Part shown: piece by piece, positions 1 through 64,000 of the stretch
Numbering within the stretch: position 1 is the stretch's first letter
How the letters are laid out: each line of letters starts with the position of its first letter
DNA from: Burkholderiales bacterium
GTDB lineage: Bacteria > Pseudomonadota > Gammaproteobacteria > Burkholderiales > Burkholderiaceae_E
Length of the DNA: 64,000 bases
Direction of reading: 5' to 3'
Assembly: GCA_027487815.1 (NCBI GenBank)
Contig: JAIYCW010000034.1
Location: 1 to 64,000 of the forward strand
Notes under the pieces: generated by a model
The model's database searches: none
Seen by the model: the letters and a program-made list of their open reading frames with translations, nothing else
Told to the model about the DNA's origin: nothing
Program-made: the position numbers and the translations under genes

Positions 1-1156
1 AGGGCCCACGGCGAGGACCACACACTATTTTGTAGCGAGTCAGCAAACGATCCCAAGCCGCATGCTGAACGATCAGGTCGAGCGACGACTCATCCGAAAG
101 CTCAAGCGTATTGGTTACAGTGCTTTGCATCGCCTCCCAGATCGGTGCATAGCCTGCGCGCAGATCGGCGAGCCAACTGCCCGGCGCTGAAACCAGTTGC
201 GCCTGCTGCCAAGGTGCCGCATCTTCACTGATTCCCTGACACACCTCATGCGCCCAACCGGCCAGTGCAAGGGCATTGGCCTGGCGATAGTTGGTGTTCA
301 GCCGCACCGCCCCGAGAGCATCTACCACTTGGGCAAACACATTACCGGGCTCCACGGATGCCAATTGATCGCGATCCCCAGCCAGCACCAAGTGGCACTT
401 CGAAGAGCATGCAGCAAACAAATCGCGGGCGAGCGACATGCCGAGCATGGAAGCTTCGTCAACTACCACCATGCGATAGGGTAAAGGTTGATATTGATTG
501 AAAGCTGCAGCGCCTTGCTGCAACCGAGCTGGGATGAGGCTTGAGCGCGGCGGCCTTCCGAATCCCAGCAGACGCTGCACGGTGATGGCCTTGAGCGCAA
601 GACCCGCTGCAGTGAGCCCTTCATTCAACCGACTCGCGGCTTTACCCGTCGGGGCAGCAACCGCAACCGCATCGGCGCCGTACTCCTGCGTCGCCTGCTG
701 AAGCAGCGCAACCAGGGTGCGGGTTTTTCCGGTGCCTGGGCCACCCGTCAAAAAACTCAGTGATTGATGCAACGCCTGTTGAAGGAATCGGGCTTGATCA
801 ATATCCAGACTGGATTGCAGCGAGAGGGATGCGCTGCCTAGCGGCCGTGCGGCGTCATGAGCAAGCGGGTATGTGCGCCGTTGATCGACAAGCCTCGACA
901 ACTCCACTTCAAGTTGCCACCAGCGAGGCAGGTACAAATGATCCTGGTCAAGCACAAGCACCGCAGGATCAGTGATCTCCAGCACCCCGCTGGATCGCAG
1001 TTCATTTTGCATGGCTGAGCTGACCGGCCTGGCCACACTGCCCTGATCAGCAGCCAGCCAAAGCAGCGTTAGCTCTTCACGCACGACTTGCAGCATGGGG
1101 GCGCATCCACGCCTATGCAATTGACGATCCAGCCAATCGAGCCAGACCTCAATCAC
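1..1156 (-). CDS. recD: Exodeoxyribonuclease V alpha subunit RecD (3' part outside window)
   Basis: RecD is the 5'-3' helicase motor of the RecBCD double-strand-break repair nuclease. The frame is open from a GTG at 1156 to the left edge (about 385 codons), so the C-terminal part is missing. I see a Walker A box GGPGTGKT near residue 137 (around base 745), a Walker B-type stretch VVVDEAS near residue 230, and the helicase-like APTGKAA segment. The GTG start overlaps the recB stop in the string GTGATTGA and has GGAG eight bases upstream, so translation is coupled to recB. An ATG at 1096 is an alternative start but lacks this support. Confidence 0.93.
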   Translation of the reverse strand, partial: MIEVWLDWLDRQLHRRGCAPMLQVVREELTLLWLAADQGSVARPVSSAMQNELRSSGVLEITDPAVLVLDQDHLYLPRWWQLEVELSRLVDQRRTYPLAHDAARPLGSASLSLQSSLDIDQARFLQQALHQSLSFLTGGPGTGKTRTLVALLQQATQEYGADAVAVAAPTGKAASRLNEGLTAAGLALKAITVQRLLGFGRPPRSSLIPARLQQGAAAFNQYQPLPYRMVVVDEASMLGMSLARDLFAACSSKCHLVLAGDRDQLASVEPGNVFAQVVDALGAVRLNTNYRQANALALAGWAHEVCQGISEDAAPWQQAQLVSAPGSWLADLRAGYAPIWEAMQSTVTNTLELSDESSLDLIVQHAAWDRLLTRYKIVCGPRRGP

Positions 1157-4100
1157 GATCAATCTCCAGATCGTGTCGCAAAAGGCTATCCATTGCCTCA
1201 ACTAACGCGACATCAATGGGACGATGCCAGTGCCCAGCCTGTTGAGGCCCCAAGTTGACTAATCCGCGCAGAAACAAAAAATGCACCTCACCCAAGTGCT
1301 CGCGCGGGCAATAGTCAGGCTTGACCTTGCCGAGCCACCGATGCAAGGCCAGCGCATAGAGCACATGCTGAAGGTGGTATCCCGCTTCGCTCATGGTCCG
1401 ATCAAGCGCTTTAGGAAAATAGTCTTCGACATCGCTGCCAAGAAAGTTCGACTTCCAATCCAGCAGATGAAACCGCCCCTCATCATCTTGCAGCACCAGA
1501 TCAATCGATCCCCTGAGCAAGCCCTCAGGCACGCGCAAACGAGCAAGGTCGGGCTGGGAAAGGCCAAGCGGCGTGAGCCTGGCCTCAACCGCTTCAAGTG
1601 ATGAGCGCTTGACGCGTATGCTGAACGGCCACTCACGAGCAATACGCTCTCTGGGCCATTGCGCAAGGCAGGCCTGCGTTGATGGTGTAAGTGGCCAGTG
1701 GCGTAGCTCATCCCACCAGCTCCGATACTGGAGGGTTAGCGATACAGCCTCATCGCGTTGAGCTTCGATATTCTGCTCACCGGGCCGGGCGGCGTTGAGC
1801 CAGCGCTGCAAAGCAGGTTCGGAAAGTGGAACACGAAAATCTTCCTCGGCGAGCAACTCGTGCAGCTGAATGCCGAAGGCCAGGCCACGCGCACCTTCGA
1901 CCCTCACCGTGGGTAATGGCGTGCGCTGCGCCTGATCAAGCACTATCTCATCGGGCGGCTCAATCGAGCCCTCTACTTCTTCGACTCGCTTATCCATCTC
2001 GCCTGCACCCGGCTCAGGGCGTTGTCGCATGATGCTGGTGAAGCTGCTGGGCCACACACTTGGCGGCCGCGAGGGGCGTAAGGCGGTCACAAGGCTGACG
2101 CGCTCGGCCACAGAGGAAGGATTCGCAGTGTCTGGGCTGGTGTTTTCAGAACCGTGAGCGATCACAGACCACGGCTCCAGCTGCTTAAGCCAATCATTGA
2201 GCACGACCTGCTGTTCCACCATGGGCGAGGCTGGTAGATCTGGATCAAGCGGGTTCACACGACGCTTCATAAGATGCCCGATCACCTCGCCTTCGCGCAT
2301 AAACAGAATAGTGCGCAACACAGCTCGGGTGATTGCGACGTAGAACTGCCGTACCGCATCGGCCAGTTTTGCGTTAGCCAGTTCAGTTTGCGCCTGACCT
2401 TGCCGATGAACTGCAATATCAAGCACGCTTGGCTCGCCCAAGCGTTGCGATACCAGCTCGGCATCACTGCCCGACTTGCCTGAGCGCCAGGCGAAGGGCA
2501 CAAACACAAAAGCAAACTCGAGGCCTTTCGCCGCAAACGAGGTCATGACATGGACAGCATCCTGAGCCTCAGGCATAACCCGCTCATCCTGACCCTGACC
2601 TTCGGCGCGTTTGCGCTGCAGCCATCGCAAAGCTTCACGGGCACTCATGCAGGCCTGCGTTGCACTGAGCATCTGCTGGAGGATCTCTCGCCAGATCTCG
2701 CCATGATCACCCACGCAGGCAGCACTATCGATATCGAGTGCTGCCTGCCCTCTGCGTGGCGCGGTATCGAGCCAGGCCGCTAATGCAAAACATTGGCGTG
2801 GCCAATGCAGACAAAACCCCTGCAGCCGGTTAAGGAAATCCGCGTCATCAACCCAGCCTAGCAACACAGCAGCCGCACGCCGCCTTCCGGCATGCAGTGG
2901 ATCTTCGATAGCTTGAAGAACGATCTCAAAATCGAGACTGGCCAGTTCGGTGAACAAGGGTTTGTCTAAGCGCTGCAAGGCGCAAGCCATCCCAACCTTA
3001 TTGAACCTCTTGACGACAGTGGCCGCTTGACTGTGCGAGTTCACCAATACCGCGATTTCACCGGGCTTCACTGCACGACCATCAATCCTCACCTGCATCG
3101 GATCCAGGATGCGACGTGTTTCCGCGACGATAGCGTCCAGAATTGCATTTTCAATTTCAGGTGCGCGGCCTTCATCGGACAGCAACACGCCTAGCGTGCC
3201 CGGATCGCCCAGTGGCGGCGACCAAGCAACATCATGTAGCACCGGCAAAGGCTTGGCACCACGAATTGCACCTTCATACCCGAGTCCAGGATCGAGCCAG
3301 ACCGGCTGCTTGGCGAGCAATCGATTCACCGATTCAATCACTGCGGGCGTTGAGCGCTGGTTACTGTTCAAACTGCGCCGCTCAAGTTTTCTGGCGCGCC
3401 CCTCAAGATCGATCAGTCCGTGCTCCCGCACCTGGATATACGCCTGAACATCCGCACCACGAAAACGATACACCGCCTGCTTGGGATCACCCACCATCAC
3501 TAACGGCGCTCGACTGGCCCCACCAAAAACTGCGCCGAGGATGGCCCATTGACGAGCGTCGGTATCCTGACACTCATCAATCAATATCGCCTGATACTGC
3601 TGCGATACACCACTGGCGATGACAGCACCCTGGGGGCCATCACTCAACGCATGCAATAGCCAGTCGACCTGGTCGCTGTAGCGCAATACACCGGAGGCTA
3701 ACTGGCTATGCCTCAGCCCCTCTTGCATGTCCTGGGCGGCCAACTCAACCAGGCCAGCGAGCATATGGTCGCGTTGCATCAACCAGACCATCATTGCGTC
3801 AACGATCCGCCAAAACTCGAAGCCCGCCAACCTCTCCGGTTTGGCTCCGGCTGCAACCAACCCATCCAGGGTCCACTGGCCAAAATCTTTGGCTTCGGGG
3901 AACACCGCAGGCAGACCTCGGGAAACATCCTGAATGGACGCTACGATTTTTCTGAGTGTTGCATCCCGATACTTGTTCGCTGATACGCCAAAAGTTTCCG
4001 GATGAGGTTTCTTCAAGCGGTCGCATACCGCTTCCAGCTCGCGCTGCAGCACTGCCTCAATTTCTTCATTACTGCGACCATTGCGCCAGTCGCCAAGCGC

Positions 4101-4787
4101 ATCGCGCCAATGCGACCATGCTTGCGGTTGCAAGGGCGCCAGGGGCAACTCAAGTCGGCTCTTGACTCGCGAGAAAACGCGTTCTACCGGCAATCCTATA
4201 TTGACCAAACCAATTTGCTGATCAGCACTCAAGTCATCAAGCAACTGATCCCACCAACGCGAGAACAAGGCTTCCAGGGATGCATCGCCTTGGGTGTCAA
4301 TCCCGAGCGGCGTCGGCAACCCAATGACAGCGGCCCATTGCTGCAGGGTTTGCTGACAAAATCCATGAATCGTCTGCACCTGAAGCCGATCAAGCCCGGC
4401 CAAGCAGACCAGTAGATGGGCATGCACTTCGTGGAGCTCAAAGCGATTCTCAAGATGCTGGAGATACTGCGCAGGCAGCGGATCGGTATCGGCTATTCGA
4501 GGCGGACTTGCCCCAAGCTGATCTGCGATCAAACGCTCCAGCGCACGCAAGCGCTGACGAATACGTTGCTTAAGTTCAGCAGCAGCATTGCGCGTAAACG
4601 TGACAACCAATAGATGCTCTGGCGCGAGTTGGTGCTCCAGCAACAGGCGCATCGCCAAGGCCGACAGTGTCCAGGTCTTGCCAGACCCTGCATCGGCTTC
4701 GATCAACCATGCCCGATCATCAAGCGGCAAGCTCAGGGCTAGAGGAACTGAATCACTGGCTGGGACCTGACTCACAGTTTGGTCCAA
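1149..4787 (-). CDS. recB: Exodeoxyribonuclease V beta subunit RecB
   Basis: RecB (1212 residues, normal length) is the 3'-5' helicase and nuclease subunit of RecBCD, acting on broken DNA ends and loading RecA. The N-terminal UvrD/Rep-type helicase shows Walker A ADAGSGKT at residues 31-38, DECQDTD as the Walker B region and GDPKQAVYRFRGAD as motif III. The C-terminal nuclease domain keeps the metal-binding residues in GSIDLV and LLDWKSN, so the protein looks fully active. It starts 16 bases inside the end of recC and its stop overlaps the recD start; the three genes form one translation-coupled unit. Confidence 0.96.
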   Translation of the reverse strand: MDQTVSQVPASDSVPLALSLPLDDRAWLIEADAGSGKTWTLSALAMRLLLEHQLAPEHLLVVTFTRNAAAELKQRIRQRLRALERLIADQLGASPPRIADTDPLPAQYLQHLENRFELHEVHAHLLVCLAGLDRLQVQTIHGFCQQTLQQWAAVIGLPTPLGIDTQGDASLEALFSRWWDQLLDDLSADQQIGLVNIGLPVERVFSRVKSRLELPLAPLQPQAWSHWRDALGDWRNGRSNEEIEAVLQRELEAVCDRLKKPHPETFGVSANKYRDATLRKIVASIQDVSRGLPAVFPEAKDFGQWTLDGLVAAGAKPERLAGFEFWRIVDAMMVWLMQRDHMLAGLVELAAQDMQEGLRHSQLASGVLRYSDQVDWLLHALSDGPQGAVIASGVSQQYQAILIDECQDTDARQWAILGAVFGGASRAPLVMVGDPKQAVYRFRGADVQAYIQVREHGLIDLEGRARKLERRSLNSNQRSTPAVIESVNRLLAKQPVWLDPGLGYEGAIRGAKPLPVLHDVAWSPPLGDPGTLGVLLSDEGRAPEIENAILDAIVAETRRILDPMQVRIDGRAVKPGEIAVLVNSHSQAATVVKRFNKVGMACALQRLDKPLFTELASLDFEIVLQAIEDPLHAGRRRAAAVLLGWVDDADFLNRLQGFCLHWPRQCFALAAWLDTAPRRGQAALDIDSAACVGDHGEIWREILQQMLSATQACMSAREALRWLQRKRAEGQGQDERVMPEAQDAVHVMTSFAAKGLEFAFVFVPFAWRSGKSGSDAELVSQRLGEPSVLDIAVHRQGQAQTELANAKLADAVRQFYVAITRAVLRTILFMREGEVIGHLMKRRVNPLDPDLPASPMVEQQVVLNDWLKQLEPWSVIAHGSENTSPDTANPSSVAERVSLVTALRPSRPPSVWPSSFTSIMRQRPEPGAGEMDKRVEEVEGSIEPPDEIVLDQAQRTPLPTVRVEGARGLAFGIQLHELLAEEDFRVPLSEPALQRWLNAARPGEQNIEAQRDEAVSLTLQYRSWWDELRHWPLTPSTQACLAQWPRERIAREWPFSIRVKRSSLEAVEARLTPLGLSQPDLARLRVPEGLLRGSIDLVLQDDEGRFHLLDWKSNFLGSDVEDYFPKALDRTMSEAGYHLQHVLYALALHRWLGKVKPDYCPREHLGEVHFLFLRGLVNLGPQQAGHWHRPIDVALVEAMDSLLRHDLEIDRD

Positions 4788-7700
4788 GCTTGAATGATGC
4801 GCGAGTAAAGCGCTTCAGAGTTCGCTGATATCTGCTCAAGCGAAATCTCTGGATGGAGGTAGCGAAACTCTGGACGCTCGCGCTTGCTGGGGCCAGTGCT
4901 CGTGCCTGAGCCACTTGCAGCATTGTGCTTAGGCGCCTCAGACCACAGTGCCTGGAGCTTTGCGAAACGTTTCTCCTCGCCCTGCTCTTGCACGCCAGCC
5001 CACCAGACCTGAAACGATGCACACGAAAAACTCTCGCCGAGATCAATCCAACGGTCTACTGCCCATTGCAGTTCCAACAGGGATTGCTGTTCACCACTTT
5101 CCATGAGCCAACACTCCTCGCCATCCGACAAGAGAGATTCAGCAAAAGTGGACTTGGATGCGACTGCATGAATATGATGAGTGCACCAGGCTTCAATCAT
5201 TGCGGTGGTTCGACTTCGCTCAAGACCGCCAAGATGCAGCCAGGCCGGCTGCCCATCATGCGAAACCAGGTTTAAAAGCGCTGGTGCGCTCAACCGCACT
5301 GACTCGATGATGACACTCGACCCGGCTGTCAGCACGGTCGATCTGGTGCGTGAGTGGACGGCCAATCGCTGATCAAGGTTCCTGAGGAGCCTAATCGTTT
5401 GCGCTTGTACACGTCGACTGGCAAGAGGATGCCTTAGAAGCGGCCACTCACTTAGCGCAGCTTCTGACACCGGCAGCGGGGTCGCCTGCGGCCCTGAAAG
5501 CGCCCACGCCTGAACGATAGCGGCTCTAAGTTCAGGCTCCTTGTCATCAACCTCGGCCCACGGGCTATTACGCTCTTCCCAAGGTCGTTGCCAACGAACG
5601 TCCATGCTGGTGCGCCACCAATGCGCCACTGGCTCAGCTAGATCACCCGCGAGTTTCGCAACCGGGAGGGGGGTGATAAGAGCCTTGGCTGGATCGCGAC
5701 CATGCTTCGAGAAGGTATCGAGTGTGTGGGCAATATCAAAGAAAGGCTGAGGAGCAACAGGCATCAAGGGATGAATGCAAGTGCATTGATCGGCAATACC
5801 AGCGATGTTTTCATCAAGAAATTCCTGCAACTCCGCCACTGGAACTGCGGGTGCAAGCGCATCTCGGCTATGCAGCTCCCGCGGACTCCAAAAGAGCCAG
5901 CAAGCATGTTGTGCCGCGAGTAACACATCAAGAAAGGCTCCTCGCTGATCGGCCACGAGGTCCGGATCACCCAACTGTGGATCGGCTGCAAGTGGGTCGA
6001 AGGGATCGACGCCTTTTAGAGCCGGGAGCATCCCGTCTTGTGCTCCAAGCACCACAATGACCCGATAAGCAAGGCCTCGAAGCTCACCGAACGAGGCGAC
6101 CTGCAGGCCGACGCCGCGCTGTGATCCCTTTGTGGGCTTCATGATCAGGGTTTGCAAGCACCACAGCCAAACCTCCCGAGGCATCGGAAAATCCAAAGGC
6201 AGGTCTTCCTCCCGCGCTTTGACATCCTGCAAGCTCGATACCACCTGCGCCCATTGCGCTTGACGATTCCAGGCTTGTGCATCGTCCTGACCGATACGCG
6301 GCATCTCTAGCGATGAAGCTATGGTCTGCGCCATGCGCGAACTCAACCCGAGCCATTGAGAGGCTGTGAGATCAGCTTGGCTAAGTGCTGCAGAGTCTTG
6401 AATCAACTGGTGCAGGATTGACACCATCTTCTTGCTCACTGCTTGATCAAGGCTATTTGCTGGAAGTACCCATTGATCATGCAGATGTAACAGGGGAAAG
6501 CCCCCTGATCCCGGGCCACCTTGGGTCATGCCCACGACCAGAGCCTCAAGCGCTTGCTCAAGCGCCATGTATCCGAGGGATCGGAAGCCCTGGCTCACTG
6601 CATCTCTCTCGGCCACGCCGATCCCAAGGACTTCCTGCCATTGAACCTGGGTAAGGGCCTGCGCTAACACACGGGTGTCGGTCAGGGTTACGGCCTCAGA
6701 AATATAGTGAATGAGTTGTTCCGCAGCGCTGCCCTCTTCCACCGAAGGTGAAACGCCACGCCACGCCAGTGGCCAGCCTTGCGCCTGCATCACAGCTTGT
6801 AAAGCTGGCATGTAAGCCTGGGGATTGACGCACAGGATCGCAATGTCTTCGAGCTTCAGATCTGGCTCTGATGTCAGCAGCGACTGAAGCTGGGCCGCCA
6901 TCACTTCGACCTGTCGCCATGGGCCAATCGCCTGATGAAAAGCGAGACTATCGTCCTGGATCCCACTCATCGGGTTTAGCGATTGAACGGGCTGCAGACT
7001 GGCTTGCTGTATCGAGCGCTGAACGCCCCCCAACAGCCCTCGCCCGCCATCAGAAGCTTCGAGATGAACTTCCTGACCTTGATGCTGCTGCACGAGCGCA
7101 CGCCACAGCGTTAGCTGACGTCGCTGATGTTGACCCATATTGCCAAGGATCCATGGATCTATGGATTGAGCGCGAGCTTTCTCGCTATCTGCAGCAAACA
7201 AATCGCCCTGAGGTTTGCGCCGGGCATCTTCCCAATAGTGCTCCGAAGGATCCAGCGCAATTGCATGGATCGGAATCACTCCAGCCAGTACGCCAAACAA
7301 TTGCGCAACCGGCTGCGGCATATCATTCCACCCGGCAATCACAACCGCCTGTACAGGTAGCATCGCCCGCAAAGTCTGCTTGTCCCGCTCAGAACCAGCG
7401 ACGGCTGCACTCACCCGTTGTTTGACCTGTTCAAAAGGATGCTGCTTTTGAAAAGTGAGGCCTGCTGAGACAAGCTTGCGGATCACCTCACCAGGTTTGA
7501 TCGGCAATGACCGCTCCCAAACTTGAGCAGAGGCTACCTCACGCCCTTCGAGCCAAGCAGCAATCCAGTGCGGACGATAAGTGAGACAACGATCCAGGGC
7601 TTGCGCATACTGCCAACACAATCGCACCCGGCGCAGCATGTCTGGCTGAAGGGCCTCAAAGCTTGCCATCTGTACCAAAGACCACACTGTCTTGCGCGCG

Positions 7701-8002
7701 GCCAGGGGCGACACGGCTTGATCCTGCCCAATTACCGCACCTGCGATCCGCCAGGCAAGACTGGTGGCCAAGTCAGCAACGATGCCTGCCTGAATGCCCT
7801 GTGCTAATGCAAAGCGCTCGAGCCAGACCTCGGCCGTTACCGGGCTGGGTGCAACGAATGCAATCGGTTTGAAAAGGTTGGCGGGATCACGATTGCGTTG
7901 CGCGATCTCCAGCACGCCAAGCACGGTTTGCTCAAAATCGCTGGCGCAGTGAGCCAGCAACAGGGTGAGCCCTGGGCTCGACTCCTGCTCAGGCGAACTC
8001 AA
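4772..8002 (-). CDS. recC: Exodeoxyribonuclease V gamma subunit RecC
   Basis: RecC (1076 residues) is the non-catalytic scaffold of RecBCD that splits the strands and reads Chi; it has a dead helicase fold. Recognisable stretches include the N-terminal segment on losing the duplex (SPVTAEVWLERFALAQG), LAILCVNP-like mid-protein text, and GSQRGVGLQVASFGELRGL, matching the conserved RecC 'threshold' region. The ATG at 8002 overlaps the stop of the upstream acyltransferase gene (ATGA), and the 3' end overlaps recB by 16 bases. Family assignment rests on length, order recC-recB-recD and these motifs. A Chi specificity cannot be read from the sequence. Confidence 0.93.
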   Translation of the reverse strand: MSSPEQESSPGLTLLLAHCASDFEQTVLGVLEIAQRNRDPANLFKPIAFVAPSPVTAEVWLERFALAQGIQAGIVADLATSLAWRIAGAVIGQDQAVSPLAARKTVWSLVQMASFEALQPDMLRRVRLCWQYAQALDRCLTYRPHWIAAWLEGREVASAQVWERSLPIKPGEVIRKLVSAGLTFQKQHPFEQVKQRVSAAVAGSERDKQTLRAMLPVQAVVIAGWNDMPQPVAQLFGVLAGVIPIHAIALDPSEHYWEDARRKPQGDLFAADSEKARAQSIDPWILGNMGQHQRRQLTLWRALVQQHQGQEVHLEASDGGRGLLGGVQRSIQQASLQPVQSLNPMSGIQDDSLAFHQAIGPWRQVEVMAAQLQSLLTSEPDLKLEDIAILCVNPQAYMPALQAVMQAQGWPLAWRGVSPSVEEGSAAEQLIHYISEAVTLTDTRVLAQALTQVQWQEVLGIGVAERDAVSQGFRSLGYMALEQALEALVVGMTQGGPGSGGFPLLHLHDQWVLPANSLDQAVSKKMVSILHQLIQDSAALSQADLTASQWLGLSSRMAQTIASSLEMPRIGQDDAQAWNRQAQWAQVVSSLQDVKAREEDLPLDFPMPREVWLWCLQTLIMKPTKGSQRGVGLQVASFGELRGLAYRVIVVLGAQDGMLPALKGVDPFDPLAADPQLGDPDLVADQRGAFLDVLLAAQHACWLFWSPRELHSRDALAPAVPVAELQEFLDENIAGIADQCTCIHPLMPVAPQPFFDIAHTLDTFSKHGRDPAKALITPLPVAKLAGDLAEPVAHWWRTSMDVRWQRPWEERNSPWAEVDDKEPELRAAIVQAWALSGPQATPLPVSEAALSEWPLLRHPLASRRVQAQTIRLLRNLDQRLAVHSRTRSTVLTAGSSVIIESVRLSAPALLNLVSHDGQPAWLHLGGLERSRTTAMIEAWCTHHIHAVASKSTFAESLLSDGEECWLMESGEQQSLLELQWAVDRWIDLGESFSCASFQVWWAGVQEQGEEKRFAKLQALWSEAPKHNAASGSGTSTGPSKRERPEFRYLHPEISLEQISANSEALYSRIIQAWTKL

Positions 8003-9639
8003 GCCGCTTGGCGGCGGCGTGCTTGCTTGGACGCCGACTTGCGAACAGGCTCTTTAACGGAATCGCCAGAGGGCATCGGAAACAACGCGCCATGCCGTGC
8101 GCCATCCGAGAGCTCCGGATCATTCCACATGGCCTCGGGCATCATGCTCAAGGTCATGATGAGCTTGTCAAATTCCGGGGCAAAACCATCGATGATGGTT
8201 TGTGGGTCGTCACACAGGGCTGAATCCGTGATCAGGCCAAACTGCACGCCGCCATCATAGGAAAGAATCGACACCCCGACCCCGATATCGCCGGATTGTG
8301 GCACCCAGAACATCACGCGGGATAACTTGCCTCCGGCCATATAAATGGGCATCGCAGGGCCGGGAACATTGGTCATCACAGCGGTTGCTTTTCGCGCGAG
8401 CAAATCCAGCACCTGGGTCTGCACAACCTTGGGCGTGAGCCCGACCACGCCCAACACTGCAAACGCAAGCAACGCCTGGTATCCGCCCTTTAATCCCTCC
8501 ATCCGGCGACGCACTTCACGCACCCGCTCGATAGGATCAGCTACACCCACAGGCAAGGTGAGAGGCACCAGCCCAAACCGGTTCCCCAACTTCAGGGCTT
8601 GCTCAATCGGGCGCAGATTCACCGGCACCATGGCGCGCAATTCAACACCCTCAACCGATTCGCCGCGAGCGATCAAGTATTGACGAATTGACCCGGCAAC
8701 GCATGACAACAGCACATCATTAACCGAAGCATCAAGCGCTTTGCAGATCAACTTGACCTCGACCAGGGGCAAGGGATCATTCCAGGCCACCCGCTTGCTG
8801 CCCTGGGGCACCCCCTTGAGAATCGTCTGGCTATCGTTGGGCATAAGCGCGATCTTGGCCGCATCCTTGAGCACCTGGGAGCCAATCTGCGCATAGTCGA
8901 CCAGTCGATCCGGCTGAGCCATCAGCTCAATCGACTTGGACCATGCCGAGCCGGTGGCACTGATCGCCTTGATCGTGCCCTTGGTCAGTGGCTTGAGAAA
9001 TGGCGTCCAGGGATTGGAATCCACATCCTTGGCGCGACGCGAAGGCTGAACCTGCGCTCCATTGTTTTGATCGGTCAGCGACATCATCACAGCAACCAGG
9101 GCGATGCCGTCTGCGATGCAATGATGAATTCGCACAACCAAGGCGTTGGTGCCTTTATAGTTCTCGACCAGATGAAATTGCCACAGTGGAAACTCCGGAT
9201 CCAGCGGCTGGCTGGCCAGGGTCCCGACAAACTCCTGCATTTCGGCCTCACCCGCCGGGCCACCGCTTTTGCCTGACTTGGCTTTGGCTTTCAGGGTGTG
9301 ATGCACCAGGTGCTGACCGAGCTGGAAGTTTTTCTCGGTGACCCACCAAGAGCCGCTGGCATCGGTCTCAACCTTTTGCCGGAAGCGTTTGAATTTCAGC
9401 AACCGCTCAGTGATCAGTTTGGCTATTGCTTCATAGGACACCGGCTTTTCGAAGACATCCACGCCCACAATCATCATCAGATTACGGTTGCTGTCCATGC
9501 GCAACCAGGCGGTGTCGACCGCTGACATGCGCTCGCGGCCTACTACCAAACGCTTGGCCGCTTGGGTTGCGTTTTCGGCCATGGAGGCCACTTCTGAACT
9601 CACCCGCTGGGAAATGGCCTTGGCGGCTTTGGTGACCAT
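7999..9639 (-). CDS. Wax ester synthase / acyl-CoA:diacylglycerol acyltransferase (WS/DGAT family)
   Basis: A 546-residue member of the bacterial bifunctional WS/DGAT family, which esterifies fatty alcohols or diacylglycerol with acyl-CoA to make wax esters or triacylglycerol storage lipid. The catalytic HHxxxDG motif is intact (HHCIADG, His172, His173, Asp177), preceded by the family's PLWQFHLVE block; the C-terminal half matches the DUF1298-type domain. There is a lysine/alanine-rich tail, which may help membrane or droplet contact (inference). The ATG at 9639 lacks a strong ribosome-binding site. Its stop overlaps the recC start by four bases, an odd partner for a lipid enzyme. An acyl-CoA-binding protein gene is divergent across 103 bases. 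Confidence 0.9.
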   Translation of the reverse strand: MVTKAAKAISQRVSSEVASMAENATQAAKRLVVGRERMSAVDTAWLRMDSNRNLMMIVGVDVFEKPVSYEAIAKLITERLLKFKRFRQKVETDASGSWWVTEKNFQLGQHLVHHTLKAKAKSGKSGGPAGEAEMQEFVGTLASQPLDPEFPLWQFHLVENYKGTNALVVRIHHCIADGIALVAVMMSLTDQNNGAQVQPSRRAKDVDSNPWTPFLKPLTKGTIKAISATGSAWSKSIELMAQPDRLVDYAQIGSQVLKDAAKIALMPNDSQTILKGVPQGSKRVAWNDPLPLVEVKLICKALDASVNDVLLSCVAGSIRQYLIARGESVEGVELRAMVPVNLRPIEQALKLGNRFGLVPLTLPVGVADPIERVREVRRRMEGLKGGYQALLAFAVLGVVGLTPKVVQTQVLDLLARKATAVMTNVPGPAMPIYMAGGKLSRVMFWVPQSGDIGVGVSILSYDGGVQFGLITDSALCDDPQTIIDGFAPEFDKLIMTLSMMPEAMWNDPELSDGARHGALFPMPSGDSVKEPVRKSASKQARRRQAA

Positions 9640-9742
9640 GCTGCTATGTCTCGTATTTTTGTAGGGGATATGGGGGCCGAATCGACTGTCGTATCATAGC
9701 CGGGCTGATTCAACTCAAAAAGCGCGAACAGGAGAAATTTTC

Positions 9743-10000
9743 ATGGCAGATTTAACAAAATCCTTCGAACAGGCAGTTGCTGACTCGAAAAACCTGCCTG
9801 ATCGGCCGGATAACTCAACCCTGCTCAAGCTCTACGCACTCTACAAGCAGGGCAGCGCAGGCGATGTGGACGGCAAGCGGCCGGGTTTCACCGATATGGT
9901 CGGCCGCGCCAAGTGGGATGCCTGGAATGAAATCAAGGGCACCGATCAAAACACCGCAATGCAGCAGTACATCGATCTGATCAACGATTTAAAAGGCTAA
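9743..10000 (+). CDS. Acyl-CoA-binding protein (ACBP)
   Basis: An 85-residue soluble four-helix protein that binds long-chain acyl-CoA esters and buffers or delivers them to acyltransferases. The family signature is clear: LLKLYALYKQG, then GDVDGKRPG and AKWDAWNEIKGT, with tyrosine and lysine residues that contact the CoA in known ACBPs. AGGAG lies nine bases before the ATG. It is divergent from the WS/DGAT gene, so the two probably share a role in neutral-lipid formation (inference). After the stop there is a GCCGGG/CCCGGC inverted repeat (10015-10039) without a T-run, at most a weak terminator. Confidence 0.95.
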   Translation: MADLTKSFEQAVADSKNLPDRPDNSTLLKLYALYKQGSAGDVDGKRPGFTDMVGRAKWDAWNEIKGTDQNTAMQQYIDLINDLKG

Positions 10001-10042
10001 ACAGGGGTCGCGCAGCCGGGGGCCAACGGATGACCCGGCAAG

Positions 10043-10318
10043 TTAGGCGAAATACTTGTCGAAGTTGCGGTTGATCTGCTCTTCGATCTTGGGCTTGAAT
10101 GCGGAAAGCAAAAAGCCCAACTTGGCATGTACAGCCACACTGTCTTTGGTGACGGTTAGCGCGCCGCTAATGCCGCTGCGCTCAAATTCCAGGGTATTGC
10201 CTGCCCACTGACTGCTGACATCAAACTTTTCAGCCAGTTCATCGGCCACCTTTTGAGCGGCAGCCTTGGCCTTCTTGAGCCCAATGGCGTGTTTACGGTT
10301 TAGTTCGATATCTGCCAT
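10043..10318 (-). CDS. Polyhydroxyalkanoic acid system (PHA granule-region) family protein
   Basis: A 91-residue protein of the short family usually called polyhydroxyalkanoic acid system protein (PHA_gran_rgn), often encoded near PHA genes; its biochemical role is not settled. Features are a basic N-terminal helix (LNRKHAIGLKKAKAAAQKVA), a two-strand middle with WAGNTLEFERSGISG, and a C-terminal amphipathic helix. Two in-frame ATGs lie at 10324 and 10318; the AAGGAG is directly against the first but six bases before the second, so I chose 10318. Convergent with the ACBP gene. A PHB depolymerase gene at 32848 shows that the cell makes PHB. Confidence 0.85.
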   Translation of the reverse strand: MADIELNRKHAIGLKKAKAAAQKVADELAEKFDVSSQWAGNTLEFERSGISGALTVTKDSVAVHAKLGFLLSAFKPKIEEQINRNFDKYFA

Positions 10319-10339
10319 AGCCATCTCCTTTGTTTTTCT

Positions 10340-11308
10340 TCAGTGTACCGGGGTCAGCAAGGCTTCGCCACGTTGCCAGGCCAGCAAATTTTGGGCCGCC
10401 AGCATGGCCATACCCACTCTCGATGAGCGGGTTGCGCTTCCAATATGAGGCGTCATGACGATGTTGTCGCACTCTAGAAGCCCCAAGTGTAAAGCCGGCT
10501 CACCCTCATATACATCCAGACCGGCTGCTGCAATTTGGCCCTTTTTTAAGGCCAGCGCCAGCGCTACATCATCGACAATGCCGCCACGTGCAATGTTTAT
10601 CAGAACGGCACTCGATTTCATGGTGGCCAGCTCGGCCGCACCAATAAGATGATGGCTTGCAGGCGAATATGGCAAGACGAGCATCACATAGTCCGCGCTT
10701 CGTAACAGTTCAGATAACTCGACGCGACTGGCGCCCAGCTCCAACTCATTGGCGGCTGGACTCCGATTCGTATACACAATCTGCATGCCAAAACCACGAG
10801 CCCGACGAGCTATCGCCGAGCCGATACGCCCCATGCCGATAATTCCCAAGGTGGAGCCAAACACATCTTGCCCGAGGAATTGATCCCAAGCCCAGCGCTG
10901 CCACAGACCGGCGCGCAACCAGCGCTCAGACTCGGTGACCCGGCGTGCGGCAGCCATGAGCAAAGTCCAGGCCATATCCGCAGTGGCCTCGCTCAAAACA
11001 TCGGGGGTATTGGTCACTGCGATACCGCGAGCGCGGCAAGCCTCAAGATCAATGTGATTCGTGCCGACCGACCCGGTAGCTACCATCTTCAAGCCTGGAG
11101 CAGCGTCGAGCAATGCGCCATCGACTTTATCTGAAGCCACCACATAGAGAGCCTGAGCATTGGCAGCTCGGGCGCGTAATTCGGCCGGACTCCAAAGCGT
11201 GTCATCGGCGTTGTGATCCAGGCTGAATACCGGCTCTAATTCAGCGATCACTTCGGGGAAATTACGCCGGGTGACAACCACCCGCGCTTTGCTTTCAGAA
11301 TGACTCAT
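10340..11308 (-). CDS. D-isomer-specific 2-hydroxyacid dehydrogenase (glyoxylate/hydroxypyruvate reductase-like)
   Basis: A 322-residue NAD(P)H-dependent cytosolic dehydrogenase that interconverts 2-oxo and D-2-hydroxy acids. The Rossmann motif GMGRIGSAIARR, the substrate arginine in INIARGGIVDD, the glutamate in DVYEGEP and the catalytic histidine in MTPHIGSAT are all present. Glyoxylate or hydroxypyruvate is the likeliest substrate from overall resemblance, but specificity is not readable. The ATG at 11308 overlaps the stop of the transporter gene (ATGA), so I chose it; the frame is open further upstream but only inside the transporter gene. Confidence 0.92.
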   Translation of the reverse strand: MSHSESKARVVVTRRNFPEVIAELEPVFSLDHNADDTLWSPAELRARAANAQALYVVASDKVDGALLDAAPGLKMVATGSVGTNHIDLEACRARGIAVTNTPDVLSEATADMAWTLLMAAARRVTESERWLRAGLWQRWAWDQFLGQDVFGSTLGIIGMGRIGSAIARRARGFGMQIVYTNRSPAANELELGASRVELSELLRSADYVMLVLPYSPASHHLIGAAELATMKSSAVLINIARGGIVDDVALALALKKGQIAAAGLDVYEGEPALHLGLLECDNIVMTPHIGSATRSSRVGMAMLAAQNLLAWQRGEALLTPVH

Positions 11309-12609
11309 GCATTTACTTTCAGCACTTGAAAAGTCGAGGATGACGCACTTGCTGGAGCGACCTCCAGGGCGGCGGGCTTGTCGGTCGGCAATGCACGCTT
11401 GGGCGTAGGATGCCATCCCCACAAGGCCATCATCACGGCAAACCCAACGACATAAGCCACTGCCACATGCCAGCCCCCCTTGATCCACGCACCCACTGAG
11501 CGGGCCTGAGGAAACTGGCTTGAAAGCGCAACTCCAGCAGATGAACCGAACCAGATCATTGAACCACCAAATCCCACTGCAAAGGCCAGGACGCCCCAAT
11601 CGTAACCGCCCTGATGCAAAGCCAGCGAAGTCAATGGAATGTTGTCGAACACGGCTGATACAAAACCCAGCCCGAACGCGCTCTTCCAGGATGCAATCGG
11701 CAATTGATCCACCGGCATCATGCTGGCAGCCCACACTAGCGAGAGCAGGAACACTGCACCCTTAAACGCTCCGGGAATCAACGACCAATCGGGCTTGCGA
11801 ATCGCAGCACCAACCAGAATCGCGACCCACACAGCGAGACCGAGGACCGGGAAGAATTCCGCCAAGTCGCCCATTTGAGTGTTCGCAAGAATGTTGGCAA
11901 CAATCGCTGTTACGAGGATGAATACCACAATGCCCAAGCGCGCCCAGTCGACTGGTGCATGCGCCAATTCATCCTTGAGAATGGGCTGGAAGGCATGTTG
12001 CTGACGCGCTGCGGGGATGCCGCAGACCACTACTGCGACCGCCGCTGCGATGTAGGCCGGAAAGACTGCCATCGGGCTTACTCCTGCCAGCCACATCATC
12101 GTGGTGGTGGTATCGCCCACAACCGAGCCCGATCCGCCAGCATTCGATGCAGCGACGATTCCGGCTAGATAACCCACGTGCACCTTGCCCCGAAATACCG
12201 AGTTTGCAATTGCGCCTCCAATCAAGGCAGCGGCTATATTGTCCAGAAAGCTCGACAACACAAACACCAGAACCAGCAGCACAAACCCACCCTTCCAGTC
12301 ATCGGGCAAGAAGCGCGGAAGCACCGCCGGCACGTTGCTATCTTCGAAGTGCTTTGACAAGAGCGCAAAGCCGACCAGCAAACACAACAGGTTGGCCAAA
12401 ACCACCCACTCATGCGAGAAGTGCAAAGCTAGCCCGCTTAAACCGGGCTGCCCGTTAAATGCCGCGAAACCAAGCTTGTATAGGGTGATCGCCACGGCAC
12501 CAATCACGGCAACCTTGAGGGTGTGGTTATGAAACAGGGCGACGCCAAGTAAAGTAGCCGCAAATAAAAAAAACTCCAGCGCGATGCCGCCGATATGCAG
12601 TCCGGCCAT
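11305..12609 (-). CDS. NhaD/ArsB-type ion transporter (putative Na+/H+ antiporter or anion transporter)
   Basis: A 434-residue polytopic inner-membrane protein with about 11-12 hydrophobic segments, belonging to the ion-transporter superfamily (ArsB/NhaD/citrate). The inverted-repeat hallmarks are visible as SSFLDNIAAALIGG in the first half and VSAVFDNIPLTSLAL in the second, where Asp-Asn pairs line the transport site in relatives, plus SNAGGSGSVVGDTTTTM. The C-terminal ~30 residues are hydrophilic. Sodium/proton exchange is the best guess; an organic anion substrate, perhaps a hydroxyacid given the coupled dehydrogenase gene, is possible. Confidence 0.82.
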   Translation of the reverse strand: MAGLHIGGIALEFFLFAATLLGVALFHNHTLKVAVIGAVAITLYKLGFAAFNGQPGLSGLALHFSHEWVVLANLLCLLVGFALLSKHFEDSNVPAVLPRFLPDDWKGGFVLLVLVFVLSSFLDNIAAALIGGAIANSVFRGKVHVGYLAGIVAASNAGGSGSVVGDTTTTMMWLAGVSPMAVFPAYIAAAVAVVVCGIPAARQQHAFQPILKDELAHAPVDWARLGIVVFILVTAIVANILANTQMGDLAEFFPVLGLAVWVAILVGAAIRKPDWSLIPGAFKGAVFLLSLVWAASMMPVDQLPIASWKSAFGLGFVSAVFDNIPLTSLALHQGGYDWGVLAFAVGFGGSMIWFGSSAGVALSSQFPQARSVGAWIKGGWHVAVAYVVGFAVMMALWGWHPTPKRALPTDKPAALEVAPASASSSTFQVLKVNA

Positions 12610-12688
12610 GGGTTATGCCTTCCTTTATTCTTGTATCAGCCCGCAATTATAGGAGGCGATGCAATCGGCCGAACCTAGGGCAAACGTG

Positions 12689-12706
12689 AAAAGACCCGCT
12701 CGGGTC
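12689..12706 (-). terminator. Candidate rho-independent terminator after pncB
   Basis: On the minus strand, nine bases after the pncB stop, GACCC-GAGC-GGGTC forms a five-pair stem with a four-base loop followed by TTTT. The stem is short, so termination may be partial. Confidence 0.5.
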
Positions 12707-12714
12707 CTCCAAAC

Positions 12715-13890
12715 TCAAGCAGCAATCTCGAAAACCTGACGCAAATAGTTCAGGTAATTGAGATCATCACACATGGTTTTTTCAGGCGTATCCGACAGTT
12801 TGGCAACCGGCTGACCATTACAACGCACCATCTTCATCACAATTTGCAAGGGTGTATAGCCCAGGTCGTTAGTGAAGTTGGTGCCAATACCGAAGGCAGT
12901 GCGGGCACGGCCGTTGAAGCGTCGATACAACTCAATGGCAATCGGAAAGTTCAGCCCATCCGAAAAGATCAGGGTCTTGGTTTTGGGGTCCACGCGGTTG
13001 TGCTCGTAGTGCGCAATCAACCGCTCCCCCCAGTCAAACGGGTCGCCCGAATCATGCCGCGCACCATCAAACAGTTTGCAGAAGTAAAGATCGAAGTCAC
13101 GCAGAAATGCGCTCATGCCATATACATCGGATAGCGCAATCCCCAGATCACCCCGATACTCGCGCGCCCACATCTCGAAGGCAAAGGTCTGCGAATCACG
13201 CAGGCGGGGGCCGAGCGCCTGGCATGCTTGCAGGTATTCATGAGCCATCGTGCCAAGCGGCAATACCCCATGCTTCATGGCGAGGTACACATTGCTCGTG
13301 CCAGCAAAATTAGCCCCGAGCTTGGCCTTGGTGGTCAGAATCACCTCTTCATGCCAAGCTTTGGAAAATCGCCTCCGGGTACCGTAGTCTGCGATGCGCA
13401 GACCTTCCAGATCGGGCTGATCCACAACACTTGCAATCTTCTGATCCAGGCGCTTTCGACCGGTGGCATAGTCCGGCACTTTCACCAGATGCCGGAAGTA
13501 GAGTTCATTTACGATCGAGAGCACCGGAATTTCAAACAGGATGGTGTGCAGCCAGGGCCCCTGAACCTTGATCTCGATTTCGCCACTTTCATTGTCCGCC
13601 GCACGCACCTCAATGGTTTTTCGGTTCATCTGGAACAAGCCGAGAAAGTCTACAAAATCGCTTTTCAACCAGCGCCAGGTTCGCAGGTATTGCAACTCAC
13701 TTTCCCGAAAGCGCAGCGTGCATAGCTGATCAAGCTCTTCTTGCAATTGCGGAAGAATCGGGCGCAGGTCAATGCCGGGGTTGCGGCACTTGAAGCGGTA
13801 CTCCACCTGCGCACCGGGAAAGTGATGCAGCACTACTTGCATCATGGTGAATTTGTAGAGATCCGTGTCAAGCAGAGAAGTGATGATCAT
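12715..13890 (-). CDS. pncB: Nicotinate phosphoribosyltransferase
   Basis: PncB (391 residues) makes nicotinate mononucleotide from nicotinate and PRPP with ATP, the salvage entry to NAD. The family start [14 protein letters not shown], the substrate-loop segment [13 protein letters not shown] and the phosphoribosyl site [11 protein letters not shown] are all present, and length fits. It lies on the same strand, 89 bases downstream of the TetR gene that ends the nicotinate catabolic operon, so the same nicotinate pool may feed both NAD salvage and breakdown. Whether it is read from the long operon or its own promoter in 13891-13979 is not decidable here. Confidence 0.96.
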
Positions 13891-13979
13891 GATTGAGATG
13901 TGGCATACCCAAAAGAGGCTTTGCAGGGATTATGCACAGCTTTAGGAGCACGATAAACAAGACCGCTTCCCACCGCAGC

Positions 13980-14600
13980 TCAGTCCAGCGGCTTAACGAA
14001 AGCCAGCACCATGCCCAAAGCATCATCGGCCAAGGCCTGCATGGACCTTTGCTCAGCCACCGGATAACCGAGCACGGCTGAAAGGGTGTGCTGATTGGAA
14101 ACCACGAAGTAGCCAAGCGAAGCAATCAAAACATAAAGCCGAACCGCATCCAGTTCGGCACGCAGCTTGCCCGCATGTTGGCCGCGCGCCACCACTGCCT
14201 TTAGAAGTGCAACAATTGGTGCGACGAGTTCGGGGAGCTGCTCGGAGGTGCGCAAGGTTTGTGCCTGGCGCAGATTCTCGGTGTTGAGCAAGCTCACAAA
14301 CTCGGGATGCTGCGCGTAATAGCGCCACACGAACCGACTGAATGCAGCCACGGCAGCCAAGGGCTCCAAACCATCAAGCGCCAGCGCCTGCTCGGCATCA
14401 CGCAAGTCACCATAGACTTTTTCAAGCGCTGCGCGATAGAGCAACTCTTTTGAATCGAAGTAGTAATACACCATCCGTTCGCTCGATTGAGCGGCCTGCG
14501 CGATACGATCTCCCCGAGCTCCCGCTAAACCATACTGAGCAAACTCACTGATCGCCGCCTCGAGAATGCGCTTGCGGGTGGCCTGCGGATCGCGCTTCAT
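13980..14600 (-). CDS. TetR/AcrR family regulator, likely local regulator of the nicotinate operon
   Basis: A 206-residue TetR-type repressor: the N-terminal helix-turn-helix spans about residues 10-55 (TRKRILEAAISEFAQYGLAG ... SERMVYYYFDSKELLY), followed by an all-helical ligand-binding domain. The ATG overlaps the enamidase stop by one base (TAATG), making it the last gene of the long catabolic operon. The obvious target is the repeated TGAAGTA half-site at 27962-27990 in front of the operon, with a pathway intermediate as inducer; both are inferences. Confidence 0.88.
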   Translation of the reverse strand: MKRDPQATRKRILEAAISEFAQYGLAGARGDRIAQAAQSSERMVYYYFDSKELLYRAALEKVYGDLRDAEQALALDGLEPLAAVAAFSRFVWRYYAQHPEFVSLLNTENLRQAQTLRTSEQLPELVAPIVALLKAVVARGQHAGKLRAELDAVRLYVLIASLGYFVVSNQHTLSAVLGYPVAEQRSMQALADDALGMVLAFVKPLD

Positions 14601-15808
14601 TATGCGTGGGCGAGGATCACCGGTACTTCACTGGCAGGTGGCGTGTTGCGACTGCGCTGGCAGCGTACGATGCCATCAATAATCACCATTCCAACCCCGG
14701 GAATATCACCCAGTTCCACACTTTCCAGCAAGGTTGTGCCAGCCGAATGTTGCGCGCGATCCATCAGCACAAAATCAGCGGGGCGCCCCACCTCAATCAG
14801 GCCTTGAGGCAGACCCCGCATGCGGGCAATATTGCCCGTGGCAAATCCGAATACGATCTCGGCCGGAATATCAGCCATGGATGAAATCAGCGCTATCAGG
14901 CGCAGCATTCCAAGTGGCTGCACTCCACTTCCCGCAGGCGAATCTGTACCAAGGATCACTCGGTGCGGGCACTTCAATTCCATCGCATGGCGAGCCGTAA
15001 GAATGCCAATGCGCTCATTGCCGTTGTGCACAATTTCGATGGCCCGGGAGCTTTTCTCGCACAGGGTACAGACCTGTTTGTACGGCAGCGAGGTATGCCC
15101 GCCATTGATATGCCCAATAACATCGGCATCCGCCTCAAGCACCACATCTGCATCAATCAAGCCTGAACCGGGAATCGAAGGACCACCGGTATGGATCGTG
15201 CTTTGAATCCCGTATTTGCGTGCCCACCCCACCATTTGCGCCGCCTGATTCCCGGCCTTTACGCTGCCCAAGCCCACCTCACCCAGCAGCTTGACCCCAT
15301 TGCGCGCAAGCTCGGCAAAATCTTCCTCAACCATGCCTTGTTCAATCACCGGGGCTCCTGCCAACACCTTGACTCCACCCCCCACCCCGCTGGCCCGCAT
15401 GCCTTCAAACGCACGCTGGGCAGTGACGGCAAAAGCCTTTAGCCCGACAATATCCTTCGGGCGTCCGGGAAGATGCACTTCGCCTGCAGAAATCATGGTG
15501 GTGACCCCACCGTGCATGCATGAGTCAATCCAGCCGATTTGATTTTGCCGGGGCGTCCAATCGCCAAACACCGGATGGGTATGCGAGTCGATCAATCCCG
15601 GAGCCAGGCAAGTGCCGCGTGCATCGATCAGCGTTGTGGGTTCGCTGACGTCCACGTCTGCCAACCGACCTATCGCAGTGATTACACCATCATGGATAAC
15701 TAGCGTGTCGGCCTGCAGTATCGGCTGATCGATATCGCCTGAAAGCATCAACCCGATATTGCGGATAACGACCTTGCCCGAACTTGCTGCGGCTGCTTGT
15801 AGCGCCAT
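14600..15808 (-). CDS. ena: Enamidase (1,4,5,6-tetrahydro-6-oxonicotinate amidohydrolase)
   Basis: A 402-residue cytosolic amidohydrolase that I recognise as a homologue of Eubacterium barkeri enamidase, a Fe/Zn enzyme that opens 1,4,5,6-tetrahydro-6-oxonicotinate to 2-formylglutarate and ammonia. Metal-binding signatures are DSHTHPVFGD (first His pair), GEVGLGSVK (bridging region), HTGG and HINGGHTS (further His), and GTDSPAGSG (catalytic Asp). Family-specific text includes HGGVTTMISAGEVHLPGRPKD and the tail SRNTPPA, which I recall from the E. barkeri protein. GGAG lies seven bases before the ATG. It follows livF by 29 bases. A generic imidazolonepropionase-type hydrolase is the alternative. 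Confidence 0.88.
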   Translation of the reverse strand: MALQAAAASSGKVVIRNIGLMLSGDIDQPILQADTLVIHDGVITAIGRLADVDVSEPTTLIDARGTCLAPGLIDSHTHPVFGDWTPRQNQIGWIDSCMHGGVTTMISAGEVHLPGRPKDIVGLKAFAVTAQRAFEGMRASGVGGGVKVLAGAPVIEQGMVEEDFAELARNGVKLLGEVGLGSVKAGNQAAQMVGWARKYGIQSTIHTGGPSIPGSGLIDADVVLEADADVIGHINGGHTSLPYKQVCTLCEKSSRAIEIVHNGNERIGILTARHAMELKCPHRVILGTDSPAGSGVQPLGMLRLIALISSMADIPAEIVFGFATGNIARMRGLPQGLIEVGRPADFVLMDRAQHSAGTTLLESVELGDIPGVGMVIIDGIVRCQRSRNTPPASEVPVILAHA

Positions 15809-15837
15809 GATCGATCTCCTGTGTAGAGTAAATCCAC

Positions 15838-16557
15838 CTAAACCGCCAGGTAACTTCGGCGTAAATTCTCGTCTTCTTCCAGTTCACGCATCGCGCCGGT
15901 AAATCTGACCTGCCCTTTTTCGAGCACCACTGCACGGTCGCTTACCGCGCATGCGAAAGGGAAATTCTGTTCGCTCAGGACAATCGCGAGACCTTGAGTC
16001 TTGAGCTGCATGATGGCTTGCGCCATGTGCTCCACAATCAGTGGCGCTACACCCTCTGAGGGTTCATCGAGCAAAATCATCTTCGGGTTGCCCATCAAGG
16101 TTCTTGCCACTGTGAGCATTTGTTGTTCGCCGCCACTCATTTGGCCACCGGGACGATCCGGCATCCGCGCCAGATTGGGAAACAGGGCAAACACCCGCTC
16201 CACCGTCCAGGGCTCTTGGCCGTCGCGTGCCGGGCGAGTGCCGACTTGCAGATTTTCAAGCACGGTGAGATCAGTGAAGATGCGTCGGTCTTCCGGCACA
16301 AATCCCAGGCCGAGTCGCGCAATTTGATAAGCCTCCCAGGTGCCGATGCTTTGCCCCAGGAAGCGAACTTCGCCCGTGCTTTTGCCCACGCCCCGCATCA
16401 GGCCCATGATCGATTTGATGGTGGTACTTTTACCCGCACCATTGCGCCCCATCAGCGCCAACACCTCACCTGCATCGACTTGCAGGCTGACATCAAACAA
16501 AATCTGCGCGCGGCCGTAAAAGGCATTCAGGCGGCTGACTTCCAAAAGAGCGGTCAT
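15838..16557 (-). CDS. Branched-chain-type ABC transporter ATP-binding protein (LivF-like)
   Basis: A 239-residue ABC ATPase of the HAAT (LivF) class that powers the importer encoded in this operon. Walker A GRNGAGKST (about residues 36-44), signature MSGGEQQM, Walker B MILLDEPSEG and the H-loop region (VLSEQNF, with Asn/Glu as usual for LivF) are present. The ATG at 16557 overlaps the livG-like stop (ATGA). The substrate is set by the binding protein; the context says nicotinate or a related acid. Confidence 0.95.
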   Translation of the reverse strand: MTALLEVSRLNAFYGRAQILFDVSLQVDAGEVLALMGRNGAGKSTTIKSIMGLMRGVGKSTGEVRFLGQSIGTWEAYQIARLGLGFVPEDRRIFTDLTVLENLQVGTRPARDGQEPWTVERVFALFPNLARMPDRPGGQMSGGEQQMLTVARTLMGNPKMILLDEPSEGVAPLIVEHMAQAIMQLKTQGLAIVLSEQNFPFACAVSDRAVVLEKGQVRFTGAMRELEEDENLRRSYLAV

Positions 16558-17324
16558 CGCGCGAGCTTTCCTGAACCAAAATAAACTTCCCGAACTTTGG
16601 GGTCATCCTGCACCTCTTGCGCGCTACCTCGCGCGATCAGCGCACCGCGGGCAAGCACCATGATGTGATCCGCATGCGCAAACACCACATCCATACTATG
16701 TTCTGTGAACAGCACACCAAGCTTACGCTCGCGGGCCAGGCGACGGGTCAGCTCCATCAGCGCATGCCGCTCGCCGGGTGCCATCCCCGCAGTGGGCTCG
16801 TCCATCAGAAGCAATCCCGGTTGGTTACCCAGAGCCATCGCCAGTTCAAGGCGTTTCACATCACCATAAGCCAAAATGCTTGCGGCAACATCGGCTTGCT
16901 GCTTCAGGCCCACCGCATCGAGCAGTTCGAGCGCTTCATCGCGCCGTAAATCCGCAGCTGGCCTCCACCATCGGCCAAGCTCCCGATGATGGCTCCACAG
17001 CACGGTTTGCACATTTTGTGCGACGGTCATGGAGCTGAAGGTGGCAGCAACCTGGAATGTGCGCCCCACCCCCCGCATCCAGATTTGTCGGGGCGCGAGG
17101 CCTGCCAGCGTCTGACCCTTGATGCGCACCTCGCCCCGGTCGGGTTTGAGCTGCCCGTTGATCATGTTGAAGCAGGTGGATTTACCCGCGCCATTGGGGC
17201 CAATCAGCGCCAGCATTTGCCCGGGCTGCAAGGAAAAACTCACATCAATCACGGCCTGAACGCCACCGAAGCTTTTGTGCAGGCCCCGCACCTCAAGAAG
17301 TGGCGGCAGGTTTGTTGGGTTCAT
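16554..17324 (-). CDS. Branched-chain-type ABC transporter ATP-binding protein (LivG-like)
   Basis: A 256-residue ABC ATPase of the LivG class, the second of two different ATPases in this importer. Walker A GPNGAGKST, a signature region reading ASILAYGDVKRLELAMAL (divergent, typical of LivG), Walker B LLLMDEPTAGM and H-loop FTEHSMDV are visible. The ATG at 17324 overlaps the permease stop (ATGA) and gives a normal LivG N-terminus (MNPTNLPPLLEVRGL); open frame upstream lies within the permease gene and is not coding. Confidence 0.95.
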   Translation of the reverse strand: MNPTNLPPLLEVRGLHKSFGGVQAVIDVSFSLQPGQMLALIGPNGAGKSTCFNMINGQLKPDRGEVRIKGQTLAGLAPRQIWMRGVGRTFQVAATFSSMTVAQNVQTVLWSHHRELGRWWRPAADLRRDEALELLDAVGLKQQADVAASILAYGDVKRLELAMALGNQPGLLLMDEPTAGMAPGERHALMELTRRLARERKLGVLFTEHSMDVVFAHADHIMVLARGALIARGSAQEVQDDPKVREVYFGSGKLAR

Positions 17325-19237
17325 GATCGAAGCACCGTGCCGCGTGACGTGCGCCAGGCATGCCAGCGCTGGGTAATTGAGCCCGCAATGCCCTGAGGAA
17401 ACACCAGCACCAGCACCAGGATTACTGCGCCCAGTAAAGCTCGCCAATAGTCGGTGTTGCGAATGATGGTGTCTTGAAGATAGGTGAACACAACACTGCC
17501 GACAATCGGCCCAGCCAAGGACTGAATACCACCCAGCAACACCATGATCAATCCATCCACCGAACGGCCCACTGAAATGGTTTCGGGCGAGATGGTGCCC
17601 TTGGCAAAGGCAAACAAGCTCCCCGCCAATCCACAGAACACTCCGGCGATAACAAATGCGCGCCAATGCACTGCGACGACATCAATGCCAATTGCGCCCG
17701 CACGCGCCGGAGAATCGCGCCCGGCTCGCATTGCAAATCCGAAAGGGGCAAACAGGATGCGGCGCATCACCACTATGCTAAGCACCACCAAGCCAAGGGC
17801 AAGATAGTAGTAGGCCGTTTTTGATGCCAACCACGGCGCGGGCCACAAGCCCAGCAAACCATTGCTACCCCCGGTGACTTCATCCCATTGAAACACCACT
17901 GACCAGACAATCTGCGCGAAGGCCAAGGTAAGCATCGCGAGATACACGCCTGAGAGGCGCACCGCAAACCAGCCAAACACCATCGCGCCCACCAAGGCCA
18001 ACACTGGCGCCCCTATCAGGGCCCACTCCATGCTCCAGCCGAACCCTTTCATCAGGGCCGCTGCGCCATAGGCTCCGAGTCCGAAATAGGCTGCGTGACC
18101 AAACGAGTGCATACCGGCTGGCCCCATAATGAAATGCAAGCTCACCGCAAACAGCACCGCGATCAGAATATCGATCAGCAGGATCACCACATACGGCGAT
18201 GCGCTGGCCAGAATCGGCATCAACGCAAGCATGCCAAGCACACCAAGCATGATGAGCTGCGCGGGTTTGCCCATGGCCCGCAAAGGCGCTTCAATCTCAG
18301 CGGCGTTACGCACCGCAGCGCCAGGCTTGCCCATGAGGCCCCAGGGTCGAATGATCAGCACCAGAGCCATCACCAGAAACTCCACCACCATGGTGAACTT
18401 TGAAAATGCGATGCTGATGCCGCCGATCTCCTGAGTGCCCAGCCCGTAGCACAGGCTCTTGAGCACCGAGATCAGAAGTGCTGCCAGATAGGCCCCCGGG
18501 ATGCTGCCCATGCCCCCCACAACAACCACGACAAACGCTTCACCAATCGCGGTTAAATCAATGCCAAGATTGGCGGGTTCGCGAGGCATCTGCAGGGCTC
18601 CGCCCAAGGCTGCCAGTGCTGAGCCCAGGGCAAATACCGCTGTGAATAGCCAGGCCTGATTGACGCCCAATGCCGCCACCATTTCACGATCCTGCGTGGC
18701 TGCTCGAATCAGCACACCGAAGCGGGTACGCTTTAGCAATAACCATAAGCCGAGCAGCACCGCCGGGCCAATCGCAATCAACACCAGATCGTATTGCGGA
18801 AAGGGGCGACCAAACAGCTCAACTGCGCCTTTGAGCCCCGGAGCTTTGGGGCCAAGAATATCCTCAGCCCCCCACAACCAAAGGGTGGCATCGCGCAGCA
18901 TCAGCACCACGGCAAAGGTGGCGAGCAATTGAAACAACTCCGGCGCGGCATAAATCCGCCGCAAAATCAGCATCTCCACTGCGGCGCCGAGTAATGCCAC
19001 AGCGCATGCCGCGAGCACCACAGCGCCCCAGAAATCCCACCCACTCAGTGCAGCATCGCCGGCCAGCCAACGCACCGCCGAGGTAGCCACATACAGCCCG
19101 ATCATCGTCATCGAGCCGTGAGCAAAATTGACAATTCGGGTCACACCAAAAATCAGTGATAACCCGACCGCAATCAAAAACAGGGTGGAGGCGCTAGCCA
19201 GCCCATTGAGGAGCTGGCCAGCCAGACTGGCCCACAT
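17321..19237 (-). CDS. Fused LivH-LivM permease of the branched-chain-type ABC importer
   Basis: One 638-residue polypeptide joins both permeases normally encoded separately. Residues 1-~290 are LivH-like (GLSLIFGVTRIVNFAHGS, ending near KFTMVVEFLVMALVLI); a short polar linker (~300-320) leads to a LivM-like half (AGMHSFGHAAYFGLGAYGAA, GVYLAMLTLAFAQI). About 15-17 membrane segments in all. I chose the ATG at 19237 rather than a TTG one codon earlier; it follows the binding-protein stop by six bases. There is no frameshift: the join is in frame with good linker sequence. It forms the channel for the operon's solute, presumably nicotinate. Confidence 0.92.
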   Translation of the reverse strand: MWASLAGQLLNGLASASTLFLIAVGLSLIFGVTRIVNFAHGSMTMIGLYVATSAVRWLAGDAALSGWDFWGAVVLAACAVALLGAAVEMLILRRIYAAPELFQLLATFAVVLMLRDATLWLWGAEDILGPKAPGLKGAVELFGRPFPQYDLVLIAIGPAVLLGLWLLLKRTRFGVLIRAATQDREMVAALGVNQAWLFTAVFALGSALAALGGALQMPREPANLGIDLTAIGEAFVVVVVGGMGSIPGAYLAALLISVLKSLCYGLGTQEIGGISIAFSKFTMVVEFLVMALVLIIRPWGLMGKPGAAVRNAAEIEAPLRAMGKPAQLIMLGVLGMLALMPILASASPYVVILLIDILIAVLFAVSLHFIMGPAGMHSFGHAAYFGLGAYGAAALMKGFGWSMEWALIGAPVLALVGAMVFGWFAVRLSGVYLAMLTLAFAQIVWSVVFQWDEVTGGSNGLLGLWPAPWLASKTAYYYLALGLVVLSIVVMRRILFAPFGFAMRAGRDSPARAGAIGIDVVAVHWRAFVIAGVFCGLAGSLFAFAKGTISPETISVGRSVDGLIMVLLGGIQSLAGPIVGSVVFTYLQDTIIRNTDYWRALLGAVILVLVLVFPQGIAGSITQRWHAWRTSRGTVLRS

Positions 19238-19243
19238 CAAAAA

Positions 19244-20494
19244 TCAGGACGCAGGACGAAGCTTGACTACCTCGGCATCGGTAGGCTGCACAGCAGCACC
19301 ATCGATATAACGGAAGTTCTTCATCACCCCGCGCCCCTGATTCACCGTGGTGATGCCGACCCAGGCACCCATCGTGGACTGATTATCCTGAGCGCGATAG
19401 GTGATCGGTCCGGCGGGTGTATCCACCTTGAGGCCCTTAAAGGCGGTGATCACTTTCTCGGTGTCGGTGCTGCCTGCCTTCTTGATCGCGGCTGCAATCG
19501 ACATCATGGTGCTGTAGCCCACGATCGAGCCCAAGCGGGGATACTCTTGCCAGCGCTTTTGGTAGGCCTGCAAAAACTTCGAGTGCTCCGCAGTCTGAAT
19601 GCTGTACCAGGGGTATCCGGTCACAAGCCAGCCCTCGGGTGCTTCGTCGCGCAGGGGATCCAGATACTCAGGCTCACCGGTGAGCAAGCTGACCACCTCA
19701 CGCCCTTTAAACAGACCACGGGTGTTGCCCTCCCGAACAAAGCGGGCCAAATCTGCCCCAAAAAGCACATTAAAAATTGCATCCGGTTTGGCATCAGCCA
19801 ACGCTTGAACCACCGCACCTGCGTCAACTCGGCCCAATGCAGGCGCTTGCTCCGCAACAAACTCGACATCAGGTTGTGCGGCTTTGAGCAAGGCCTTGAA
19901 GGTGGCTACCGCAGACTGTCCATACTCGTAGTTTGGATACACCACTGCCCAGCGCTTTTTGCGCATCTTGGCCGCTTCGGGAGCAAGCATGGCGGCCTGC
20001 ATATACGTCGAGGGGCGCAGGCGGAAGGTATAGCGATTCCCACTTCCCCAGGTAATCTTGTCTGTCAGCGGTTCGGCCGCCACAAAAATTACTTTACGCT
20101 GCTTGGCAAAATCGGTCACAGCCAAACCAATATTGGAAAGGAAAGTGCCGAAAATCAACTCAGCCTTTTCCCGCGATACCAGTTCCTCGGCAACCCGCAC
20201 CGCATCGCCTGGATTGCCGTTGTCATCGCGTGAGATCACTTCAACCTTGCGGCCCAACAAGCCGCCAGTGGCATTGACTTGTTCCAGCGCGAGCTCCCAA
20301 CCCTTTTTGTAGGGCTCCAGAAATGCAGGCTGTGATTTGTAGCTGTTGAGTTCGCCAATCCGAATGGGTGCGCCTTGCGCCTGACCCAGAGCAGGCAAGC
20401 CGCCCAGCATTGAGGCCGCTGCTGCACCCTGCAACACCTGGCGGCGCGATGATGTGTTGGTGAGCTTCGAGTCAGCCTGGTTTTGTTTTTTCAT
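19244..20494 (-). CDS. ABC transporter substrate-binding protein (HAAT/LivK-like, Tat signal)
   Basis: A 416-residue periplasmic type-1 solute-binding protein. The N-terminus carries a twin-arginine signal: SSRRQVLQGAAAAS, a hydrophobic stretch, then ALGQAQG as the likely cleavage region. The mature protein starts PIRIGELNSYKSQPAFLEPY and has the two-lobed LivK pattern (ELIFGTFLSNIGLAV, FNVLFGADLARFVREG, STMMSIAAAIKKAG). AAGGA is six bases before the ATG. First gene of the transporter block in the nicotinate operon, so it probably captures nicotinate or hydroxynicotinate; amide- or urea-type solutes are alternatives for this class. Confidence 0.92.
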   Translation of the reverse strand: MKKQNQADSKLTNTSSRRQVLQGAAAASMLGGLPALGQAQGAPIRIGELNSYKSQPAFLEPYKKGWELALEQVNATGGLLGRKVEVISRDDNGNPGDAVRVAEELVSREKAELIFGTFLSNIGLAVTDFAKQRKVIFVAAEPLTDKITWGSGNRYTFRLRPSTYMQAAMLAPEAAKMRKKRWAVVYPNYEYGQSAVATFKALLKAAQPDVEFVAEQAPALGRVDAGAVVQALADAKPDAIFNVLFGADLARFVREGNTRGLFKGREVVSLLTGEPEYLDPLRDEAPEGWLVTGYPWYSIQTAEHSKFLQAYQKRWQEYPRLGSIVGYSTMMSIAAAIKKAGSTDTEKVITAFKGLKVDTPAGPITYRAQDNQSTMGAWVGITTVNQGRGVMKNFRYIDGAAVQPTDAEVVKLRPAS

Positions 20495-20542
20495 CTTGCT
20501 TCCTTCAAATGTTGCAAAAAAATATTTCCATCAAATGCGCTA

Positions 20543-21127
20543 CTAGCGCAAGCCATCTTGACCCACGACCTCATGAACCTGCAATCCCCCGACGCGAGGC
20601 AAGGGCCGTCCGGTAGCGCTGACCGCTACAGCCACCAAAATTTCGTTACTGCGGGGTGCATCACCTATTCGCGCCTCAATCGCATCGAAATGGCTGCGCA
20701 CAAAAGCAGCATCCTTATGCCCCAGCGGCACATCGATTGCGGTGCCCAGTGTGCCGACTTTTTTGGCTGATGGCACCAAAGCAGCACCTTTTTCCACTGC
20801 GACCCTCAAAGGTGCACCAAGTTTCGGATGCAGGATCGCGGCCGCATGCTCCAACTCACCGGCCTCACCAACAATTGCCGCCTTGCCATAGCCCTGCGCT
20901 TGCGCCGGTTCGATGCCCAAGGCTTCAACACACTTAGCACCGAGCAATCCGCCAAGCTCTTCACCGATAGCGATTAGCTCGTCAAGCGTTGCACTAAAGC
21001 GTCCGGCATAAGGGTTGGCGATCACGGCCATAGCCAAGGCGCGCCTTGCTGGGGGATCAACAACCTGACCCATCTCCTGCATCACTTCATCCAGGACCAC
21101 CACCAGTTTTCTGATCTGCGCTTGCAT
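20543..21127 (-). CDS. DUF1185 (amino acid synthesis, AA_synth) family protein, copy A
   Basis: A 194-residue member of Pfam PF06684, a family with solved structures but no established reaction. The family blocks are visible: VVLDEVMQEMGQ near the start, AVIANPYAGRF, GYGKAAIVGEAGELEHAAAILHPKLG, GALVPSAKKVGTLGTAIDVPLGHK and a C-terminal VRSHFDAIEARIG. It shares all of these with the neighbouring copy B but is more compact, so they are diverged paralogues, not a recent duplication. AAGG lies eight bases before the ATG. Position between the reductase genes and the transporter suggests a step after or beside ring reduction; the reaction is unknown. Confidence 0.88.
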   Translation of the reverse strand: MQAQIRKLVVVLDEVMQEMGQVVDPPARRALAMAVIANPYAGRFSATLDELIAIGEELGGLLGAKCVEALGIEPAQAQGYGKAAIVGEAGELEHAAAILHPKLGAPLRVAVEKGAALVPSAKKVGTLGTAIDVPLGHKDAAFVRSHFDAIEARIGDAPRSNEILVAVAVSATGRPLPRVGGLQVHEVVGQDGLR

Positions 21128-21173
21128 AAGATTGACCTTGTTCTAAATGTTTGGTGTGTCAGCTGGCAACGGA

Positions 21174-21815
21174 CTAGCGTTGACCATCCATCCGACTGAT
21201 TTCGCTTGCTGCCATGCCACCTGCCCGCGCATGAACCCGCGCCCCGCAGGCCATCACCAGAATCAGCACCATTTCATCAGCACGCGGCGCACCCGCCACC
21301 TTGACTTCAAACGCATCAAAATGACTGCGCACATAGCTTGCATTCAAATGAGTTAAAGGCACATCCAAACTCGCACCGGGTCCGCCAACCTTTTTGGTAG
21401 AGGGCACAATCGCCAGGGCATTGCCGCCCTTTTCAAGACCGCGTTGCCCGATAGCCTCAGTGGGCAGCGAAGGGTTGCGCTTCCAGCCCAATACCTCCCG
21501 CATGCTGTAGCCACCAGGCGCGTGCCATAAAGCTCCGTGTTCGAGCTCACCCGAAGCACCGATGATTGCGCCTTTGCCATAGGCTTCAATCTGTTCGAGA
21601 TCGCCGCCAAGGGCTGTGAGTAGCTGCTGCGCAAGCTTTATGCCTAGGGGCTCAAGCGCTTTCATCAACGGCAGGATATCGGGCTCGTAATACCCCGCAT
21701 ATGGATTGCGAATCACCGCTGCAATCGCACCGCGCTTGGCGGGCTTGGCGGGAGGTGGGCCAAACTCATGATGGATGAGTTCGACTTGGGTGAACACGCG
21801 GCGCAGTTCGATCAT
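21174..21815 (-). CDS. DUF1185 (amino acid synthesis, AA_synth) family protein, copy B
   Basis: A 213-residue PF06684 protein. Conserved blocks: AAVIRNPYAGYYEPD, EAYGKGAIIGASGELEHGALWHAPGG, LAIVPSTKKVGGPGASLDVPLTHL and YVRSHFDAFEVKVAG. The ATG at 21815 sits two bases after the UPF0280 stop (TGAGCATG), which I prefer to a TTG at 21848 that would extend into the upstream gene. Together with copy A it may form a heteromer or two sequential activities; no catalytic residue is established for the family, so none is claimed. Confidence 0.87.
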   Translation of the reverse strand: MIELRRVFTQVELIHHEFGPPPAKPAKRGAIAAVIRNPYAGYYEPDILPLMKALEPLGIKLAQQLLTALGGDLEQIEAYGKGAIIGASGELEHGALWHAPGGYSMREVLGWKRNPSLPTEAIGQRGLEKGGNALAIVPSTKKVGGPGASLDVPLTHLNASYVRSHFDAFEVKVAGAPRADEMVLILVMACGARVHARAGGMAASEISRMDGQR

Positions 21816-21817
21816 GC

Positions 21818-22732
21818 TCAAGACAATACCATCCCTTGATGTTGACAACTGAGGGCTGCACCCGCGATCAATCCATCCGATTTCAACCGCTGTGCAAATT
21901 GATGCCCGCGCTCAAGCGCCTGCCGCACCAACTGAGGGGCTAGCTTGCCCACTTCGACCGTGACGAGGCGCTCACCAAGATCGCTGTCATCACGCACCTG
22001 ATCGGCAGGTTTGCGCTTGATCGCCGGATCATTGATATCGACTTCATTCGCAATCATCGTGGCTGCAGCATCGGCCTGGCTTGCTGTTGCAGCCAGCACG
22101 GTGACACTATCGGCCACGCCAAGTGACAGGCTGCGACCACCCCAGCCCGAGGTGGCGATGCCGCAAATATTGCTTGCCGCATCGATTCGCAATACGCCGT
22201 CGATCGCAGGCGATTCAATCCGCTGCACCATGCCCACCGTCATCTGCTGCCTCGAGGCAAGATAAAGCGCAATATCCCCGCCATTATTGATCGCAGCCCG
22301 CTGAATCCCGGGGCGCTTAAAACATTCAATCAGGGTTTGGCCAACTGCACCGGCTACCGCAGCCATCGGAGTGATGAACTTTTCATAGCGCTGATGGAAC
22401 GGCAACACCGCCGAATACATCAAGCTCGCTGTGTAGCCCTTTGCTGTGTAGCCCTTCGCCTTGTAGCCCTTCACCCTTTGGCTCATTGCTGGGCTGATGT
22501 TTTGTGCCGGTTGACGCAGCAGCCTGAGCTCGCTCACCAGCTCGCTTAGCAAGGGCGCGAACCTTGTCCATGCATCATTCACTGCAGATCGCACAATCTC
22601 ATCAGAACCTTCGGCCCAGATGATCAAATCAATTGGGCCATGCTGGAAGTGCCAGCGCTGCGCGTCGAGCTGACGAGCCATTGGACCCCCTGGCCCCACC
22701 GACCCTTCTGGCCCCTCCCCCCGCCACGTCAT
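21818..22732 (-). CDS. UPF0280 family protein (ApbE superfamily), putative flavinyltransferase-like
   Basis: A 304-residue protein of COG2122/UPF0280, placed in the ApbE superfamily, whose founding members attach FMN covalently to target proteins. The segment AAINNGGDIALYL (about residues 150-160) resembles the ApbE motif NxGGDI; ATSGWGGRSLSLG and the threonine/alanine-rich region before it also fit. The start overlaps the hnr stop by four bases (ATGA), giving a glycine/proline-rich N-terminus. Near residues 88-102 there is a threefold 15-base repeat (see repeat feature) encoding a KGYTA-like lysine/tyrosine-rich insert. Direct link to the upstream reductase is inferred; classical ApbE activity is not shown for this family. 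Confidence 0.82.
   Translation of the reverse strand: MTWRGEGPEGSVGPGGPMARQLDAQRWHFQHGPIDLIIWAEGSDEIVRSAVNDAWTRFAPLLSELVSELRLLRQPAQNISPAMSQRVKGYKAKGYTAKGYTASLMYSAVLPFHQRYEKFITPMAAVAGAVGQTLIECFKRPGIQRAAINNGGDIALYLASRQQMTVGMVQRIESPAIDGVLRIDAASNICGIATSGWGGRSLSLGVADSVTVLAATASQADAAATMIANEVDINDPAIKRKPADQVRDDSDLGERLVTVEVGKLAPQLVRQALERGHQFAQRLKSDGLIAGAALSCQHQGMVLS
22432..22476 (-). repeat. Three tandem 15-base units inside the UPF0280 gene
   Basis: Units at 22432-22446, 22447-22461 and 22462-22476 share the core TGTAGCCCTT on the plus strand and differ in the last five bases. In the gene they encode in-frame KGY-containing pentapeptides, so copy-number change would not break the frame. Confidence 0.85.
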
Positions 22733-24216
22733 TCTGATTCTCCGGCCGGGGATGCCAGCGGCACCAATGGCCAGGGCTCACCGGCAGGCCAGGCAATCAC
22801 CCGATGTTCGTGGTTCGCCATCACATCTTCAACCGACTGCACACGCGAGACATGCCCTCCGAGCGCTGCATAATCCGCAAGGGGCATCGTGAATTCAATT
22901 GGCGCCACAATCGCGGGCGTGGGTACCGAACCAAATGAGCCTGCAGGCATGCGAGCCACATCAACCATCACGGTGATGCCACCGCCCGGCCACACATAAG
23001 CGGGCGCGCCGCCACAAGTCACCCGGGTCAGGCTTTGCTTGATCGAACGGGTCAAGCGCACGGGATTGTCTGTGACGCCTGCACGCAAGCTGCCTCCCGC
23101 TCCACCAAGAAACAGCACCGTACAGATCGCAGGTTCGCAATTCTCACCAATCCGCTCCACCACCTGCGCCACCGGCTGCGGCATCGGTGCAGCTTGCGGC
23201 GTCAATGCCTCATCCAGCACAAAATACTGCGCATGCTCGCCCGTGGTGGAGACCATCAGTATCCGCATGCCAGGCTGCGCATAGCGTGGATCGAATCGCT
23301 CAATAATCGATAAGGGGTCCTGAATATCCGTGCCGCCCCAACCGGTGCCGGGATTGGCCACCTGGAAGTAACGCCCAGGCGTCGACTTCTTGCCTCGGAT
23401 TTTCAGACCCGAGGGTGGCATATCCAGACAGCGCCCTGCCTGATGCTCGCTAAGCACACCGGTGATGTGATCATCAACCACCACCACCTCGTCCACATGC
23501 CCCAGCCACTGCTGCGCGAAAATACCTATCGTGGCCGACCCGCAACCCACCCGCATCCGTTGTTCGGGTACACCATTCACAATCGGCGCTGCACCCGATT
23601 GCACTATCACCGTGGCCCCGCCTTCAATCACCAACTCAGCTGCGCCACCGTTACCCAATCGCTCCATCAACTCGCAGGTGACGCGACCCTCTTTTTTTGA
23701 CCCGCCGGTGAGGTGATGCACACCGCCAATCGACAGAAATTGGGAACCATATTCAATGGTCGTGACATGCCCCACCGCCTCATCCTGATATCTCACGGTG
23801 GCCTGCTCAGGACCGAGATAGCGATCCGTATCGATCTTCACTTTAAAGCTGCAATAGCTGAAGATCCCCTCGGTGACGACTGTCACCATATCCATGCCCT
23901 CATGGCGTGAACCTACGATAAACGGTGCGGGCTTGTAATCCGGATAGGTGGTGCCGCTGCCCACTCCGGATACGAATATTGGCGAGGGGTTGATGATTGA
24001 TCCATCCCACTGCGCGGGGTCGCTGGCTACAAGTGCCCTGGGCTCGCGGGCCATCAGCACGACCGGGTCCATCCGCTTGAGCACCCCCTCCACATTGCCC
24101 CAGCGGTCGCAAGCCCCGAGACGACCCGGACTGATCTGGCACAACACCGGGCAGGCATCGCACTGGATCTTGTCTTGCGCCATGTTTGCAGGCTGCGGGC
24201 TTGGGGTCAGGCTCAT
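22729..24216 (-). CDS. hnr: 6-Hydroxynicotinate reductase
   Basis: A 495-residue protein that I recognise as the Hnr family: ferredoxin-dependent reduction of 6-hydroxynicotinate to 1,4,5,6-tetrahydro-6-oxonicotinate. An N-terminal cysteine cluster (Cys19, Cys22, Cys26, Cys36; CDACPVLC ... GACDRWGN) probably binds an iron-sulfur cluster. Glycine-rich stretches SGVGSGTTYPDYKPAPF, RVGCGSATIGIF and LGGAGGSLRAGV follow. The E. barkeri enzyme has covalent flavin, one [2Fe-2S] and two [4Fe-4S]; here I see ligands for only one obvious cluster, so separate ferredoxin may be needed. ATGA overlaps on both sides couple it to the Mo-hydroxylase and UPF0280 genes. The name rests on memory of the family plus context. 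Confidence 0.82.
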   Translation of the reverse strand: MSLTPSPQPANMAQDKIQCDACPVLCQISPGRLGACDRWGNVEGVLKRMDPVVLMAREPRALVASDPAQWDGSIINPSPIFVSGVGSGTTYPDYKPAPFIVGSRHEGMDMVTVVTEGIFSYCSFKVKIDTDRYLGPEQATVRYQDEAVGHVTTIEYGSQFLSIGGVHHLTGGSKKEGRVTCELMERLGNGGAAELVIEGGATVIVQSGAAPIVNGVPEQRMRVGCGSATIGIFAQQWLGHVDEVVVVDDHITGVLSEHQAGRCLDMPPSGLKIRGKKSTPGRYFQVANPGTGWGGTDIQDPLSIIERFDPRYAQPGMRILMVSTTGEHAQYFVLDEALTPQAAPMPQPVAQVVERIGENCEPAICTVLFLGGAGGSLRAGVTDNPVRLTRSIKQSLTRVTCGGAPAYVWPGGGITVMVDVARMPAGSFGSVPTPAIVAPIEFTMPLADYAALGGHVSRVQSVEDVMANHEHRVIAWPAGEPWPLVPLASPAGESE

Positions 24217-27083
24217 GGGTTCAACGCCGCCAATAATCGAGTAGGAGTAACGGGCACCTCATTCATGCGCACACCGCAGGCTGCATGGATCGCATTGAGA
24301 ATCGCCGGAGCGGTGGCGCACAACGCGGGTTCACCCACTCCTTTTGCACCCCATGGGCCGAGCGGCTCGGGATCTTCAATCAAATGGATCGTGATTGCAG
24401 GCATGTCACCTACGGTAGGGATCAGGTAGTCGTGCAGATTATCGGTGCGCCCGCTGATGTATTCCTCCATCAAGGCCAAGCCCAGACCCTGAGCAATGCC
24501 GCCCTGGATTTGCCCTTCGACCTGGGCTGGATTGATCGCGCGTCCAACATCATGCGCGGCATGAATATTCAGCACCCGCACGAGGCCAAGCGAGCAATCC
24601 ACTTCCACATGGGCAAACTGTGCAGCAAAACCATAAGTGGCATAGGGCACACCTTGCCCGTCAGCATCCAGGGCAATCGTGGGTGGGTTAAAGGTGCCTG
24701 AGCCCATCAGCACATGACCTTGCGCATCCACTGGCAACTCTGCAAGCTTGATCCAGGCAGTCTCGACATTGGAAGCGTTCAAGCCGATCTCACCTTGATT
24801 GAGTTTCGACACATCGATGTTTACTTGATCAATCGCAGGTAACTCATTCAGGCCAGCCCAGGCCAACCGCGCCAATTGGCGCTTTAAATCGAGCCCGGCG
24901 AAACGCGCTGCGTTGCCTGACACGAAGGTTTGGCGCGAAGCCGAGCTTTTTCCGGCGTCCTCAGTCAAAGCGGTGTCGGCGTGCACTTGTTGGAGCAGGT
25001 GCATCGGCACCCCCAAGGCGTCGGCGGCCATCTGCATCATGATGGTGTAAGTGCCCTGGCCAATATCTATCGCACCGTTGTAAAGCACGAGCCCACCATT
25101 GGGCTTCAAGCCCAAGGTCATGGTTGAGGGATTGGCAATTACCGTGTTGCCAATGCCGTACCACATGCAGGCGATACCCACACCTTGCTTGAGCACAGCC
25201 GATTGAGCATTGAAGCTTGCACACTGCACCAACGCCTGACCCCAAGCAGGGCGCAAAGCATCCAGACAGGCTTGCAAACCCACACTGGCTTCCAGGCGCT
25301 GCCCGGTGGGTGTGAGATCACCTGCTCGCAACGCCCGCTGATGACGAAACTCCAGGGGGTCTTGCCCACAAGCCTGGGCCGCTTCATCGATCAAACGCTC
25401 ATTAAGCAAGGTGGACTGCGGCACACCAAAGCCCCGAAACGCACCAGCCACCGCATTGTTGGTCAACACCGCGCGAGTCAGTGCTCGCACATGCTGCACA
25501 CGATAGGGGCCGCTGGCATGAATTGGTACACGGTTGGCTACTGTGGGGCCCCAACTGGAATACGCGCCTGTGTTGAAGTCGCCAGAAAAATCATAGGCGA
25601 GCAATTCGCCTTGCGCATCAACAGCCAGACTCGCTTGCATGATCGCAGGATGCCGCTTGGTGCTGGACACCATCGATTCAGGCCGGTCATAAATCAGCAT
25701 GGCAGGTCGGCCAAACTTGCGGGCCGCTGCAACAATCAAGGGCTGTACCGACATATCAAGTTTGCCGCCAAACCCGCCCCCCACGGCCGATGGGATGATG
25801 CGCACCTGCCCGGGCTGCAACCCAAACATGTTCGCCAATTCATCGCGATCCATATAGGGCGTTTGGGTAGTGACGAACACGGTGGCCACACATGCATCAG
25901 CACCTTGCTTTTCGGCCTTGCAATCCCACTGCGCCCAGCCCGCCTCCGGCTCAATGTATGCATGCTCAACATGCTGGGTGGACATCATCGCCTCGAAGTG
26001 CCCAAAGCCTTGCTCGAGGGATTGTGCGAGAGCGCTATCGACATCGCCGCGCACCACTCGCCCGCGGCACAACACGTTATCGGGCCAGCGCTCCTGCACC
26101 GGATCCGCGGCGTTTAAGGCGTCAACAATTTCGCTTCGCACCATAAGCTGGTGGAAGCTCACCGGCGGAGGATCGACCTTGAAGTCCAAAGCACTAATGG
26201 CTAAGGGCTCGCCCACAACAACAATCACCGCCTCGCCGCGAAACCGAGCAACCCTTTCGGCGAGTGCAGGCTGATCACGAAGATCTGGGAAGATCGCAAA
26301 GCGGTTGATCTTGATATCGAGTGGTGTAATCACACCCGCGAGGCCCGGATGCTTATCAATCCAGCCTTGAAGGTCTCCGATCTCGATGCGCGCATGCGCG
26401 AGGGGAGAACGAAATACCTTGAGCATGAGCGTATCGGGCGGCATTTCATCGGCACCATAACGCGCGCGACCGGTCACCTTGTCGTGAGCATCGAGCCTCG
26501 CCACTGAAGCACCGACTGCCTGACCAGCCAACACTGCGGAGCTTTCGATGGCCTGGGTTACCGAACTCACAGCGGTTCTTAAGGTCGGATTCGATTGCGC
26601 CGCGAGCAACACCGCCTCAACAATTTTGGTATATCCGGTGCAACGGCACAGTACGCCGCCCAGTCCATCAAGCACTTCGGCATGGGTCGGTTGCGGATGC
26701 TTCGACAAGGTATCGTAGGCCGCCATCAGCATCCCGGGCGTGCAGATGCCACATTGAGCCGCCCCGGCCGAGATAAAAGCTTGCTGCAGCCGCATGCCAA
26801 GCGGAGTGCTTGCGAGCCCTTCCACCGTGAGTATCTCGGCATCGCGCACTTGCCCAAGCGGCACCAGACAAGCGCAGGCCTGGTCTCCGGAGATCATGAC
26901 AGTACACGCCCCGCAGTCTCCTGAGTGACAGCCAATTTTCGTGCCTGTGAGCCCTGCGCCTCCCTGATTTTCGGGGGCTCTCAATGCATCAGACAAGCGC
27001 GCTTGAGGGGTCATGGCAAAGCGCATTGGTTGCGCATTCACCATGCAGGATGTGGCTTGATTAACTGTGGCCGTTGAGCTCAT
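24213..27083 (-). CDS. Nicotinate hydroxylase-type molybdoenzyme, fused [2Fe-2S] and molybdopterin subunit
   Basis: A 956-residue xanthine-oxidase-family protein in which the two-cluster iron-sulfur subunit is fused to the molybdopterin subunit. Plant-type [2Fe-2S] ligands are Cys52, 57, 60 and 72; the second cluster uses Cys111, 114, 146 and 148. The molybdenum domain starts near residue 190 (ARLDAHDKVTGRARYGAD), with GGGFGGKLD, GAFRGFGVPQ and the catalytic glutamate in GAKGVGEPALCATAP. Expected reaction: hydroxylation of nicotinate at C6. The ATG at 27083 overlaps the FAD-subunit stop (ATGA); an upstream open frame is inside that gene. Substrate is inferred from the hnr and ena neighbours; another purine- or pyridine-type ring is possible. 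Confidence 0.88.
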   Translation of the reverse strand: MSSTATVNQATSCMVNAQPMRFAMTPQARLSDALRAPENQGGAGLTGTKIGCHSGDCGACTVMISGDQACACLVPLGQVRDAEILTVEGLASTPLGMRLQQAFISAGAAQCGICTPGMLMAAYDTLSKHPQPTHAEVLDGLGGVLCRCTGYTKIVEAVLLAAQSNPTLRTAVSSVTQAIESSAVLAGQAVGASVARLDAHDKVTGRARYGADEMPPDTLMLKVFRSPLAHARIEIGDLQGWIDKHPGLAGVITPLDIKINRFAIFPDLRDQPALAERVARFRGEAVIVVVGEPLAISALDFKVDPPPVSFHQLMVRSEIVDALNAADPVQERWPDNVLCRGRVVRGDVDSALAQSLEQGFGHFEAMMSTQHVEHAYIEPEAGWAQWDCKAEKQGADACVATVFVTTQTPYMDRDELANMFGLQPGQVRIIPSAVGGGFGGKLDMSVQPLIVAAARKFGRPAMLIYDRPESMVSSTKRHPAIMQASLAVDAQGELLAYDFSGDFNTGAYSSWGPTVANRVPIHASGPYRVQHVRALTRAVLTNNAVAGAFRGFGVPQSTLLNERLIDEAAQACGQDPLEFRHQRALRAGDLTPTGQRLEASVGLQACLDALRPAWGQALVQCASFNAQSAVLKQGVGIACMWYGIGNTVIANPSTMTLGLKPNGGLVLYNGAIDIGQGTYTIMMQMAADALGVPMHLLQQVHADTALTEDAGKSSASRQTFVSGNAARFAGLDLKRQLARLAWAGLNELPAIDQVNIDVSKLNQGEIGLNASNVETAWIKLAELPVDAQGHVLMGSGTFNPPTIALDADGQGVPYATYGFAAQFAHVEVDCSLGLVRVLNIHAAHDVGRAINPAQVEGQIQGGIAQGLGLALMEEYISGRTDNLHDYLIPTVGDMPAITIHLIEDPEPLGPWGAKGVGEPALCATAPAILNAIHAACGVRMNEVPVTPTRLLAALNP

Positions 27084-27943
27084 GGCAACAAGCTCACACA
27101 GGCTTGTGCAATCAACACCTTCGCTGCAGCCAGGCGGTAGGCAGCACTGGCACGAACATCGTCGATAGGGCTCAACCCTGACATCGATGCCGGATCGGCC
27201 CAAGCGCGCTCGATCTGCGTCACCAACTGCCCCGCTGGACAGCCGATTAATCGCTTTTCCAATGCTGCCATGCGTTGCGCCACTGGCGAACATGCCCCCA
27301 CCGCAATTCTGAGCCCCGCAATCCGGGATTGCTGGTCCCACTGCATCGCGACCGCAACCATGACAAACGAAATCACCAGATACCGGCGGTTTCCAAGCTT
27401 GCGAAACACGGTTCGCGTGGTTGTCTGGCGTGGCACAACAATGGAATGCAACAGCTCATCGGCAGCCAAGGCGGTGCGCCTTGGCCCGAGGAGAAAATCA
27501 CCCAAGGGCAAACGGCGAGTAGCGCTCGCACTGTGGAGCTCGACTTCCGCTTCCAATGCGAGCAATGGCGGCACACCATCTGCTGCCGGCGAGGCATTAC
27601 ATAGATTGCCTCCGAGGGTGCCGCGATGCTGCACTTGCCAACCGCCAACATCGCGTGCCGCCTGCGCAAGGCAAGTCAGTTCGCCGGCCAGATCAGCGGC
27701 CTGCAACCTCGCCCAGCTCACTCCTGCGCCCAGGCGAATCGACTCCCTACCGATATCAATTTGCTGCAGAGCAGCAATGGCGCTGATATCCAGCATCGGC
27801 ACTTCAACCGGTCGCCCCACCCGAGCCGCATACCAATCGGTACCGCCAGCGACCACATGAACTCCACTGTGGTTTTGCAGCACGCGCAGGCCCTCCGAAA
27901 GCGCTTCGGGGCGCCAATACTCGGCTTGAGGTAGTGCAAGCAT
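27080..27943 (-). CDS. Molybdenum hydroxylase FAD-binding subunit (CoxM/XdhB-like)
   Basis: A 287-residue FAD subunit that carries electrons from the iron-sulfur clusters of the hydroxylase to its acceptor. The FAD-binding motifs VVAGGTDWYA (about residues 30-39) and HRGTLGGNLCNASPAAD (about 106-122) are intact, as is the C-terminal CO-dehydrogenase-flavoprotein domain. First gene of the catabolic operon; the ATG has GGAA upstream. The 100 bases before it are shared with the divergent fdxA gene and hold the presumed operator. Confidence 0.93.
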   Translation of the reverse strand: MLALPQAEYWRPEALSEGLRVLQNHSGVHVVAGGTDWYAARVGRPVEVPMLDISAIAALQQIDIGRESIRLGAGVSWARLQAADLAGELTCLAQAARDVGGWQVQHRGTLGGNLCNASPAADGVPPLLALEAEVELHSASATRRLPLGDFLLGPRRTALAADELLHSIVVPRQTTTRTVFRKLGNRRYLVISFVMVAVAMQWDQQSRIAGLRIAVGACSPVAQRMAALEKRLIGCPAGQLVTQIERAWADPASMSGLSPIDDVRASAAYRLAAAKVLIAQACVSLLP

Positions 27944-27961
27944 GCGCTTTTCCAGTTAGTT

Positions 27962-27990
27962 TGAAGTATTTACTTCATTGGATTGAAGTG
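27962..27990. promoter_or_regulatory. Repeated TGAAGTA half-sites, candidate TetR operator
   Basis: Three copies of one heptamer lie in 29 bases: TGAAGTA (27962-27968), its exact reverse complement TACTTCA (27971-27977) and TGAAGTG (27984-27990). The first two form a 16-base palindrome with a TT centre; the second and third form another with a six-base centre. The site is 19-47 bases before the FAD-subunit ATG and overlaps the presumed -35 of the divergent promoter, so one bound dimer could control both directions. Confidence 0.6.
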
Positions 27991-28012
27991 GCAAATTACT
28001 CCACGGTAGAAT
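27983..28012 (+). promoter_or_regulatory. Candidate sigma-70 promoter for fdxA
   Basis: TTGAAG (27983-27988), an 18-base spacer and TAGAAT (28007-28012), 31 bases before the fdxA ATG. The -35 overlaps the third operator half-site. Matches are 4/6 and 5/6, so this is a plausible but unproven promoter. Confidence 0.4.
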
Positions 28013-28043
28013 CTAGGTCAACTTTCCTTTACGCGAGCCACTG

Positions 28044-28370
28044 ATGACCCACGTTGTCACCGAATCCTGTATCAAATGCAAATACACCGACTGCGTGGAT
28101 GTATGCCCGGTCGATTGCTTTCGGGAAGGCCCCAATATGCTGGTCATCGATCCTGATGAGTGCATCGACTGCGCAGTCTGTATTCCCGAATGCCCGGTAG
28201 AAGCCATTAAGGCGGAGGAAGATGTGCCCGCCGACCAGCTTGACTTCATCAAGCTCAATGTCGAGTTGGCACGCGGCTGGCCCAGCATCACCCGGACCAA
28301 GCCCGCCCTGAGCGAGGCCGAAGAATTCAAGTCGGTGACCAACAAGCGGCATTTGATCGAGCGCGGGTAA
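28044..28370 (+). CDS. fdxA: Seven-iron ferredoxin FdxA ([3Fe-4S][4Fe-4S])
   Basis: A 108-residue soluble electron carrier. Ligand pattern [18 protein letters not shown] and [16 protein letters not shown] is that of proteobacterial 7Fe ferredoxins, with the usual C-terminal extension ([18 protein letters not shown]). It is divergent from the nicotinate operon and four bases upstream of a large flavoprotein. Because 6-hydroxynicotinate reductase uses reduced ferredoxin, FdxA is the obvious candidate donor; but fdxA genes are common housekeeping genes in this group, so the link is inferred from position. Confidence 0.94.
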
Positions 28371-28374
28371 GCGG

Positions 28375-31300
28375 GTGGCTGCTCAATCGCAGGGAGCAGC
28401 ACTTCAACTGGCATTCGGACTGCAGTTCGAAGACCTGTATCGACCTGCGGGGCTGCGGCAACTTCATGCGCTTTTTGGCGACTGGCTCCACGAACATGAT
28501 GCAGCCAGTGCCGCTTTGGCCGCCCAGGAGATCGATCCTAGCCAAATCCGCTTGAATGACAAGGCTCTTGCGGAGCTGCTGATCGCCATCGGCAAACAGG
28601 TGCATGGCTTCGTGGTGCATCTATTTGCGATTGGTGCTGCGGATAGTCAAGCACTGGCGGCGCATGCTTCGCTCGATGCCTTGTTTCGGGTGAAGTGGAA
28701 ATTCGTCAAACGCCAGGCCCTGCTCGATGCCGATGAAGAAGCCCTTAAAATTTTCGATGCGCCTAATGCTCGGCAAAAAATTGAGCACTGGCTCGGGCAG
28801 CCCTTTGATGAACTTGCTTTTGCCAATGCCATTTTAAAGTGGCAAGAAGCAGGAGACGAAACTCGGCTGGCCCTGGCCAGGCAGTATTGCGCGTGGGCAG
28901 TGCTAAGCCCTGCGGGGCAAAGAGTTCACGGACACGAGGTGCTGTTTCGCCATCCTCAAGGCCAGGATCCCGCGCATCTAATGCATCACGCGCAAAGCCA
29001 CGATGACACTGGCGTAACGATTCACAGCATCTCGGTAGATCATATCCGGCGCCGACATGGCTTCAAGCTCACCGATCCTGGTGCGAGCCTGGCGCATGCA
29101 CTTGATCAAACCCACTACTGCATCCTGTGTCATGCGCAGGGCAAGGACAGTTGCTCCAAGGGCATGATCGACAAAGCTTCCGGCGGATTCAAAAGTAACG
29201 CGCTTGGCACCAAACTCGCTGGCTGCCCTTTGGAGCAGCGGATTTCGGAGTTTCATAGCCTCAAGCGCTTGGGCTTGTCGATTGGGGCGCTGGCGATGAT
29301 CACCCTTGACAATCCCATGCTGGCGGGCACCGGGCATCGTATTTGTAACGACTGCATGAAGGGGTGTATTTACCAAAAGCAAACCCCGGTCGATATTCCG
29401 CAAGCCGAAACCCGCACGCTCAAGGATGTGCTGGCCCTGCCCTGGGGTTTTGAGATTTATGGCCTGCTCACCCGATGGAATCCATTGCGCCTGCATGCCC
29501 CGGTGCCGCTTGAGCCCACCGGGCACAAAGTGCTGGTCGCGGGTATGGGCCCCGCAGGCTTCACGCTGGCCCATCATTTGCTCAATGCCGGCATGACGGT
29601 GGTGGGTATTGATGGCCTGAAGATCGAACCGCTTGCTAGTGAGCTCAACGGGGTCGCGAAGGACGGGACCAGGCAAGCCTTCGTGCCGATCTTTGACAGC
29701 TCTGAATTGCGCGAAGAACTGGATGAGCGTGCGCAGGCGGGCTTCGGTGGCGTTGCGGAATACGGCATCACCGTGCGCTGGGATAAAAATTTTCTCAAAA
29801 TCATTCGCTTGCTGCTTGAAAGACGTGAGCATTTTCAGTTGATGGGTGGCGTGCGACTGGGTGGCACGCTAACCGTGGATCAGGCTTTTGCGATGGGCTT
29901 TGACCATGTAGCTTTAGCCTTGGGCGCAGGCAAGCCGACGATGCTGGATGTTCCTGGCGGCCTGGCGCGAGGGGTTCGTGCAGCCAGCGATTTCCTGATG
30001 GCGCTTCAGCTCAGTGCAACCGCACGCCCTGAAGGTATAGCCAATCTTCAGGTGCGCCTGCCAGTGGTGGTGATTGGCGGTGGACTGACCGCGATTGATA
30101 CCGCTACCGAAGCCTTGGCGTTTTATCCCTTGCAAGTGGAGCGCTATTTGCAACGCCATGAAGTGCTGGTTGCGCAGATCGGTGAGACACAGACACTGGC
30201 CAAACTTTCCTCCCAAGAACTTGAGGTTGCGCAGGAATTTTTGGCTCATGCCCGGGCGCTGCGCGCTGAACGACAGCTCGCTCAACTTGAACACCGCGTC
30301 TCGCGCGAATTGGAATTGATCCAAAGCTGGGGCGGTGTACGTATTGCGTATCGCAAGCGACTGATCGACAGCCCGGCCTACACCCTCAATCATGAAGAGG
30401 TCGAGAAGGCACTGGAAGAAGGCATCACGATTGGTGAGGAACTGACTCCGCTTGAGATTCATACTGAGTCAAACAGCGTTTGCGCCATCACGCTCAAGAC
30501 CAAAGCAGGGGCCTCAGTTCAGTGGCCTTGTCATACCGTGCTCGTAGCCGCAGGGACAACACCCAATACCGTGTTGGCCCGCGAGTTTCCCGAAAGCTTC
30601 GCGGTAGACGGCAAATACTTTCAAGCCATTGACCTCGACGGCCGACCAGTAAGCCCCGAGCGTAATGTAAAGACCGCTCATCCGCAGGTCATGATTCAGC
30701 GGCGCGACGATGGCCGGATGGTGTCCTTCTTCGGGGACTTGCATCCGAGCTATGCGGGCAATGTGGTCAAGGCCATGGCATCTGCCAAACGTGGCGCACC
30801 GCAAGTGCTTGAAGCAACGCTGCGTCAATCTCCCGCATCGGCGTTAACTGGCGAGGCGTTTTTTGCTCAACTCGCAAATAAACTTCATGCGCGAGTGCAT
30901 GCTGTCTATCGCCTGACCCCAACGATTGTGGAAGTCGTCGTGCACGCGCCCCTGGCTGCCGAAAACTTTGCGCCTGGCCAGTTTTATCGGCTGCAAAATT
31001 TCGATGCCTTGGCGCATGATGTCGACAAGCCTTTGCCCACGCGCCACGCGATGGAGGGCCTCGCGCTCACTGGTGCATGGGTGGATCGAGCGCGGGGTTT
31101 GGTCTCGACCATTGTTCTCGAAATGGGCGGATCGAGTGATTTGTGTATTGACCTCAAGCCCGGCGAACCGATTGTGCTGATGGGGCCCACCGGGACACCT
31201 ACCGAGATTGTGCAGGGGCAAACCGTTGGGCTGGTCGGCGGTGGCCTGGGCAACGCAGTATTGTTTTCAATCGGTGCAGCCTTGCGCGCTGCGGGCTGCA

Positions 31301-31842
31301 AAGTGCTCTACTTCGCAGGTTACAAAAAACTCATTGATCGCTACAAAATTGATGAGATCGAAGCGGCGGCCGATACCGTGGTGTGGTGCAGCGATGAGGC
31401 CCCAGGCTTCGAGCCGCGCCGCCCGCAAGATGCGCGCTTCGTGGGCAATATCATTGATGCAATTGCCTGGTGGCATGGGCAGCAACAGGGCTTGCGCACC
31501 GAAGCGGTCGACCGCTGGATTGCGATCGGATCGGATCGAATGATGGCGGCGTTTGCCGCTGCGCGTCACGGGGTCTTGAAGCCGATGTTGAAATCGGGCC
31601 ATGTCGGCTTGGGCTCGATCAACTCGCCCATGCAATGCATGCTCAAGGAAGTGTGCGGCCAGTGCTTGCAGCGCCATGTTGATCCGGCCACTGGGCAATC
31701 ACGCTATGTCTTTTCCTGCTTTGAGCAAGACCAGAATCTCGATCAGGTGGATTTCGCCAATCTTCATCAACGTCTCACCCAGAACACTGTGCTGGAAAAA
31801 CAAACTTCGCACTGGCTCGCGCTGAGTCGGGCTTCGGCCTGA
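28375..31842 (+). CDS. GltD-PyrK (Nfn-like) fusion flavoprotein, putative NAD(P)H:ferredoxin oxidoreductase
   Basis: A 1155-residue flavoprotein. Residues 1-~240 are a helical region of no known match to me. Around 245-335 cysteine clusters (HYCILCHAQGKDSC, GCPLEQ, RICNDCMKGC) look like [4Fe-4S] ligands as in GltD/NfnB. From ~385 a two-dinucleotide-fold oxidoreductase follows (VLVAGMGPAGFTLAHH; VVVIGGGLTAIDTA). From ~835 a PyrK/ferredoxin-NADP-reductase-like domain with VGLVGGGLGNAVLF and C-terminal 2Fe-2S ligands (CMLKEVCGQC ... FSCF). The order equals NfnB-NfnA in one chain, an arrangement able to link NAD(P)H and ferredoxin. GTG start four bases after fdxA. Bifurcation is not claimed from sequence. 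Confidence 0.82.
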   Translation: MAAQSQGAALQLAFGLQFEDLYRPAGLRQLHALFGDWLHEHDAASAALAAQEIDPSQIRLNDKALAELLIAIGKQVHGFVVHLFAIGAADSQALAAHASLDALFRVKWKFVKRQALLDADEEALKIFDAPNARQKIEHWLGQPFDELAFANAILKWQEAGDETRLALARQYCAWAVLSPAGQRVHGHEVLFRHPQGQDPAHLMHHAQSHDDTGVTIHSISVDHIRRRHGFKLTDPGASLAHALDQTHYCILCHAQGKDSCSKGMIDKASGGFKSNALGTKLAGCPLEQRISEFHSLKRLGLSIGALAMITLDNPMLAGTGHRICNDCMKGCIYQKQTPVDIPQAETRTLKDVLALPWGFEIYGLLTRWNPLRLHAPVPLEPTGHKVLVAGMGPAGFTLAHHLLNAGMTVVGIDGLKIEPLASELNGVAKDGTRQAFVPIFDSSELREELDERAQAGFGGVAEYGITVRWDKNFLKIIRLLLERREHFQLMGGVRLGGTLTVDQAFAMGFDHVALALGAGKPTMLDVPGGLARGVRAASDFLMALQLSATARPEGIANLQVRLPVVVIGGGLTAIDTATEALAFYPLQVERYLQRHEVLVAQIGETQTLAKLSSQELEVAQEFLAHARALRAERQLAQLEHRVSRELELIQSWGGVRIAYRKRLIDSPAYTLNHEEVEKALEEGITIGEELTPLEIHTESNSVCAITLKTKAGASVQWPCHTVLVAAGTTPNTVLAREFPESFAVDGKYFQAIDLDGRPVSPERNVKTAHPQVMIQRRDDGRMVSFFGDLHPSYAGNVVKAMASAKRGAPQVLEATLRQSPASALTGEAFFAQLANKLHARVHAVYRLTPTIVEVVVHAPLAAENFAPGQFYRLQNFDALAHDVDKPLPTRHAMEGLALTGAWVDRARGLVSTIVLEMGGSSDLCIDLKPGEPIVLMGPTGTPTEIVQGQTVGLVGGGLGNAVLFSIGAALRAAGCKVLYFAGYKKLIDRYKIDEIEAAADTVVWCSDEAPGFEPRRPQDARFVGNIIDAIAWWHGQQQGLRTEAVDRWIAIGSDRMMAAFAAARHGVLKPMLKSGHVGLGSINSPMQCMLKEVCGQCLQRHVDPATGQSRYVFSCFEQDQNLDQVDFANLHQRLTQNTVLEKQTSHWLALSRASA

Positions 31843-31864
31843 TCTACCCGGGTATCACAAGAGC

Positions 31865-32710
31865 ATGCCCAGCATTCATTCGCTTCATACTTACCCGGTG
31901 AAATCCTGTCGCGGCATTGAGCTGCCCCGGGTTGAAGTGCTGGCGCATGGCCTGGCCTACGATCGCGAATGGATGATTGTGGATCGACATGGCGAGTTTC
32001 TGACTCAGCGTGAAATCCCGGCGCTTGCACGAATCACCACTGGGCTCACCCCGACTCATTTACATCTGTCGGTTTACGGTCGAGGGGGCGTCTCAACACC
32101 TCTGGCTATTGATCCAACACAAAAAATGATTGCAGTGAAGTGCTGGAACTACGAAGGCATGGCACTCGATTGCGGGACGCAAGCTGCCGATTGGTTAAGC
32201 GATCTTTTAGAGCAACCCGTGCGCCTCGTACGCTTTGCCCGTGAGGAGCGTCGATGGTGTAACCCCGAATGGGTGGGGGAAGTGCCCCTGGGCGATCAAG
32301 CTGAGCGCGCCCGCACTTTGTTTTCAGATGGCTACTCAGTGCTTGTACTGGGCACGGCTTCGGTTGCGGACCTCTCGAAGCGTATGGGCCAGGACGTTCC
32401 GTTGGATCGGTTTCGGGCCAATGTTGTTATTGAAGGGCTTGAGCCCTATGACGAAGACTTCGTCACCGAACTCTCCACCTCAGTGGCGGACAGCGCGGTG
32501 TTGAAACTCGTCAAGCTTTCTCCACGCTGTTCAGTGCCGAGCGTAGACCAACAATCCGGCGAGATTACTGCGGTTGACCCCACTTCAATCTTGACCCAAT
32601 ACCGCTTCAATCGAGAAGTCGGTGGCGCAGTGCTGGGCAATAATGCGGTAGTGCAACGTAATGGTTGGCTGGAGCGCGGCAGCACTCTTATTCTGCAAAA
32701 CAACTTCTAA
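31865..32710 (+). CDS. MOSC domain protein (YcbX/mARC-like)
   Basis: A 281-residue protein with the N-terminal MOSC beta-barrel domain (LHTYPVKSCRGIELPRVEV, LAYDREWMIVD) and a C-terminal MOSC domain containing the molybdenum-cofactor cysteine in LSPRCSVPSVD (near residue 220), FRANVVIEG and LGNNAVV. YcbX-type proteins reduce N-hydroxylated compounds with a partner reductase; here the C-terminal ferredoxin domain of E. coli YcbX is absent, so electrons must come from elsewhere. It follows the Nfn-like gene by 22 bases, which makes a shared transcript likely. Confidence 0.88.
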   Translation: MPSIHSLHTYPVKSCRGIELPRVEVLAHGLAYDREWMIVDRHGEFLTQREIPALARITTGLTPTHLHLSVYGRGGVSTPLAIDPTQKMIAVKCWNYEGMALDCGTQAADWLSDLLEQPVRLVRFAREERRWCNPEWVGEVPLGDQAERARTLFSDGYSVLVLGTASVADLSKRMGQDVPLDRFRANVVIEGLEPYDEDFVTELSTSVADSAVLKLVKLSPRCSVPSVDQQSGEITAVDPTSILTQYRFNREVGGAVLGNNAVVQRNGWLERGSTLILQNNF

Positions 32711-32748
32711 TCCGATCAACGGGGTTTTACCGGCTCCCAAGTGCTGTT

Positions 32749-32777
32749 TTGGAAGCATTGGTGCATTGCATCATAAT
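32749..32777 (+). promoter_or_regulatory. Candidate sigma-70 promoter for phaZ
   Basis: TTGGAA (32749-32754), a 17-base spacer and CATAAT (32772-32777), about 70 bases before the phaZ ATG. Matches are 4/6 and 5/6 with ideal spacing. Confidence 0.45.
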
Positions 32778-32847
32778 AGGGCTGGCTCGATAATCAACCA
32801 GAAGTTCCCCAGACTGTAGTTCCCTAGTCGATAACGCCGAGGTTCGT

Positions 32848-34110
32848 ATGCTCTATCAGTTGCGCGAAGCGCAGCGTGCCGTGCTCAATCCAGTTTCCGA
32901 CTGGGCACAAGCCGTCAGCAAGCTTTACACCAATACCTATAGCCCGTTTTCCTATGCGCCTTTTTCGAGTCGTATCGCAGCAGGATTCGAGTTACTGCAT
33001 CGGCTGGGTAAGGAATACGAAAAGCCCGTGTTTGGCATTCAAAGCACCAAGATCGAAGGCCAGGAAGTATCGATCGCCGAACGCATTGAACTGAGCAAGC
33101 CATTTTGCCGCTTGTTGAAGTTTGAACGCCTGTTACCCACGCACCTTGCTCATCGTGCTAACGACCCGACAGTGATCGTATTCGCGCCACTCTCCGGTCA
33201 CCATGCCACCTTGCTTCGCGATACGGTTCGGGCCTTGGTGGCTGACCATAACGTGGTCATCACAGATTGGGTCGATGCGCGCATGGTGCCTGTCAGCGCA
33301 GGCCCTTTCCATCTGGATGACTATGTTGCTTATTGCATCGAGTTCATTCGCCATCTTGGCCCGCAGGTGCATCTGATTTCGGTGTGTCAGCCCACCGTTC
33401 CGGTGCTGGCGGCAGTATCGGTGATGGCCACACTGAAAGACCCGGCTCTCCCGCTGTCGATGACCATGATGGGCGGCCCGATCGACACCCGAAAGAGCCC
33501 AACCGAGGTTAATAACCTTGCGACCAACCACAGTCATGAATGGTTTCAGCACAACCTGATTCATACGGTGCCCAGCAAATATCCCGGTGGCGGGAGGCGA
33601 GTATATCCAGGCTTCCTGCAACACACCGGTTTTGTGGCGATGAATCCTGATCGCCACATGAAAAGCCATTGGGACTTTTATCTCGACCTGGTGCGCGGCG
33701 ACATGAATGATGCAGATAGCCATCGCGAGTTTTACGATGAATACAATGCGGTGCTGGATCTACCGGCTGAATACTATTTGGATACCGTGCGCACGGTGTT
33801 TCAGGAGCATGCCTTGCCTCTTGGCACATGGACGGTAGAGTTCGAGGGCAAATCGATTCGCATAGCGCCCGAAGACATCAAGCGGGTCGCGTTGTTTACG
33901 ATTGAAGGCGAACTCGACGACATCTCGGGTTCGGGCCAAACCGAAGCTGCGCATTCACTTTGCACAGGAATCAACAAAGCGCATCAGAAGCACTTAACTG
34001 CGGCGGGCGCAGGCCACTATGGCATCTTCAGCGGCCGACGCTGGCGCGAAACCATTTATCCCGAGATTCGAGCGTTTTTGCTCGATCATCAAACTCGCTT
34101 CAAGGCTTAG
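32848..34110 (+). CDS. phaZ: Intracellular polyhydroxybutyrate depolymerase
   Basis: A 420-residue enzyme that mobilises storage PHB granules in the cytoplasm. It has no signal peptide and matches the Ralstonia-type intracellular PhaZ family: start MLYQLREAQRAVLNPVSDWA, APLSGHHATLLRDTVRA, and the box LISVCQPTVPVLAA whose Cys180 stands where other hydrolases have the nucleophile serine. DWVDARMVP and the C-terminal histidine region AGHYGIFSGRRWR complete the family pattern. A strong hairpin terminator follows at 34138-34165. No phaC or phaA/B in this window. Confidence 0.94.
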   Translation: MLYQLREAQRAVLNPVSDWAQAVSKLYTNTYSPFSYAPFSSRIAAGFELLHRLGKEYEKPVFGIQSTKIEGQEVSIAERIELSKPFCRLLKFERLLPTHLAHRANDPTVIVFAPLSGHHATLLRDTVRALVADHNVVITDWVDARMVPVSAGPFHLDDYVAYCIEFIRHLGPQVHLISVCQPTVPVLAAVSVMATLKDPALPLSMTMMGGPIDTRKSPTEVNNLATNHSHEWFQHNLIHTVPSKYPGGGRRVYPGFLQHTGFVAMNPDRHMKSHWDFYLDLVRGDMNDADSHREFYDEYNAVLDLPAEYYLDTVRTVFQEHALPLGTWTVEFEGKSIRIAPEDIKRVALFTIEGELDDISGSGQTEAAHSLCTGINKAHQKHLTAAGAGHYGIFSGRRWRETIYPEIRAFLLDHQTRFKA

Positions 34111-34137
34111 TTGCTCAGAGCGCCTCGGACCACAAAA

Positions 34138-34165
34138 CAAAACGCCGCATTTCTGCGGCGTTTTG
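34138..34165. terminator. Bidirectional rho-independent terminator
   Basis: CAAAACGCCGCA-TTTC-TGCGGCGTTTTG is a perfect 12-pair stem with a four-base loop and T-rich flanks on both strands, between convergent phaZ and the PEP-CTERM gene. A second perfect hairpin, ATCAGGGC-CTGAA-GCCCTGAT at 34169-34189, lies beside it but lacks a T-run. Confidence 0.9.
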
Positions 34166-34217
34166 CTAATCAGGGCCTGAAGCCCTGATCCCTCTTCCAG
34201 CTGGTTCTTTTCTTTTA

Positions 34218-34973
34218 TTAAACTGTGCGGCGACGCTTGGCCACTGCGGCAGCAGCGATCAGGCCCAAGCCGATCAAAGGCAAGGTTGCTGGCACTGGCA
34301 CGGGGTTACCCGAGCAAGTGAAGCCTGCGGTCGAACTGCCACCCAAACGCTGGCCTGGAGGGCAGGATTGGGTTGTCTTGGCTGCATCGAGATCCGAATA
34401 ACCCTGACTGCGAATGTTGGTTACGCTGCCATCAAACCAGTGGAACCACACGCCGATGTTGCCGCCAGCACCAGGCTTGGTACCAAAAGCCAAACCATCC
34501 GACGGGCCGGGGAATGCGCTGTTGATCTGTGTGCCTTGGGCACCGGTCAGGCTCAAAGTCCAGTCGTTGGCGCCAACATGCGTGAGCACGTCGTTGAAGG
34601 TGGTGATCAAGCGAGCATTGGTCGCGCTGGTGGTTGCATTGGCACCATCGTAGCGGTATACCCGCAGATCACGCGAAGCAAAGTCGGCCACCATAAAGGC
34701 CAGGTTCTGGTTGCCTTTGGGATTCGAGCTATCGCTCAGCACCAACCAGTAACCGTCAACCGAATTGCCGTTGGCATTGGTTGCGAAGTTGGTGTTGAAG
34801 GTGAATGCGTTGGTCGCACTGTTGAAGGTGGTGGAATAGCTATCCAGAGCGTTAGCCAAGCTACCGCCGTATCCGCCGTTGTTGCTGTACGAATAGGTGA
34901 CGGCGCTGGCGGAACCCGCTGCAGCCAAACCTGCTACCAAGAAAGCCCCTGCGGCCAGTTTCGAAAATGTCAT
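34218..34973 (-). CDS. PEP-CTERM-anchored surface protein, function unknown
   Basis: A 251-residue exported protein: Sec signal (residues 1-24, ending GSASA), a serine/threonine/asparagine/glycine-rich body with no catalytic domain that I recognise, and a C-terminal sorting region reading VPVPATLPLIGLGL, a hydrophobic helix, then KRRR. That tail is the PEP-CTERM type, cleaved and anchored by an exosortase/EpsH, so an exosortase gene should exist elsewhere in the genome. Two cysteines (SCPPGQ, FTCSG) may pair. GGAG lies eight bases before the ATG. Probably matrix or biofilm related (inference). Confidence 0.85.
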   Translation of the reverse strand: MTFSKLAAGAFLVAGLAAAGSASAVTYSYSNNGGYGGSLANALDSYSTTFNSATNAFTFNTNFATNANGNSVDGYWLVLSDSSNPKGNQNLAFMVADFASRDLRVYRYDGANATTSATNARLITTFNDVLTHVGANDWTLSLTGAQGTQINSAFPGPSDGLAFGTKPGAGGNIGVWFHWFDGSVTNIRSQGYSDLDAAKTTQSCPPGQRLGGSSTAGFTCSGNPVPVPATLPLIGLGLIAAAAVAKRRRTV

Positions 34974-35161
34974 TTTTTTAACTCCAAAAGAAGATAGTCG
35001 CTATGTAGCAATTCGTATGCCATCTGTGCCTCAGGATAGTTACATACTGTGTAATCGTTTCAAATCAATACTTTACGCCGCATTCCAGATGGCAGTTTCA
35101 TGACATTTTTGGTGTCGGAAAATTTGCCGTAAAGCCAGCCGACACTTGCGATAATGACAAT

Positions 35162-35776
35162 ATGGACGCTTCGACCTCTCAAATACTGGCAAGACTGCCC
35201 CAAACTCAATGCCGTCAGTGTGGCTTTGACGGATGCAAGAGCTATGCGACAGCCTTGGCCAACATGCAATCCAGCTCCAATCTCTGCCCGCCGGGGGGCA
35301 TTGACGGGCAGCTTCAGCTCAACCGTCTGCTAGGGTCTCTTGGTCTTCATCAGGCCATCAGCCCGATAGCCCCGGCAGCAGGCCCAGCAGCTGGATCACT
35401 TCGAGCCACTATCGACGCTCATAGTTGCATCGGGTGTACCCGGTGTATTGATGTATGCCCGGTGGATGCCATCGTTGGAGCGCCCAAGCGCCTGCATGCA
35501 GTAATTGAGAGCGACTGTACTGGTTGCGATCTGTGTCGCCCGGTATGCCCTGTGGATTGCATTGCTTTGATGCCTGCAACGGACGGCCTCGTTTGGGATA
35601 ATGCCGCTCGCCAGCGAGCCCGGGAGCGCGACGAGCTGGTTCGGCAGCGAAAATCGGCTAAAGCTGGCTCTCCTGATATCAAAGTTACGGCGAGTCCCGC
35701 GTCAGCCCCCAGCCTTTCCGCGATTCTTGCGAAGGCAAGTCAGAGGCTAGCCTCACGACTTGGGCAGCCATCGTGA
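35162..35776 (+). CDS. rnfB: RnfB-like iron-sulfur protein
   Basis: A 204-residue protein with a four-cysteine FeS domain near the N-terminus (QCRQCGFDGCKSYATALA ... LCPPGG) and two [4Fe-4S] ferredoxin motifs (CIGCTRCIDVCP and CTGCDLCRPVCP). It lacks the N-terminal membrane helix of full RnfB, as in the short betaproteobacterial form. No other rnf genes are beside it; instead it overlaps nth, a neighbour seen repeatedly in this group. It probably shuttles electrons, perhaps for FeS maintenance of Nth, though that is a guess from context. Confidence 0.87.
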   Translation: MDASTSQILARLPQTQCRQCGFDGCKSYATALANMQSSSNLCPPGGIDGQLQLNRLLGSLGLHQAISPIAPAAGPAAGSLRATIDAHSCIGCTRCIDVCPVDAIVGAPKRLHAVIESDCTGCDLCRPVCPVDCIALMPATDGLVWDNAARQRARERDELVRQRKSAKAGSPDIKVTASPASAPSLSAILAKASQRLASRLGQPS

Positions 35777-36411
35777 ACCCGGCCAAACGTGAGGCGATGT
35801 TTGCTCTGTTTAAGGAGCGAAATCCAAAGCCAACCACTGAACTCGAATACAGCTCGCCTTTTGAGCTGCTCGCAGCCGTTCTGCTTTCGGCTCAAGCCAC
35901 GGACAAAAGCGTGAACATTGCCACCCGCAAGCTGTTTGCCCATGCCAATACCCCGGCGGATGTGGCTGCATTGGGTGTAGATGGTCTGATTCCGTATATC
36001 CAAACGATTGGATTGTTTCGCTCCAAGGCCAAGCACTTGATTGAAACCTGCACGATTCTGCAGCGCGATCATGGGGGTGAAGTTCCCCGGGAACGTGAGG
36101 CTCTGGAGGCCCTGCCTGGTGTCGGTCGCAAAACGGCGAATGTGGTGCTGAACACGGCTTTTGGTCAGCCCACCATGGCCGTCGATACCCACATTTTTCG
36201 GGTCGGCAACCGTACCGGTCTGGCTTCCGGCAAAACGCCGCTCGAAGTCGAACTCAAGCTATTAAAACGAATCCCGGCGCAATACCTGATGGATGCCCAT
36301 CACTGGCTGATCCTTCATGGTCGGTATGTATGCAAGGCCCGCACGCCCGAGTGCTGGCGTTGCGAGGTAGCTGCGTTTTGCGACTTTAAAAAGAAGACAC
36401 CTGCGCCATGA
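35773..36411 (+). CDS. nth: Endonuclease III
   Basis: Nth (212 residues) is the DNA glycosylase/AP lyase that removes oxidised pyrimidines. The helix-hairpin-helix LPGVGRKTANVV carries catalytic Lys120, Asp138 follows in AVDTHIFR, and the C-terminal [4Fe-4S] loop has the exact C-x6-C-x2-C-x5-C spacing (CKARTPECWRCEVAAFC). The GTG at 35773 overlaps the rnfB stop (GTGA); the 3' end overlaps the DUF1841 gene by four bases. Confidence 0.97.
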   Translation: MNPAKREAMFALFKERNPKPTTELEYSSPFELLAAVLLSAQATDKSVNIATRKLFAHANTPADVAALGVDGLIPYIQTIGLFRSKAKHLIETCTILQRDHGGEVPREREALEALPGVGRKTANVVLNTAFGQPTMAVDTHIFRVGNRTGLASGKTPLEVELKLLKRIPAQYLMDAHHWLILHGRYVCKARTPECWRCEVAAFCDFKKKTPAP

Positions 36412-36842
36412 TTTTCAGCCCGTCAAAAGATGATGTGCGACGCTTTTTTTGCCAAACCTGGGCAAAACACAATCGCCAGGAAATCCTCACACCACTCGAA
36501 ACCATCGCACTCGACTGGATTCTTGAGCATGGCGAATATCACGAGCTATTGGCTGACGAATCCACGGCCGTTAGCGCAGATTTTTCTGTCGAACAGGGCC
36601 AGATGAACCCCTTCCTGCATTTATCCATGCACTTGGCGATTGCCGAACAGCTCTCGATTGATCAACCCCCGGGGATTCGGAGTGCATTCGAGATGCTGGC
36701 CAGGAAGCATCAGTCTCTTCACAGCGCAGCCCATGAAGTCATGGAAAGCTTGGGAGAGGTGATGCATCACGCGCAAATTCATCGGCAGGCCCCCGATACA
36801 GAGCGCTACCTGGATAACCTGAAGCGGCGAGCCAGCCGCTAA
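36408..36842 (+). CDS. DUF1841 family protein
   Basis: A 144-residue protein of an uncharacterised betaproteobacterial/gammaproteobacterial family. Seen: start MIFSPSKDDVRRFFCQTW, a conserved NPFLHLSMHLAIAEQLSIDQPPG with two histidines, then AHEVMESLGEVMHHAQ with more histidines, suggesting a helical metal-binding protein (inference). Translation coupled to nth by ATGA. Its 3' end overlaps the convergent MFS gene by four bases. Confidence 0.88.
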   Translation: MIFSPSKDDVRRFFCQTWAKHNRQEILTPLETIALDWILEHGEYHELLADESTAVSADFSVEQGQMNPFLHLSMHLAIAEQLSIDQPPGIRSAFEMLARKHQSLHSAAHEVMESLGEVMHHAQIHRQAPDTERYLDNLKRRASR

Positions 36843-38077
36843 CTGGCACCACGCAGGGCGGAGGCGCGTGCGCCCAAAGCCCGCTCATTGATCGGTGCGT
36901 GCATGACGGCTGCAAAAGCACCAAAGGCAATAATGCCTGCCCAGGCCAGGTCATAGGAGCCTGTCATGTCGAAGATCTTTCCACCAAGCCAGGCGCCCAA
37001 AAAACTCCCAATCTGGTGCCCAAGGAAGATCACACCCCCGAGCATCCCCAGATGCCGAACGCCATAAATTTGCCCCACCAGACCGTTGGTGAGCGGCACG
37101 GTGGAAAGCCATAGCAGCCCCATCGAAGCTGCGAACAGGTATACCGACCAGGTGCTAAGTGGCAACATCAGAAACACGATCATCACCAACGAGCGAAGCA
37201 CATAAATCACGGCCAAAAGCCATTTCTTCGAATAGCGCTGCCCGAGCCAGCCGGAGCTGAGGGAGCCGATCACATTAAATAAGCCCACGATAGCTATCGC
37301 CCCGGCGCCAAGATTCGCAGTCACCCCGCCTTGGTCCTTGAGGTAAGCAGGCAAATGCAATCCGATGAACACCACCTGCAGCCCGCACACAAAATAGCCC
37401 CAAAACAGCAGATGAAAACTGCGATCCCCCAAGGCCTCTTTTAGTGCTTCACCCATGGTCGAGGTGCCGCCGGCACGAGCACCAGCTTCGCGATCCCCGC
37501 GAATCGCCAGTGCAATCACCACAATGGCAGCCACTGCGAGCCCATGCGCAAAAATTGCGCCTTGCCAACCGGTCGATGCGATGAACTCTGCAGTGGCCGG
37601 CAAAAACAGGAATTGTCCAAACGACCCAGCCGCTGTCCCCAACCCAAAAACAAAGGTGCGGCGCTCAGGAGCGACCAGTTTTCCAACCGCGGCGAATACC
37701 ACGCCAAACGCAGTCCCACCAATACCCAGCCCCACCAGTACGCCGCCGGTGAGCCCAAGCATCACGCCGGTGGTGGCATAGGCCATACCCAAAAAGCCCG
37801 CAACATAAAGCAGCGAACCCAGCATCAAGGTGCGCATGGCCCCGAGCCGATCAGCCATTGCCCCAAAAAAGGTGGCCCCAATCCCCCACATGATGTTTTG
37901 CACTGCAACTGCCAGGGAAAAGGTTTCCCGGCTCCAGCCACGCGCCTGGGTCATTTCCGGCAAGAATAGGCCCCAGGAGGAGCGCGCGCCATTGGAAATC
38001 AGCAAGATCAAGCAAGCCGCCAGCAGCAAAGGGCCGAGCGACTTGGATGCCGCGCCATCCGGTTTCGACATCATCAT
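36839..38077 (-). CDS. Major facilitator superfamily transporter
   Basis: A 412-residue inner-membrane permease with about 12 hydrophobic helices. The MFS motif A is recognisable between helices 2 and 3 (GAMADRLGAMRTLM). The general pattern (ISNGARSSWGLFLPEMTQARGWSRETFSLAVAVQN) is that of the monocarboxylate/oxalate-formate-like MFS clade common in Burkholderiales; the substrate is unknown, an organic acid being most likely. Three consecutive ATGs (38077, 38074, 38071) make the exact start uncertain and none has a clear ribosome-binding site. Confidence 0.87.
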   Translation of the reverse strand: MMMSKPDGAASKSLGPLLLAACLILLISNGARSSWGLFLPEMTQARGWSRETFSLAVAVQNIMWGIGATFFGAMADRLGAMRTLMLGSLLYVAGFLGMAYATTGVMLGLTGGVLVGLGIGGTAFGVVFAAVGKLVAPERRTFVFGLGTAAGSFGQFLFLPATAEFIASTGWQGAIFAHGLAVAAIVVIALAIRGDREAGARAGGTSTMGEALKEALGDRSFHLLFWGYFVCGLQVVFIGLHLPAYLKDQGGVTANLGAGAIAIVGLFNVIGSLSSGWLGQRYSKKWLLAVIYVLRSLVMIVFLMLPLSTWSVYLFAASMGLLWLSTVPLTNGLVGQIYGVRHLGMLGGVIFLGHQIGSFLGAWLGGKIFDMTGSYDLAWAGIIAFGAFAAVMHAPINERALGARASALRGAS

Positions 38078-38109
38078 TATTGTTTCATCGTCAAAGCGTG
38101 GGCCATGGG

Positions 38110-39417
38110 TTAAAGCGCGCGTAATGCATCCCGCGCGGCTTGCAGGGTTTGGGCAATCTGTTCTTCACCGTGAGCTGCAGAAAAGAAGAAAGCTTCAACC
38201 GGCGAAGGCGGCAAGTACACCCCAGCCTCCAAAAGATGGTGATAAAACTTCTTGAATCTTTCAACATCCTGGCGCATCACCTCGGCATAACTGCGGGCCG
38301 GTTCGGACAAGAAGAAAATCCCGCCCATCGAGCCTGTGCTGTGAGCGCACATCGCCACTCCGGTTTCGCTCGCCAGCTGATTCAGGCCAGCCACCAGCTG
38401 GGCACACTTCGCACCAAGCGTGTCATAAAAGCCAGGGGTACTGATCAAATCCAGGGTTGCAATACCTGCAGCCATCGCAATCGGATTGCCCGATAGGGTT
38501 CCGGCCTGATACACCGGCCCGAGCGGTGCCATTTTGTCCATCACGGCTGCGGGCCCACCAATAGCGCCCACCGGCATTCCGCCCCCGATCACTTTGCCAA
38601 ACGCTGTCATGTCGGGCGTCACACCCAGCAGCTCTTGCGCTCCGCCAAGTGCGACACGAAACCCGGTCATCACCTCATCAAATATGAGCAGGGTGCCGTA
38701 CTTGGTACAGATCTCCCGAAGCCCCTGGTGAAAGCCCGGTGCAGGCTTGATCAGATTCATATTGCCCGCATAGGGCTCCACCATCACACAGGCGATATCG
38801 GGGCCATGCTGGTCAAACAGCACTTGTACCGAATCCAGGTCATTAAACTGCGCGACCAGCGTGTGCTGGGCCAAGTCAGCGGGCACCCCGGCAGAACTCG
38901 GTGTGCCAAAAGCCAGCGCGCCCGAGCCTGCCTTAACGAGCAAGCTATCCGCCGTGCCGTGATAACAGCCTTCGAATTTGAGAATCTTGGTGCGCCCGGT
39001 GTGGCCACGGGCAAGGCGCAAGGCCGACATCGCTGCCTCGGTTCCGGAGCTGGTAAAGCGCACCTTTTCGACATGGGAAAACAGCTTGCAAATGCGCTGC
39101 GCCAGAACTGTTTCCATGACGTTGGGCGCACCATACGACAAGCCCCGATCCACTGCAGCATGTACCGCTGCCAGCACATCAGGATGTCCATGCCCCAGCA
39201 CCATCGGTCCCCAGGACTGAAGATAATCAATATAGCGTTTGCCCTCGACGTCCCACATGTAGGGCCCTTGCGCCCGGGCTATAAACCTTGGAATCCCGCC
39301 CACTGCGCGAAATGCTCGCACTGCAGAATTCACACCACCCACGAGCACTTGTTGAGCCCGGGAGAACTCGCCAGCGTTGGTCGCGGCCTGGCCTGCCGCA
39401 TTGCTTGATATAGTCAT
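38110..39417 (-). CDS. hemL: Glutamate-1-semialdehyde 2,1-aminomutase
   Basis: HemL (435 residues) makes 5-aminolevulinate from glutamate-1-semialdehyde, entering haem synthesis by the C5 route. It is a class-III PLP enzyme: cofactor lysine Lys275 in TAFGKVIGGGMP, Asp247 in LLIFDEVMTGFR, SSGTEAAM for phosphate binding. Length is normal. GGAGG abuts the ATG closely, so initiation there may be inefficient. With hemH and hemN in the same window, it shows active haem synthesis for the cbb3 oxidase. Confidence 0.97.
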   Translation of the reverse strand: MTISSNAAGQAATNAGEFSRAQQVLVGGVNSAVRAFRAVGGIPRFIARAQGPYMWDVEGKRYIDYLQSWGPMVLGHGHPDVLAAVHAAVDRGLSYGAPNVMETVLAQRICKLFSHVEKVRFTSSGTEAAMSALRLARGHTGRTKILKFEGCYHGTADSLLVKAGSGALAFGTPSSAGVPADLAQHTLVAQFNDLDSVQVLFDQHGPDIACVMVEPYAGNMNLIKPAPGFHQGLREICTKYGTLLIFDEVMTGFRVALGGAQELLGVTPDMTAFGKVIGGGMPVGAIGGPAAVMDKMAPLGPVYQAGTLSGNPIAMAAGIATLDLISTPGFYDTLGAKCAQLVAGLNQLASETGVAMCAHSTGSMGGIFFLSEPARSYAEVMRQDVERFKKFYHHLLEAGVYLPPSPVEAFFFSAAHGEEQIAQTLQAARDALRAL

Positions 39418-39450
39418 CCTCCGAGTCTAAACCAAAGCCTTGTCCATCAC

Positions 39451-40272
39451 ATGCCAGCCCACCATGACACCGCCCTGCCCCTTGAACAGAACAGTGAGGG
39501 GCGTATCGATGTTTTCGAAGACGGCCCGATCCTCATCATGCGCATCAATCGGCCTGCAAAACGAAACGGCTTTACGCCGGAAATGTCGGCCCAATTAGCC
39601 GCTGCCTACACCTTGCTGGAGCAGTCCGCGCACCTGCATGTGGGATTGCTGTGTGCGGCGGGTGATCATTTCACTGGCGGTCTGGATTTACCCCGATGGG
39701 CCGAACTCATGCAACGTGGAGAGTCCATGACCCCCACACACCTGATCGATCCATTCGATTTGCGTGAGCCTCGTCGCCTCAAGCCGGTGGTCTGCGCGGT
39801 ACAGGGGATTTGCTATACCCTGGGCATTGAAATCATGCTCGCGGCTGAAGTCGTGATTGCGGCAGATGATTGCCGCTTCTCGCAGCTCGAAGTCAAGCGG
39901 GGCATCATGCCAACCGGTGGTGCGACCCTGCGTATCGCGCAGCGTGCAGGCATGGGGAACGCTTACCTGGCGATGCTCACCGGACAGGAATTTGATAGTG
40001 CCACCGCATTGCGCTGGGGCCTGGTCCAGGAGGTGGTACCGGCTAGCGAAGTGTTTGATAGGGCGCTCGGGATAGCCAGGCAAATCGCGCAACAAGCGCC
40101 TCTGGCTGTGCGTGAAGTGGTACGCAGCGTGCGCCTTGCCAACGAGAGGGGCCCCTGGGCTGCGATTGCCGAGTTCGTGCCGCGACAATCCGCTTTGGCG
40201 CGAAGTGCTGATGCCGCCGAAGGTGTGGCGGCTTTTCGTGAGCGGCGTGCGCCCAGGTTTAGCGGGAAGTAA
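39451..40272 (+). CDS. Enoyl-CoA hydratase/isomerase family protein (crotonase)
   Basis: A 273-residue crotonase-fold protein. The oxyanion-hole stretch AAGDHFTGGLDL, a glutamate in GIEIMLAAEVVIA and another in FSQLEVKRGIMPTGGATLR occupy the usual catalytic positions, so hydratase activity is plausible, but the CoA substrate cannot be read. The C-terminal helix (QSALARSADAAEGVAAFRERR) is typical. Divergent from hemL with only 33 bases between starts, leaving little room for two promoters. No clear ribosome-binding site precedes the ATG. Confidence 0.9.
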   Translation: MPAHHDTALPLEQNSEGRIDVFEDGPILIMRINRPAKRNGFTPEMSAQLAAAYTLLEQSAHLHVGLLCAAGDHFTGGLDLPRWAELMQRGESMTPTHLIDPFDLREPRRLKPVVCAVQGICYTLGIEIMLAAEVVIAADDCRFSQLEVKRGIMPTGGATLRIAQRAGMGNAYLAMLTGQEFDSATALRWGLVQEVVPASEVFDRALGIARQIAQQAPLAVREVVRSVRLANERGPWAAIAEFVPRQSALARSADAAEGVAAFRERRAPRFSGK

Positions 40273-40338
40273 ACCGGCGAGGGAAACTGAATCAAAGCCG
40301 GGCAAGGATCCGGCCAGCCCCGCTACGTATTAACCCGC

Positions 40339-41214
40339 CTAAGATCGCTCAGGTGAAAAGTATCGATTACGCAGCCGGGTTTGATTTTCGTAAATCGATC
40401 CCTGGCGTAAAGCGGCGGGCAAAGGCATACGCACGGGGTTTGGCTCGACCCGAGGAGTGTTGATCACCGCTCCGGTGAGCAAGCGCGCATTAAAATCGTC
40501 CCATTGCGCGATCCCCATCAACGGAAACGCATCGGCAGCCGCAAATTCATAAAGCAACAAATTGCGCGATTGATTTGAGCGATTCTGTGCGGACCCATGC
40601 ACCAATCGCGCATGATGAAAGGATACCGAGCCCGCGGGCCCAACCAGCGGCACTGCATGAGCATAGTCAAGCGGGCAATTGGCGGGGTCCATGGCTCCGC
40701 AGAAAAAACCCTCGCTATCGTGATGATCAAAGGTGGGTCCAGTGTGCGTACCTGGCACGACCAGTAACGGCCCGTTTTCCAAAGTGGCATCATCCAACAT
40801 CACGCCAACGGCCAACACATCATCATTGGTATGTGGATAAAACGCCCAATCCTGATGCCATTCCACCGGCGAGCCCACCGAAGCGGCCTTGAGATTGAGC
40901 TTGGAGTTATGCAAGCGCACACCACTGGGCCCAAGCAAGGCAGATAGCGCAGCTAGCAGAGCCGGGCTACGGGCGAACTGCGCAAACACGGCATCCACCA
41001 GATGCGGCTTCTTGATCCGGCGCACGCTCGGCTGCGAGGTGCTATGCCCCGGCTCAAGGTCGTACACCGCATCATGGCTGCTCACACTGCGGCTTGCCTC
41101 AACCAACTCGTCCAAGACCTGCTTCATCTGCTTGCGCGTTTCAGGCGACACCATCTTCTCAACCACCACATAGCCGTGGATGCGGTAATGCTCGATCTGT
41201 TGGGCAGTGATCAT
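40339..41214 (-). CDS. Phytanoyl-CoA dioxygenase (PhyH) family Fe(II)/2-oxoglutarate oxygenase
   Basis: A 291-residue non-haem iron oxygenase. The facial triad is His120, Asp122 (VEWHQDWAF) and His206 (ARLVHGSAQ), with an arginine in NQSRNLL suited to 2-oxoglutarate binding. PhyH relatives hydroxylate very varied small molecules, so the substrate is open. The ATG at 41214 has GGAG six bases upstream and gives the normal N-terminus (MITAQQIEHYRIHGYVVVEK). It is 17 bases downstream of the LysR gene on the same strand, so the two may be one transcript. Confidence 0.92.
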   Translation of the reverse strand: MITAQQIEHYRIHGYVVVEKMVSPETRKQMKQVLDELVEASRSVSSHDAVYDLEPGHSTSQPSVRRIKKPHLVDAVFAQFARSPALLAALSALLGPSGVRLHNSKLNLKAASVGSPVEWHQDWAFYPHTNDDVLAVGVMLDDATLENGPLLVVPGTHTGPTFDHHDSEGFFCGAMDPANCPLDYAHAVPLVGPAGSVSFHHARLVHGSAQNRSNQSRNLLLYEFAAADAFPLMGIAQWDDFNARLLTGAVINTPRVEPNPVRMPLPAALRQGSIYENQTRLRNRYFSPERS

Positions 41215-41231
41215 GTTACGCTCCGAATCCT

Positions 41232-42116
41232 CTAGTTGGTTGAGCCGGCCTGGGTCAGCAGCCAATCCCGAAAGGCCACCACGGAAGCTGTCATGGGCCG
41301 ATACGCAGGCTTGGGCCAGCATAGCCAATAAGCACGATCCGTGGGGCTACGATGTGGGCTCGCCATGACCAAACTGCCCTGGGCCAGGGCTTGCTGTACC
41401 AAAACGCTGGCAACCAACGCCACACCTTCGCTTCCTGCGGCAGCAGCCAATGCCATCATCGCATGGCTGAAATACTGGCCACGCTGCGGCATGTGCGCGA
41501 TCTTGCGCCTGGCAAACCATTCGGTCCAGGCTTCACTGGTCTCCTCATGCAAGAGCCTCACCTTCTCCCATTGCACCTGTTTGCGCACAGTGACACTGGC
41601 CAGATAGGCCGGCGCTGCAACCGCAACCAGCTCCTTGGACATCAGCCGCACCCCTTCGCAATGCCGATCCAGCGCCTGATCGTCGCGCAAAGCCAGGTCC
41701 CACGATCCCAGGCGCATGTCTACCACATTTGGATCCGCATCAATGCTGACCTGAATGCCTGGAAACTGGCGCGAAAACCGCGCCAGTCGCGGTGAAAGCC
41801 AAAGCGTCGCCAAGCTCGGCACAGCGGTGATCCTTACTTGCTCGGCCAACGGACGAAGCTTCAGAGTGGCCTGCTCAATGCTGCGCAGCGCCCGACCGAT
41901 CACCTCCTGATATTGCCGGCCAGCTTCATTGGGTCGAATCATGCGGATGGAGCGATCAAACAACTTCAAGCCCAGATGTTCCTCCAGGCCACGAATCTGC
42001 TGACTCACCGCCGCCGAGGTTACCGCCAGCTCATGGGCGGCATCCCGCACGCTGCCGGTGCGAGCGACTGCTTCAAAGGCACGCAGCGCCAATAGCGGGG
42101 GTAGTTTCACGGGCAA
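41232..42116 (-). CDS. LysR family transcriptional regulator (GcvA-like)
   Basis: A 294-residue LysR-type regulator with the winged helix at residues 5-65 (LLALRAFEAVARTGSVRDAA ... VSQQIRGLEEHLGLKLFDRS) and a type-2 periplasmic-binding-like effector domain. The GcvA-like clade often governs a single nearby operon. It is followed by the PhyH gene and divergent from the DUF2917 gene over 114 bases that hold a CCAATTA direct repeat. Confidence 0.94.
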   Translation of the reverse strand: MPVKLPPLLALRAFEAVARTGSVRDAAHELAVTSAAVSQQIRGLEEHLGLKLFDRSIRMIRPNEAGRQYQEVIGRALRSIEQATLKLRPLAEQVRITAVPSLATLWLSPRLARFSRQFPGIQVSIDADPNVVDMRLGSWDLALRDDQALDRHCEGVRLMSKELVAVAAPAYLASVTVRKQVQWEKVRLLHEETSEAWTEWFARRKIAHMPQRGQYFSHAMMALAAAAGSEGVALVASVLVQQALAQGSLVMASPHRSPTDRAYWLCWPKPAYRPMTASVVAFRDWLLTQAGSTN

Positions 42117-42187
42117 AGGACCAAAGCAGCAAGGTTATGATTTAGAAAGACTTAATCATACCAACAGAACAAATCGATTGCCACCCT

Positions 42188-42214
42188 CCAATTAGTCAAT
42201 CAGACTGCCAATTA
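42188..42214. promoter_or_regulatory. CCAATTA direct repeat in the LysR/DUF2917 divergent region
   Basis: CCAATTA occurs at 42188-42194 and 42208-42214, 20 bases start to start, about two helical turns. Between them AGTC-AATCA-GACT is a small inverted repeat. It ends 16 bases before the DUF2917 ATG and could be a regulator site, perhaps for the adjacent LysR protein. Confidence 0.35.
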
Positions 42215-42230
42215 AATTTGGAGCGCTGAC

Positions 42231-42698
42231 ATGAAATCCATCGACCACTCAATAATTTACCGTCGCTTAACTGTTACGGACCTGCTGCCGATACAGAATA
42301 CCGCGGCAGTTGTGGTGCTGCGTGGACGCATCTGGTTGACGGTGGATGGGCTGCCAGAGGATTATTTCCTCGCCGCTGGCCAACGCTTCGAGCTGACGCC
42401 CTCAATGCGTGTCATGATCAGTGGTGAGCCTTCGGCCAGCGTGCGAATCGAACCGTTGGCTGTTATGCCAATTGAAAAAACATCAGGAGACCACCGCTTT
42501 GTCACGCCAATTTTTGCCACAGTTTTCCCCCGCAAATTTCTTTCCAACCTCAAACCGCTGGCTCAGCGGCCTGATTGGTTTGGCCTGCCTCAGCGCACCC
42601 TTCGCTTTGCAGGCACAAAGCTCAGGAGCATCAGCGAGCGCTTACCCGAGCAAATCAGTGCGCTTGGTCGTTACTTTTCCTACGGGAGGCGCGCCTGA
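42231..42698 (+). CDS. DUF2917-like protein with an unusual C-terminal overlap
   Basis: A 155-residue frame whose first ~80 residues fit the small cupin-like DUF2917 family (VVVLRGRIWLTVDGLPEDYFLAAGQRFEL, VMISGEPSASVRIEPL). The remaining ~65 residues lie in a stretch shared, in another frame, with the next gene's signal peptide and N-terminus (42499-42698), and look like unselected basic sequence. Either the true protein is short and its stop has drifted, or two frames are used. GGAG is near the ATG. Function unknown. Confidence 0.6.
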   Translation: MKSIDHSIIYRRLTVTDLLPIQNTAAVVVLRGRIWLTVDGLPEDYFLAAGQRFELTPSMRVMISGEPSASVRIEPLAVMPIEKTSGDHRFVTPIFATVFPRKFLSNLKPLAQRPDWFGLPQRTLRFAGTKLRSISERLPEQISALGRYFSYGRRA

Positions 42699-43533
42699 CA
42701 TTCTGGCGCGTATCGTTGCCGAGAAAGCCCAACTCGGCCAATCCGTCATTGTCGATAACAAGCCGGGAGCGGGCGGCAATATTGGCGCGGATTTTGTTGC
42801 CAAATCGCCTGCTGATGGTCATACCCTGGTGATGGCCACAGTCGGCACACATTCCATTAATGGCGCGCTATACGCCAAGATGCCCTATGACATGGTGAAG
42901 GACTTTGCACCCGTCATGTTGCTGGCCTCCACCCCCAATCTTTTGGTGGTCAACACCAGCTTGCCGGCACGCAATGTGCAAGAGCTGATTGCCTGGGGCA
43001 AAGCCAATCCGGACAAACTTTCCTTTGGCTCACCAGGGATCGGCACCTCAGTGCATGTGTCGGGCGAGCTCTTCAAGTCCATGGCTGGCGTATCGATGCA
43101 GCATGTGCCTTACAAGGGACGCCAAATGGCGATCCCGGATCTGCTCGGCGGCAACATCCAGCTCATGTTCGACAACATGCCGTCGGCCCTGCCGCTGGTG
43201 CGTGAGGGCAAGCTGCGCGCGCTGGGCCAAACCGGCAGCAAGCGTTCCCCAGCTGCAAGCGATATCCCCACAGTAGCCGAGCAGGGTCTGGCAGGATTTG
43301 AGGCCACCTCGTGGTTTGCAGTGTTTGCTCCTGCGGGCACCCCTCGCGAGGTGATCCTGCGCCTGAATACCGAGCTTGCGCGCATCTTCAAGCTACCGGA
43401 TGTTCAGGAGCGTATGCGCACCCTGGGATTAGATGCCGTGTTATCCAGCCCCGAAGAGCTCGCCAAAGTTCAAGCCGACGAAATTCGCAAATGGGCCAAG
43501 GTGGTCAAGGATTCAGGCGCCAAAGCGGAATAG
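42499..43533 (+). CDS. Tripartite tricarboxylate transporter substrate-binding protein (Bug/TctC family)
   Basis: A 344-residue periplasmic Bug-type binding protein; these capture carboxylates and other small solutes. A Sec signal is formed by RWLSGLIGLACLSAPFALQAQ; the mature domain starts YPSKSVRLVVTFPTGGAPDI, with KPGAGGNIGADFVAKSPADGHTL and LLGGNIQLMFDN. I chose a TTG start at 42499 because AGGAG lies nine bases upstream; an in-frame GTG at 42421 would add an odd 26-residue leader. No tctA/tctB membrane genes are adjacent, as is usual for the many orphan Bug proteins of Burkholderiales. Confidence 0.87.
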   Translation: MSRQFLPQFSPANFFPTSNRWLSGLIGLACLSAPFALQAQSSGASASAYPSKSVRLVVTFPTGGAPDILARIVAEKAQLGQSVIVDNKPGAGGNIGADFVAKSPADGHTLVMATVGTHSINGALYAKMPYDMVKDFAPVMLLASTPNLLVVNTSLPARNVQELIAWGKANPDKLSFGSPGIGTSVHVSGELFKSMAGVSMQHVPYKGRQMAIPDLLGGNIQLMFDNMPSALPLVREGKLRALGQTGSKRSPAASDIPTVAEQGLAGFEATSWFAVFAPAGTPREVILRLNTELARIFKLPDVQERMRTLGLDAVLSSPEELAKVQADEIRKWAKVVKDSGAKAE

Positions 43534-43545
43534 CGGGCTTACGCA

Positions 43546-44568
43546 ATGTTGATGTGGCGAATACTTACCGATACGGGTTTCAAGCCCCAGGCTCTGGTGC
43601 TGCGGGCGGCGCATGAAGCCTATGAGCATGATCCGGCTATCCTGCAAGAAGCTCTGGATGCTCATCCCCAGTTCGCGGTACCGGCATGGAGCCAGGCCCA
43701 GGCCTGTGTCTGGCCGATCGGTAGTGGTGTGAAGCTGCATATCCGGCGTGATCAGCTCAAACCCCTGCCGGTGTATCTCGCCAATAGCCCGGGCGATATT
43801 GAAATCGGTCTGGCCGCGGGGTGTAAACAACTGGCGCTCCCGGCGTTGTTTGCACCGCCGGCACCGCGTCCGTCCAACACTGCGATGTATTCGCTGGTGT
43901 TGCAAACCTTGGGCGCAATTGCGGAAGAAGCGCGACCTGAAGCGATTGAAAAAACAGTTCGGGCCGATCCTGCTTTGTGGGTACGCCTGCTACGCTATTT
44001 CAATTCGCCGGCAGTGGGCCCGGCGCGCGAGGTCACAAACCTGAGACAAGGTTTGAGCCTGGTCGGATATCGAGGCTTGTCGCGCTGGTTTGCCTTGAGC
44101 CTGGTGACTGCGCAGATTGATCTGCCAGGCCCCTTAAGATGCGCCGCCTTCCGCTCGCTTTATCGCGCACACTTTAACGAGGCTTTGGCCAACAGCAGTT
44201 CGGTGCACCGGGGCGTCGCCAATCAGGCTTTTATGCTCGGCCTGCTCACCGAACTGCCTGCTTTGACGGGCTTGCCAATTCAGCAGCTCGTGACGCAACT
44301 CAAGCTACCGGCGACCTTATTGACGATCTTGAGTTCGACTCCAGAACAGTGCCTCACACGCGCCGATCCGCTCGGGGTCATGCATGCGCTAAGCCTGGCC
44401 ACAGAATCCACCCGTGATGAAATGCAGTGGGTGCGCCTGATGCAAGAAGCACGCACCATCTTGCGACTCGAAGCCGCCGAGCAGTTTATTGCTGAGCGGA
44501 AGGCCTTAAGCAGCTTGGGGCTAGGAGCCCTCGGGATGGCTTGGGATGCCATGTTCCCGACGCTCTAG
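43546..44568 (+). CDS. HDOD domain protein (degenerate EAL-HDOD type)
   Basis: A 340-residue protein whose middle, about residues 125-185, matches an HDOD domain (EKTVRADPALWVRLLRYFNSPAVGP, LRQGLSLVGYRGLSRWFAL). The first ~100 residues occupy the place of the EAL domain in YuxH-type EAL-HDOD proteins but show no EAL, DDFG or other catalytic motif, so c-di-GMP hydrolysis is not expected. Possibly a regulatory adaptor. It starts 12 bases after the Bug-protein stop and converges with dnaJ. Confidence 0.72.
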   Translation: MLMWRILTDTGFKPQALVLRAAHEAYEHDPAILQEALDAHPQFAVPAWSQAQACVWPIGSGVKLHIRRDQLKPLPVYLANSPGDIEIGLAAGCKQLALPALFAPPAPRPSNTAMYSLVLQTLGAIAEEARPEAIEKTVRADPALWVRLLRYFNSPAVGPAREVTNLRQGLSLVGYRGLSRWFALSLVTAQIDLPGPLRCAAFRSLYRAHFNEALANSSSVHRGVANQAFMLGLLTELPALTGLPIQQLVTQLKLPATLLTILSSTPEQCLTRADPLGVMHALSLATESTRDEMQWVRLMQEARTILRLEAAEQFIAERKALSSLGLGALGMAWDAMFPTL

Positions 44569-44578
44569 CGAGCAGATT

Positions 44579-45712
44579 TTACTGGAAGAAATCCCGCACT
44601 TTATCCATCCAGGATTTGGCCTGGGGGCTGTGCCGATCATCTTTCAAGGTTGTATCGAGTTCACGCAGCAGCTGCTTTTGTTTGTCGGTCAAACGCACTG
44701 GTGTTTCGATAGCCACATGGGCATAGAGGTCCCCGGGATAGCTTGAGCGAATCCCCTTGATTCCTTTGCCCCGTACCCGAAACGTCTTGCCGCTTTGTGT
44801 ACCTTCCGGCAGATCGATCTCCACCCGGCCACCCAGAGTCGGCACTTCCACGGTGCCGCCGAGCGCTGCGGTTGTGAACGCAATCGGGATCTGACAATGC
44901 AAATCATCCCCGTCGCGCTCAAACACCTCATGCTTCTTGATGTGGATTTCGACATATAAATCGCCACCCGGACCACCGTTAATGCCCGGCTCGCCGTTGC
45001 CGGCTGAACGAATCCGCATGCCGTCATCAATGCCGGCTGGAATTTTAACTTCAAGCGTCTTGTTTTTCTTGACCCGTCCTTCGCCGCCACAAGCAGTGCA
45101 GGGCTCGGGAATCACTTTGCCCGTGCCGTGGCAGGTGGGGCAAGTTTGCTGAATCGAAAAAAATCCCTGCTGAACCCGCACTGCGCCCTGCCCATTACAG
45201 GTATGGCACACCTTGGGCTTGGTGCCTGGCTTGGCACCCGAGCCTTTGCAAACATCACAAGGATCGTAGCTTGGGATTCGGATCTCGGTAGTGTGGCCAT
45301 GCGCGGCTTGCTCGAGGTCAACCTCCATCGCATAACGCAAGTCAGCCCCGCGGTACACGTTATTGCCACCGCGTCCGCCGCCGCCACGCTGCTGACCGCC
45401 AAAGATGTCGCCAAAAATGTCACCAAAGACATCAGCAAATCCGCCGCCACCAAAGCCGCCCGCACCTGCCGCTCCGGCCATGTTGGGGTCCACCCCAGCA
45501 TGCCCGAACCGATCATAGGCCTCGCGCTTCTTGGGGTCGGTAAGCATCTCGTAGGCTTCTTTGACCTCCTTGAACTGCTCCTCGGCCTTTTTATCATCCG
45601 GATTGCGGTCCGGATGATATTTCATCGCCAGCTTGCGGTAGGCCTTCTTGAGCTCCTCATCGGTTGCATTTTTTGCAACGCCGAGCACTTCATAAAAATC
45701 ACGTTTGGCCAT
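44579..45712 (-). CDS. dnaJ: Chaperone DnaJ
   Basis: DnaJ (377 residues) stimulates the DnaK ATPase and delivers unfolded proteins. The J domain has the HPD motif at residues ~33-35 ([10 protein letters not shown]), then a Gly/Phe-rich linker (~75-115) with GGGGRGG, then four zinc-binding CxxCxGxG repeats ([32 protein letters not shown]) and the C-terminal client-binding domains. Last gene of grpE-dnaK-dnaJ; 41 bases after dnaK. Confidence 0.98.
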
Positions 45713-45753
45713 CGATAAACAGTATCTGGTTCGTTACGGAATCAGGCATCCGC

Positions 45754-47697
45754 TCAGGAACGCTTGACCTCTTTGAAATCGGCATCCACCACATCATCCT
45801 GCTTGGCTCGCTTATCGTCGCCTGCAGCCTGGGGTCCAGGTGCAGCGCCAGCAGCATCCGCGCCTTGTTCGGCCTGCATCTTGGCATACATCATCTCACC
45901 AAGCTTTTGTGAGCTGGTCATCAGCGCAGTGGTTTTCGCATCGATCTCGGCCTTGTCTTCGCCTTTAAGGGCAGCTTCGAGGTCCTTGATGGCCGCTTCG
46001 ATCTTCTCTTTCTCCGATGCATCAATCTTGTCACCATACTCGGCAAGCGACTTTTGTACCGAGTGCACCATCGCATCGCCCTGATTGCGCGCGTTGGTTA
46101 TCTCGACCCGCTTTTTGTCTTCTTCAGCGTTGGCCTGGGCGTCTTTCACCATCTTGTTGATCTCATCTTCCGACAGACCCGAGTTCGCCTTGATGGTGAT
46201 CTTGTTTTCCTTGCCAGTGGCTTTGTCTTTAGCCGACACATGCAGGATGCCGTTGGCGTCAATGTCAAAGCCCACTTCAATTTGTGGCGTACCGCGTGCT
46301 GAAGGTGGAATGCCTTCAAGATTAAATTCGCCCAAAGCCTTGTTGCCGGCGGCGATCTCGCGCTCGCCCTGGAACACCTTGATCGTCACTGCCGGCTGAT
46401 TGTCCTCGGCTGTAGAAAACACCTGGGCGTACTTGGTCGGAATCGTGGTGTTGCGCTTGATCATCGCTGTCATCACGCCACCGAGGGTTTCGATGCCCAG
46501 AGTCAGCGGCGTCACGTCGAGCAGCAGAACATCCTTGCGATCACCCGCCAGCACCGAGCCCTGCACTGCCGCACCCACAGCAACCGCTTCATCTGGGTTC
46601 ACATCCTTGCGCGGCTCCTTGCCAAAGAACTCCTTGACCTTGTCCTGCACCTTGGGCATCCGGGTCATCCCGCCCACCAGAATCACATCATCAATATCGG
46701 TGGCCTTGACACCCGCGTCCTTCATCGCCTGACGGCAAGGCTCGATGGTGCGCTCTACCAGCTCATCAACCAGCGATTCGAGCTTGGCGCGAGTGAACTT
46801 CAGATTCAAGTGCTTGGGGCCACTGGCATCTGCAGTGATGTAGGGCAGATTGATATCGGTCGCAGTGCTCGATGACAACTCAATCTTGGCTTTTTCTGCG
46901 GCTTCTTTCAGACGCTGCAAGGCCAGTACATCCTTGGACAAATCAACGCCCTGCTCTTTCTTGAACTCGCCCACGATGTATTCGATGATGCGCTGGTCAA
47001 AATCTTCACCGCCCAGGAAGGTATCGCCGTTGGTGGAGAGCACTTCAAACTGCTTTTCGCCCTCGACATCAGCGATTTCAATAATCGAGATATCGAAGGT
47101 GCCGCCGCCCAGGTCGTACACCGCAATCTTGCGATCTTTGCCGCTGGCTTTATCCAGCCCAAAGGCCAATGCAGCCGCAGTGGGCTCATTGATGATGCGC
47201 TTCACATCAAGGCCGGCAATCCGGCCAGCATCCTTGGTGGCCTGACGCTGGCTATCGTTGAAATACGCCGGGACCGTGATCACAGCCTCAGTGACTTCCT
47301 CGCCAAGATAATCCTCAGCGGTTTTCTTCATCTTGCGCAGCACTTCGGCGGACACTTGTGGTGGGGCGAGTTTGGTATCGCGCACGCTCACCCAGGCATC
47401 ACCGTTATCGGCCTGCACGATGCCATAGGGCATCAGATGAATATCCTTTTGCACCGCCTTTTCGGAAAACTTGCGCCCGATCAAACGCTTCACCGCATAC
47501 AGGGTGTTACGCGGATTGGTAACAGCCTGGCGCTTCGCCGAGGCGCCCACCAGAATTTCGCCATCCTCCACATAAGCGATGATCGAAGGCGTGGTGCGCG
47601 CACCTTCGCTGTTTTCGATCACTTTGGGTTGCCCGGCCTCCATGATGGCCACGCAGGAGTTGGTGGTGCCGAGGTCGATGCCGATGATTTTTGCCAT
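45754..47697 (-). CDS. dnaK: Chaperone DnaK (Hsp70)
   Basis: DnaK (647 residues) is the ATP-driven Hsp70 chaperone. Present are the phosphate-1 motif [27 protein letters not shown], the interdomain linker region [16 protein letters not shown], and the acidic tail [12 protein letters not shown]. It lies between grpE and dnaJ with an 81-base gap after grpE that holds a CTTGAA element (near 47757) but no good heat-shock -10, so transcription is most likely from upstream of grpE. Confidence 0.99.
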
Positions 47698-47778
47698 GGT
47701 GTGAATTCCTTGCGAACGAATAATGTTGAAGCTTAGATTTTGCTTAATGTGAAAAATTCAAGGTGTACGGCGGGCTAG

Positions 47779-48345
47779 TTAGGACTGAGCCACCGTAACA
47801 AGAGCTGGACGCAGCACGCGGTCGTAAATGAGGTAGCCCTTCTGCAGGACGCTGACCACATGGTTGGCGGCCACTGCCGGCTCGACGCTGGTACCTGGCA
47901 CCATGCTGATCGCCTGATGGCGCGCGGGGTCAAACTTTTCGCCCACCGGATTGATTTCGGCGAGTTTGTTTTTATCAAATGCACTCTTGAGTTGATTCAG
48001 GGTGGCATTCACTCCTTCGCGCAACGACTCCACGCTTGGGGCCTCAACCATCAGTGACATCTCCAGGCTGTCCTTGACGGGCACGAGACTCTCGGCAAAG
48101 GATTCCACCGCAAACTTGTGCGCCTTGGATACATCTTCCTGGCTGCGGCGCCGGATGTTTTGCATCTCCGCCAAAAGCCGCAGATTTTCATCCTGAAGCT
48201 CAACAATACGCTGCTGCGCCTCTAGCAGAGGATCAACCGGCACAGCCACCTGCGGCTCCGGTGCGGGGCTATCAGCTTGCGGATTGGCTTGAGGAATAAA
48301 AGACGGATCCGTGTTTGGCGGGCTAGCCCCATTGGCTTCGCTCAT
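47779..48345 (-). CDS. grpE: Nucleotide exchange factor GrpE
   Basis: GrpE (188 residues) releases ADP from DnaK and senses temperature through its long coiled coil (residues ~40-95, [24 protein letters not shown]). The C-terminal beta domain has [16 protein letters not shown] and [19 protein letters not shown]. The N-terminal ~40 residues are proline-rich and disordered. AAAGGAG lies seven bases before the ATG at 48345, so I prefer it to a GTG two codons upstream. Confidence 0.96.
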
Positions 48346-48427
48346 ACCCACACTCCTTTAACTAACTCTTTGAATTGACAGGATTAATTTCCGCAAGACC
48401 GATTAAAACCACTTCTTGCGTGCTTAC

Positions 48428-48455
48428 ATATGGTTGCCAACGAAGCAAATTCAAG
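48428..48455 (-). promoter_or_regulatory. Candidate sigma-32 (RpoH) heat-shock promoter for grpE-dnaK-dnaJ
   Basis: On the minus strand CTTGAA (48455-48450), a 16-base spacer and CCATAT (48433-48428) resemble the RpoH consensus CTTGAA / CCCCATnT, 83 bases before the grpE ATG. No CIRCE inverted repeat is present, so HrcA control of this operon is not indicated. Confidence 0.45.
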
Positions 48456-48528
48456 AGCCTTACAGTTTGAGACACAAAAAAAAATTTTCGCCATGCTAGG
48501 ATGAAGAAGTCCATTCAAGGAGACTGCC

Positions 48529-49029
48529 ATGGGATTGTTGTCATTCATTAAAGAAGCCGGTGAAAAGCTGTTTGGCAAAGGCGAGGCTCAGGCGGCCCAG
48601 CAAGCAGCAAGCTCGGATCCAAGCCCTGAAAAAATAGCAGCGGCCAACTCAGCGGCCGCTGGCGCAATCGAGGATTACGTCAAGTCGATGAGCATCGACA
48701 CCAGTTCGCTCTCCTTCGAAGTTGATGGGGCGGCCGGCAGCGTCACTGTCAGCGGCCAGGTGGATGCTCAGGACACCAAGGAAAAGGTCCTCTTGTGCTG
48801 CGGCAACGTGGCAGGGATCAGCCAGGTCAATGATTTGATGGTCGTCTCCCAACCCGCAGACGAAAGCCAGTACTACACCGTCGTACGCGGTGACACGCTC
48901 TCCAAGGTGGCCAAGGAATACTACGGTAACGCCAATGCCTACATGAAAATCTTCGAGGCCAACAAACCCATGCTCAGCCACCCGGACAAGATTTACCCGG
49001 GTCAGATGTTGCGCATTCCCCCGGCCTGA
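48529..49029 (+). CDS. BON-LysM protein (Kbp/YgaU-like)
   Basis: A 166-residue protein with a BON domain (residues ~50-105; VDGAAGSVTVSGQVDAQD) followed by a C-terminal LysM domain (~113-164; YYTVVRGDTLSKVAKEYYGN, KIYPGQMLRIP). E. coli Kbp of this architecture binds potassium and helps growth under osmotic stress. No signal peptide is visible, consistent with a cytoplasmic Kbp role. AAGGAG precedes the ATG by seven bases. It is divergent from grpE and convergent with hemH. Confidence 0.92.
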   Translation: MGLLSFIKEAGEKLFGKGEAQAAQQAASSDPSPEKIAAANSAAAGAIEDYVKSMSIDTSSLSFEVDGAAGSVTVSGQVDAQDTKEKVLLCCGNVAGISQVNDLMVVSQPADESQYYTVVRGDTLSKVAKEYYGNANAYMKIFEANKPMLSHPDKIYPGQMLRIPPA

Positions 49030-49039
49030 GGATTTTTCA

Positions 49040-50149
49040 CTAAACCGAAGCGCCTCCGGCAAGCGCCCGCTCCTTGCGCTTGGCGTAGGCCTCGTCTACA
49101 GCTCGCTGCTGTTCGGATCCGAAGCGCTGCACTGGCCAGCCGCCAGTGTGCTGCTTTACCAGGGCGACCAGCGAGCGAATAAATGCCGGTGACTCATTAA
49201 GGCAATCTATTGTTCGGTAATCCTTACCACCGGCTTCCTCATAAGCTGCCCGAGCCTCCATGCCGATCTCTTCAATCGTTTCCAGGCAATCCGCAACAAA
49301 TCCTGGGCAAAACACGTCAACCCGTTTCGCTCCGCCACGCCCAAGCTCTTGCAGGGTGGGTTCGGTATAGGGCTGCAACCATTCTGCACGACCAAAGCGT
49401 GACTGGAAGGTAACGGTGTATTGATCTTTGGTCAGGCCTAGCTTTTCTGCAAGCAATCGCCCGGTGACCAGGCACTCGCAATGATAGGGATCGCCTGCCA
49501 GCAAGCTGAACTTGGGCACACCATGAAAGCTCATCACAAACTTTTGTGGCGGGCCTTCGCGCTCCCAGCTTGACTGCACTTGCTGAGCCAAGGCGTCGAT
49601 GTATTCCGGTTGCCGGTGGAAATGCTTGATGGTGCGGATCTCGGGCTGATTACGCCAGCGGGCGAGCTCGCGCATCACCTCATCGACTACCGTGGCTGTG
49701 GTGGAAGCCGCGTACTGGGGATACATAGGCACCACCAGCAAGCGCTGCATGCCGCGTTCACGCAATTTTTGCAGCACGCTGCTGATACTCGGTGAGCCGT
49801 ATCGCATGGCCAATGCCACATCAACATCAAGCCCGGCTTCCCCAAGATAGCCTTGCAGCAACTTGGCTTGCTTCACACTGATCACCTTCAGCGGCGAACC
49901 ATCTTTGGTCCACACGGTGGCGTACTTGGCGGCTGACCGTTTGGGGCGCACCTGCAAAATGATGCCGTTAAGTATCAACCACCAGATCAGGCGCGGAATT
50001 TCCACTACCCGGGGGTCAGAAAGAAACTCCCGCAAATAGCGCCTCACCGGACCGGCCTCTGGCGCCTCGGGTGTACCGAGCTGCACCAGCAAAACAGCCG
50101 TGCGCTCTTTTTGCTCATGCTTGAACGAGGCCTGCGCGGTAAAGCTCAT
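49040..50149 (-). CDS. hemH: Ferrochelatase
   Basis: HemH (369 residues) inserts Fe2+ into protoporphyrin IX, the last step of protohaem synthesis. The metal-binding histidine lies in FVMSFHGVPKFS, with the conserved YPQYAASTTATV and the glutamate in PGFVADCLETIEEIG. The ATG at 50149 overlaps the stop of the NTF2-like gene (ATGA) and gives a normal N-terminus; open frame further upstream lies in that gene. It is in the same transcript direction as hrcA. Confidence 0.97.
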   Translation of the reverse strand: MSFTAQASFKHEQKERTAVLLVQLGTPEAPEAGPVRRYLREFLSDPRVVEIPRLIWWLILNGIILQVRPKRSAAKYATVWTKDGSPLKVISVKQAKLLQGYLGEAGLDVDVALAMRYGSPSISSVLQKLRERGMQRLLVVPMYPQYAASTTATVVDEVMRELARWRNQPEIRTIKHFHRQPEYIDALAQQVQSSWEREGPPQKFVMSFHGVPKFSLLAGDPYHCECLVTGRLLAEKLGLTKDQYTVTFQSRFGRAEWLQPYTEPTLQELGRGGAKRVDVFCPGFVADCLETIEEIGMEARAAYEEAGGKDYRTIDCLNESPAFIRSLVALVKQHTGGWPVQRFGSEQQRAVDEAYAKRKERALAGGASV

Positions 50150-50658
50150 TTCGCGACACCTGGCAGACGGCGAATTGCTGCCGCGCTGACTGCGGCCTGA
50201 TACTGCTTGTTCCACCCCAGCACCCAGCCCGAGGGCCCAAGCGCCTGACGCGACCAGCGCCAAAAATCAAACTCATCGATCTGCCGCACGATCAGGCCAT
50301 CCCAAAAAGCCAGGTGGCTGGTCACCCGGTTGTGTACCTTTCGCCGCCCAGCGAAGCTGTACCGCGCATCCCACTGCACCATCGCCTTGCGCTCATTGCC
50401 AGAAAGGATCGAATACTCAAGCGACCAATCGCCGCGCGAGCGCATCGCCCCCTGAGTCAGCATCAACCACATGGCTGCAATCTTTTCACCGCGCAAATCC
50501 TTGAACACCGGGTCGCTAAAGCTGGCGTTGGGGTGATAACACGCCGCCATGGCAGCCGCATCAAGCGACTGAAATGCGGTGTAAAAGCGATGCAGGGTTG
50601 CTTCGCACGTGGAGGGCTCAGCAGCCGACGCCTCGCTGTGCTCAAGAATGGAACTCAT
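50146..50658 (-). CDS. NTF2/SnoaL-like protein of unknown function
   Basis: A 170-residue protein with a nuclear-transport-factor-2-like cone fold: ATLHRFYTAFQSLDAAAMAACYHPNASFSDPVF, then GDWSLEYSILSGNERKAMVQWDARYSF and VTSHLAFWDGLIVRQIDEFDFWRW. Such folds bind small hydrophobic ligands or act as isomerases; nothing here fixes a reaction. It sits between hrcA (3 bases upstream) and hemH (ATGA overlap), so it is co-translated with ferrochelatase. Confidence 0.85.
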   Translation of the reverse strand: MSSILEHSEASAAEPSTCEATLHRFYTAFQSLDAAAMAACYHPNASFSDPVFKDLRGEKIAAMWLMLTQGAMRSRGDWSLEYSILSGNERKAMVQWDARYSFAGRRKVHNRVTSHLAFWDGLIVRQIDEFDFWRWSRQALGPSGWVLGWNKQYQAAVSAAAIRRLPGVAK

Positions 50659-50661
50659 GCG

Positions 50662-51687
50662 CTACCCCGGATGTGCCGCATTGGTCAGTGCACTGCTCAC
50701 CAGCTTCGCAGTGATATCGACAATCGGAATCACCCGCTCATAGGCCATTCGGGTCGGCCCAACCACGCCTAGCGTACCAACCACCCGGCCATCCACTTCA
50801 TAGGGGGCAACCACCACGCTAAGCTCCTCCATCGGCACCAGTTCCGATTCACCACCGATAAAGATTTGAACCCCCTCGGCACGGCGGGTGGCATCGAGCA
50901 ACTGCAACAAGCTGGTTTTGTGATCAAACACATCAAACAATTGCCGCAGCCGCATCATGTTGTCTGACAGATCGGCAACATCCAGCAAATTGCGCTCCCC
51001 GGAAATCATCACCGGCGCAGCACCTTCATTAAACGCCTGCCCGCTGGCCTGCACTGCCTGACTCATCAAGCGGGTCATGTCATCGCGCAATCCGAGCAGA
51101 TCGGAATGCAGCTTAGCTTGCACTTCCTCCAGACTGAGTCCCGCAAAGTTGCTGTTGAGAATATTGGCGGCCTCCACAAGCTGGGAAGCGGTGTAATCAC
51201 GTTCAACCAGCAAAATGCGATTCTGGACATCGCCCTCAGGGGTCACGATGATGAGCAAAATGCGTCGATCACCCAAGCGCAAAAACTCGACCTGCCGAAA
51301 CAGGGAGGAGCGCTGAGGCGTCATGACCACCCCGGCAAAATTTGACAGGCTGGAAAGTAGTGCAGCTGCAGAAGATAAAACCCGTTGCGGCTCATCGGTT
51401 TGCAGGCCACCCTGGATCTGAACTGTCTGTTCATCATGCAACGGCCGCACGGTGAGCAAGGTATCCACAAACAAGCGGTATCCGCGCGGGGTCGGCACCC
51501 GTCCAGCCGACACATGAGGGCTTGAAATCAGGCCCATATCTTCGAGGTCAGACATCACATTACGGATGGTCGCAGGGGAAAGCTCCAGCCCTGACGCCCG
51601 GGACAATGTTCGCGAGCCGACCGGCTGACCATCTGCGATGTATCGCTCGATCAGGGTCTTCAGTAGGCTTTGGGCACGTTTATCCAT
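50662..51687 (-). CDS. hrcA: Heat-inducible transcription repressor HrcA
   Basis: HrcA (341 residues) represses chaperone genes at CIRCE sites, with GroEL as cofactor. The N-terminal winged helix ([61 protein letters not shown]) is fully conserved and followed by the GAF-like domain. The ATG at 51687 is preferred to a GTG just before it. No CIRCE element occurs in this window, so the target is probably groESL elsewhere. Confidence 0.96.
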
Positions 51688-51802
51688 CACCCTGTTATTG
51701 TAATCAATGGCTTAGCTTCGGTAGGCAAAGCGCGGCTCAGGCATGCGGATTAGCCGTACGAACCCAGGTTTTTACGCGCCTTTGTGGTGTAATTGAATCG
51801 CT

Positions 51803-52801
51803 ATGACTGCTTTGCCTCCTTCTTCTGTGCCACTGTCGGACCTCACCACACCGGCTGGCCCTTTTACGGCCAAACCTGTGCGCCGCGCACTTTTGGTAGG
51901 CCGGTATCAAACCGAAGGCGTTGCGGGCACCCTGCTTGAAATCGCTGCGAGTTTGCAGCGCAGCGGTGTGATTGCGGTGTTTGAAACCGAAACTGCCCAG
52001 GCTATTCAACGCATGGATCTGCCCCATGGCAATGCAGCCGAGTTGGGGCCCAGCCTAGATATGGCGATTGCGCTCGGCGGTGACGGCACAATGTTGGGGC
52101 TGTGCCGCGAATTGGCGCCTTTTGATGTGCCGCTTATTGGGATCAACCACGGCCGACTCGGCTTTGTCACCGATATTGCGCTTGAGGCCTGGCCTCAGGC
52201 TCTCGGGCAGATTCTTGAGGGCCACTACTCCATCGAGGAACGTAGCCTCTTGCAAGCGCATGTGCGGCGTGCGGGCGAAAGCGTTTGGCAAGCCGTGGCG
52301 ATGAATGATGTGGTGGTGAGCCGCTCGTCGCGGGCCGGAATGATCGAGCTGCAAGTGGAGGTGGATGGCATTCATATGTACAACCAGCGGGCTGATGGTT
52401 TGATCATTGCTACGCCGACCGGTTCAACCGCATATGCACTTTCTGCCAATGGCCCCATCCTGCATCCACAGGTTGCTGGTCTGGTCCTGGTTCCCGTTGC
52501 CCCCCAATCACTTTCCAATCGGCCGATTGTGTTGCCCGATTCGGTGAGTATTGTGATCCGGGTGGTTGAGGGACGCGAGCCCCGCGTGGCAGCAGATATG
52601 CAAGTGTTTAGCGACCTGCAGGACGGCGACGATATTGTGATTGCCCGCGCCCCATATCGGGTCCGCTTTTTGCACCCGCCGGGGTATAGCCACTTTGCCA
52701 CTTTGCGCAACAAACTCAATTGGCATGAACTGCCGATTGGACGCGTGCAACGCAGTGAAGCCTGGGTCAACGGCGCCAGCTCGCTGCTCTCCAATATCTA
52801 A
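51803..52801 (+). CDS. nadK: NAD kinase
   Basis: NadK (332 residues) phosphorylates NAD to NADP. The nucleotide site GGDGT is at residues 92-96 (ALGGDGTMLG), followed by INHGRLGFVTDI, the NE/D-type MNDVVVSR and the glycine-rich TPTGSTAYALSANGP. The N-terminus is ~25 residues longer than usual and proline-rich. Divergent from hrcA and 17 bases upstream of recN, the standard betaproteobacterial order. Confidence 0.97.
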   Translation: MTALPPSSVPLSDLTTPAGPFTAKPVRRALLVGRYQTEGVAGTLLEIAASLQRSGVIAVFETETAQAIQRMDLPHGNAAELGPSLDMAIALGGDGTMLGLCRELAPFDVPLIGINHGRLGFVTDIALEAWPQALGQILEGHYSIEERSLLQAHVRRAGESVWQAVAMNDVVVSRSSRAGMIELQVEVDGIHMYNQRADGLIIATPTGSTAYALSANGPILHPQVAGLVLVPVAPQSLSNRPIVLPDSVSIVIRVVEGREPRVAADMQVFSDLQDGDDIVIARAPYRVRFLHPPGYSHFATLRNKLNWHELPIGRVQRSEAWVNGASSLLSNI

Positions 52802-52818
52802 ACCAACGAGAAGCGAGC

Positions 52819-54465
52819 ATGCTGCAGCGATTGATGCTGAGCCAGTTTGTGATTGTCCGGCAGGCTGAAATTGAATTTGGCCCGGGCTTTACTGCCCTGA
52901 CTGGCGAAACTGGTGCCGGCAAATCCATTTTGCTTGATGCGCTCGGCCTGGTTCTTGGAGCACGCGCCGACCCGAGTCTGATCGCTGAAGGAGCCTCGCG
53001 TGCGCAGATCAGTGCGGAGTTCTCCAGCAACCCCACGCTCGACGCGCATTTGACCAGCCTGGATCTTCAGGGCGATGGCGGGGTGATTTTGCTGCGCCGC
53101 ACGCTCGAGTCCGATGGGAAAAGCCGGGCCTTTATCAATGGCCATCCAGTGACGCTGACCCAGATGCGGGAGCTTGGCGATCAGCTAGTGGATATCCACG
53201 GCCAGCATGCTTCGCAGGCTTTGATGCGCCCCGCTCACCAGCGCGGGCTTGTGGATGCTTTTGCCGATCATGCCCCCGAGCTTGAATCCCTTGCCCGTAC
53301 ATTTGAGCAATGGCAAGAACGTCAAGCATGGCTCGATAAAGCACTCAGCTCGGATCGTGAGATGGCGCTGGAGCGTGATCGATTGCGCTGGCGCTTTGAC
53401 GAGCTCGACACCTTGCGCCCTAAAGCCGGTGAATGGGAGACGCTTGCCGAAGAACAAAAGCGTCTCGCGCATGCAGCCGAGCTCATTGAATTGGCCAGTG
53501 GCGCAAGTGCGGTGCTGCATGAAGACGACGCGAGTGTCAGCAGCGTATTGGCAGGTGTTGTGGGACGGGCCCGGCAGTTGGTGCAGATCGATGCGCGCCT
53601 GGAGCCCATCCTGCAGATGATCGAAAGCGCTCAAGCCCAAGTCGCCGAGGCCGCGAGCGATTTGGCCACCTATGCACAACGTATTGATCTTGATCCGCAA
53701 CGGCTCTCGCAGGTCGAACAGCGCCTCACGACATTGCATGATTGCGCCCGCAAGCTTCGTATCGAGCCTGAGATGATGGCCGCAGAGCTCGAAGCCGTGC
53801 GCCAGGCCTTGCAAGCGCTTGAGGCCGCGCAGGATACTGAAGCCCTTCGCGCGGAAGTGCAAGCTCTGAAAGCCCGTTATGTTGAGCAAGCCGAGCGCTT
53901 GAGTAAACAGCGCAAGCAGGCTGCGCGCAAGCTCGCCAAATCGGTAAGCGCTACCCTTGAGCGGCTATCGATGGCGGGCAGCCAACTGCAGATCGACTTC
54001 ACCCCGGGTGAACCAGCCGCCCACGGCATAGATCATGTCGATTTCAAGCTTGCCGGTCATACCGGTACTCAGGCTCGCTCGATTGCCAAAGTGGCTTCCG
54101 GCGGCGAGTTATCGCGCATCGGGCTGGCCATATCGGTGGCCGCGGCCAAAGTCACCCATATTGCCAGCCTGATTTTTGATGAAGCTGATGCTGGAGTCGG
54201 AGGTGCGGTCGCGCAGGTGATTGGCGATCTGATGCGCGAGCTCGGCCAGGAGCATCAGGTGTTATGTGTCACCCATTTGCCGCAGGTGGCTGCCCGCGCT
54301 CATCAACAACTTCGGGTGAGCAAGCAGCGCGAAGGCGATGCAGTGATTAGCGAAGTCACGCCACTGGCAAGAGACGCCCGTATCGAGGAAATCGCCCGGA
54401 TGCTGGGCGGCGTCGAGATTACTCCAATCACCCGTCGCCACGCCCGCGAATTGCTCGCTTACTGA
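52819..54465 (+). CDS. recN: DNA repair protein RecN
   Basis: RecN (548 residues) is an SMC-like ATPase in double-strand-break repair. Walker A is GETGAGKS (residues 29-36), the coiled-coil arms run from about 150 to 380 (repeated Glu/Gln/Leu/Ala heptads), and the C-terminal head has the signature VASGGELSRIGLAI and Walker B LIFDEADAGVGG. It follows nadK on the same strand; its last seven bases overlap the convergent CDGSH gene. Confidence 0.97.
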   Translation: MLQRLMLSQFVIVRQAEIEFGPGFTALTGETGAGKSILLDALGLVLGARADPSLIAEGASRAQISAEFSSNPTLDAHLTSLDLQGDGGVILLRRTLESDGKSRAFINGHPVTLTQMRELGDQLVDIHGQHASQALMRPAHQRGLVDAFADHAPELESLARTFEQWQERQAWLDKALSSDREMALERDRLRWRFDELDTLRPKAGEWETLAEEQKRLAHAAELIELASGASAVLHEDDASVSSVLAGVVGRARQLVQIDARLEPILQMIESAQAQVAEAASDLATYAQRIDLDPQRLSQVEQRLTTLHDCARKLRIEPEMMAAELEAVRQALQALEAAQDTEALRAEVQALKARYVEQAERLSKQRKQAARKLAKSVSATLERLSMAGSQLQIDFTPGEPAAHGIDHVDFKLAGHTGTQARSIAKVASGGELSRIGLAISVAAAKVTHIASLIFDEADAGVGGAVAQVIGDLMRELGQEHQVLCVTHLPQVAARAHQQLRVSKQREGDAVISEVTPLARDARIEEIARMLGGVEITPITRRHARELLAY

Positions 54466-56393
54466 TCAGATCGAAATCCAATGCGGCTATGGGTGCCGTC
54501 GCAGTAAGGCTTGGTTGCTGAACCCCCACATCGACACAGCATCGCCTGCCCGACCCGCTCAACCGTGCGCCCGGTGCCACTGCAAATTTCCAGCGCACCA
54601 CTCACCATCAAGGGCCCGTTGGTTTGAGGCTTGATCGCCAACACACCATTACGAACGCTTAATGGATCACTCGGCCGTGTCGCAGGCTCACCGCTTGCAG
54701 AAAATCCGATCGTGGCATGCGCCCCGTCACAAAATGGCTTGTTGGCCGAAGCACCGCATCGACACAAGGTTGCGCGGTATCCAATCGACTCACCGTCCAA
54801 TTCAATCGGAGCACGCACTGCATACGGCCCGTTTTCCCGTACATTCAGCATATTGACCGGCGGAGCCAACTCAGCTTCGACCGGCTCGCCATTGGCGGCT
54901 ACGCGGCGATATTGAATCGCACCGGAAGGGCAGTTCTCAGCTACGGCGATCAGGGCCTCAGATGGCATGGCATCGGGATAAATCCACTTGCCTGGCGTAT
55001 TCGCCAGAAACACTTTGGGGGCTTGCAACACACAGAATCGCGCGTGAATGCAGCGCTTGGCCTCGAAATGAATCGCCACTTCAGAGCCCACCTCAACCTC
55101 GATGCTGCGCTCAATCTGCGGGGCAAATTCCGAATGCACACCGAGTTTGTCGGCGATCCGGCCAAGCTGAGCCGCAAGCATCTGTGCACCCGAGCCCATG
55201 GATGGGAGCGCTTCCTCACAAGCCTTGGCTATCTCCACCAAGCGCTCGCCAAATAAGCGCAATGAAGCACTGCCAATCGGAAGCACCGAAAGATCACGCA
55301 AGGTGGCAAAGCTCATCCCGGCCATGACCCCCGGGAGCCCGGTATTGGCAGGCAAGGTGGTGGCGTACTCAGCCACCGGCACCATGGCATACATGCCGTC
55401 GATCGCACCGTCCAACAGAAGCTTTTTATTGCTTGGATTGGTTTCTGCAAATCCTTGAGCAAGCATGCGCAGCATGGCGCCATACACCGCGTTCGCCAGA
55501 TCGACCGCCTGACCTGCTGAGGCACCCTCGATGAACACCTTTCGCTCCGGCGTGGGGGGTCTGCGCATCACCGGATTTCGTGCGACTGGACGACCCGGCA
55601 CCACACCCGGATGGTCATTCTCAAATTGGTCCCAGGCGTCACGAATACTGATCAAGCGCCGATAGTGCCCCTGGCTACTGTCTTGCGGCGCACCCTCGCC
55701 CTGCAGCACAATCGTTTCGAAAGCCGCCATGGCGCTGGCGAGATCCGTCACCGCTTGCAGACCAGGCAACTGAATCAGATCATGGCCCACTTGCAGGCCA
55801 GGATCGCCACAAAACAAGGTGCGTTCACCAAGCGCTTTTGAAAGCTGCCGCACACCATCCTGCAAGCTGCGATAAAAGTGGCCAACGGTTGCAAAGTCCT
55901 GCGCGCTGGGCATCAGACGTTGAATGGGCATGATGCGTTGATACTGTCCGCGCAAGGCTGCAAAACTAGCCCCATCCGGATCATCATTGCCCTCGGGGCG
56001 TTCCAGATAGATGAAGTGTTGGAGCGTATCGCGATCAAAGCCGGCCAGTTCCACCACTATTCCTGCAGGATGCAAGCCCGGCGGAACCGGAAAATTCGGA
56101 CGCGAAAAGTGCGGTGCACCACCCACCGCCAATGTGAGGTTCGTGACCAGGGCCAAATGGGTCATTTCCTCAATCGCCACCCCGATCAGCACCCGCTTCC
56201 AACCTGCAAGGATAGCGCTTTGCTCAGCAGTCAAACCATCGGCTTCAGTCTTGATACTGAAAGCCGCATAGAGGTAGCAACACATGAGATTGTGCTCAAT
56301 CTCTGCAGCCTCATTCAGCTGATAAATCAGGGCCTCTCGCGAGGGGATGTGGAGTGCGGTTTCCGCTGCACTTGCGGCTTGAAGTTGCGTCAT
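54459..56393 (-). CDS. Ferritin-like (VioB-type) / Fer4_19 / double CDGSH multidomain iron protein
   Basis: A 644-residue soluble protein with three recognisable parts. Residues ~15-330 are a ferritin-like four-helix domain of the VioB/iminophenylpyruvate-dimer-synthase class, with metal-ligand candidates Glu31, Glu33, His34, Glu75, Glu76 and His79. Residues ~450-515 form a single-cluster 4Fe-4S-like domain (Fer4_19: CIHARFCVL ... AENCPSGAIQY). Two CDGSH [2Fe-2S] motifs follow, with ligands Cys544, Cys546, Cys555, His559 and Cys620, Cys622, Cys631, His635. Likely an iron/redox sensing or oxidative-repair protein; no substrate is claimed. The start is uncertain: no ribosome-binding site is clear, and a GTG at 56435 is possible. 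Confidence 0.85.
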   Translation of the reverse strand: MTQLQAASAAETALHIPSREALIYQLNEAAEIEHNLMCCYLYAAFSIKTEADGLTAEQSAILAGWKRVLIGVAIEEMTHLALVTNLTLAVGGAPHFSRPNFPVPPGLHPAGIVVELAGFDRDTLQHFIYLERPEGNDDPDGASFAALRGQYQRIMPIQRLMPSAQDFATVGHFYRSLQDGVRQLSKALGERTLFCGDPGLQVGHDLIQLPGLQAVTDLASAMAAFETIVLQGEGAPQDSSQGHYRRLISIRDAWDQFENDHPGVVPGRPVARNPVMRRPPTPERKVFIEGASAGQAVDLANAVYGAMLRMLAQGFAETNPSNKKLLLDGAIDGMYAMVPVAEYATTLPANTGLPGVMAGMSFATLRDLSVLPIGSASLRLFGERLVEIAKACEEALPSMGSGAQMLAAQLGRIADKLGVHSEFAPQIERSIEVEVGSEVAIHFEAKRCIHARFCVLQAPKVFLANTPGKWIYPDAMPSEALIAVAENCPSGAIQYRRVAANGEPVEAELAPPVNMLNVRENGPYAVRAPIELDGESIGYRATLCRCGASANKPFCDGAHATIGFSASGEPATRPSDPLSVRNGVLAIKPQTNGPLMVSGALEICSGTGRTVERVGQAMLCRCGGSATKPYCDGTHSRIGFRSDQ

Positions 56394-56473
56394 CAGCACA
56401 GCATAAATCAATCCGCGACAACGCCTGATCAACACGCTGTCTTTCTGATCTGCTGGGCCCTACCCACCACCGA

Positions 56474-57118
56474 TCATCGGCATAACACCGCCCCCAAATC
56501 ACCGTGCCACAATGCAAGTGCAGCCGCCGCAGCGCAAATCAGGCCTGCCAGGCGCAGCAAAGGCCTTTGCCACTGCCCTTGCCCCGGCTGACCGAGCATC
56601 CGCACTGCTGTCCAAAGCCAGGGCGACGATCCCACAACAAACGCAGCCATGGTGCTGGCACCGGCGAGCGCCGAGCCTGAAAGTGCCGCCAAAGCCACTG
56701 CGCCATAAAACAGGCCGCATGGCAGGAGCGGCAAGCTCGCACCCATCACCACCGCGCCTGCTTTCAAACCCTTTATTGGGATACGAACTACTGCCGCGCC
56801 CGAGGTTCCAAGGCCGCTTGCCCAGGTGCTTCCTGTAAACGCCAGATACAAACCATGCACCATCACCAATCCGAGCGCGAGGTGCATCAGAGGTTTGAGC
56901 GCCGAGACCGCAAGCGTGAGTTGCGCTGCCAATTCAAAAAAACCACCCGCGACAGCCCCGACCAGGATGTAGGCCACCGCGCGGGCAGCCAGCATCAGAT
57001 TGCGCTCGCTAGCCAGGCCTGCGGCAACACAAATCGAGCCGCACATTGAAGCGCAATGCACACCACCAGCCAGCCCCATCAACAAAGCGCCGCCTAACCA
57101 GCTCCAGGTCAGCCACAT
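56474..57118 (-). CDS. TauE/SafE-UreH_2-like membrane protein (COG2836)
   Basis: A 214-residue inner-membrane protein of about six helices. The characteristic pair of cysteine-containing motifs is present: GGVHCASMCGSIC near the N-terminus and LPLLPCGLFYGAVALA in the second half, the arrangement of DsbD-like transporters linked to cytochrome oxidase maturation or copper handling. It lies ten bases after hemN and near the cco genes, so a role in cbb3 assembly is likely (inference). I chose the ATG at 57118 because it gives a clean first helix. Confidence 0.85.
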   Translation of the reverse strand: MWLTWSWLGGALLMGLAGGVHCASMCGSICVAAGLASERNLMLAARAVAYILVGAVAGGFFELAAQLTLAVSALKPLMHLALGLVMVHGLYLAFTGSTWASGLGTSGAAVVRIPIKGLKAGAVVMGASLPLLPCGLFYGAVALAALSGSALAGASTMAAFVVGSSPWLWTAVRMLGQPGQGQWQRPLLRLAGLICAAAAALALWHGDLGAVLCR

Positions 57119-57128
57119 GCGGGTTGCC

Positions 57129-58505
57129 CTACAGCACCCGCGAGTAGCGGGTACGCTCCTGATCAGCTTGCAAGTAGCGATCAAACGCCATGGCAATCAG
57201 GCGCACGAAAAACCATCCCGCTTCCGTGACCTTGATCCGGCGGGCATCAATTTGAATCCAGCCCAGATCTTCATAGCTGCGCAACTGCTGCAGTTCGCGC
57301 GCAAACACCGATTGGAAATTCACCAGAAACGCGGTTTCAATCGACTCGAATTCCACCACCCCCTGGCACATCAGCGCCATGATGACCGCGCGCCGCAACA
57401 CATCGTCGCGCTGCAGCGCAAAGCCACGCACTGTAGGCAGTTCCTGATGATTCAGGCTGTCTTCATACTCTTCGATGGTTTTTGCATTTTGTGCATACAC
57501 CTGCCCTACCTTGCTAATGGCCGATACCCCAAGCCCTATCAGATCGGAGTCAGCCTGAGTGCTGTAGCCCTGAAAATTGCGGTGCAAACTGCCATGCTTT
57601 TTGGCGATCGCCAGAGCATCATTAGGCAGCGCAAAGTGATCCATCGCGATGTATTCATAACCCGCCTCCTGAAGACCCGTCACTGTGGCCGCCAGCATGG
57701 CCAGTTTGGTACTCGCACCTGGCAGATCCGCCTCATGAATCCGGCGCTGCGCCTTGAAACGATGTGGCAGATGTGCGTAGCTGTAAAGCGCGATCCGGTC
57801 CGGGCGCAGGCGCGAAATCGTTTGAATCGTGCGCTTGAAACTTTCCACGGTCTGCTTGGGCAGGCCATAAATCAAATCCACATTGATGGATTCAAAACCA
57901 ATCGCACGAGCTGCCGCCACCAATTCGAAAATTTCTGATTCAGACTGAATTCGGTGCACTGCGCGCTGCACCTCGGGCGCCAGATCCTGCACGCCAAAAC
58001 TCAGCCTGTTGAGCCCGCGCTGAAACAAGAACTGCAGGCGTTCCACGGTTACCGTGCGCGGGTCCACTTCAACTGTAAATTCACCCCCCGGAACAGGCTC
58101 GACATGCCGGGTTACGATCTGCCACAGGCGATCAAATTCATCATTGGTCAGAAAGGTCGGTGTGCCGCCACCGAAATGTATTTGTGTAGTGCGGGGCCGT
58201 TGCCCAAGCGCCGCGCCCACAAGATTGGCTTCGCGTTCCAACGCATCAAGATAGGCATGGGCCCGGGAATGGTGCTTTGTGATGATCTTGTTGCAAGCGC
58301 AGTAATAACACAGCGATTCACAAAACGGGATATGGACATATACCGATACCGGCAAAGCCATATGCCCCGCCTGACGCTGCTGCAAGGCCAGTCGAAAGTC
58401 CTCCGGACCAAACGCCTCATAAAAGCGATCTGCAGTGGGATAGGAGGTGTAACGTGGCCCGGCTATATCAAACCGCTCAAGGGTTTGGGTGGGTAAAGTA
58501 ATCAC
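57129..58505 (-). CDS. hemN: Oxygen-independent coproporphyrinogen III oxidase
   Basis: HemN (458 residues) is a radical-SAM enzyme that decarboxylates coproporphyrinogen III without oxygen. The [4Fe-4S] motif is Cys62, Cys66 and Cys69 with a following Cys71 (FCESLCYYCAC), with IHFGGGTPTFL and SFGVQDLAPEVQRAVHR downstream. Start is a GTG at 58505 with GGAG seven bases upstream. The gene is divergent from fnr; an FNR-like box at 58563-58576 lies between them, as expected for a gene needed under low oxygen. Confidence 0.97.
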   Translation of the reverse strand: MITLPTQTLERFDIAGPRYTSYPTADRFYEAFGPEDFRLALQQRQAGHMALPVSVYVHIPFCESLCYYCACNKIITKHHSRAHAYLDALEREANLVGAALGQRPRTTQIHFGGGTPTFLTNDEFDRLWQIVTRHVEPVPGGEFTVEVDPRTVTVERLQFLFQRGLNRLSFGVQDLAPEVQRAVHRIQSESEIFELVAAARAIGFESINVDLIYGLPKQTVESFKRTIQTISRLRPDRIALYSYAHLPHRFKAQRRIHEADLPGASTKLAMLAATVTGLQEAGYEYIAMDHFALPNDALAIAKKHGSLHRNFQGYSTQADSDLIGLGVSAISKVGQVYAQNAKTIEEYEDSLNHQELPTVRGFALQRDDVLRRAVIMALMCQGVVEFESIETAFLVNFQSVFARELQQLRSYEDLGWIQIDARRIKVTEAGWFFVRLIAMAFDRYLQADQERTRYSRVL

Positions 58506-58562
58506 AAGAGGGCTCCGTAAGATGGCTTGGAGATACTTTCCACCTTTTTTTCGCCTTTGGCC

Positions 58563-58576
58563 TTGATCTGGGTCAA
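58563..58576. promoter_or_regulatory. Candidate FNR/Anr box between hemN and fnr
   Basis: TTGAT-CTGG-GTCAA matches the FNR consensus TTGAT-N4-ATCAA in nine of ten fixed positions. It is 58 bases before the hemN start and 86 before the fnr start, a position suited to activating hemN and possibly autoregulating fnr. Confidence 0.6.
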
Positions 58577-58661
58577 TCCCGGCCGTAAGGTTGGCAACGC
58601 CAGCAGGCCCAACTGGCGCCAAGCTCGGTATCATCAAGTTGTCACACTCAATCGAGGCATC

Positions 58662-59378
58662 ATGGATCCATCCCTTATCAAGGTCGCCTGCGTCAATTGC
58701 AGCTTGCGCGAACTGTGCCTGCCGGTAGGCCTGCAGGAAGGCGAACTTGAGAAGCTGTCCGAGATGGTCAAATCGCGCAGACGCCTGAAACGAGGTGAGG
58801 GGCTGTTTTCCAATGGCGACACATTTGCAGCGCTTTACGCCGTGCGCTTTGGAATGTTCAAAACCCGTGTCAATACCGCAGACGGGCGTGACCAGGTAAC
58901 GGGCTTCCAGATGGCGGGCGAGATCCTGGGCCTGGATGGCATTGGCACCGATCACCACACCTGTGATGCTGTCGCCCTTGAAGATAGCGAGGTGTGCGTC
59001 ATTCCATTTGATCAGGTTGCCGATCTCTCGCGCACCTTCCCTGTGATGCAGCTGCATTTTCACAAAATGATGAGCCGCGAAATTGTGCGTGATCATGGGG
59101 TGATGTTGTTGCTGGGTAGCATGCGCGCCGAGGAACGCCTGGCCGCTTTCCTGCTTAACATTTCCCAACGCCTGCGGGCACGAGGGTTTTCATCCTCCGA
59201 GCTGGTGTTGCGCATGACACGCGAGGAAATCGGCAGTTACCTTGGGCTGAAACTCGAAACAGTCAGCCGCACCTTTTCCAAGTTTCAGGACGAAGGCATT
59301 TTGAGCGTGCAGCAGCGCTTGGTGCAAATTCTTGATCCACAAGCCCTGCAGCATCTGGTCAATCCAGAGCAGTGCTAA
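58662..59378 (+). CDS. fnr: Fumarate/nitrate reduction regulator FNR (Anr-type)
   Basis: An oxygen-sensing Crp/FNR activator of 238 residues. The four cluster ligands are present: Cys10, Cys13, Cys19 in the N-terminus (VACVNCSLRELC) and Cys101 in HHTCDA. The C-terminal helix-turn-helix reads TREEIGSYLGLKLETVSRTFSKFQ with the specificity residues ETVSR. Start at the ATG 58662 with GAGG upstream; a longer frame exists but lacks homology. It ends four bases into the convergent small membrane gene. It probably controls hemN and the cbb3 genes. Confidence 0.97.
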   Translation: MDPSLIKVACVNCSLRELCLPVGLQEGELEKLSEMVKSRRRLKRGEGLFSNGDTFAALYAVRFGMFKTRVNTADGRDQVTGFQMAGEILGLDGIGTDHHTCDAVALEDSEVCVIPFDQVADLSRTFPVMQLHFHKMMSREIVRDHGVMLLLGSMRAEERLAAFLLNISQRLRARGFSSSELVLRMTREEIGSYLGLKLETVSRTFSKFQDEGILSVQQRLVQILDPQALQHLVNPEQC

Positions 59379-59707
59379 TCAGTGGGCAAGCTCTGGTGAT
59401 GCCCGGAAAGCCCATTGGCGTTACTCAGTAAAAGAGTGAGGGTGTTGCTAAGCATGAATGCAGCCCACAGGCCGATGAAGCTCAGGGAATAAACCGTAGT
59501 CCGACTCCAGCTGATAGCGCCTGCCCTTTCCTGCAAGAGCTCAACCAACAAGCCAGGGTCAAGCAGCGCAAACAACACCAACTCAATCATGCAGGCCATG
59601 AGAAATGCTGGCCACACCACCAGCATCCATGCGCTGAAGCGGATCTCCGGCTCGGGTGGGTCAGCTTGATCAGTCTCGCTCATGGCCGGGCTTAGCTTGG
59701 CAATCAC
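59375..59707 (-). CDS. Small two-helix membrane protein of unknown function, cco cluster
   Basis: A 110-residue protein with an acidic N-terminus (MSETDQADPPEPEIRFSAWM) and two hydrophobic helices (~28-52 and ~71-92). I recognise no family. A GTG at 59707 overlaps the ccoH stop (GTGA), supporting coupling; an ATG at 59683 (MSETDQ) is the alternative start. Location in the ccoG-ccoH block suggests a cbb3 assembly accessory. Confidence 0.6.
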   Translation of the reverse strand: MIAKLSPAMSETDQADPPEPEIRFSAWMLVVWPAFLMACMIELVLFALLDPGLLVELLQERAGAISWSRTTVYSLSFIGLWAAFMLSNTLTLLLSNANGLSGHHQSLPTD

Positions 59708-59985
59708 GGCTTGCGCGCGGCAGCATTGGTGGCGCTGTGATTGCGCGCTTGCACGGCCGGCAATGCGGCTGCATCAGGATTTGATGCTTTCACCATGACC
59801 GAAGGATCGGCTCCGGCAATCGCTATCCAGGCAGTCACGATAGCGGCCACCACCACAATCAATGGGCCGCTGGCCAGGGCCCAGACAATCGGGTCGCGCC
59901 AGGCAGCCCGGCTCGGGCTGGTCTTGGCGGACGACGCGGGGTCTGCTGAACCAGGAACAGAATGGTTTGATGGGGCTACTTTCAT
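59704..59985 (-). CDS. ccoH: Short CcoH/FixH-like protein
   Basis: A 93-residue protein with one membrane helix (DPIVWALASGPLIVVVAAIVTAWIAIA) preceded by a cytoplasmic tail and followed by ADPSVMVKASN, the pattern of FixH/CcoH start regions; the periplasmic FixH domain is truncated, as in many betaproteobacteria. CcoH is needed for cbb3 assembly and stability. GGAG is six bases before the ATG; it follows ccoG by 40 bases. Confidence 0.75.
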   Translation of the reverse strand: MKVAPSNHSVPGSADPASSAKTSPSRAAWRDPIVWALASGPLIVVVAAIVTAWIAIAGADPSVMVKASNPDAAALPAVQARNHSATNAAARKP

Positions 59986-60025
59986 TGGGCTCTCCTGTTA
60001 ACTTTGGATTGATGCGGCAAGGCCT

Positions 60026-61417
60026 TCATCGCGGTACCAAAAACTTGGTCGGTTCAACCAACTCGGCGTCTTGCGAGCGAAACACCAGGTCAACCGGGTT
60101 GGACCCCTTGGGTAACCCGCCTGCCCGGACCTGCAGACTGACAGGCACCCAAACACTTTGGGTTGCCGGGATATCAACCACAGGTTGACTCGACAAGGTT
60201 ACCGGCGCGCTCGAGCGCGCAGCGATGATGACGCGCTGCGGCCTTTCGGTAGTGTTCATCAGTTGAACCCGGTAGACGTTTTCAATAACGCCATCGTTCA
60301 GCTCCCGGGCCAGCACACCACGATCACGAATCACATCCGCGCGAATCGGTGGGCGCATCATCAGCCCGGCTACCAAGCCGGTGCCAATCACGCTTAATAA
60401 CACACCATAAATGATCACGCGCGGGCGATACAAATGCTCAAACACCTTGTCCCATGCCCAGCGCTGCTCAAGCGCGGTTTGGGTGGTATAGCGCACCAGA
60501 CCTCGCGGATAGCCGAGCTTGTCCATCACTGAATCGCAGGCATCAATACAAGCCGCGCATCCAATACACTCGTATTGCAAGCCCTTGCGAATATCAATGC
60601 CGGTTGGACACACCTGGACGCACAAGGTGCAGTCCACACAATGCCCTAGACCAAGCGATTTTGGATCTGCGCCGCGGCTGCGCGAACCTCGGGGCTCACC
60701 GCGCTTTTCGTCATAACTGACAATCAAGCTGTGTTCATCAAACATCGCAGATTGGAATCTGGCGTAAGGGCACATGTACTTGCAAACCTGCTCACGCATA
60801 AAGCCTGCGTTGCCGTAAGTGGCCAAACCATAAAACCCAACCCAGAACAAAGCCCATCCCTCAACGCTGCCCTGGACGAACTGCGGCACCAGCTCACGAA
60901 TGGGGATGAAATAGCCCACAAAGCTCAGACCTGTCCACATCGCAAGCGTGATCCATAGCGCCTGCTTGATCGCCTTGCGGCCCAGCTTGTTGGCAGACCA
61001 GGGGGCTGCATCAAGCTTGATGCGGCGTTGCCGGTCGCCTTCAACCAAATGTTCGATCCACAGGAATAGTTTGCTATACACGGTTTGCGGACAGGCATAA
61101 CCACACCACACCCGACCAGCTACCGCAGTCACTGCAAACAAACTCAAGGCGCAAAGAATCAGCAACACGGCCAGGAATACGAAGTCCTGCGGATAGAGCA
61201 TGAGCCCGAATACATAGAAGCGCCGGGTTTCCAAATCAAAAAGCACCGCTTGCCGCCCATGCATGTTGAGCCACGGCAATCCATAAAACACCAGCTGGGT
61301 CAGAATCACCATGGCCCAACGCAAATTCGCGAATACGCCGTCGGTCGCGCGCGGATATACCTTGCGCGTCTTGACGTAGAGCCAGATCGGCTTAACCTCG
61401 GCGGTTTTGGTGGTCAT
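60026..61417 (-). CDS. ccoG: Cytochrome c oxidase accessory protein CcoG (FixG/RdxA)
   Basis: A 463-residue polyferredoxin of the inner membrane that takes part in copper delivery to cbb3 oxidase (CcoG relatives reduce Cu(II)). About five helices with the cysteine motif RVWCGYACPQTVYSK and MCPYARFQS; two [4Fe-4S] ferredoxin motifs follow (CVDCTLCVQVCP, CIGCAACIDACD) and a C-terminal periplasmic Ig-like domain. It starts 37 bases after ccoP on the same strand. Confidence 0.96.
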   Translation of the reverse strand: MTTKTAEVKPIWLYVKTRKVYPRATDGVFANLRWAMVILTQLVFYGLPWLNMHGRQAVLFDLETRRFYVFGLMLYPQDFVFLAVLLILCALSLFAVTAVAGRVWCGYACPQTVYSKLFLWIEHLVEGDRQRRIKLDAAPWSANKLGRKAIKQALWITLAMWTGLSFVGYFIPIRELVPQFVQGSVEGWALFWVGFYGLATYGNAGFMREQVCKYMCPYARFQSAMFDEHSLIVSYDEKRGEPRGSRSRGADPKSLGLGHCVDCTLCVQVCPTGIDIRKGLQYECIGCAACIDACDSVMDKLGYPRGLVRYTTQTALEQRWAWDKVFEHLYRPRVIIYGVLLSVIGTGLVAGLMMRPPIRADVIRDRGVLARELNDGVIENVYRVQLMNTTERPQRVIIAARSSAPVTLSSQPVVDIPATQSVWVPVSLQVRAGGLPKGSNPVDLVFRSQDAELVEPTKFLVPR

Positions 61418-61454
61418 GCCGGAGCTTTCGCCAAAGAAGTCGATGGGCTATGCA

Positions 61455-62351
61455 TTACTGACTCAGGCTCAGCACATAACCCGCCAGCACCCGAACCTGC
61501 GCCTCAGTAAGCTTGTCAGCCTGGGCGGGCATCACATTGTTACGGCCATTAATGACGATGTTTGCAATCGCCTGTTCGCCCCAGCCATGCAGCCAGATCT
61601 TGTCGCTCAGATTGGGAGCACCAAGTGCTTGATTGCCCTCACCCTTGGCGCCATGGCATGCCGCGCAAGCGGCAAACTTGGGCTGACCCAATGCAGCCTT
61701 GACAGGATCATGCGGGCTGCCGGACAGGCTCAATACATAATTCGCAAGATTGGCGATATCCGTTGAGCTGCCCACAGCAGCGCCAAGCGCGGGCATCATG
61801 CCCTGGCGCCCTTGCTTAATGGTTTCGATGATCTTCTCAGGCGATCCGCCATGCAGCCAATCTTTATCCGCAAGATTGGGAAAGCCCTTGGACCCCCGAC
61901 CATCCGAACCATGGCACTGCGAACACTGGTTCAAGAACAATCGTTGTCCGGTAGCCAAAGCCTTCGGATCGCGGGCGAGCTCAGGCACGCTCAGCTTGTC
62001 AAAGCTTGCATAAAGCGGCGCGACTTGCTCGGTAAGCTTGCGGCTTTCCTGCGCATGTTGCCCGCTGCTGCTCCAGCCCAACTGCCCGGGTGCAGCGCCG
62101 AGCCCCGGATACAGCACCAGATAGCCCGCTGAAAACACTACGGTGATCAGAAACAGTCCAACCCACCACAAGGGCAAGGGATTGTTCATCTCCTTGAGAT
62201 CCTCATCCCACACATGGCCGGTAGAGCCATCGCTGCTGGTTGAGGGTTTGGTACGCCCGCTGATAATCAACAACACCACACAGGCCACCATGCCAGCGAC
62301 GGTGACCAACGCAATCGCCTGCCCCCAGAATCCACTTATGAAATCACTCAT
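61455..62351 (-). CDS. ccoP: cbb3-type cytochrome c oxidase subunit III (CcoP)
   Basis: A 298-residue dihaem c-type cytochrome, the electron-entry subunit of cbb3 oxidase. Two N-terminal membrane helices (~9-32 and ~60-82) anchor two haem sites: CSQCH at residues 143-147 and CAACH at 229-233, each with a downstream axial methionine (GMMPALG; NNVMPAQ). The ATG overlaps the ccoQ stop (ATGA). Confidence 0.97.
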   Translation of the reverse strand: MSDFISGFWGQAIALVTVAGMVACVVLLIISGRTKPSTSSDGSTGHVWDEDLKEMNNPLPLWWVGLFLITVVFSAGYLVLYPGLGAAPGQLGWSSSGQHAQESRKLTEQVAPLYASFDKLSVPELARDPKALATGQRLFLNQCSQCHGSDGRGSKGFPNLADKDWLHGGSPEKIIETIKQGRQGMMPALGAAVGSSTDIANLANYVLSLSGSPHDPVKAALGQPKFAACAACHGAKGEGNQALGAPNLSDKIWLHGWGEQAIANIVINGRNNVMPAQADKLTEAQVRVLAGYVLSLSQ

Positions 62352-62503
62352 GATTTGTTCTCTCCTGAATCATCAAGCAAGGGCAAGTACCCGGCTGCTT
62401 GAAACCCCGCGCGATTGCGCGCCGAATACACCCACACGACGAGGGCCAGAAAAAGCACCAGCCCTGCAATCGTCACCACAATTCTCAGCACATTGATGTC
62501 CAT
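62348..62503 (-). CDS. ccoQ: cbb3-type cytochrome oxidase subunit CcoQ
   Basis: A 51-residue single-helix protein (MDINVLRIVVTIAGLVLFLA, then VVWVYSARNRAGF) between ccoO and ccoP, matching CcoQ in size, charge and position. GGAGGG lies six bases before the ATG. CcoQ stabilises the oxidase. The stop overlaps ccoP by four bases. Confidence 0.92.
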   Translation of the reverse strand: MDINVLRIVVTIAGLVLFLALVVWVYSARNRAGFQAAGYLPLLDDSGENKS

Positions 62504-62518
62504 GAATCCCTCCTTTGC

Positions 62519-63154
62519 TTATTGCATGGTCTTGCGAGCCAGACCCAGGCCCTGCAAATACGCGATCACTGCCTGCATCTCGGTTTTACCCTGCACAGCA
62601 GCCACGGCTTCAGCCAGCTCGGCATCGGTGTAAGGAGCACCAAGTGTGCGCAGCGCAGACATGCGTTTGACTATCGTGGTGTGATCCACTTGCGCCGCAG
62701 CCAACCAGGGATAAGCGGGCATGTTGGACTCGGGCACCACATCGCGCGGATTGGTCAGATGAATCTCATGCCACTCATCGCTATAGCGGCCGCCCACCCG
62801 ATGCAGATCAGGCCCGGTGCGTTTGCTGCCCCATTGAAACGGCCGGTCATATACAAACTCACCTGCCACTGAATACGGGCCATAGCGCAGGGTCTCCGCA
62901 CGCAAGGGCCGAATCATCTGCGAATGGCAGTTGTAGCACCCTTCGCGCACATACACATCGCGGCCTGCGATCTGCAGTGCTGTGTAGGGCTTGAGCCCCT
63001 CTACGGGTTCGGTAGTGGAGCGCTGAAAAAACAGGGGCACGATTTCAACCAACCCACCGATTGCAACAACCAGCACGATCAGGATGATCATCAACCAGTT
63101 GTTGGTCTCAATCGTCTGGTGCGAAAACCCCTTGGCTTGCGTAGTGTCACTCAT
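62519..63154 (-). CDS. ccoO: cbb3-type cytochrome c oxidase subunit II (CcoO)
   Basis: A 211-residue monohaem cytochrome c with one N-terminal membrane helix (~20-43) and haem motif CYNCH at residues 73-77, followed by [15 protein letters not shown], typical of CcoO, and the axial methionine in [10 protein letters not shown]. It starts two bases after ccoN. Confidence 0.97.
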
Positions 63155-63156
63155 GT

Positions 63157-64000
63157 TCAGGCTCCTTGCAGGGATGGATTGGGCGCATGGCTTGCTTCAC
63201 CCACGGGCGGCGGAATCGGGGTCGATACCTTGCGCCCCTGCAGCACTGTCATCACCACATTAAAGGCCATCAACACCATGCCCGAGAGGTACAGCACCCC
63301 ACCGGCCAGGCGAATCAGGTAGTAAGGAAAGGTGGCTTTCACGCTCTCGGCAAAGGTATAGGTGAGCGTGCCGTCCTCATTGATTGCGCGCCACATCAAA
63401 CCCTGCATCACCCCGGCGATCCACATCGCAGCGATATAGAGCACGATGCCAACAGTTGCCACCCAGAAATGCACTTCAATTGCGCGCACGGAATACATCT
63501 TCTGCAAGCCATAGAGCTTGGGGATCAGAAAGTAGAGGCAGCCCATCGAGATCAAGCCCACCCAGCCCAGGGCACCCGAATGCACATGCCCTACGGTCCA
63601 GTCGGTGTAGTGCGACAGGGCATTCACCGTCTTGATCGACATCATCGGTCCTTCAAAGGTCGACATGCCGTAGAACGACAAGGACACAATCAAGAAGCGC
63701 AGGATCGGATCGTCACGCAATTTGTGCCAAGCGCCCGACAGGGTCATGATGCCGTTGATCATGCCGCCCCAGCTCGGTGCCAGAAGGATCAAACTGAACA
63801 GCATACCAACGCTTTGCGCCCAATCCGGCAATGCGGTGTAGTGCAAGTGATGGGGGCCCGCCCACATGTAGGTGAAGATCAGAGCCCAGAAGTGCACGAT
63901 CGACAGGCGATAGGAAAACACCGGGCGATTGGCCTGCTTGGGGATGAAGTAATACATGATCCCGAGAAAGCCAGCGGTAAGAAAAAAGCCGACCGCATTG
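63157..64000 (-). CDS. ccoN: cbb3-type cytochrome c oxidase subunit I (CcoN), 5' part outside window
   Basis: The C-terminal ~280 codons of the haem-copper oxidase catalytic subunit. Seen are the conserved [20 protein letters not shown], the haem/copper ligand region [20 protein letters not shown] and [16 protein letters not shown], whose histidines bind haem b3. The frame is open to the right edge, so the start and the first ~190 residues are missing. An FNR box is expected before the start outside the window. Confidence 0.97.

Follow-up and report, generated by a model that had tools for sequence, protein, structure and literature searches.

A twelve-gene operon on the minus strand (positions 13980-27943) of the window, the 64,000-nt stretch of DNA analysed here, very probably encodes the import of nicotinate and its reductive ring opening by the upper route of E. 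barkeri, with the substrate read from the protein families involved. Its gene for 6-hydroxynicotinate reductase (Hnr) overlaps that of a UPF0280/COG2122-type protein, which is most likely a candidate Hnr maturation factor with the ApbE fold, presumably needed for active Hnr. The reductive nicotinate pathway in aerobic Proteobacteria is already published and is not new here. A sequence-only reading of this DNA had proposed the E. barkeri upper route, and comparison of the enamidase with structure 2vun, comparison of the molybdenum halves with 3hrd and the aerobic cluster described in the accessible part of PMC3511419 all uphold it; its surprise at finding a reductive route in an aerobe was overstated, as that part of PMC3511419 already reports this pathway and its gene cluster from aerobic Proteobacteria.

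In the proposed scheme, a Liv-type ABC importer would bring in nicotinate, and the FAD/FeS/Mo hydroxylase would convert it to 6-hydroxynicotinate. Hnr, matured by the UPF0280 protein, would reduce this product to 1,4,5,6-tetrahydro-6-oxonicotinate (THON), from which the enamidase (Ena) would release 2-formylglutarate and ammonia by ring opening and deamination, the operon being controlled by its TetR protein. By analogy with Azorhizobium, 2-formylglutarate may be processed further via glutarate. As hydroxylation releases two electrons and reduction consumes two, fad, mop and hnr, whose genes overlap, could together form a redox-neutral unit along a putative electron route.

Operon organization and genomic context

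All twelve genes lie on the same strand, as the sequence-only reading had it (Table 1), and for every one of them either a family match or conserved synteny provides support. Four-nucleotide ATGA overlaps occur at five of the eleven junctions (fad/mop, mop/hnr, hnr/upf0280, livHM/livG and livG/livF), ena and tetR overlap by 1 nt, and the remaining five junctions are gaps of 2-48 nt. The description of the genes as mostly linked by ATGA overlaps thus holds, barely, for overlaps of any kind (6/11) and fails for ATGA itself (5/11); the lengths given for the 495- and 402-residue proteins were correct, and the calls of a molybdenum hydroxylase, Hnr, enamidase, ABC importer and TetR regulator are supported by family matches or synteny. 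The likely start is not that of the longest ORF for mop (27083, within an ORF of 24213-27341), aas1 (21815), livHM (19237) and livG (17324). A Burkholderiaceae MAG (L024) carries the identical fad-to-tetR order, pncB included, so these ORFs do not follow one another by accident.

Table 1. Operon genes in order of transcription (fad to tetR), followed by two flanking genes
Gene	Product	Position	Strand	Evidence
fad	FAD subunit of molybdenum hydroxylase, 287 aa	27080..27943	-	XdhB-type FAD-subunit models of NCBIfam (lowest E 1.8e-46, under that model's curated cut-off); ATGA overlap with mop
mop	Fused [2Fe-2S] + molybdopterin subunit; ATG 27083 gives 956 aa	24213..27083	-	PDB matches of Mo halves
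hnr	6-hydroxynicotinate reductase family, 495 aa	22729..24216	-	Named relatives in plasmid records
upf0280	UPF0280/COG2122-type protein proposed to mature Hnr, 304 aa	21818..22732	-	NF003322; fold of AF2 model
aas1	AA_synth protein 1, 213 aa	21174..21815	-	PF06684 E 5e-64; PDB 3byq E 1e-52
aas2	AA_synth protein 2, 194 aa	20543..21127	-	PF06684 E 3e-68
livK	Periplasmic solute-binding protein (LivK type)	19244..20494	-	Peripla_BP_6 E 6e-71
livHM	Fused LivH-LivM permease, 638 aa	17321..19237	-	BPD_transp_2, two stretches
livG	ABC ATPase (LivG type)	16554..17324	-	ABC_tran + BCA_ABC_TP_C
livF	ABC ATPase (LivF type)	15838..16557	-	ABC_tran
ena	Enamidase, 402 aa	14600..15808	-	2vun E 9e-105 over residues 11-397
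tetR	TetR-family regulator, 206 aa	13980..14600	-	TetR_C_29 E 1e-31, TetR_N
pncB	Nicotinate phosphoribosyltransferase, 89 nt downstream of operon	12715..13890	-	NAPRTase E 2e-70
	Divergent flavoprotein, 1155 aa	28375..31842	+	Pyr_redox_2

Both AA_synth proteins pass the PF06684 cut-off (229 and 215 bits against 27). Among the 80 best-scoring hnr loci, pncB also adjoins ena/tetR in two (L024 and L063), and a homologue of the divergent flavoprotein is present in four (L024, L047, L062 and L073); this flavoprotein might, at a stretch, act as an electron-transfer partner. No lower-pathway gene could be assigned within the island. The genome does contain a semialdehyde dehydrogenase scoring over the SSADH cut-off, which we did not take as a sign of the lower pathway since the family is too general.

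Enzymes of the proposed upper pathway

The comparison with E. barkeri enamidase that had been proposed for the 402-residue protein returned full-length homology to 2vun, with 175 of 387 aligned positions identical (45%). Residues H76, H78, E177, H206, H233 and D289 align to 2vun H67, H69, E164, H193, H220 and D276, an HxH, Glu, His, His, Asp set that we take to be a metal-ligand pattern.

Each molybdenum half of mop, searched alone, has E. barkeri nicotinate dehydrogenase as its top PDB match (3hrd_A, 1e-62; 3hrd_B, 6e-59). Searched as one chain, the subunit ranks aldehyde oxidoreductase 1dgj above 3hrd, probably because 1dgj is also an FeS-Mo fusion. The residues aligned to 3hrd Q208L, F353L, Y13M and E289M, presumably the active-site residues of the E. 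barkeri enzyme, are identical. The split two-chain molybdopterin subunit of E. barkeri type is absent, mop being a single fused chain, and across the window's contig MoCoBD_1 matches nothing but the FAD-type subunit. Labile selenium is a trait of the E. barkeri-type dehydrogenase. The hydroxylase is predicted to work like E. barkeri nicotinate dehydrogenase with another architecture.

For Hnr, relatives at 58-66% identity in 26 plasmid records are named '6-hydroxynicotinate reductase' in 17, hypothetical in 3 and unannotated in 6; a relative in Bradyrhizobiaceae is 42% identical to E. barkeri Hnr, according to the accessible part of PMC3511419. Through such relatives the 495-residue protein is linked indirectly to E. 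barkeri Hnr, as a putative member of the Hnr family. It matches no Pfam or NCBIfam family at E 0.001, and it has no sequence relative in the PDB, a profile search there giving nothing under E 0.26. Our Hnr alignment comprised 50 rows, the window plus 49 of the best-scoring 80 loci (others were omitted for size, and L100 for an in-frame stop); the Hnr tree covered the window and all 80 loci, with 22 rows lacking a group label. Pfam scanning of the 50 rows gave mainly weak GCV_T_C matches, in 49 rows and with E no lower than 7e-5 (for the window's Hnr, residues 122-158 at E 0.17), and NCBIfam scanning of four rows gave no match below E 0.05. Seven cysteines (C19, C22, C26, C36, C122, C225 and C360) are invariant across the 50 rows and are predicted to be able to hold Fe-S clusters. 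In the structural model (pLDDT 80.5), the stretch T90-K95 is invariant and has a pLDDT below 50, and is a possible cofactor site. A fold search with this model gave a best Foldseek E of 0.29 and a best VIA Z of 3.5, a null result that does not show a new fold.

A probable partner protein for Hnr

The UPF0280 protein passes the curated cut-off of NCBIfam NF003322 (350.4 against 290 bits). In three samples, the genomes with Hnr and those with NF003322 form identical sets (19/61, 4/369 and 32/398), even where the two genes are not adjacent. AA_synth was considered as an equally strict partner and rejected: it scores over the cut-off in 21 of 61 relatives, of which 18 have Hnr (out of 19 that do) and three lack it. 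A literature search gave no report linking UPF0280/COG2122 to Hnr among the matches listed, in a scope that left subscription papers mostly outside.

E. barkeri Hnr is said, in work attributed to Alhapel in 2006, to carry a covalent flavin, and one tentative possibility, somewhat short of even, is that the UPF0280 protein is the flavin transferase that attaches it. The AF2 model (pLDDT 91) is closest to 2o34 (DVU1097) and also matches ApbE/Ftp/FmnB entries with VIA Z of 14.0-16.2, against 7.9 for the next fold, so that the protein is predicted to have the ApbE flavin-transferase fold over its full domain. A profile comparison resting on 9 of 17 ApbE loci, with ORFs picked by a loose motif filter, matches the C-terminal half (probability 92, E 6e-7) and aligns NNGGD, TSG, SVTV and ADAAAT. 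The ApbE motifs GGD, TSG and ADxxAT are found in the UPF0280 protein and are invariant in its family alignment, T225 nearly so; this alignment took in the window's sequence plus 46 of the 76 matching loci. Pfam ApbE itself detects the hnr-linked gene, over its cut-off in two genomes (G371 and G386) and under it in a third (G406). The invariant T90-K95 stretch of Hnr would offer a site. However, the ApbE histidine segment (HxIDP/HxxDP) is missing from UPF0280 in the profile alignment, for which reason we do not class the protein as ApbE, and a DxxSGAT-type motif occurs in none of the 50 Hnr rows. Among the 12 Hnr-positive genomes of a 31-genome sample, six, including the window's own, have no other ApbE, which favours the transferase; the other six have an ordinary ApbE, which counts against it. 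Flavinylation of Hnr by an ordinary ApbE is unlikely in the window's genome, which has no PF02424 match at E 0.001, an absence made less than certain by its 95.6% completeness. NF003322 could thus, at rather less than even odds, be a dedicated cofactor-installing enzyme for Hnr, notably a histidine-less ApbE branch attaching covalent flavin, perhaps to Thr90.

Sulfur or Fe-S work on Hnr, along the lines proposed for COG2122 and DUF39 in homocysteine synthesis, is an alternative of only slightly lower probability, and the seven invariant cysteines of Hnr would suit it. Published work, as far as its accessible text goes, connects the wider COG2122 family with homocysteine synthesis, questions whether it binds flavin and raises the subject of sulfur chemistry. 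In the accessible part of PMC5764234, D. vulgaris needs COG2122 together with DUF39 (fitness r = 0.98 over 170 experiments), and a persulfide role put forward by others is noted; the corresponding part of PMC9431491 proposes an Fe-S-binding cysteine cluster for a methanogen COG2122. Against this stand a different partner, no DUF39-type Pfam match being found in the 50 Hnr rows, a methanogen cysteine pattern that is not found in the window's UPF0280, and a flavin-transferase fold as the sole strong structural match. The window's protein shares that predicted fold with Desulfovibrio and methanogen COG2122; what sets it apart is its company, NF003322 and Hnr being found together in the genome samples covered here.

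Exchangeable parts around Hnr-UPF0280

The 80 surveyed loci are the best-scoring ones and so biased towards close relatives, and as many contigs are short, counts of absence among them depend on flank length. A different, NicAB-like hydroxylase lies beside hnr in 37 of them, and HyuA/B replaces Ena in 7; two plasmid stretches (L103 and L104) likewise have Hnr-UPF0280 with HyuA/B and without Ena. Six of the seven HyuA/B-type genomes lack an Ena relative at E 1e-20, and the Hnr-UPF0280 module may thus take part in multiple pathways or types of ring opening. Paraburkholderia xenovorans LB400 (L040) is a laboratory strain that carries the module. Exchange of Ena for HyuA/B, and of the two hydroxylase types, suggests that a Hnr-UPF0280 core is reused.

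Hnr alone is therefore no proof of a nicotinate substrate, and the HyuA/B loci, together with a TetR that is RutR-like and far under the RutR cut-off (63 of 368 bits needed), would be compatible with an island that uses the same enzyme families on another N-heterocyclic acid, such as a substituted pyridine or pyrimidine carboxylate. We consider this improbable for the window: its Ena is close to an enamidase of known substrate and aligns all six metal-ligand-type residues, both molybdenum halves prefer nicotinate dehydrogenase, and pncB adjoins the operon.

Comparison with known systems

The E. barkeri nicotinate fermentation cluster, reportedly described by Alhapel in 2006, has an upper route of hydroxylase, Hnr and Ena. 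The window shares this route and differs in its molybdenum subunit, which is unsplit, unlike that of E. barkeri, and forms a single chain with the FeS subunit, and in that no E. barkeri-type lower-pathway gene was recognised in the island. The nic cluster of Pseudomonas putida follows the maleamate route, its first step also giving 6-hydroxynicotinate, which P. putida oxidises whereas the window's pathway would reduce it. The accessible part of PMC3511419 places such a nicotinate cluster in Azorhizobium caulinodans and in three Bradyrhizobiaceae, namely Bradyrhizobium japonicum, R. palustris HaA2 and strain SG-6C, with glutarate a later intermediate in A. caulinodans. Common to that cluster, as described there, and the window are the first three steps, a putative nicotinate ABC transporter and two conserved unknown proteins; compared by description, the window differs in its FAD-type fused FeS-Mo hydroxylase, fused LivHM, two AA_synth proteins and adjoining pncB.

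Significance

The window is a further example of a route that has been published and yet is poorly modelled, as the missing family match for Hnr illustrates. Reuse of the Hnr-UPF0280 core calls for caution in naming nicotinate as substrate from Hnr alone. The Hnr/UPF0280 pairing is a useful lead, providing a second, experimentally easy partner for COG2122, a family of uncertain function; if NF003322 does install a cofactor in Hnr, this would hint at the role of COG2122 for DUF39 in homocysteine synthesis.

The gene island and its enzymes

Twelve genes fill the island, all on one strand as the sequence-only reading had observed, and their junctions are ATGA overlaps (five), a 1-nt overlap (one) or gaps of 2-48 nt (five). 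In transcript order they encode an FAD subunit, a fused FeS-Mo subunit, the 6-hydroxynicotinate reductase family protein (Hnr), a UPF0280/COG2122 protein (NCBIfam NF003322), two AA_synth proteins (PF06684), LivK, fused LivHM, LivG, LivF, enamidase (Ena) and TetR. The nicotinate salvage gene pncB lies 89 nt downstream of the catabolic operon, and a Burkholderiaceae MAG (L024) has the identical gene order, pncB included. On the other strand stand a pyridine-nucleotide oxidoreductase gene, also near hnr in 4 of the best 80 of at least 588 stretches, and a MOSC-domain gene, which could possibly supply electrons and provide a link to the molybdenum cofactor.

Coordinates of the island, its neighbours and selected features of related loci
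Feature	Location	Strand	Remark
pncB	window 12715-13890	-	nicotinate salvage
Island	window 13980-27943	-	twelve genes
Oxidoreductase	window 28375-31842	+	1155 aa
MOSC-domain protein	window 31865-32710	+	next after oxidoreductase
Ferredoxin-NADP reductase	L102:13911-14684		example
Split Hnr	G450:C1:2969814-2971255		two open frames, 4-nt overlap
hnr with in-frame stop	L100:3997-5451		one stop codon; MAG sequence

The 402-residue Ena aligns over its length with the solved Eubacterium barkeri enamidase (175/387 residues identical, six metal-ligand-type residues aligned). As one chain, the FeS-Mo subunit ranks aldehyde oxidoreductases first among solved structures; taken singly, its Mo halves match nicotinate dehydrogenase best by a wide margin (1e-62 versus 3e-36 and 6e-59 versus 2e-42). 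Gln208L, Phe353L, Tyr13M and Glu289M, which we take to be the active site of that enzyme, are identical in these alignments, all but Tyr13M being common in the family. Neither Pfam nor NCBIfam has a model that Hnr matches at E 0.001, and PDB sequence and profile searches found no sequence relative with a solved structure; its relatives in 26 plasmid records (58-66% identity) are named 6-hydroxynicotinate reductase in 17. Together, the Ena match, the Mo-half ranking and these names support the proposed reductive nicotinate pathway.

A weak Pfam match to the C-terminal barrel of the glycine cleavage T-protein recurs in 49 of 50 Hnr rows (best E 7e-5) and falls on residues 122-158 of the window Hnr. 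In a one-contig genome, Hnr is broken near model position 240, possibly a natural two-subunit form.

Spread and variation of hnr loci

The sequence-only reading's surprise at a reductive route in a seemingly respiring bacterium is weakened by prior publication: the available text of PMC3511419 describes such a cluster in Azorhizobium caulinodans and three Bradyrhizobiaceae, and an aerobe in which 1,4,5,6-tetrahydro-6-oxonicotinate is an intermediate. Scanning with an Hnr alignment confirmed at least 588 stretches, of which the best 80 were retained for comparison, and evenly drawn samples contained Hnr in 4/369 genomes of the class and 32/398 of the phylum. With the clusters in that text, these counts place the island in an already known kind of cluster.

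Among these best 80 of at least 588 loci, the hydroxylase is FAD-type as in the window in 27, NicAB-like in 37 and neither in 16, and the ring-opener is Ena (at ≥60% identity) in 51, HyuA/B (at ≥50%) in 7 and neither in 22; no locus has both of either pair. An Ena relative is absent from six of the seven HyuA/B genomes and present at 42% in one. The HyuA/B label changes four times on the Hnr tree, three changes being forced by well-supported branches, so these loci do not form one tidy clade; gains and losses are indistinguishable. HyuA/HyuB (hydantoinase/oxoprolinase or acetophenone-carboxylase-like) lie near Hnr and UPF0280, on stretches without Ena, in L026, L037, L065, L073, L077, L095, L100, L103 and L104. 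A ferredoxin-NADP reductase gene accompanies 25/37 NicAB-type versus 1/27 FAD-type loci in the same best 80. Since the NicAB-type loci are closely related to each other, this is no more than suggestive of respiratory hydroxylases that send electrons away, with Hnr needing NADPH, and of FAD-type hydroxylases that could feed Hnr.

AA_synth occurs in 72 of the best 80 of at least 588 loci, with a looser tie across genomes. Because it accompanies both ring-openers (6/7 HyuA/B loci), our guess is that it acts at the Hnr step or later, perhaps as a decarboxylase of the formyl acid. The available text of PMC2954203 guesses at amino-acid metabolism from neighbours including branched-chain ABC genes, which in such loci may encode a nicotinate importer.

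Association of Hnr with UPF0280

UPF0280 is encoded in 76 of the best 80 of at least 588 loci, and in 74 it lies no more than 250 nt from hnr. The remaining four genomes have NF003322 matches outside the locus; three exceed the cut-off, and one is a 41-bit fragment at a contig edge. Hnr-positive and NF003322-positive genomes coincide in each sample: 19/61 relatives (one of them, G378, scoring under the NF003322 cut-off) and the same class and phylum genomes as for Hnr. The three samples hold 53 distinct doubly positive genomes and no discordant one, counts inflated by relatedness (the phylum positives represent 16 of 213 genera). Of the phylum pairs, 30/32 lie within 200 nt and two within about 500. 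Hnr and UPF0280 are on different contigs in G190 and about 10 kb apart in G354, so the link is more than adjacency. The wider UPF0280 family reaches methanogens, as two methanogen control genomes have sub-cut-off NF003322 matches.

We conclude that UPF0280 is a candidate maturation factor for Hnr. Flavin transfer is a plausible form of this, at somewhat under even chances. The UPF0280 model (pLDDT 91) is closest to DVU1097 (2o34; Z 19.9), then to ApbE/Ftp/FmnB (Z 14.0-16.2), the next fold scoring 7.9; profile comparison with ApbE aligns the GGD, TSG, SVTV and ADxxAT motifs in the C-terminal half (E 6e-7), and the segment with the ApbE histidine is missing from the alignment. The window genome and five more of the 12 Hnr-positive genomes of its sample have no other ApbE; the other six have one. 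However, all 50 Hnr rows lack a DxxSGAT-type site and, in the available text of PMC5764234, COG2122 homology seemingly stops short of the ApbE flavin-binding region and COG2122 with DUF39 is required for homocysteine in Desulfovibrio vulgaris. A sulfur or Fe-S role for Hnr, for which that text cites a persulfide suggestion for COG2122, is tentative and slightly less probable; a subunit or other role takes what probability remains. The mixed evidence on flavin transfer is why we keep both chemistries under the broader term maturation factor. The partnership of Hnr and UPF0280 is the lasting lead of this island.

Follow-up and report, generated by a model that had tools for sequence, protein, structure and literature searches.

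The gene that directly follows hnr in this stretch of DNA encodes a protein of the UPF0280 family, and the question raised by the locus is what such a protein does beside Hnr, a homologue of 6-hydroxynicotinate reductase. The pair is found in a Burkholderiales bacterium, on a contig (JAIYCW010000034.1) whose first 64,000 nucleotides were analysed as a whole and are referred to here as the window. Hnr of E. barkeri, the one whose biochemistry is known, reportedly carries a covalent flavin (PNAS 2006), and the first-pass annotation of the window had proposed the UPF0280 protein as a candidate flavinyltransferase of the reductase.

The nicotinate cluster and the hnr-UPF0280 pair

The minus-strand genes run in the order hydroxylase subunits, hnr, UPF0280, two AA_synth genes, an ABC transporter and an enamidase homologue (Table 1). 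Both open reading frames of the pair were found where the first-pass annotation had placed them, and the ATGA overlap of the hnr stop with the UPF0280 start was confirmed and recurs in many relatives. Hnr itself matches no Pfam or NCBIfam family above cut-off; it was classed by its homology to annotated Hnr proteins and by its nicotinate gene context, both of which were found. The pathway assignment is considered sound because of the enamidase match and the hydroxylase matches in the PDB (which include chains A, B and D of the nicotinate dehydrogenase 3hrd beside other molybdenum hydroxylases), because many of the 26 plasmid records that match hnr by tblastn are annotated as 6-hydroxynicotinate reductase, and because a nicotinate cluster of this sort is known from Azorhizobium and Bradyrhizobiaceae, where the proteobacterial Hnr homologue of strain SG-6C has 42% identity to the E. 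barkeri enzyme (PMC3511419). Window Hnr and the E. barkeri protein are the same annotated enzyme.

Table 1. Features of the locus, with positions counted from the first nucleotide of the window
Feature	Position	Strand	Remarks
Enamidase homologue	14600..15808	-	PDB 2vun ENAMIDASE, E 9.4e-105
AA_synth (PF06684) paralogue 2	20543..21127	-	
AA_synth (PF06684) paralogue 1	21174..21848	-	
UPF0280 / COG2122 / PRK04334 protein, 304 aa	21818..22732	-	ApbE-fold partner of Hnr; NF003322, 2o34 relative, ApbE fold
UPF0280 D221-A-A-A-T225	22058..22072	-	Aligns with ApbE Asp285 and the next Thr
UPF0280 T194-S195-G..G-R-S-x-S-x-G205	22118..22153	-	S195 corresponds to ApbE Ser241 (V. cholerae)
UPF0280 Arg200 codon	22133-22135	-	
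UPF0280 NNGGDI, residues 149-154	22271..22288	-	Counterpart of ApbE GGE/GGD
UPF0280 TPMAAVAGA	22346..22372	-	At the place of ApbE D-x-x-x-I-A-K-G, Asp and Lys lost; pairing upstream of the aligned block extrapolated
UPF0280 tandem repeat insertion	22427-22471	-	
ATGA stop/start overlap of hnr and UPF0280, 4 bases	22729..22732	-	
hnr, 6-hydroxynicotinate reductase homologue, 495 aa	22729..24216	-	tblastn relatives with that annotation
Hnr T90-Y-P-D-Y-K-P-A-P98 (TYPDYKPAP) codons	23923..23949	-	Near-fully-invariant run
Hnr S87-G88-T89-T90 codons	23947..23958	-	
Hnr CX2CX3CX9C (C19, C22, C26, C36), near N-terminus	24109..24162	-	Four Cys invariant in homologues
Nicotinate-dehydrogenase-like subunit	24213..27083	-	[2Fe-2S] and molybdopterin domains fused in one chain; start approximate
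FAD subunit of molybdenum hydroxylase	27080..27943	-	
Ferredoxin FdxA	28044..28370	+	
1155-aa protein after FdxA	28375-31842	+	

Several neighbours of the pair deserve mention in their own right. The AA_synth paralogues have no assigned function, and their solved relatives 2qtp and 3byq are likewise uncharacterised. FdxA may possibly serve as an electron carrier, and the 1155-aa protein encoded after it, in which a glutamate-synthase-small-subunit-like part is joined to a ferredoxin-reductase-like part, is a candidate electron supply for Hnr that is present in just 5 of the 52 long relatives of the locus.

The association of UPF0280 with Hnr is strict. Of 398 Pseudomonadota genomes, 32 carry Hnr, and the very same 32 carry UPF0280 above cut-off. 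The chance of identical sets is about 10^-47 when calculated naively and 10^-24 by genus, figures that are too strong given that the cluster is inherited by descent and also transferred. In total, UPF0280 was found in 48 of 49 Hnr genomes, the sole exception being a 78%-complete assembly in which hnr runs into the contig end. UPF0280 is present at 116 of the 119 Hnr loci having at least 1 kb downstream, in all 26 plasmid records bearing hnr, and at all 52 long Hnr loci, where it lies less than 200 bases from hnr in 51 and is the only tested neighbour never missing (at least one AA_synth gene in 49, enamidase in 45). Linkage is not required for the two genes to be retained together, as they occupy separate contigs in two genomes (G029 and G208) and lie 13.6 kb apart in a third (G118).

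One plasmid, pBPS33-1 of Hydrogenophaga, has UPF0280 with no match to hnr, and an apparent C-terminal remnant of hnr precedes the gene, beside IS1071. The plasmid carries, as several near-identical copies in tandem, an IS1071-flanked block with genes for UPF0280, a PDR/VanB oxidoreductase and a Rieske protein.

A canonical ApbE could in principle modify Hnr, but it was found above cut-off in just 26 of the 49 Hnr genomes and is dismissed as a general answer because the other 23 have none above it. The window's own genome (G000, 95.6% complete) is one in which no canonical ApbE was found, and the weak ApbE matches at E<0.001 in G002 and G364 are UPF0280 itself. Within Burkholderiales, ApbE is rarer with Hnr (7/19 vs 125/181, Fisher p 0.009, uncorrected for descent). 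Given the identical sets of 32 genomes, and 48 of 49 for UPF0280 against 26 of 49 for canonical ApbE, UPF0280 is very probably a dedicated partner of Hnr, and probably its maturase. No paper linking UPF0280 or COG2122 to Hnr was found in the open-access literature.

It is highly improbable that UPF0280 merely travels with the cluster, catalysing or supporting some other reaction of nicotinate breakdown without acting on Hnr. The AA_synth and enamidase genes are also frequent near hnr, and the Hydrogenophaga plasmid retains UPF0280 with a mere remnant of the reductase gene; however, UPF0280 alone among the neighbours tested accompanies every long locus, nearly always within the short distance given above, and is kept where it is unlinked. 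Elsewhere COG2122 shares a three-gene operon with another ferredoxin-linked enzyme.

Family, fold and active site of UPF0280

The window protein belongs to NCBIfam NF003322/PRK04334 (350.4 bits, cut-off 290), a family that we take to be COG2122 from family knowledge and from the match to 2o34 of D. vulgaris, and falls outside Pfam ApbE PF02424 (13.3 bits, gathering score 25.6). In hhalign, 36 aligned UPF0280 members compared with 13 canonical ApbE proteins gave E 5.6e-8 and a probability of 94.7. The AlphaFold model (pLDDT 91, pTM 0.90) has as its top PDB match 2o34 (D. vulgaris DVU1097, Z 19.9), followed at Z 13.7-16.1 by Ftp, ApbE and FmnB, all flavin transferases; the stretch matched to these comprises about 210 residues, beginning at residue 23 and reaching the C-terminus, and the first unrelated fold appears at Z 7.7. 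As the flavin-transferase match covers both halves of the protein, the predicted fold is the two-domain T-fold of the ApbE-like superfamily, and the placement in that superfamily made by the first-pass annotation is borne out by both profile and fold. Judged from these comparisons, UPF0280 is an ApbE relative, though not a canonical ApbE. Neither UPF0280 nor Hnr has a predicted membrane or signal segment, and UPF0280 is predicted to be cytoplasmic. The window protein also contains an insertion, KGYKAKGYTAKGYTA, a five-residue tandem repeat that is missing in the other aligned homologues.

Conservation of the active site is partial. ApbE of V. cholerae has Ser241, His257 and Asp285 as its conserved catalytic residues (PMC12052999), and two of the three are retained in UPF0280 as the invariant S195 and D221. 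Together with T225 and the N-G-G-D loop, these are invariant or near-invariant among more than 120 Hnr-linked UPF0280 homologues, and the ApbE-like NNGGDI noticed earlier is indeed present, as INNGGDI at residues 148-154. The ApbE segment H-x-x-D-P-x-T-G, which holds the general base His257, has been deleted, the profile alignment showing a gap in its place; the Lys of the AKG motif is lost as well. At the start of the block that follows the deleted segment, Arg200 is invariant in the G-R-S-x-S-x-G of the Hnr-linked branch. In comparing the protein to ApbE, Ftp and FmnB, the full-length T-fold, the GGD/GGE loop, the Ser of T-S-G, the Asp and Thr of A-D-A-x-x-T and, it is suspected, a redox-enzyme target are common to all, whereas UPF0280 differs in lacking the His segment and the AKG Lys, in its sub-threshold Pfam score and in its predicted cytoplasmic location.

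An ApbE fold need not imply covalent transfer, and UPF0280 could act as a flavin chaperone, as an FAD pyrophosphatase supplying FMN, or as a permanent subunit of the Hnr complex. Altered chemistry of this kind would fit the loss of the catalytic His segment, and the ApbE-fold relatives include Ftp of Treponema, an FAD pyrophosphatase/FMN transferase (PMC4767422). The invariance of S195, D221 and T225 nevertheless suggests that catalysis has been kept. As the E. barkeri reductase is also said to hold its flavin covalently, a non-covalent role is considered unlikely.

Hnr as the putative flavin acceptor

Seven Cys are invariant in Hnr, including the four of CX2CX3CX9C, which is probably a [4Fe-4S] site. 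The E. barkeri enzyme is said to contain one [2Fe-2S] and two [4Fe-4S] clusters, and seven invariant Cys are not obviously enough for three. Searches of the PDB for a known fold of Hnr gave nothing at E <0.001 and nothing at Z >=5, a result that is not proof of a new fold.

With regard to the acceptor residue, the first-pass annotation had pointed to the Ser-Gly-Thr-Thr stretch at residues 87-90 while holding other threonines to be equally possible. The stretch is present, and across 124 Hnr homologues T90 is invariant and position 89 is always Thr or Ser; positions 87 and 88 vary, Gly being found at 88 in 54%. S87 was discarded as a flavin site, being Ser in just 30% of these sequences. About 17 Ser/Thr positions are invariant in Hnr homologues, too many for the acceptor to be singled out. 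Within the stretch, conservation makes T90 the best guess, though nothing beyond a guess; the TYPDYKPAP run that it opens lies in a lower-confidence loop of the Hnr model (pLDDT 84.5). Unlike the targets of ApbE, Hnr lacks the acceptor motif D-x-x-[ST]-G-A-[ST], which was found in none of the 124 sequences.

Covalent transfer of flavin to Hnr by UPF0280 is the best mechanism available and a reasonably probable one, a reading that rests on the fold, the partnership with Hnr and the covalent flavin reportedly present in E. barkeri. UPF0280 would then be a cytoplasmic enzyme devoted to maturing Hnr and built, like the ApbE flavin transferases, on a two-domain T-fold. Most likely it would bind FAD with Mg2+, using D221, T225 and the NGGD loop, and pass the FMN phosphate on to one of the invariant Ser or Thr residues in Hnr, for which T90 would be the best single choice. 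The covalent flavin may in turn take electrons from the Fe-S centre(s) of Hnr and pass them to 6-hydroxynicotinate. Of the flavinyltransferase proposal in the first-pass annotation, the kinship to ApbE and the partnership with Hnr have held, the latter being obligatory even in genomes without a canonical ApbE and where the genes are unlinked; the absence of the catalytic His segment, the AKG Lys and the canonical acceptor motif counts against the transfer itself. In Klebsiella, a cytoplasmic ApbE-type enzyme is required by one soluble reductase, fumarate reductase (PMC12052999). UPF0280 would resemble it as a cytoplasmic ApbE-type protein that serves one soluble reductase, but the Klebsiella enzyme is canonical, and its target is among those that define the canonical acceptor motif.

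A second partner family in homocysteine synthesis

COG2122 is also required, with HcyBio and a NIL-ferredoxin protein, for homocysteine synthesis in Desulfovibrio (PMC5764234), a context that the first-pass annotation had missed. A sulfur-trafficking role has been proposed for COG2122, namely for MA1715 of Methanosarcina (PMC5764234, PMC12068725), and a Cys cluster has been reported at the C-terminus of methanogen members (PMC9431491). Carried over to this locus, UPF0280 would be a sulfur-trafficking factor or an Fe-S/persulfide maturation factor for the Fe-S clusters of Hnr, a role with which the seven invariant Cys of the reductase would agree. This is quite improbable: no alignment column is a conserved Cys throughout 127 Hnr-linked UPF0280 homologues, five of which lack Cys entirely, so a Cys relay or cluster is excluded as a general function of the Hnr-linked branch, and the fold is that of the flavin transferases.

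The homocysteine-type proteins (MA1715, DvMF_0044 and 2o34 of D. vulgaris Hildenborough) are of the same family as the window protein, which has 31% identity over the core to P0004 and a profile match to 2o34 at E 3.9e-24, and they share with it an operon partner that is a ferredoxin-linked enzyme. They differ in that their partners are HcyBio and NIL-ferredoxin instead of Hnr, and in the G[R/H]S sequence, where P0004 and 2o34 have His in the place of Arg200; the Hnr-linked branch further differs in its lack of conserved Cys and in an extra C-terminal D-D-S-D-L-G region.

Both arrangements are seen in SAR324. In one genome (G626, L133 / L134), HcyBio, NIL-ferredoxin and COG2122 are three overlapping genes of one operon, and this HcyBio is the only one among 52 SAR324 genomes. 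The other examinable COG2122 genes of the group adjoin hnr, lie about 2.4 kb off or sit at a contig edge, with the gene unlinked in G201. HcyBio (PF01837) was found neither in the window's own genome nor in any of 299 Pseudomonadota genomes, and none was found on plasmids or in viral contigs. Hnr and HcyBio (COG1900) have colinear motifs that look alike by eye; BLASTP and hhalign gave no signal with the one HcyBio sequence available and an Hnr Neff of 2, and in a decoy test against Hnr, of low power for the same single sequence, HcyBio ranked 40/169 locally and 65/169 globally.

The occurrence of COG2122 beside Hnr and beside HcyBio therefore points to one maturase-like family with two partner families, both made up of reductive enzymes that have either an Fe-S domain or an Fe-S partner. 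A tentative extension, possible though doubtful, is that COG2122/UPF0280 forms a second, cytoplasmic branch of flavinyltransferases for ferredoxin-linked reductases, its target being Hnr in organisms that degrade nicotinate and, in methanogens and sulfate reducers, the L-aspartate semialdehyde sulfurtransferase (COG1900). If this is true, the homocysteine enzyme would have an unrecognised covalent flavin, which would be the source of the two electrons of its reaction.

COG2122, a family of unsettled function, is now strictly tied in genomes to a partner protein, and the E. barkeri relative of this partner is reportedly a covalent flavoprotein, which makes a direct test possible. If flavin transfer by UPF0280 is true, protein flavinylation would be known with an altered active site and with an acceptor sequence that is new, which would be useful for flavin-tagging. 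The finding also bears on why anaerobes need COG2122 for homocysteine synthesis, and if Hnr and the homocysteine partner were both flavinylated, an old puzzle would be solved.
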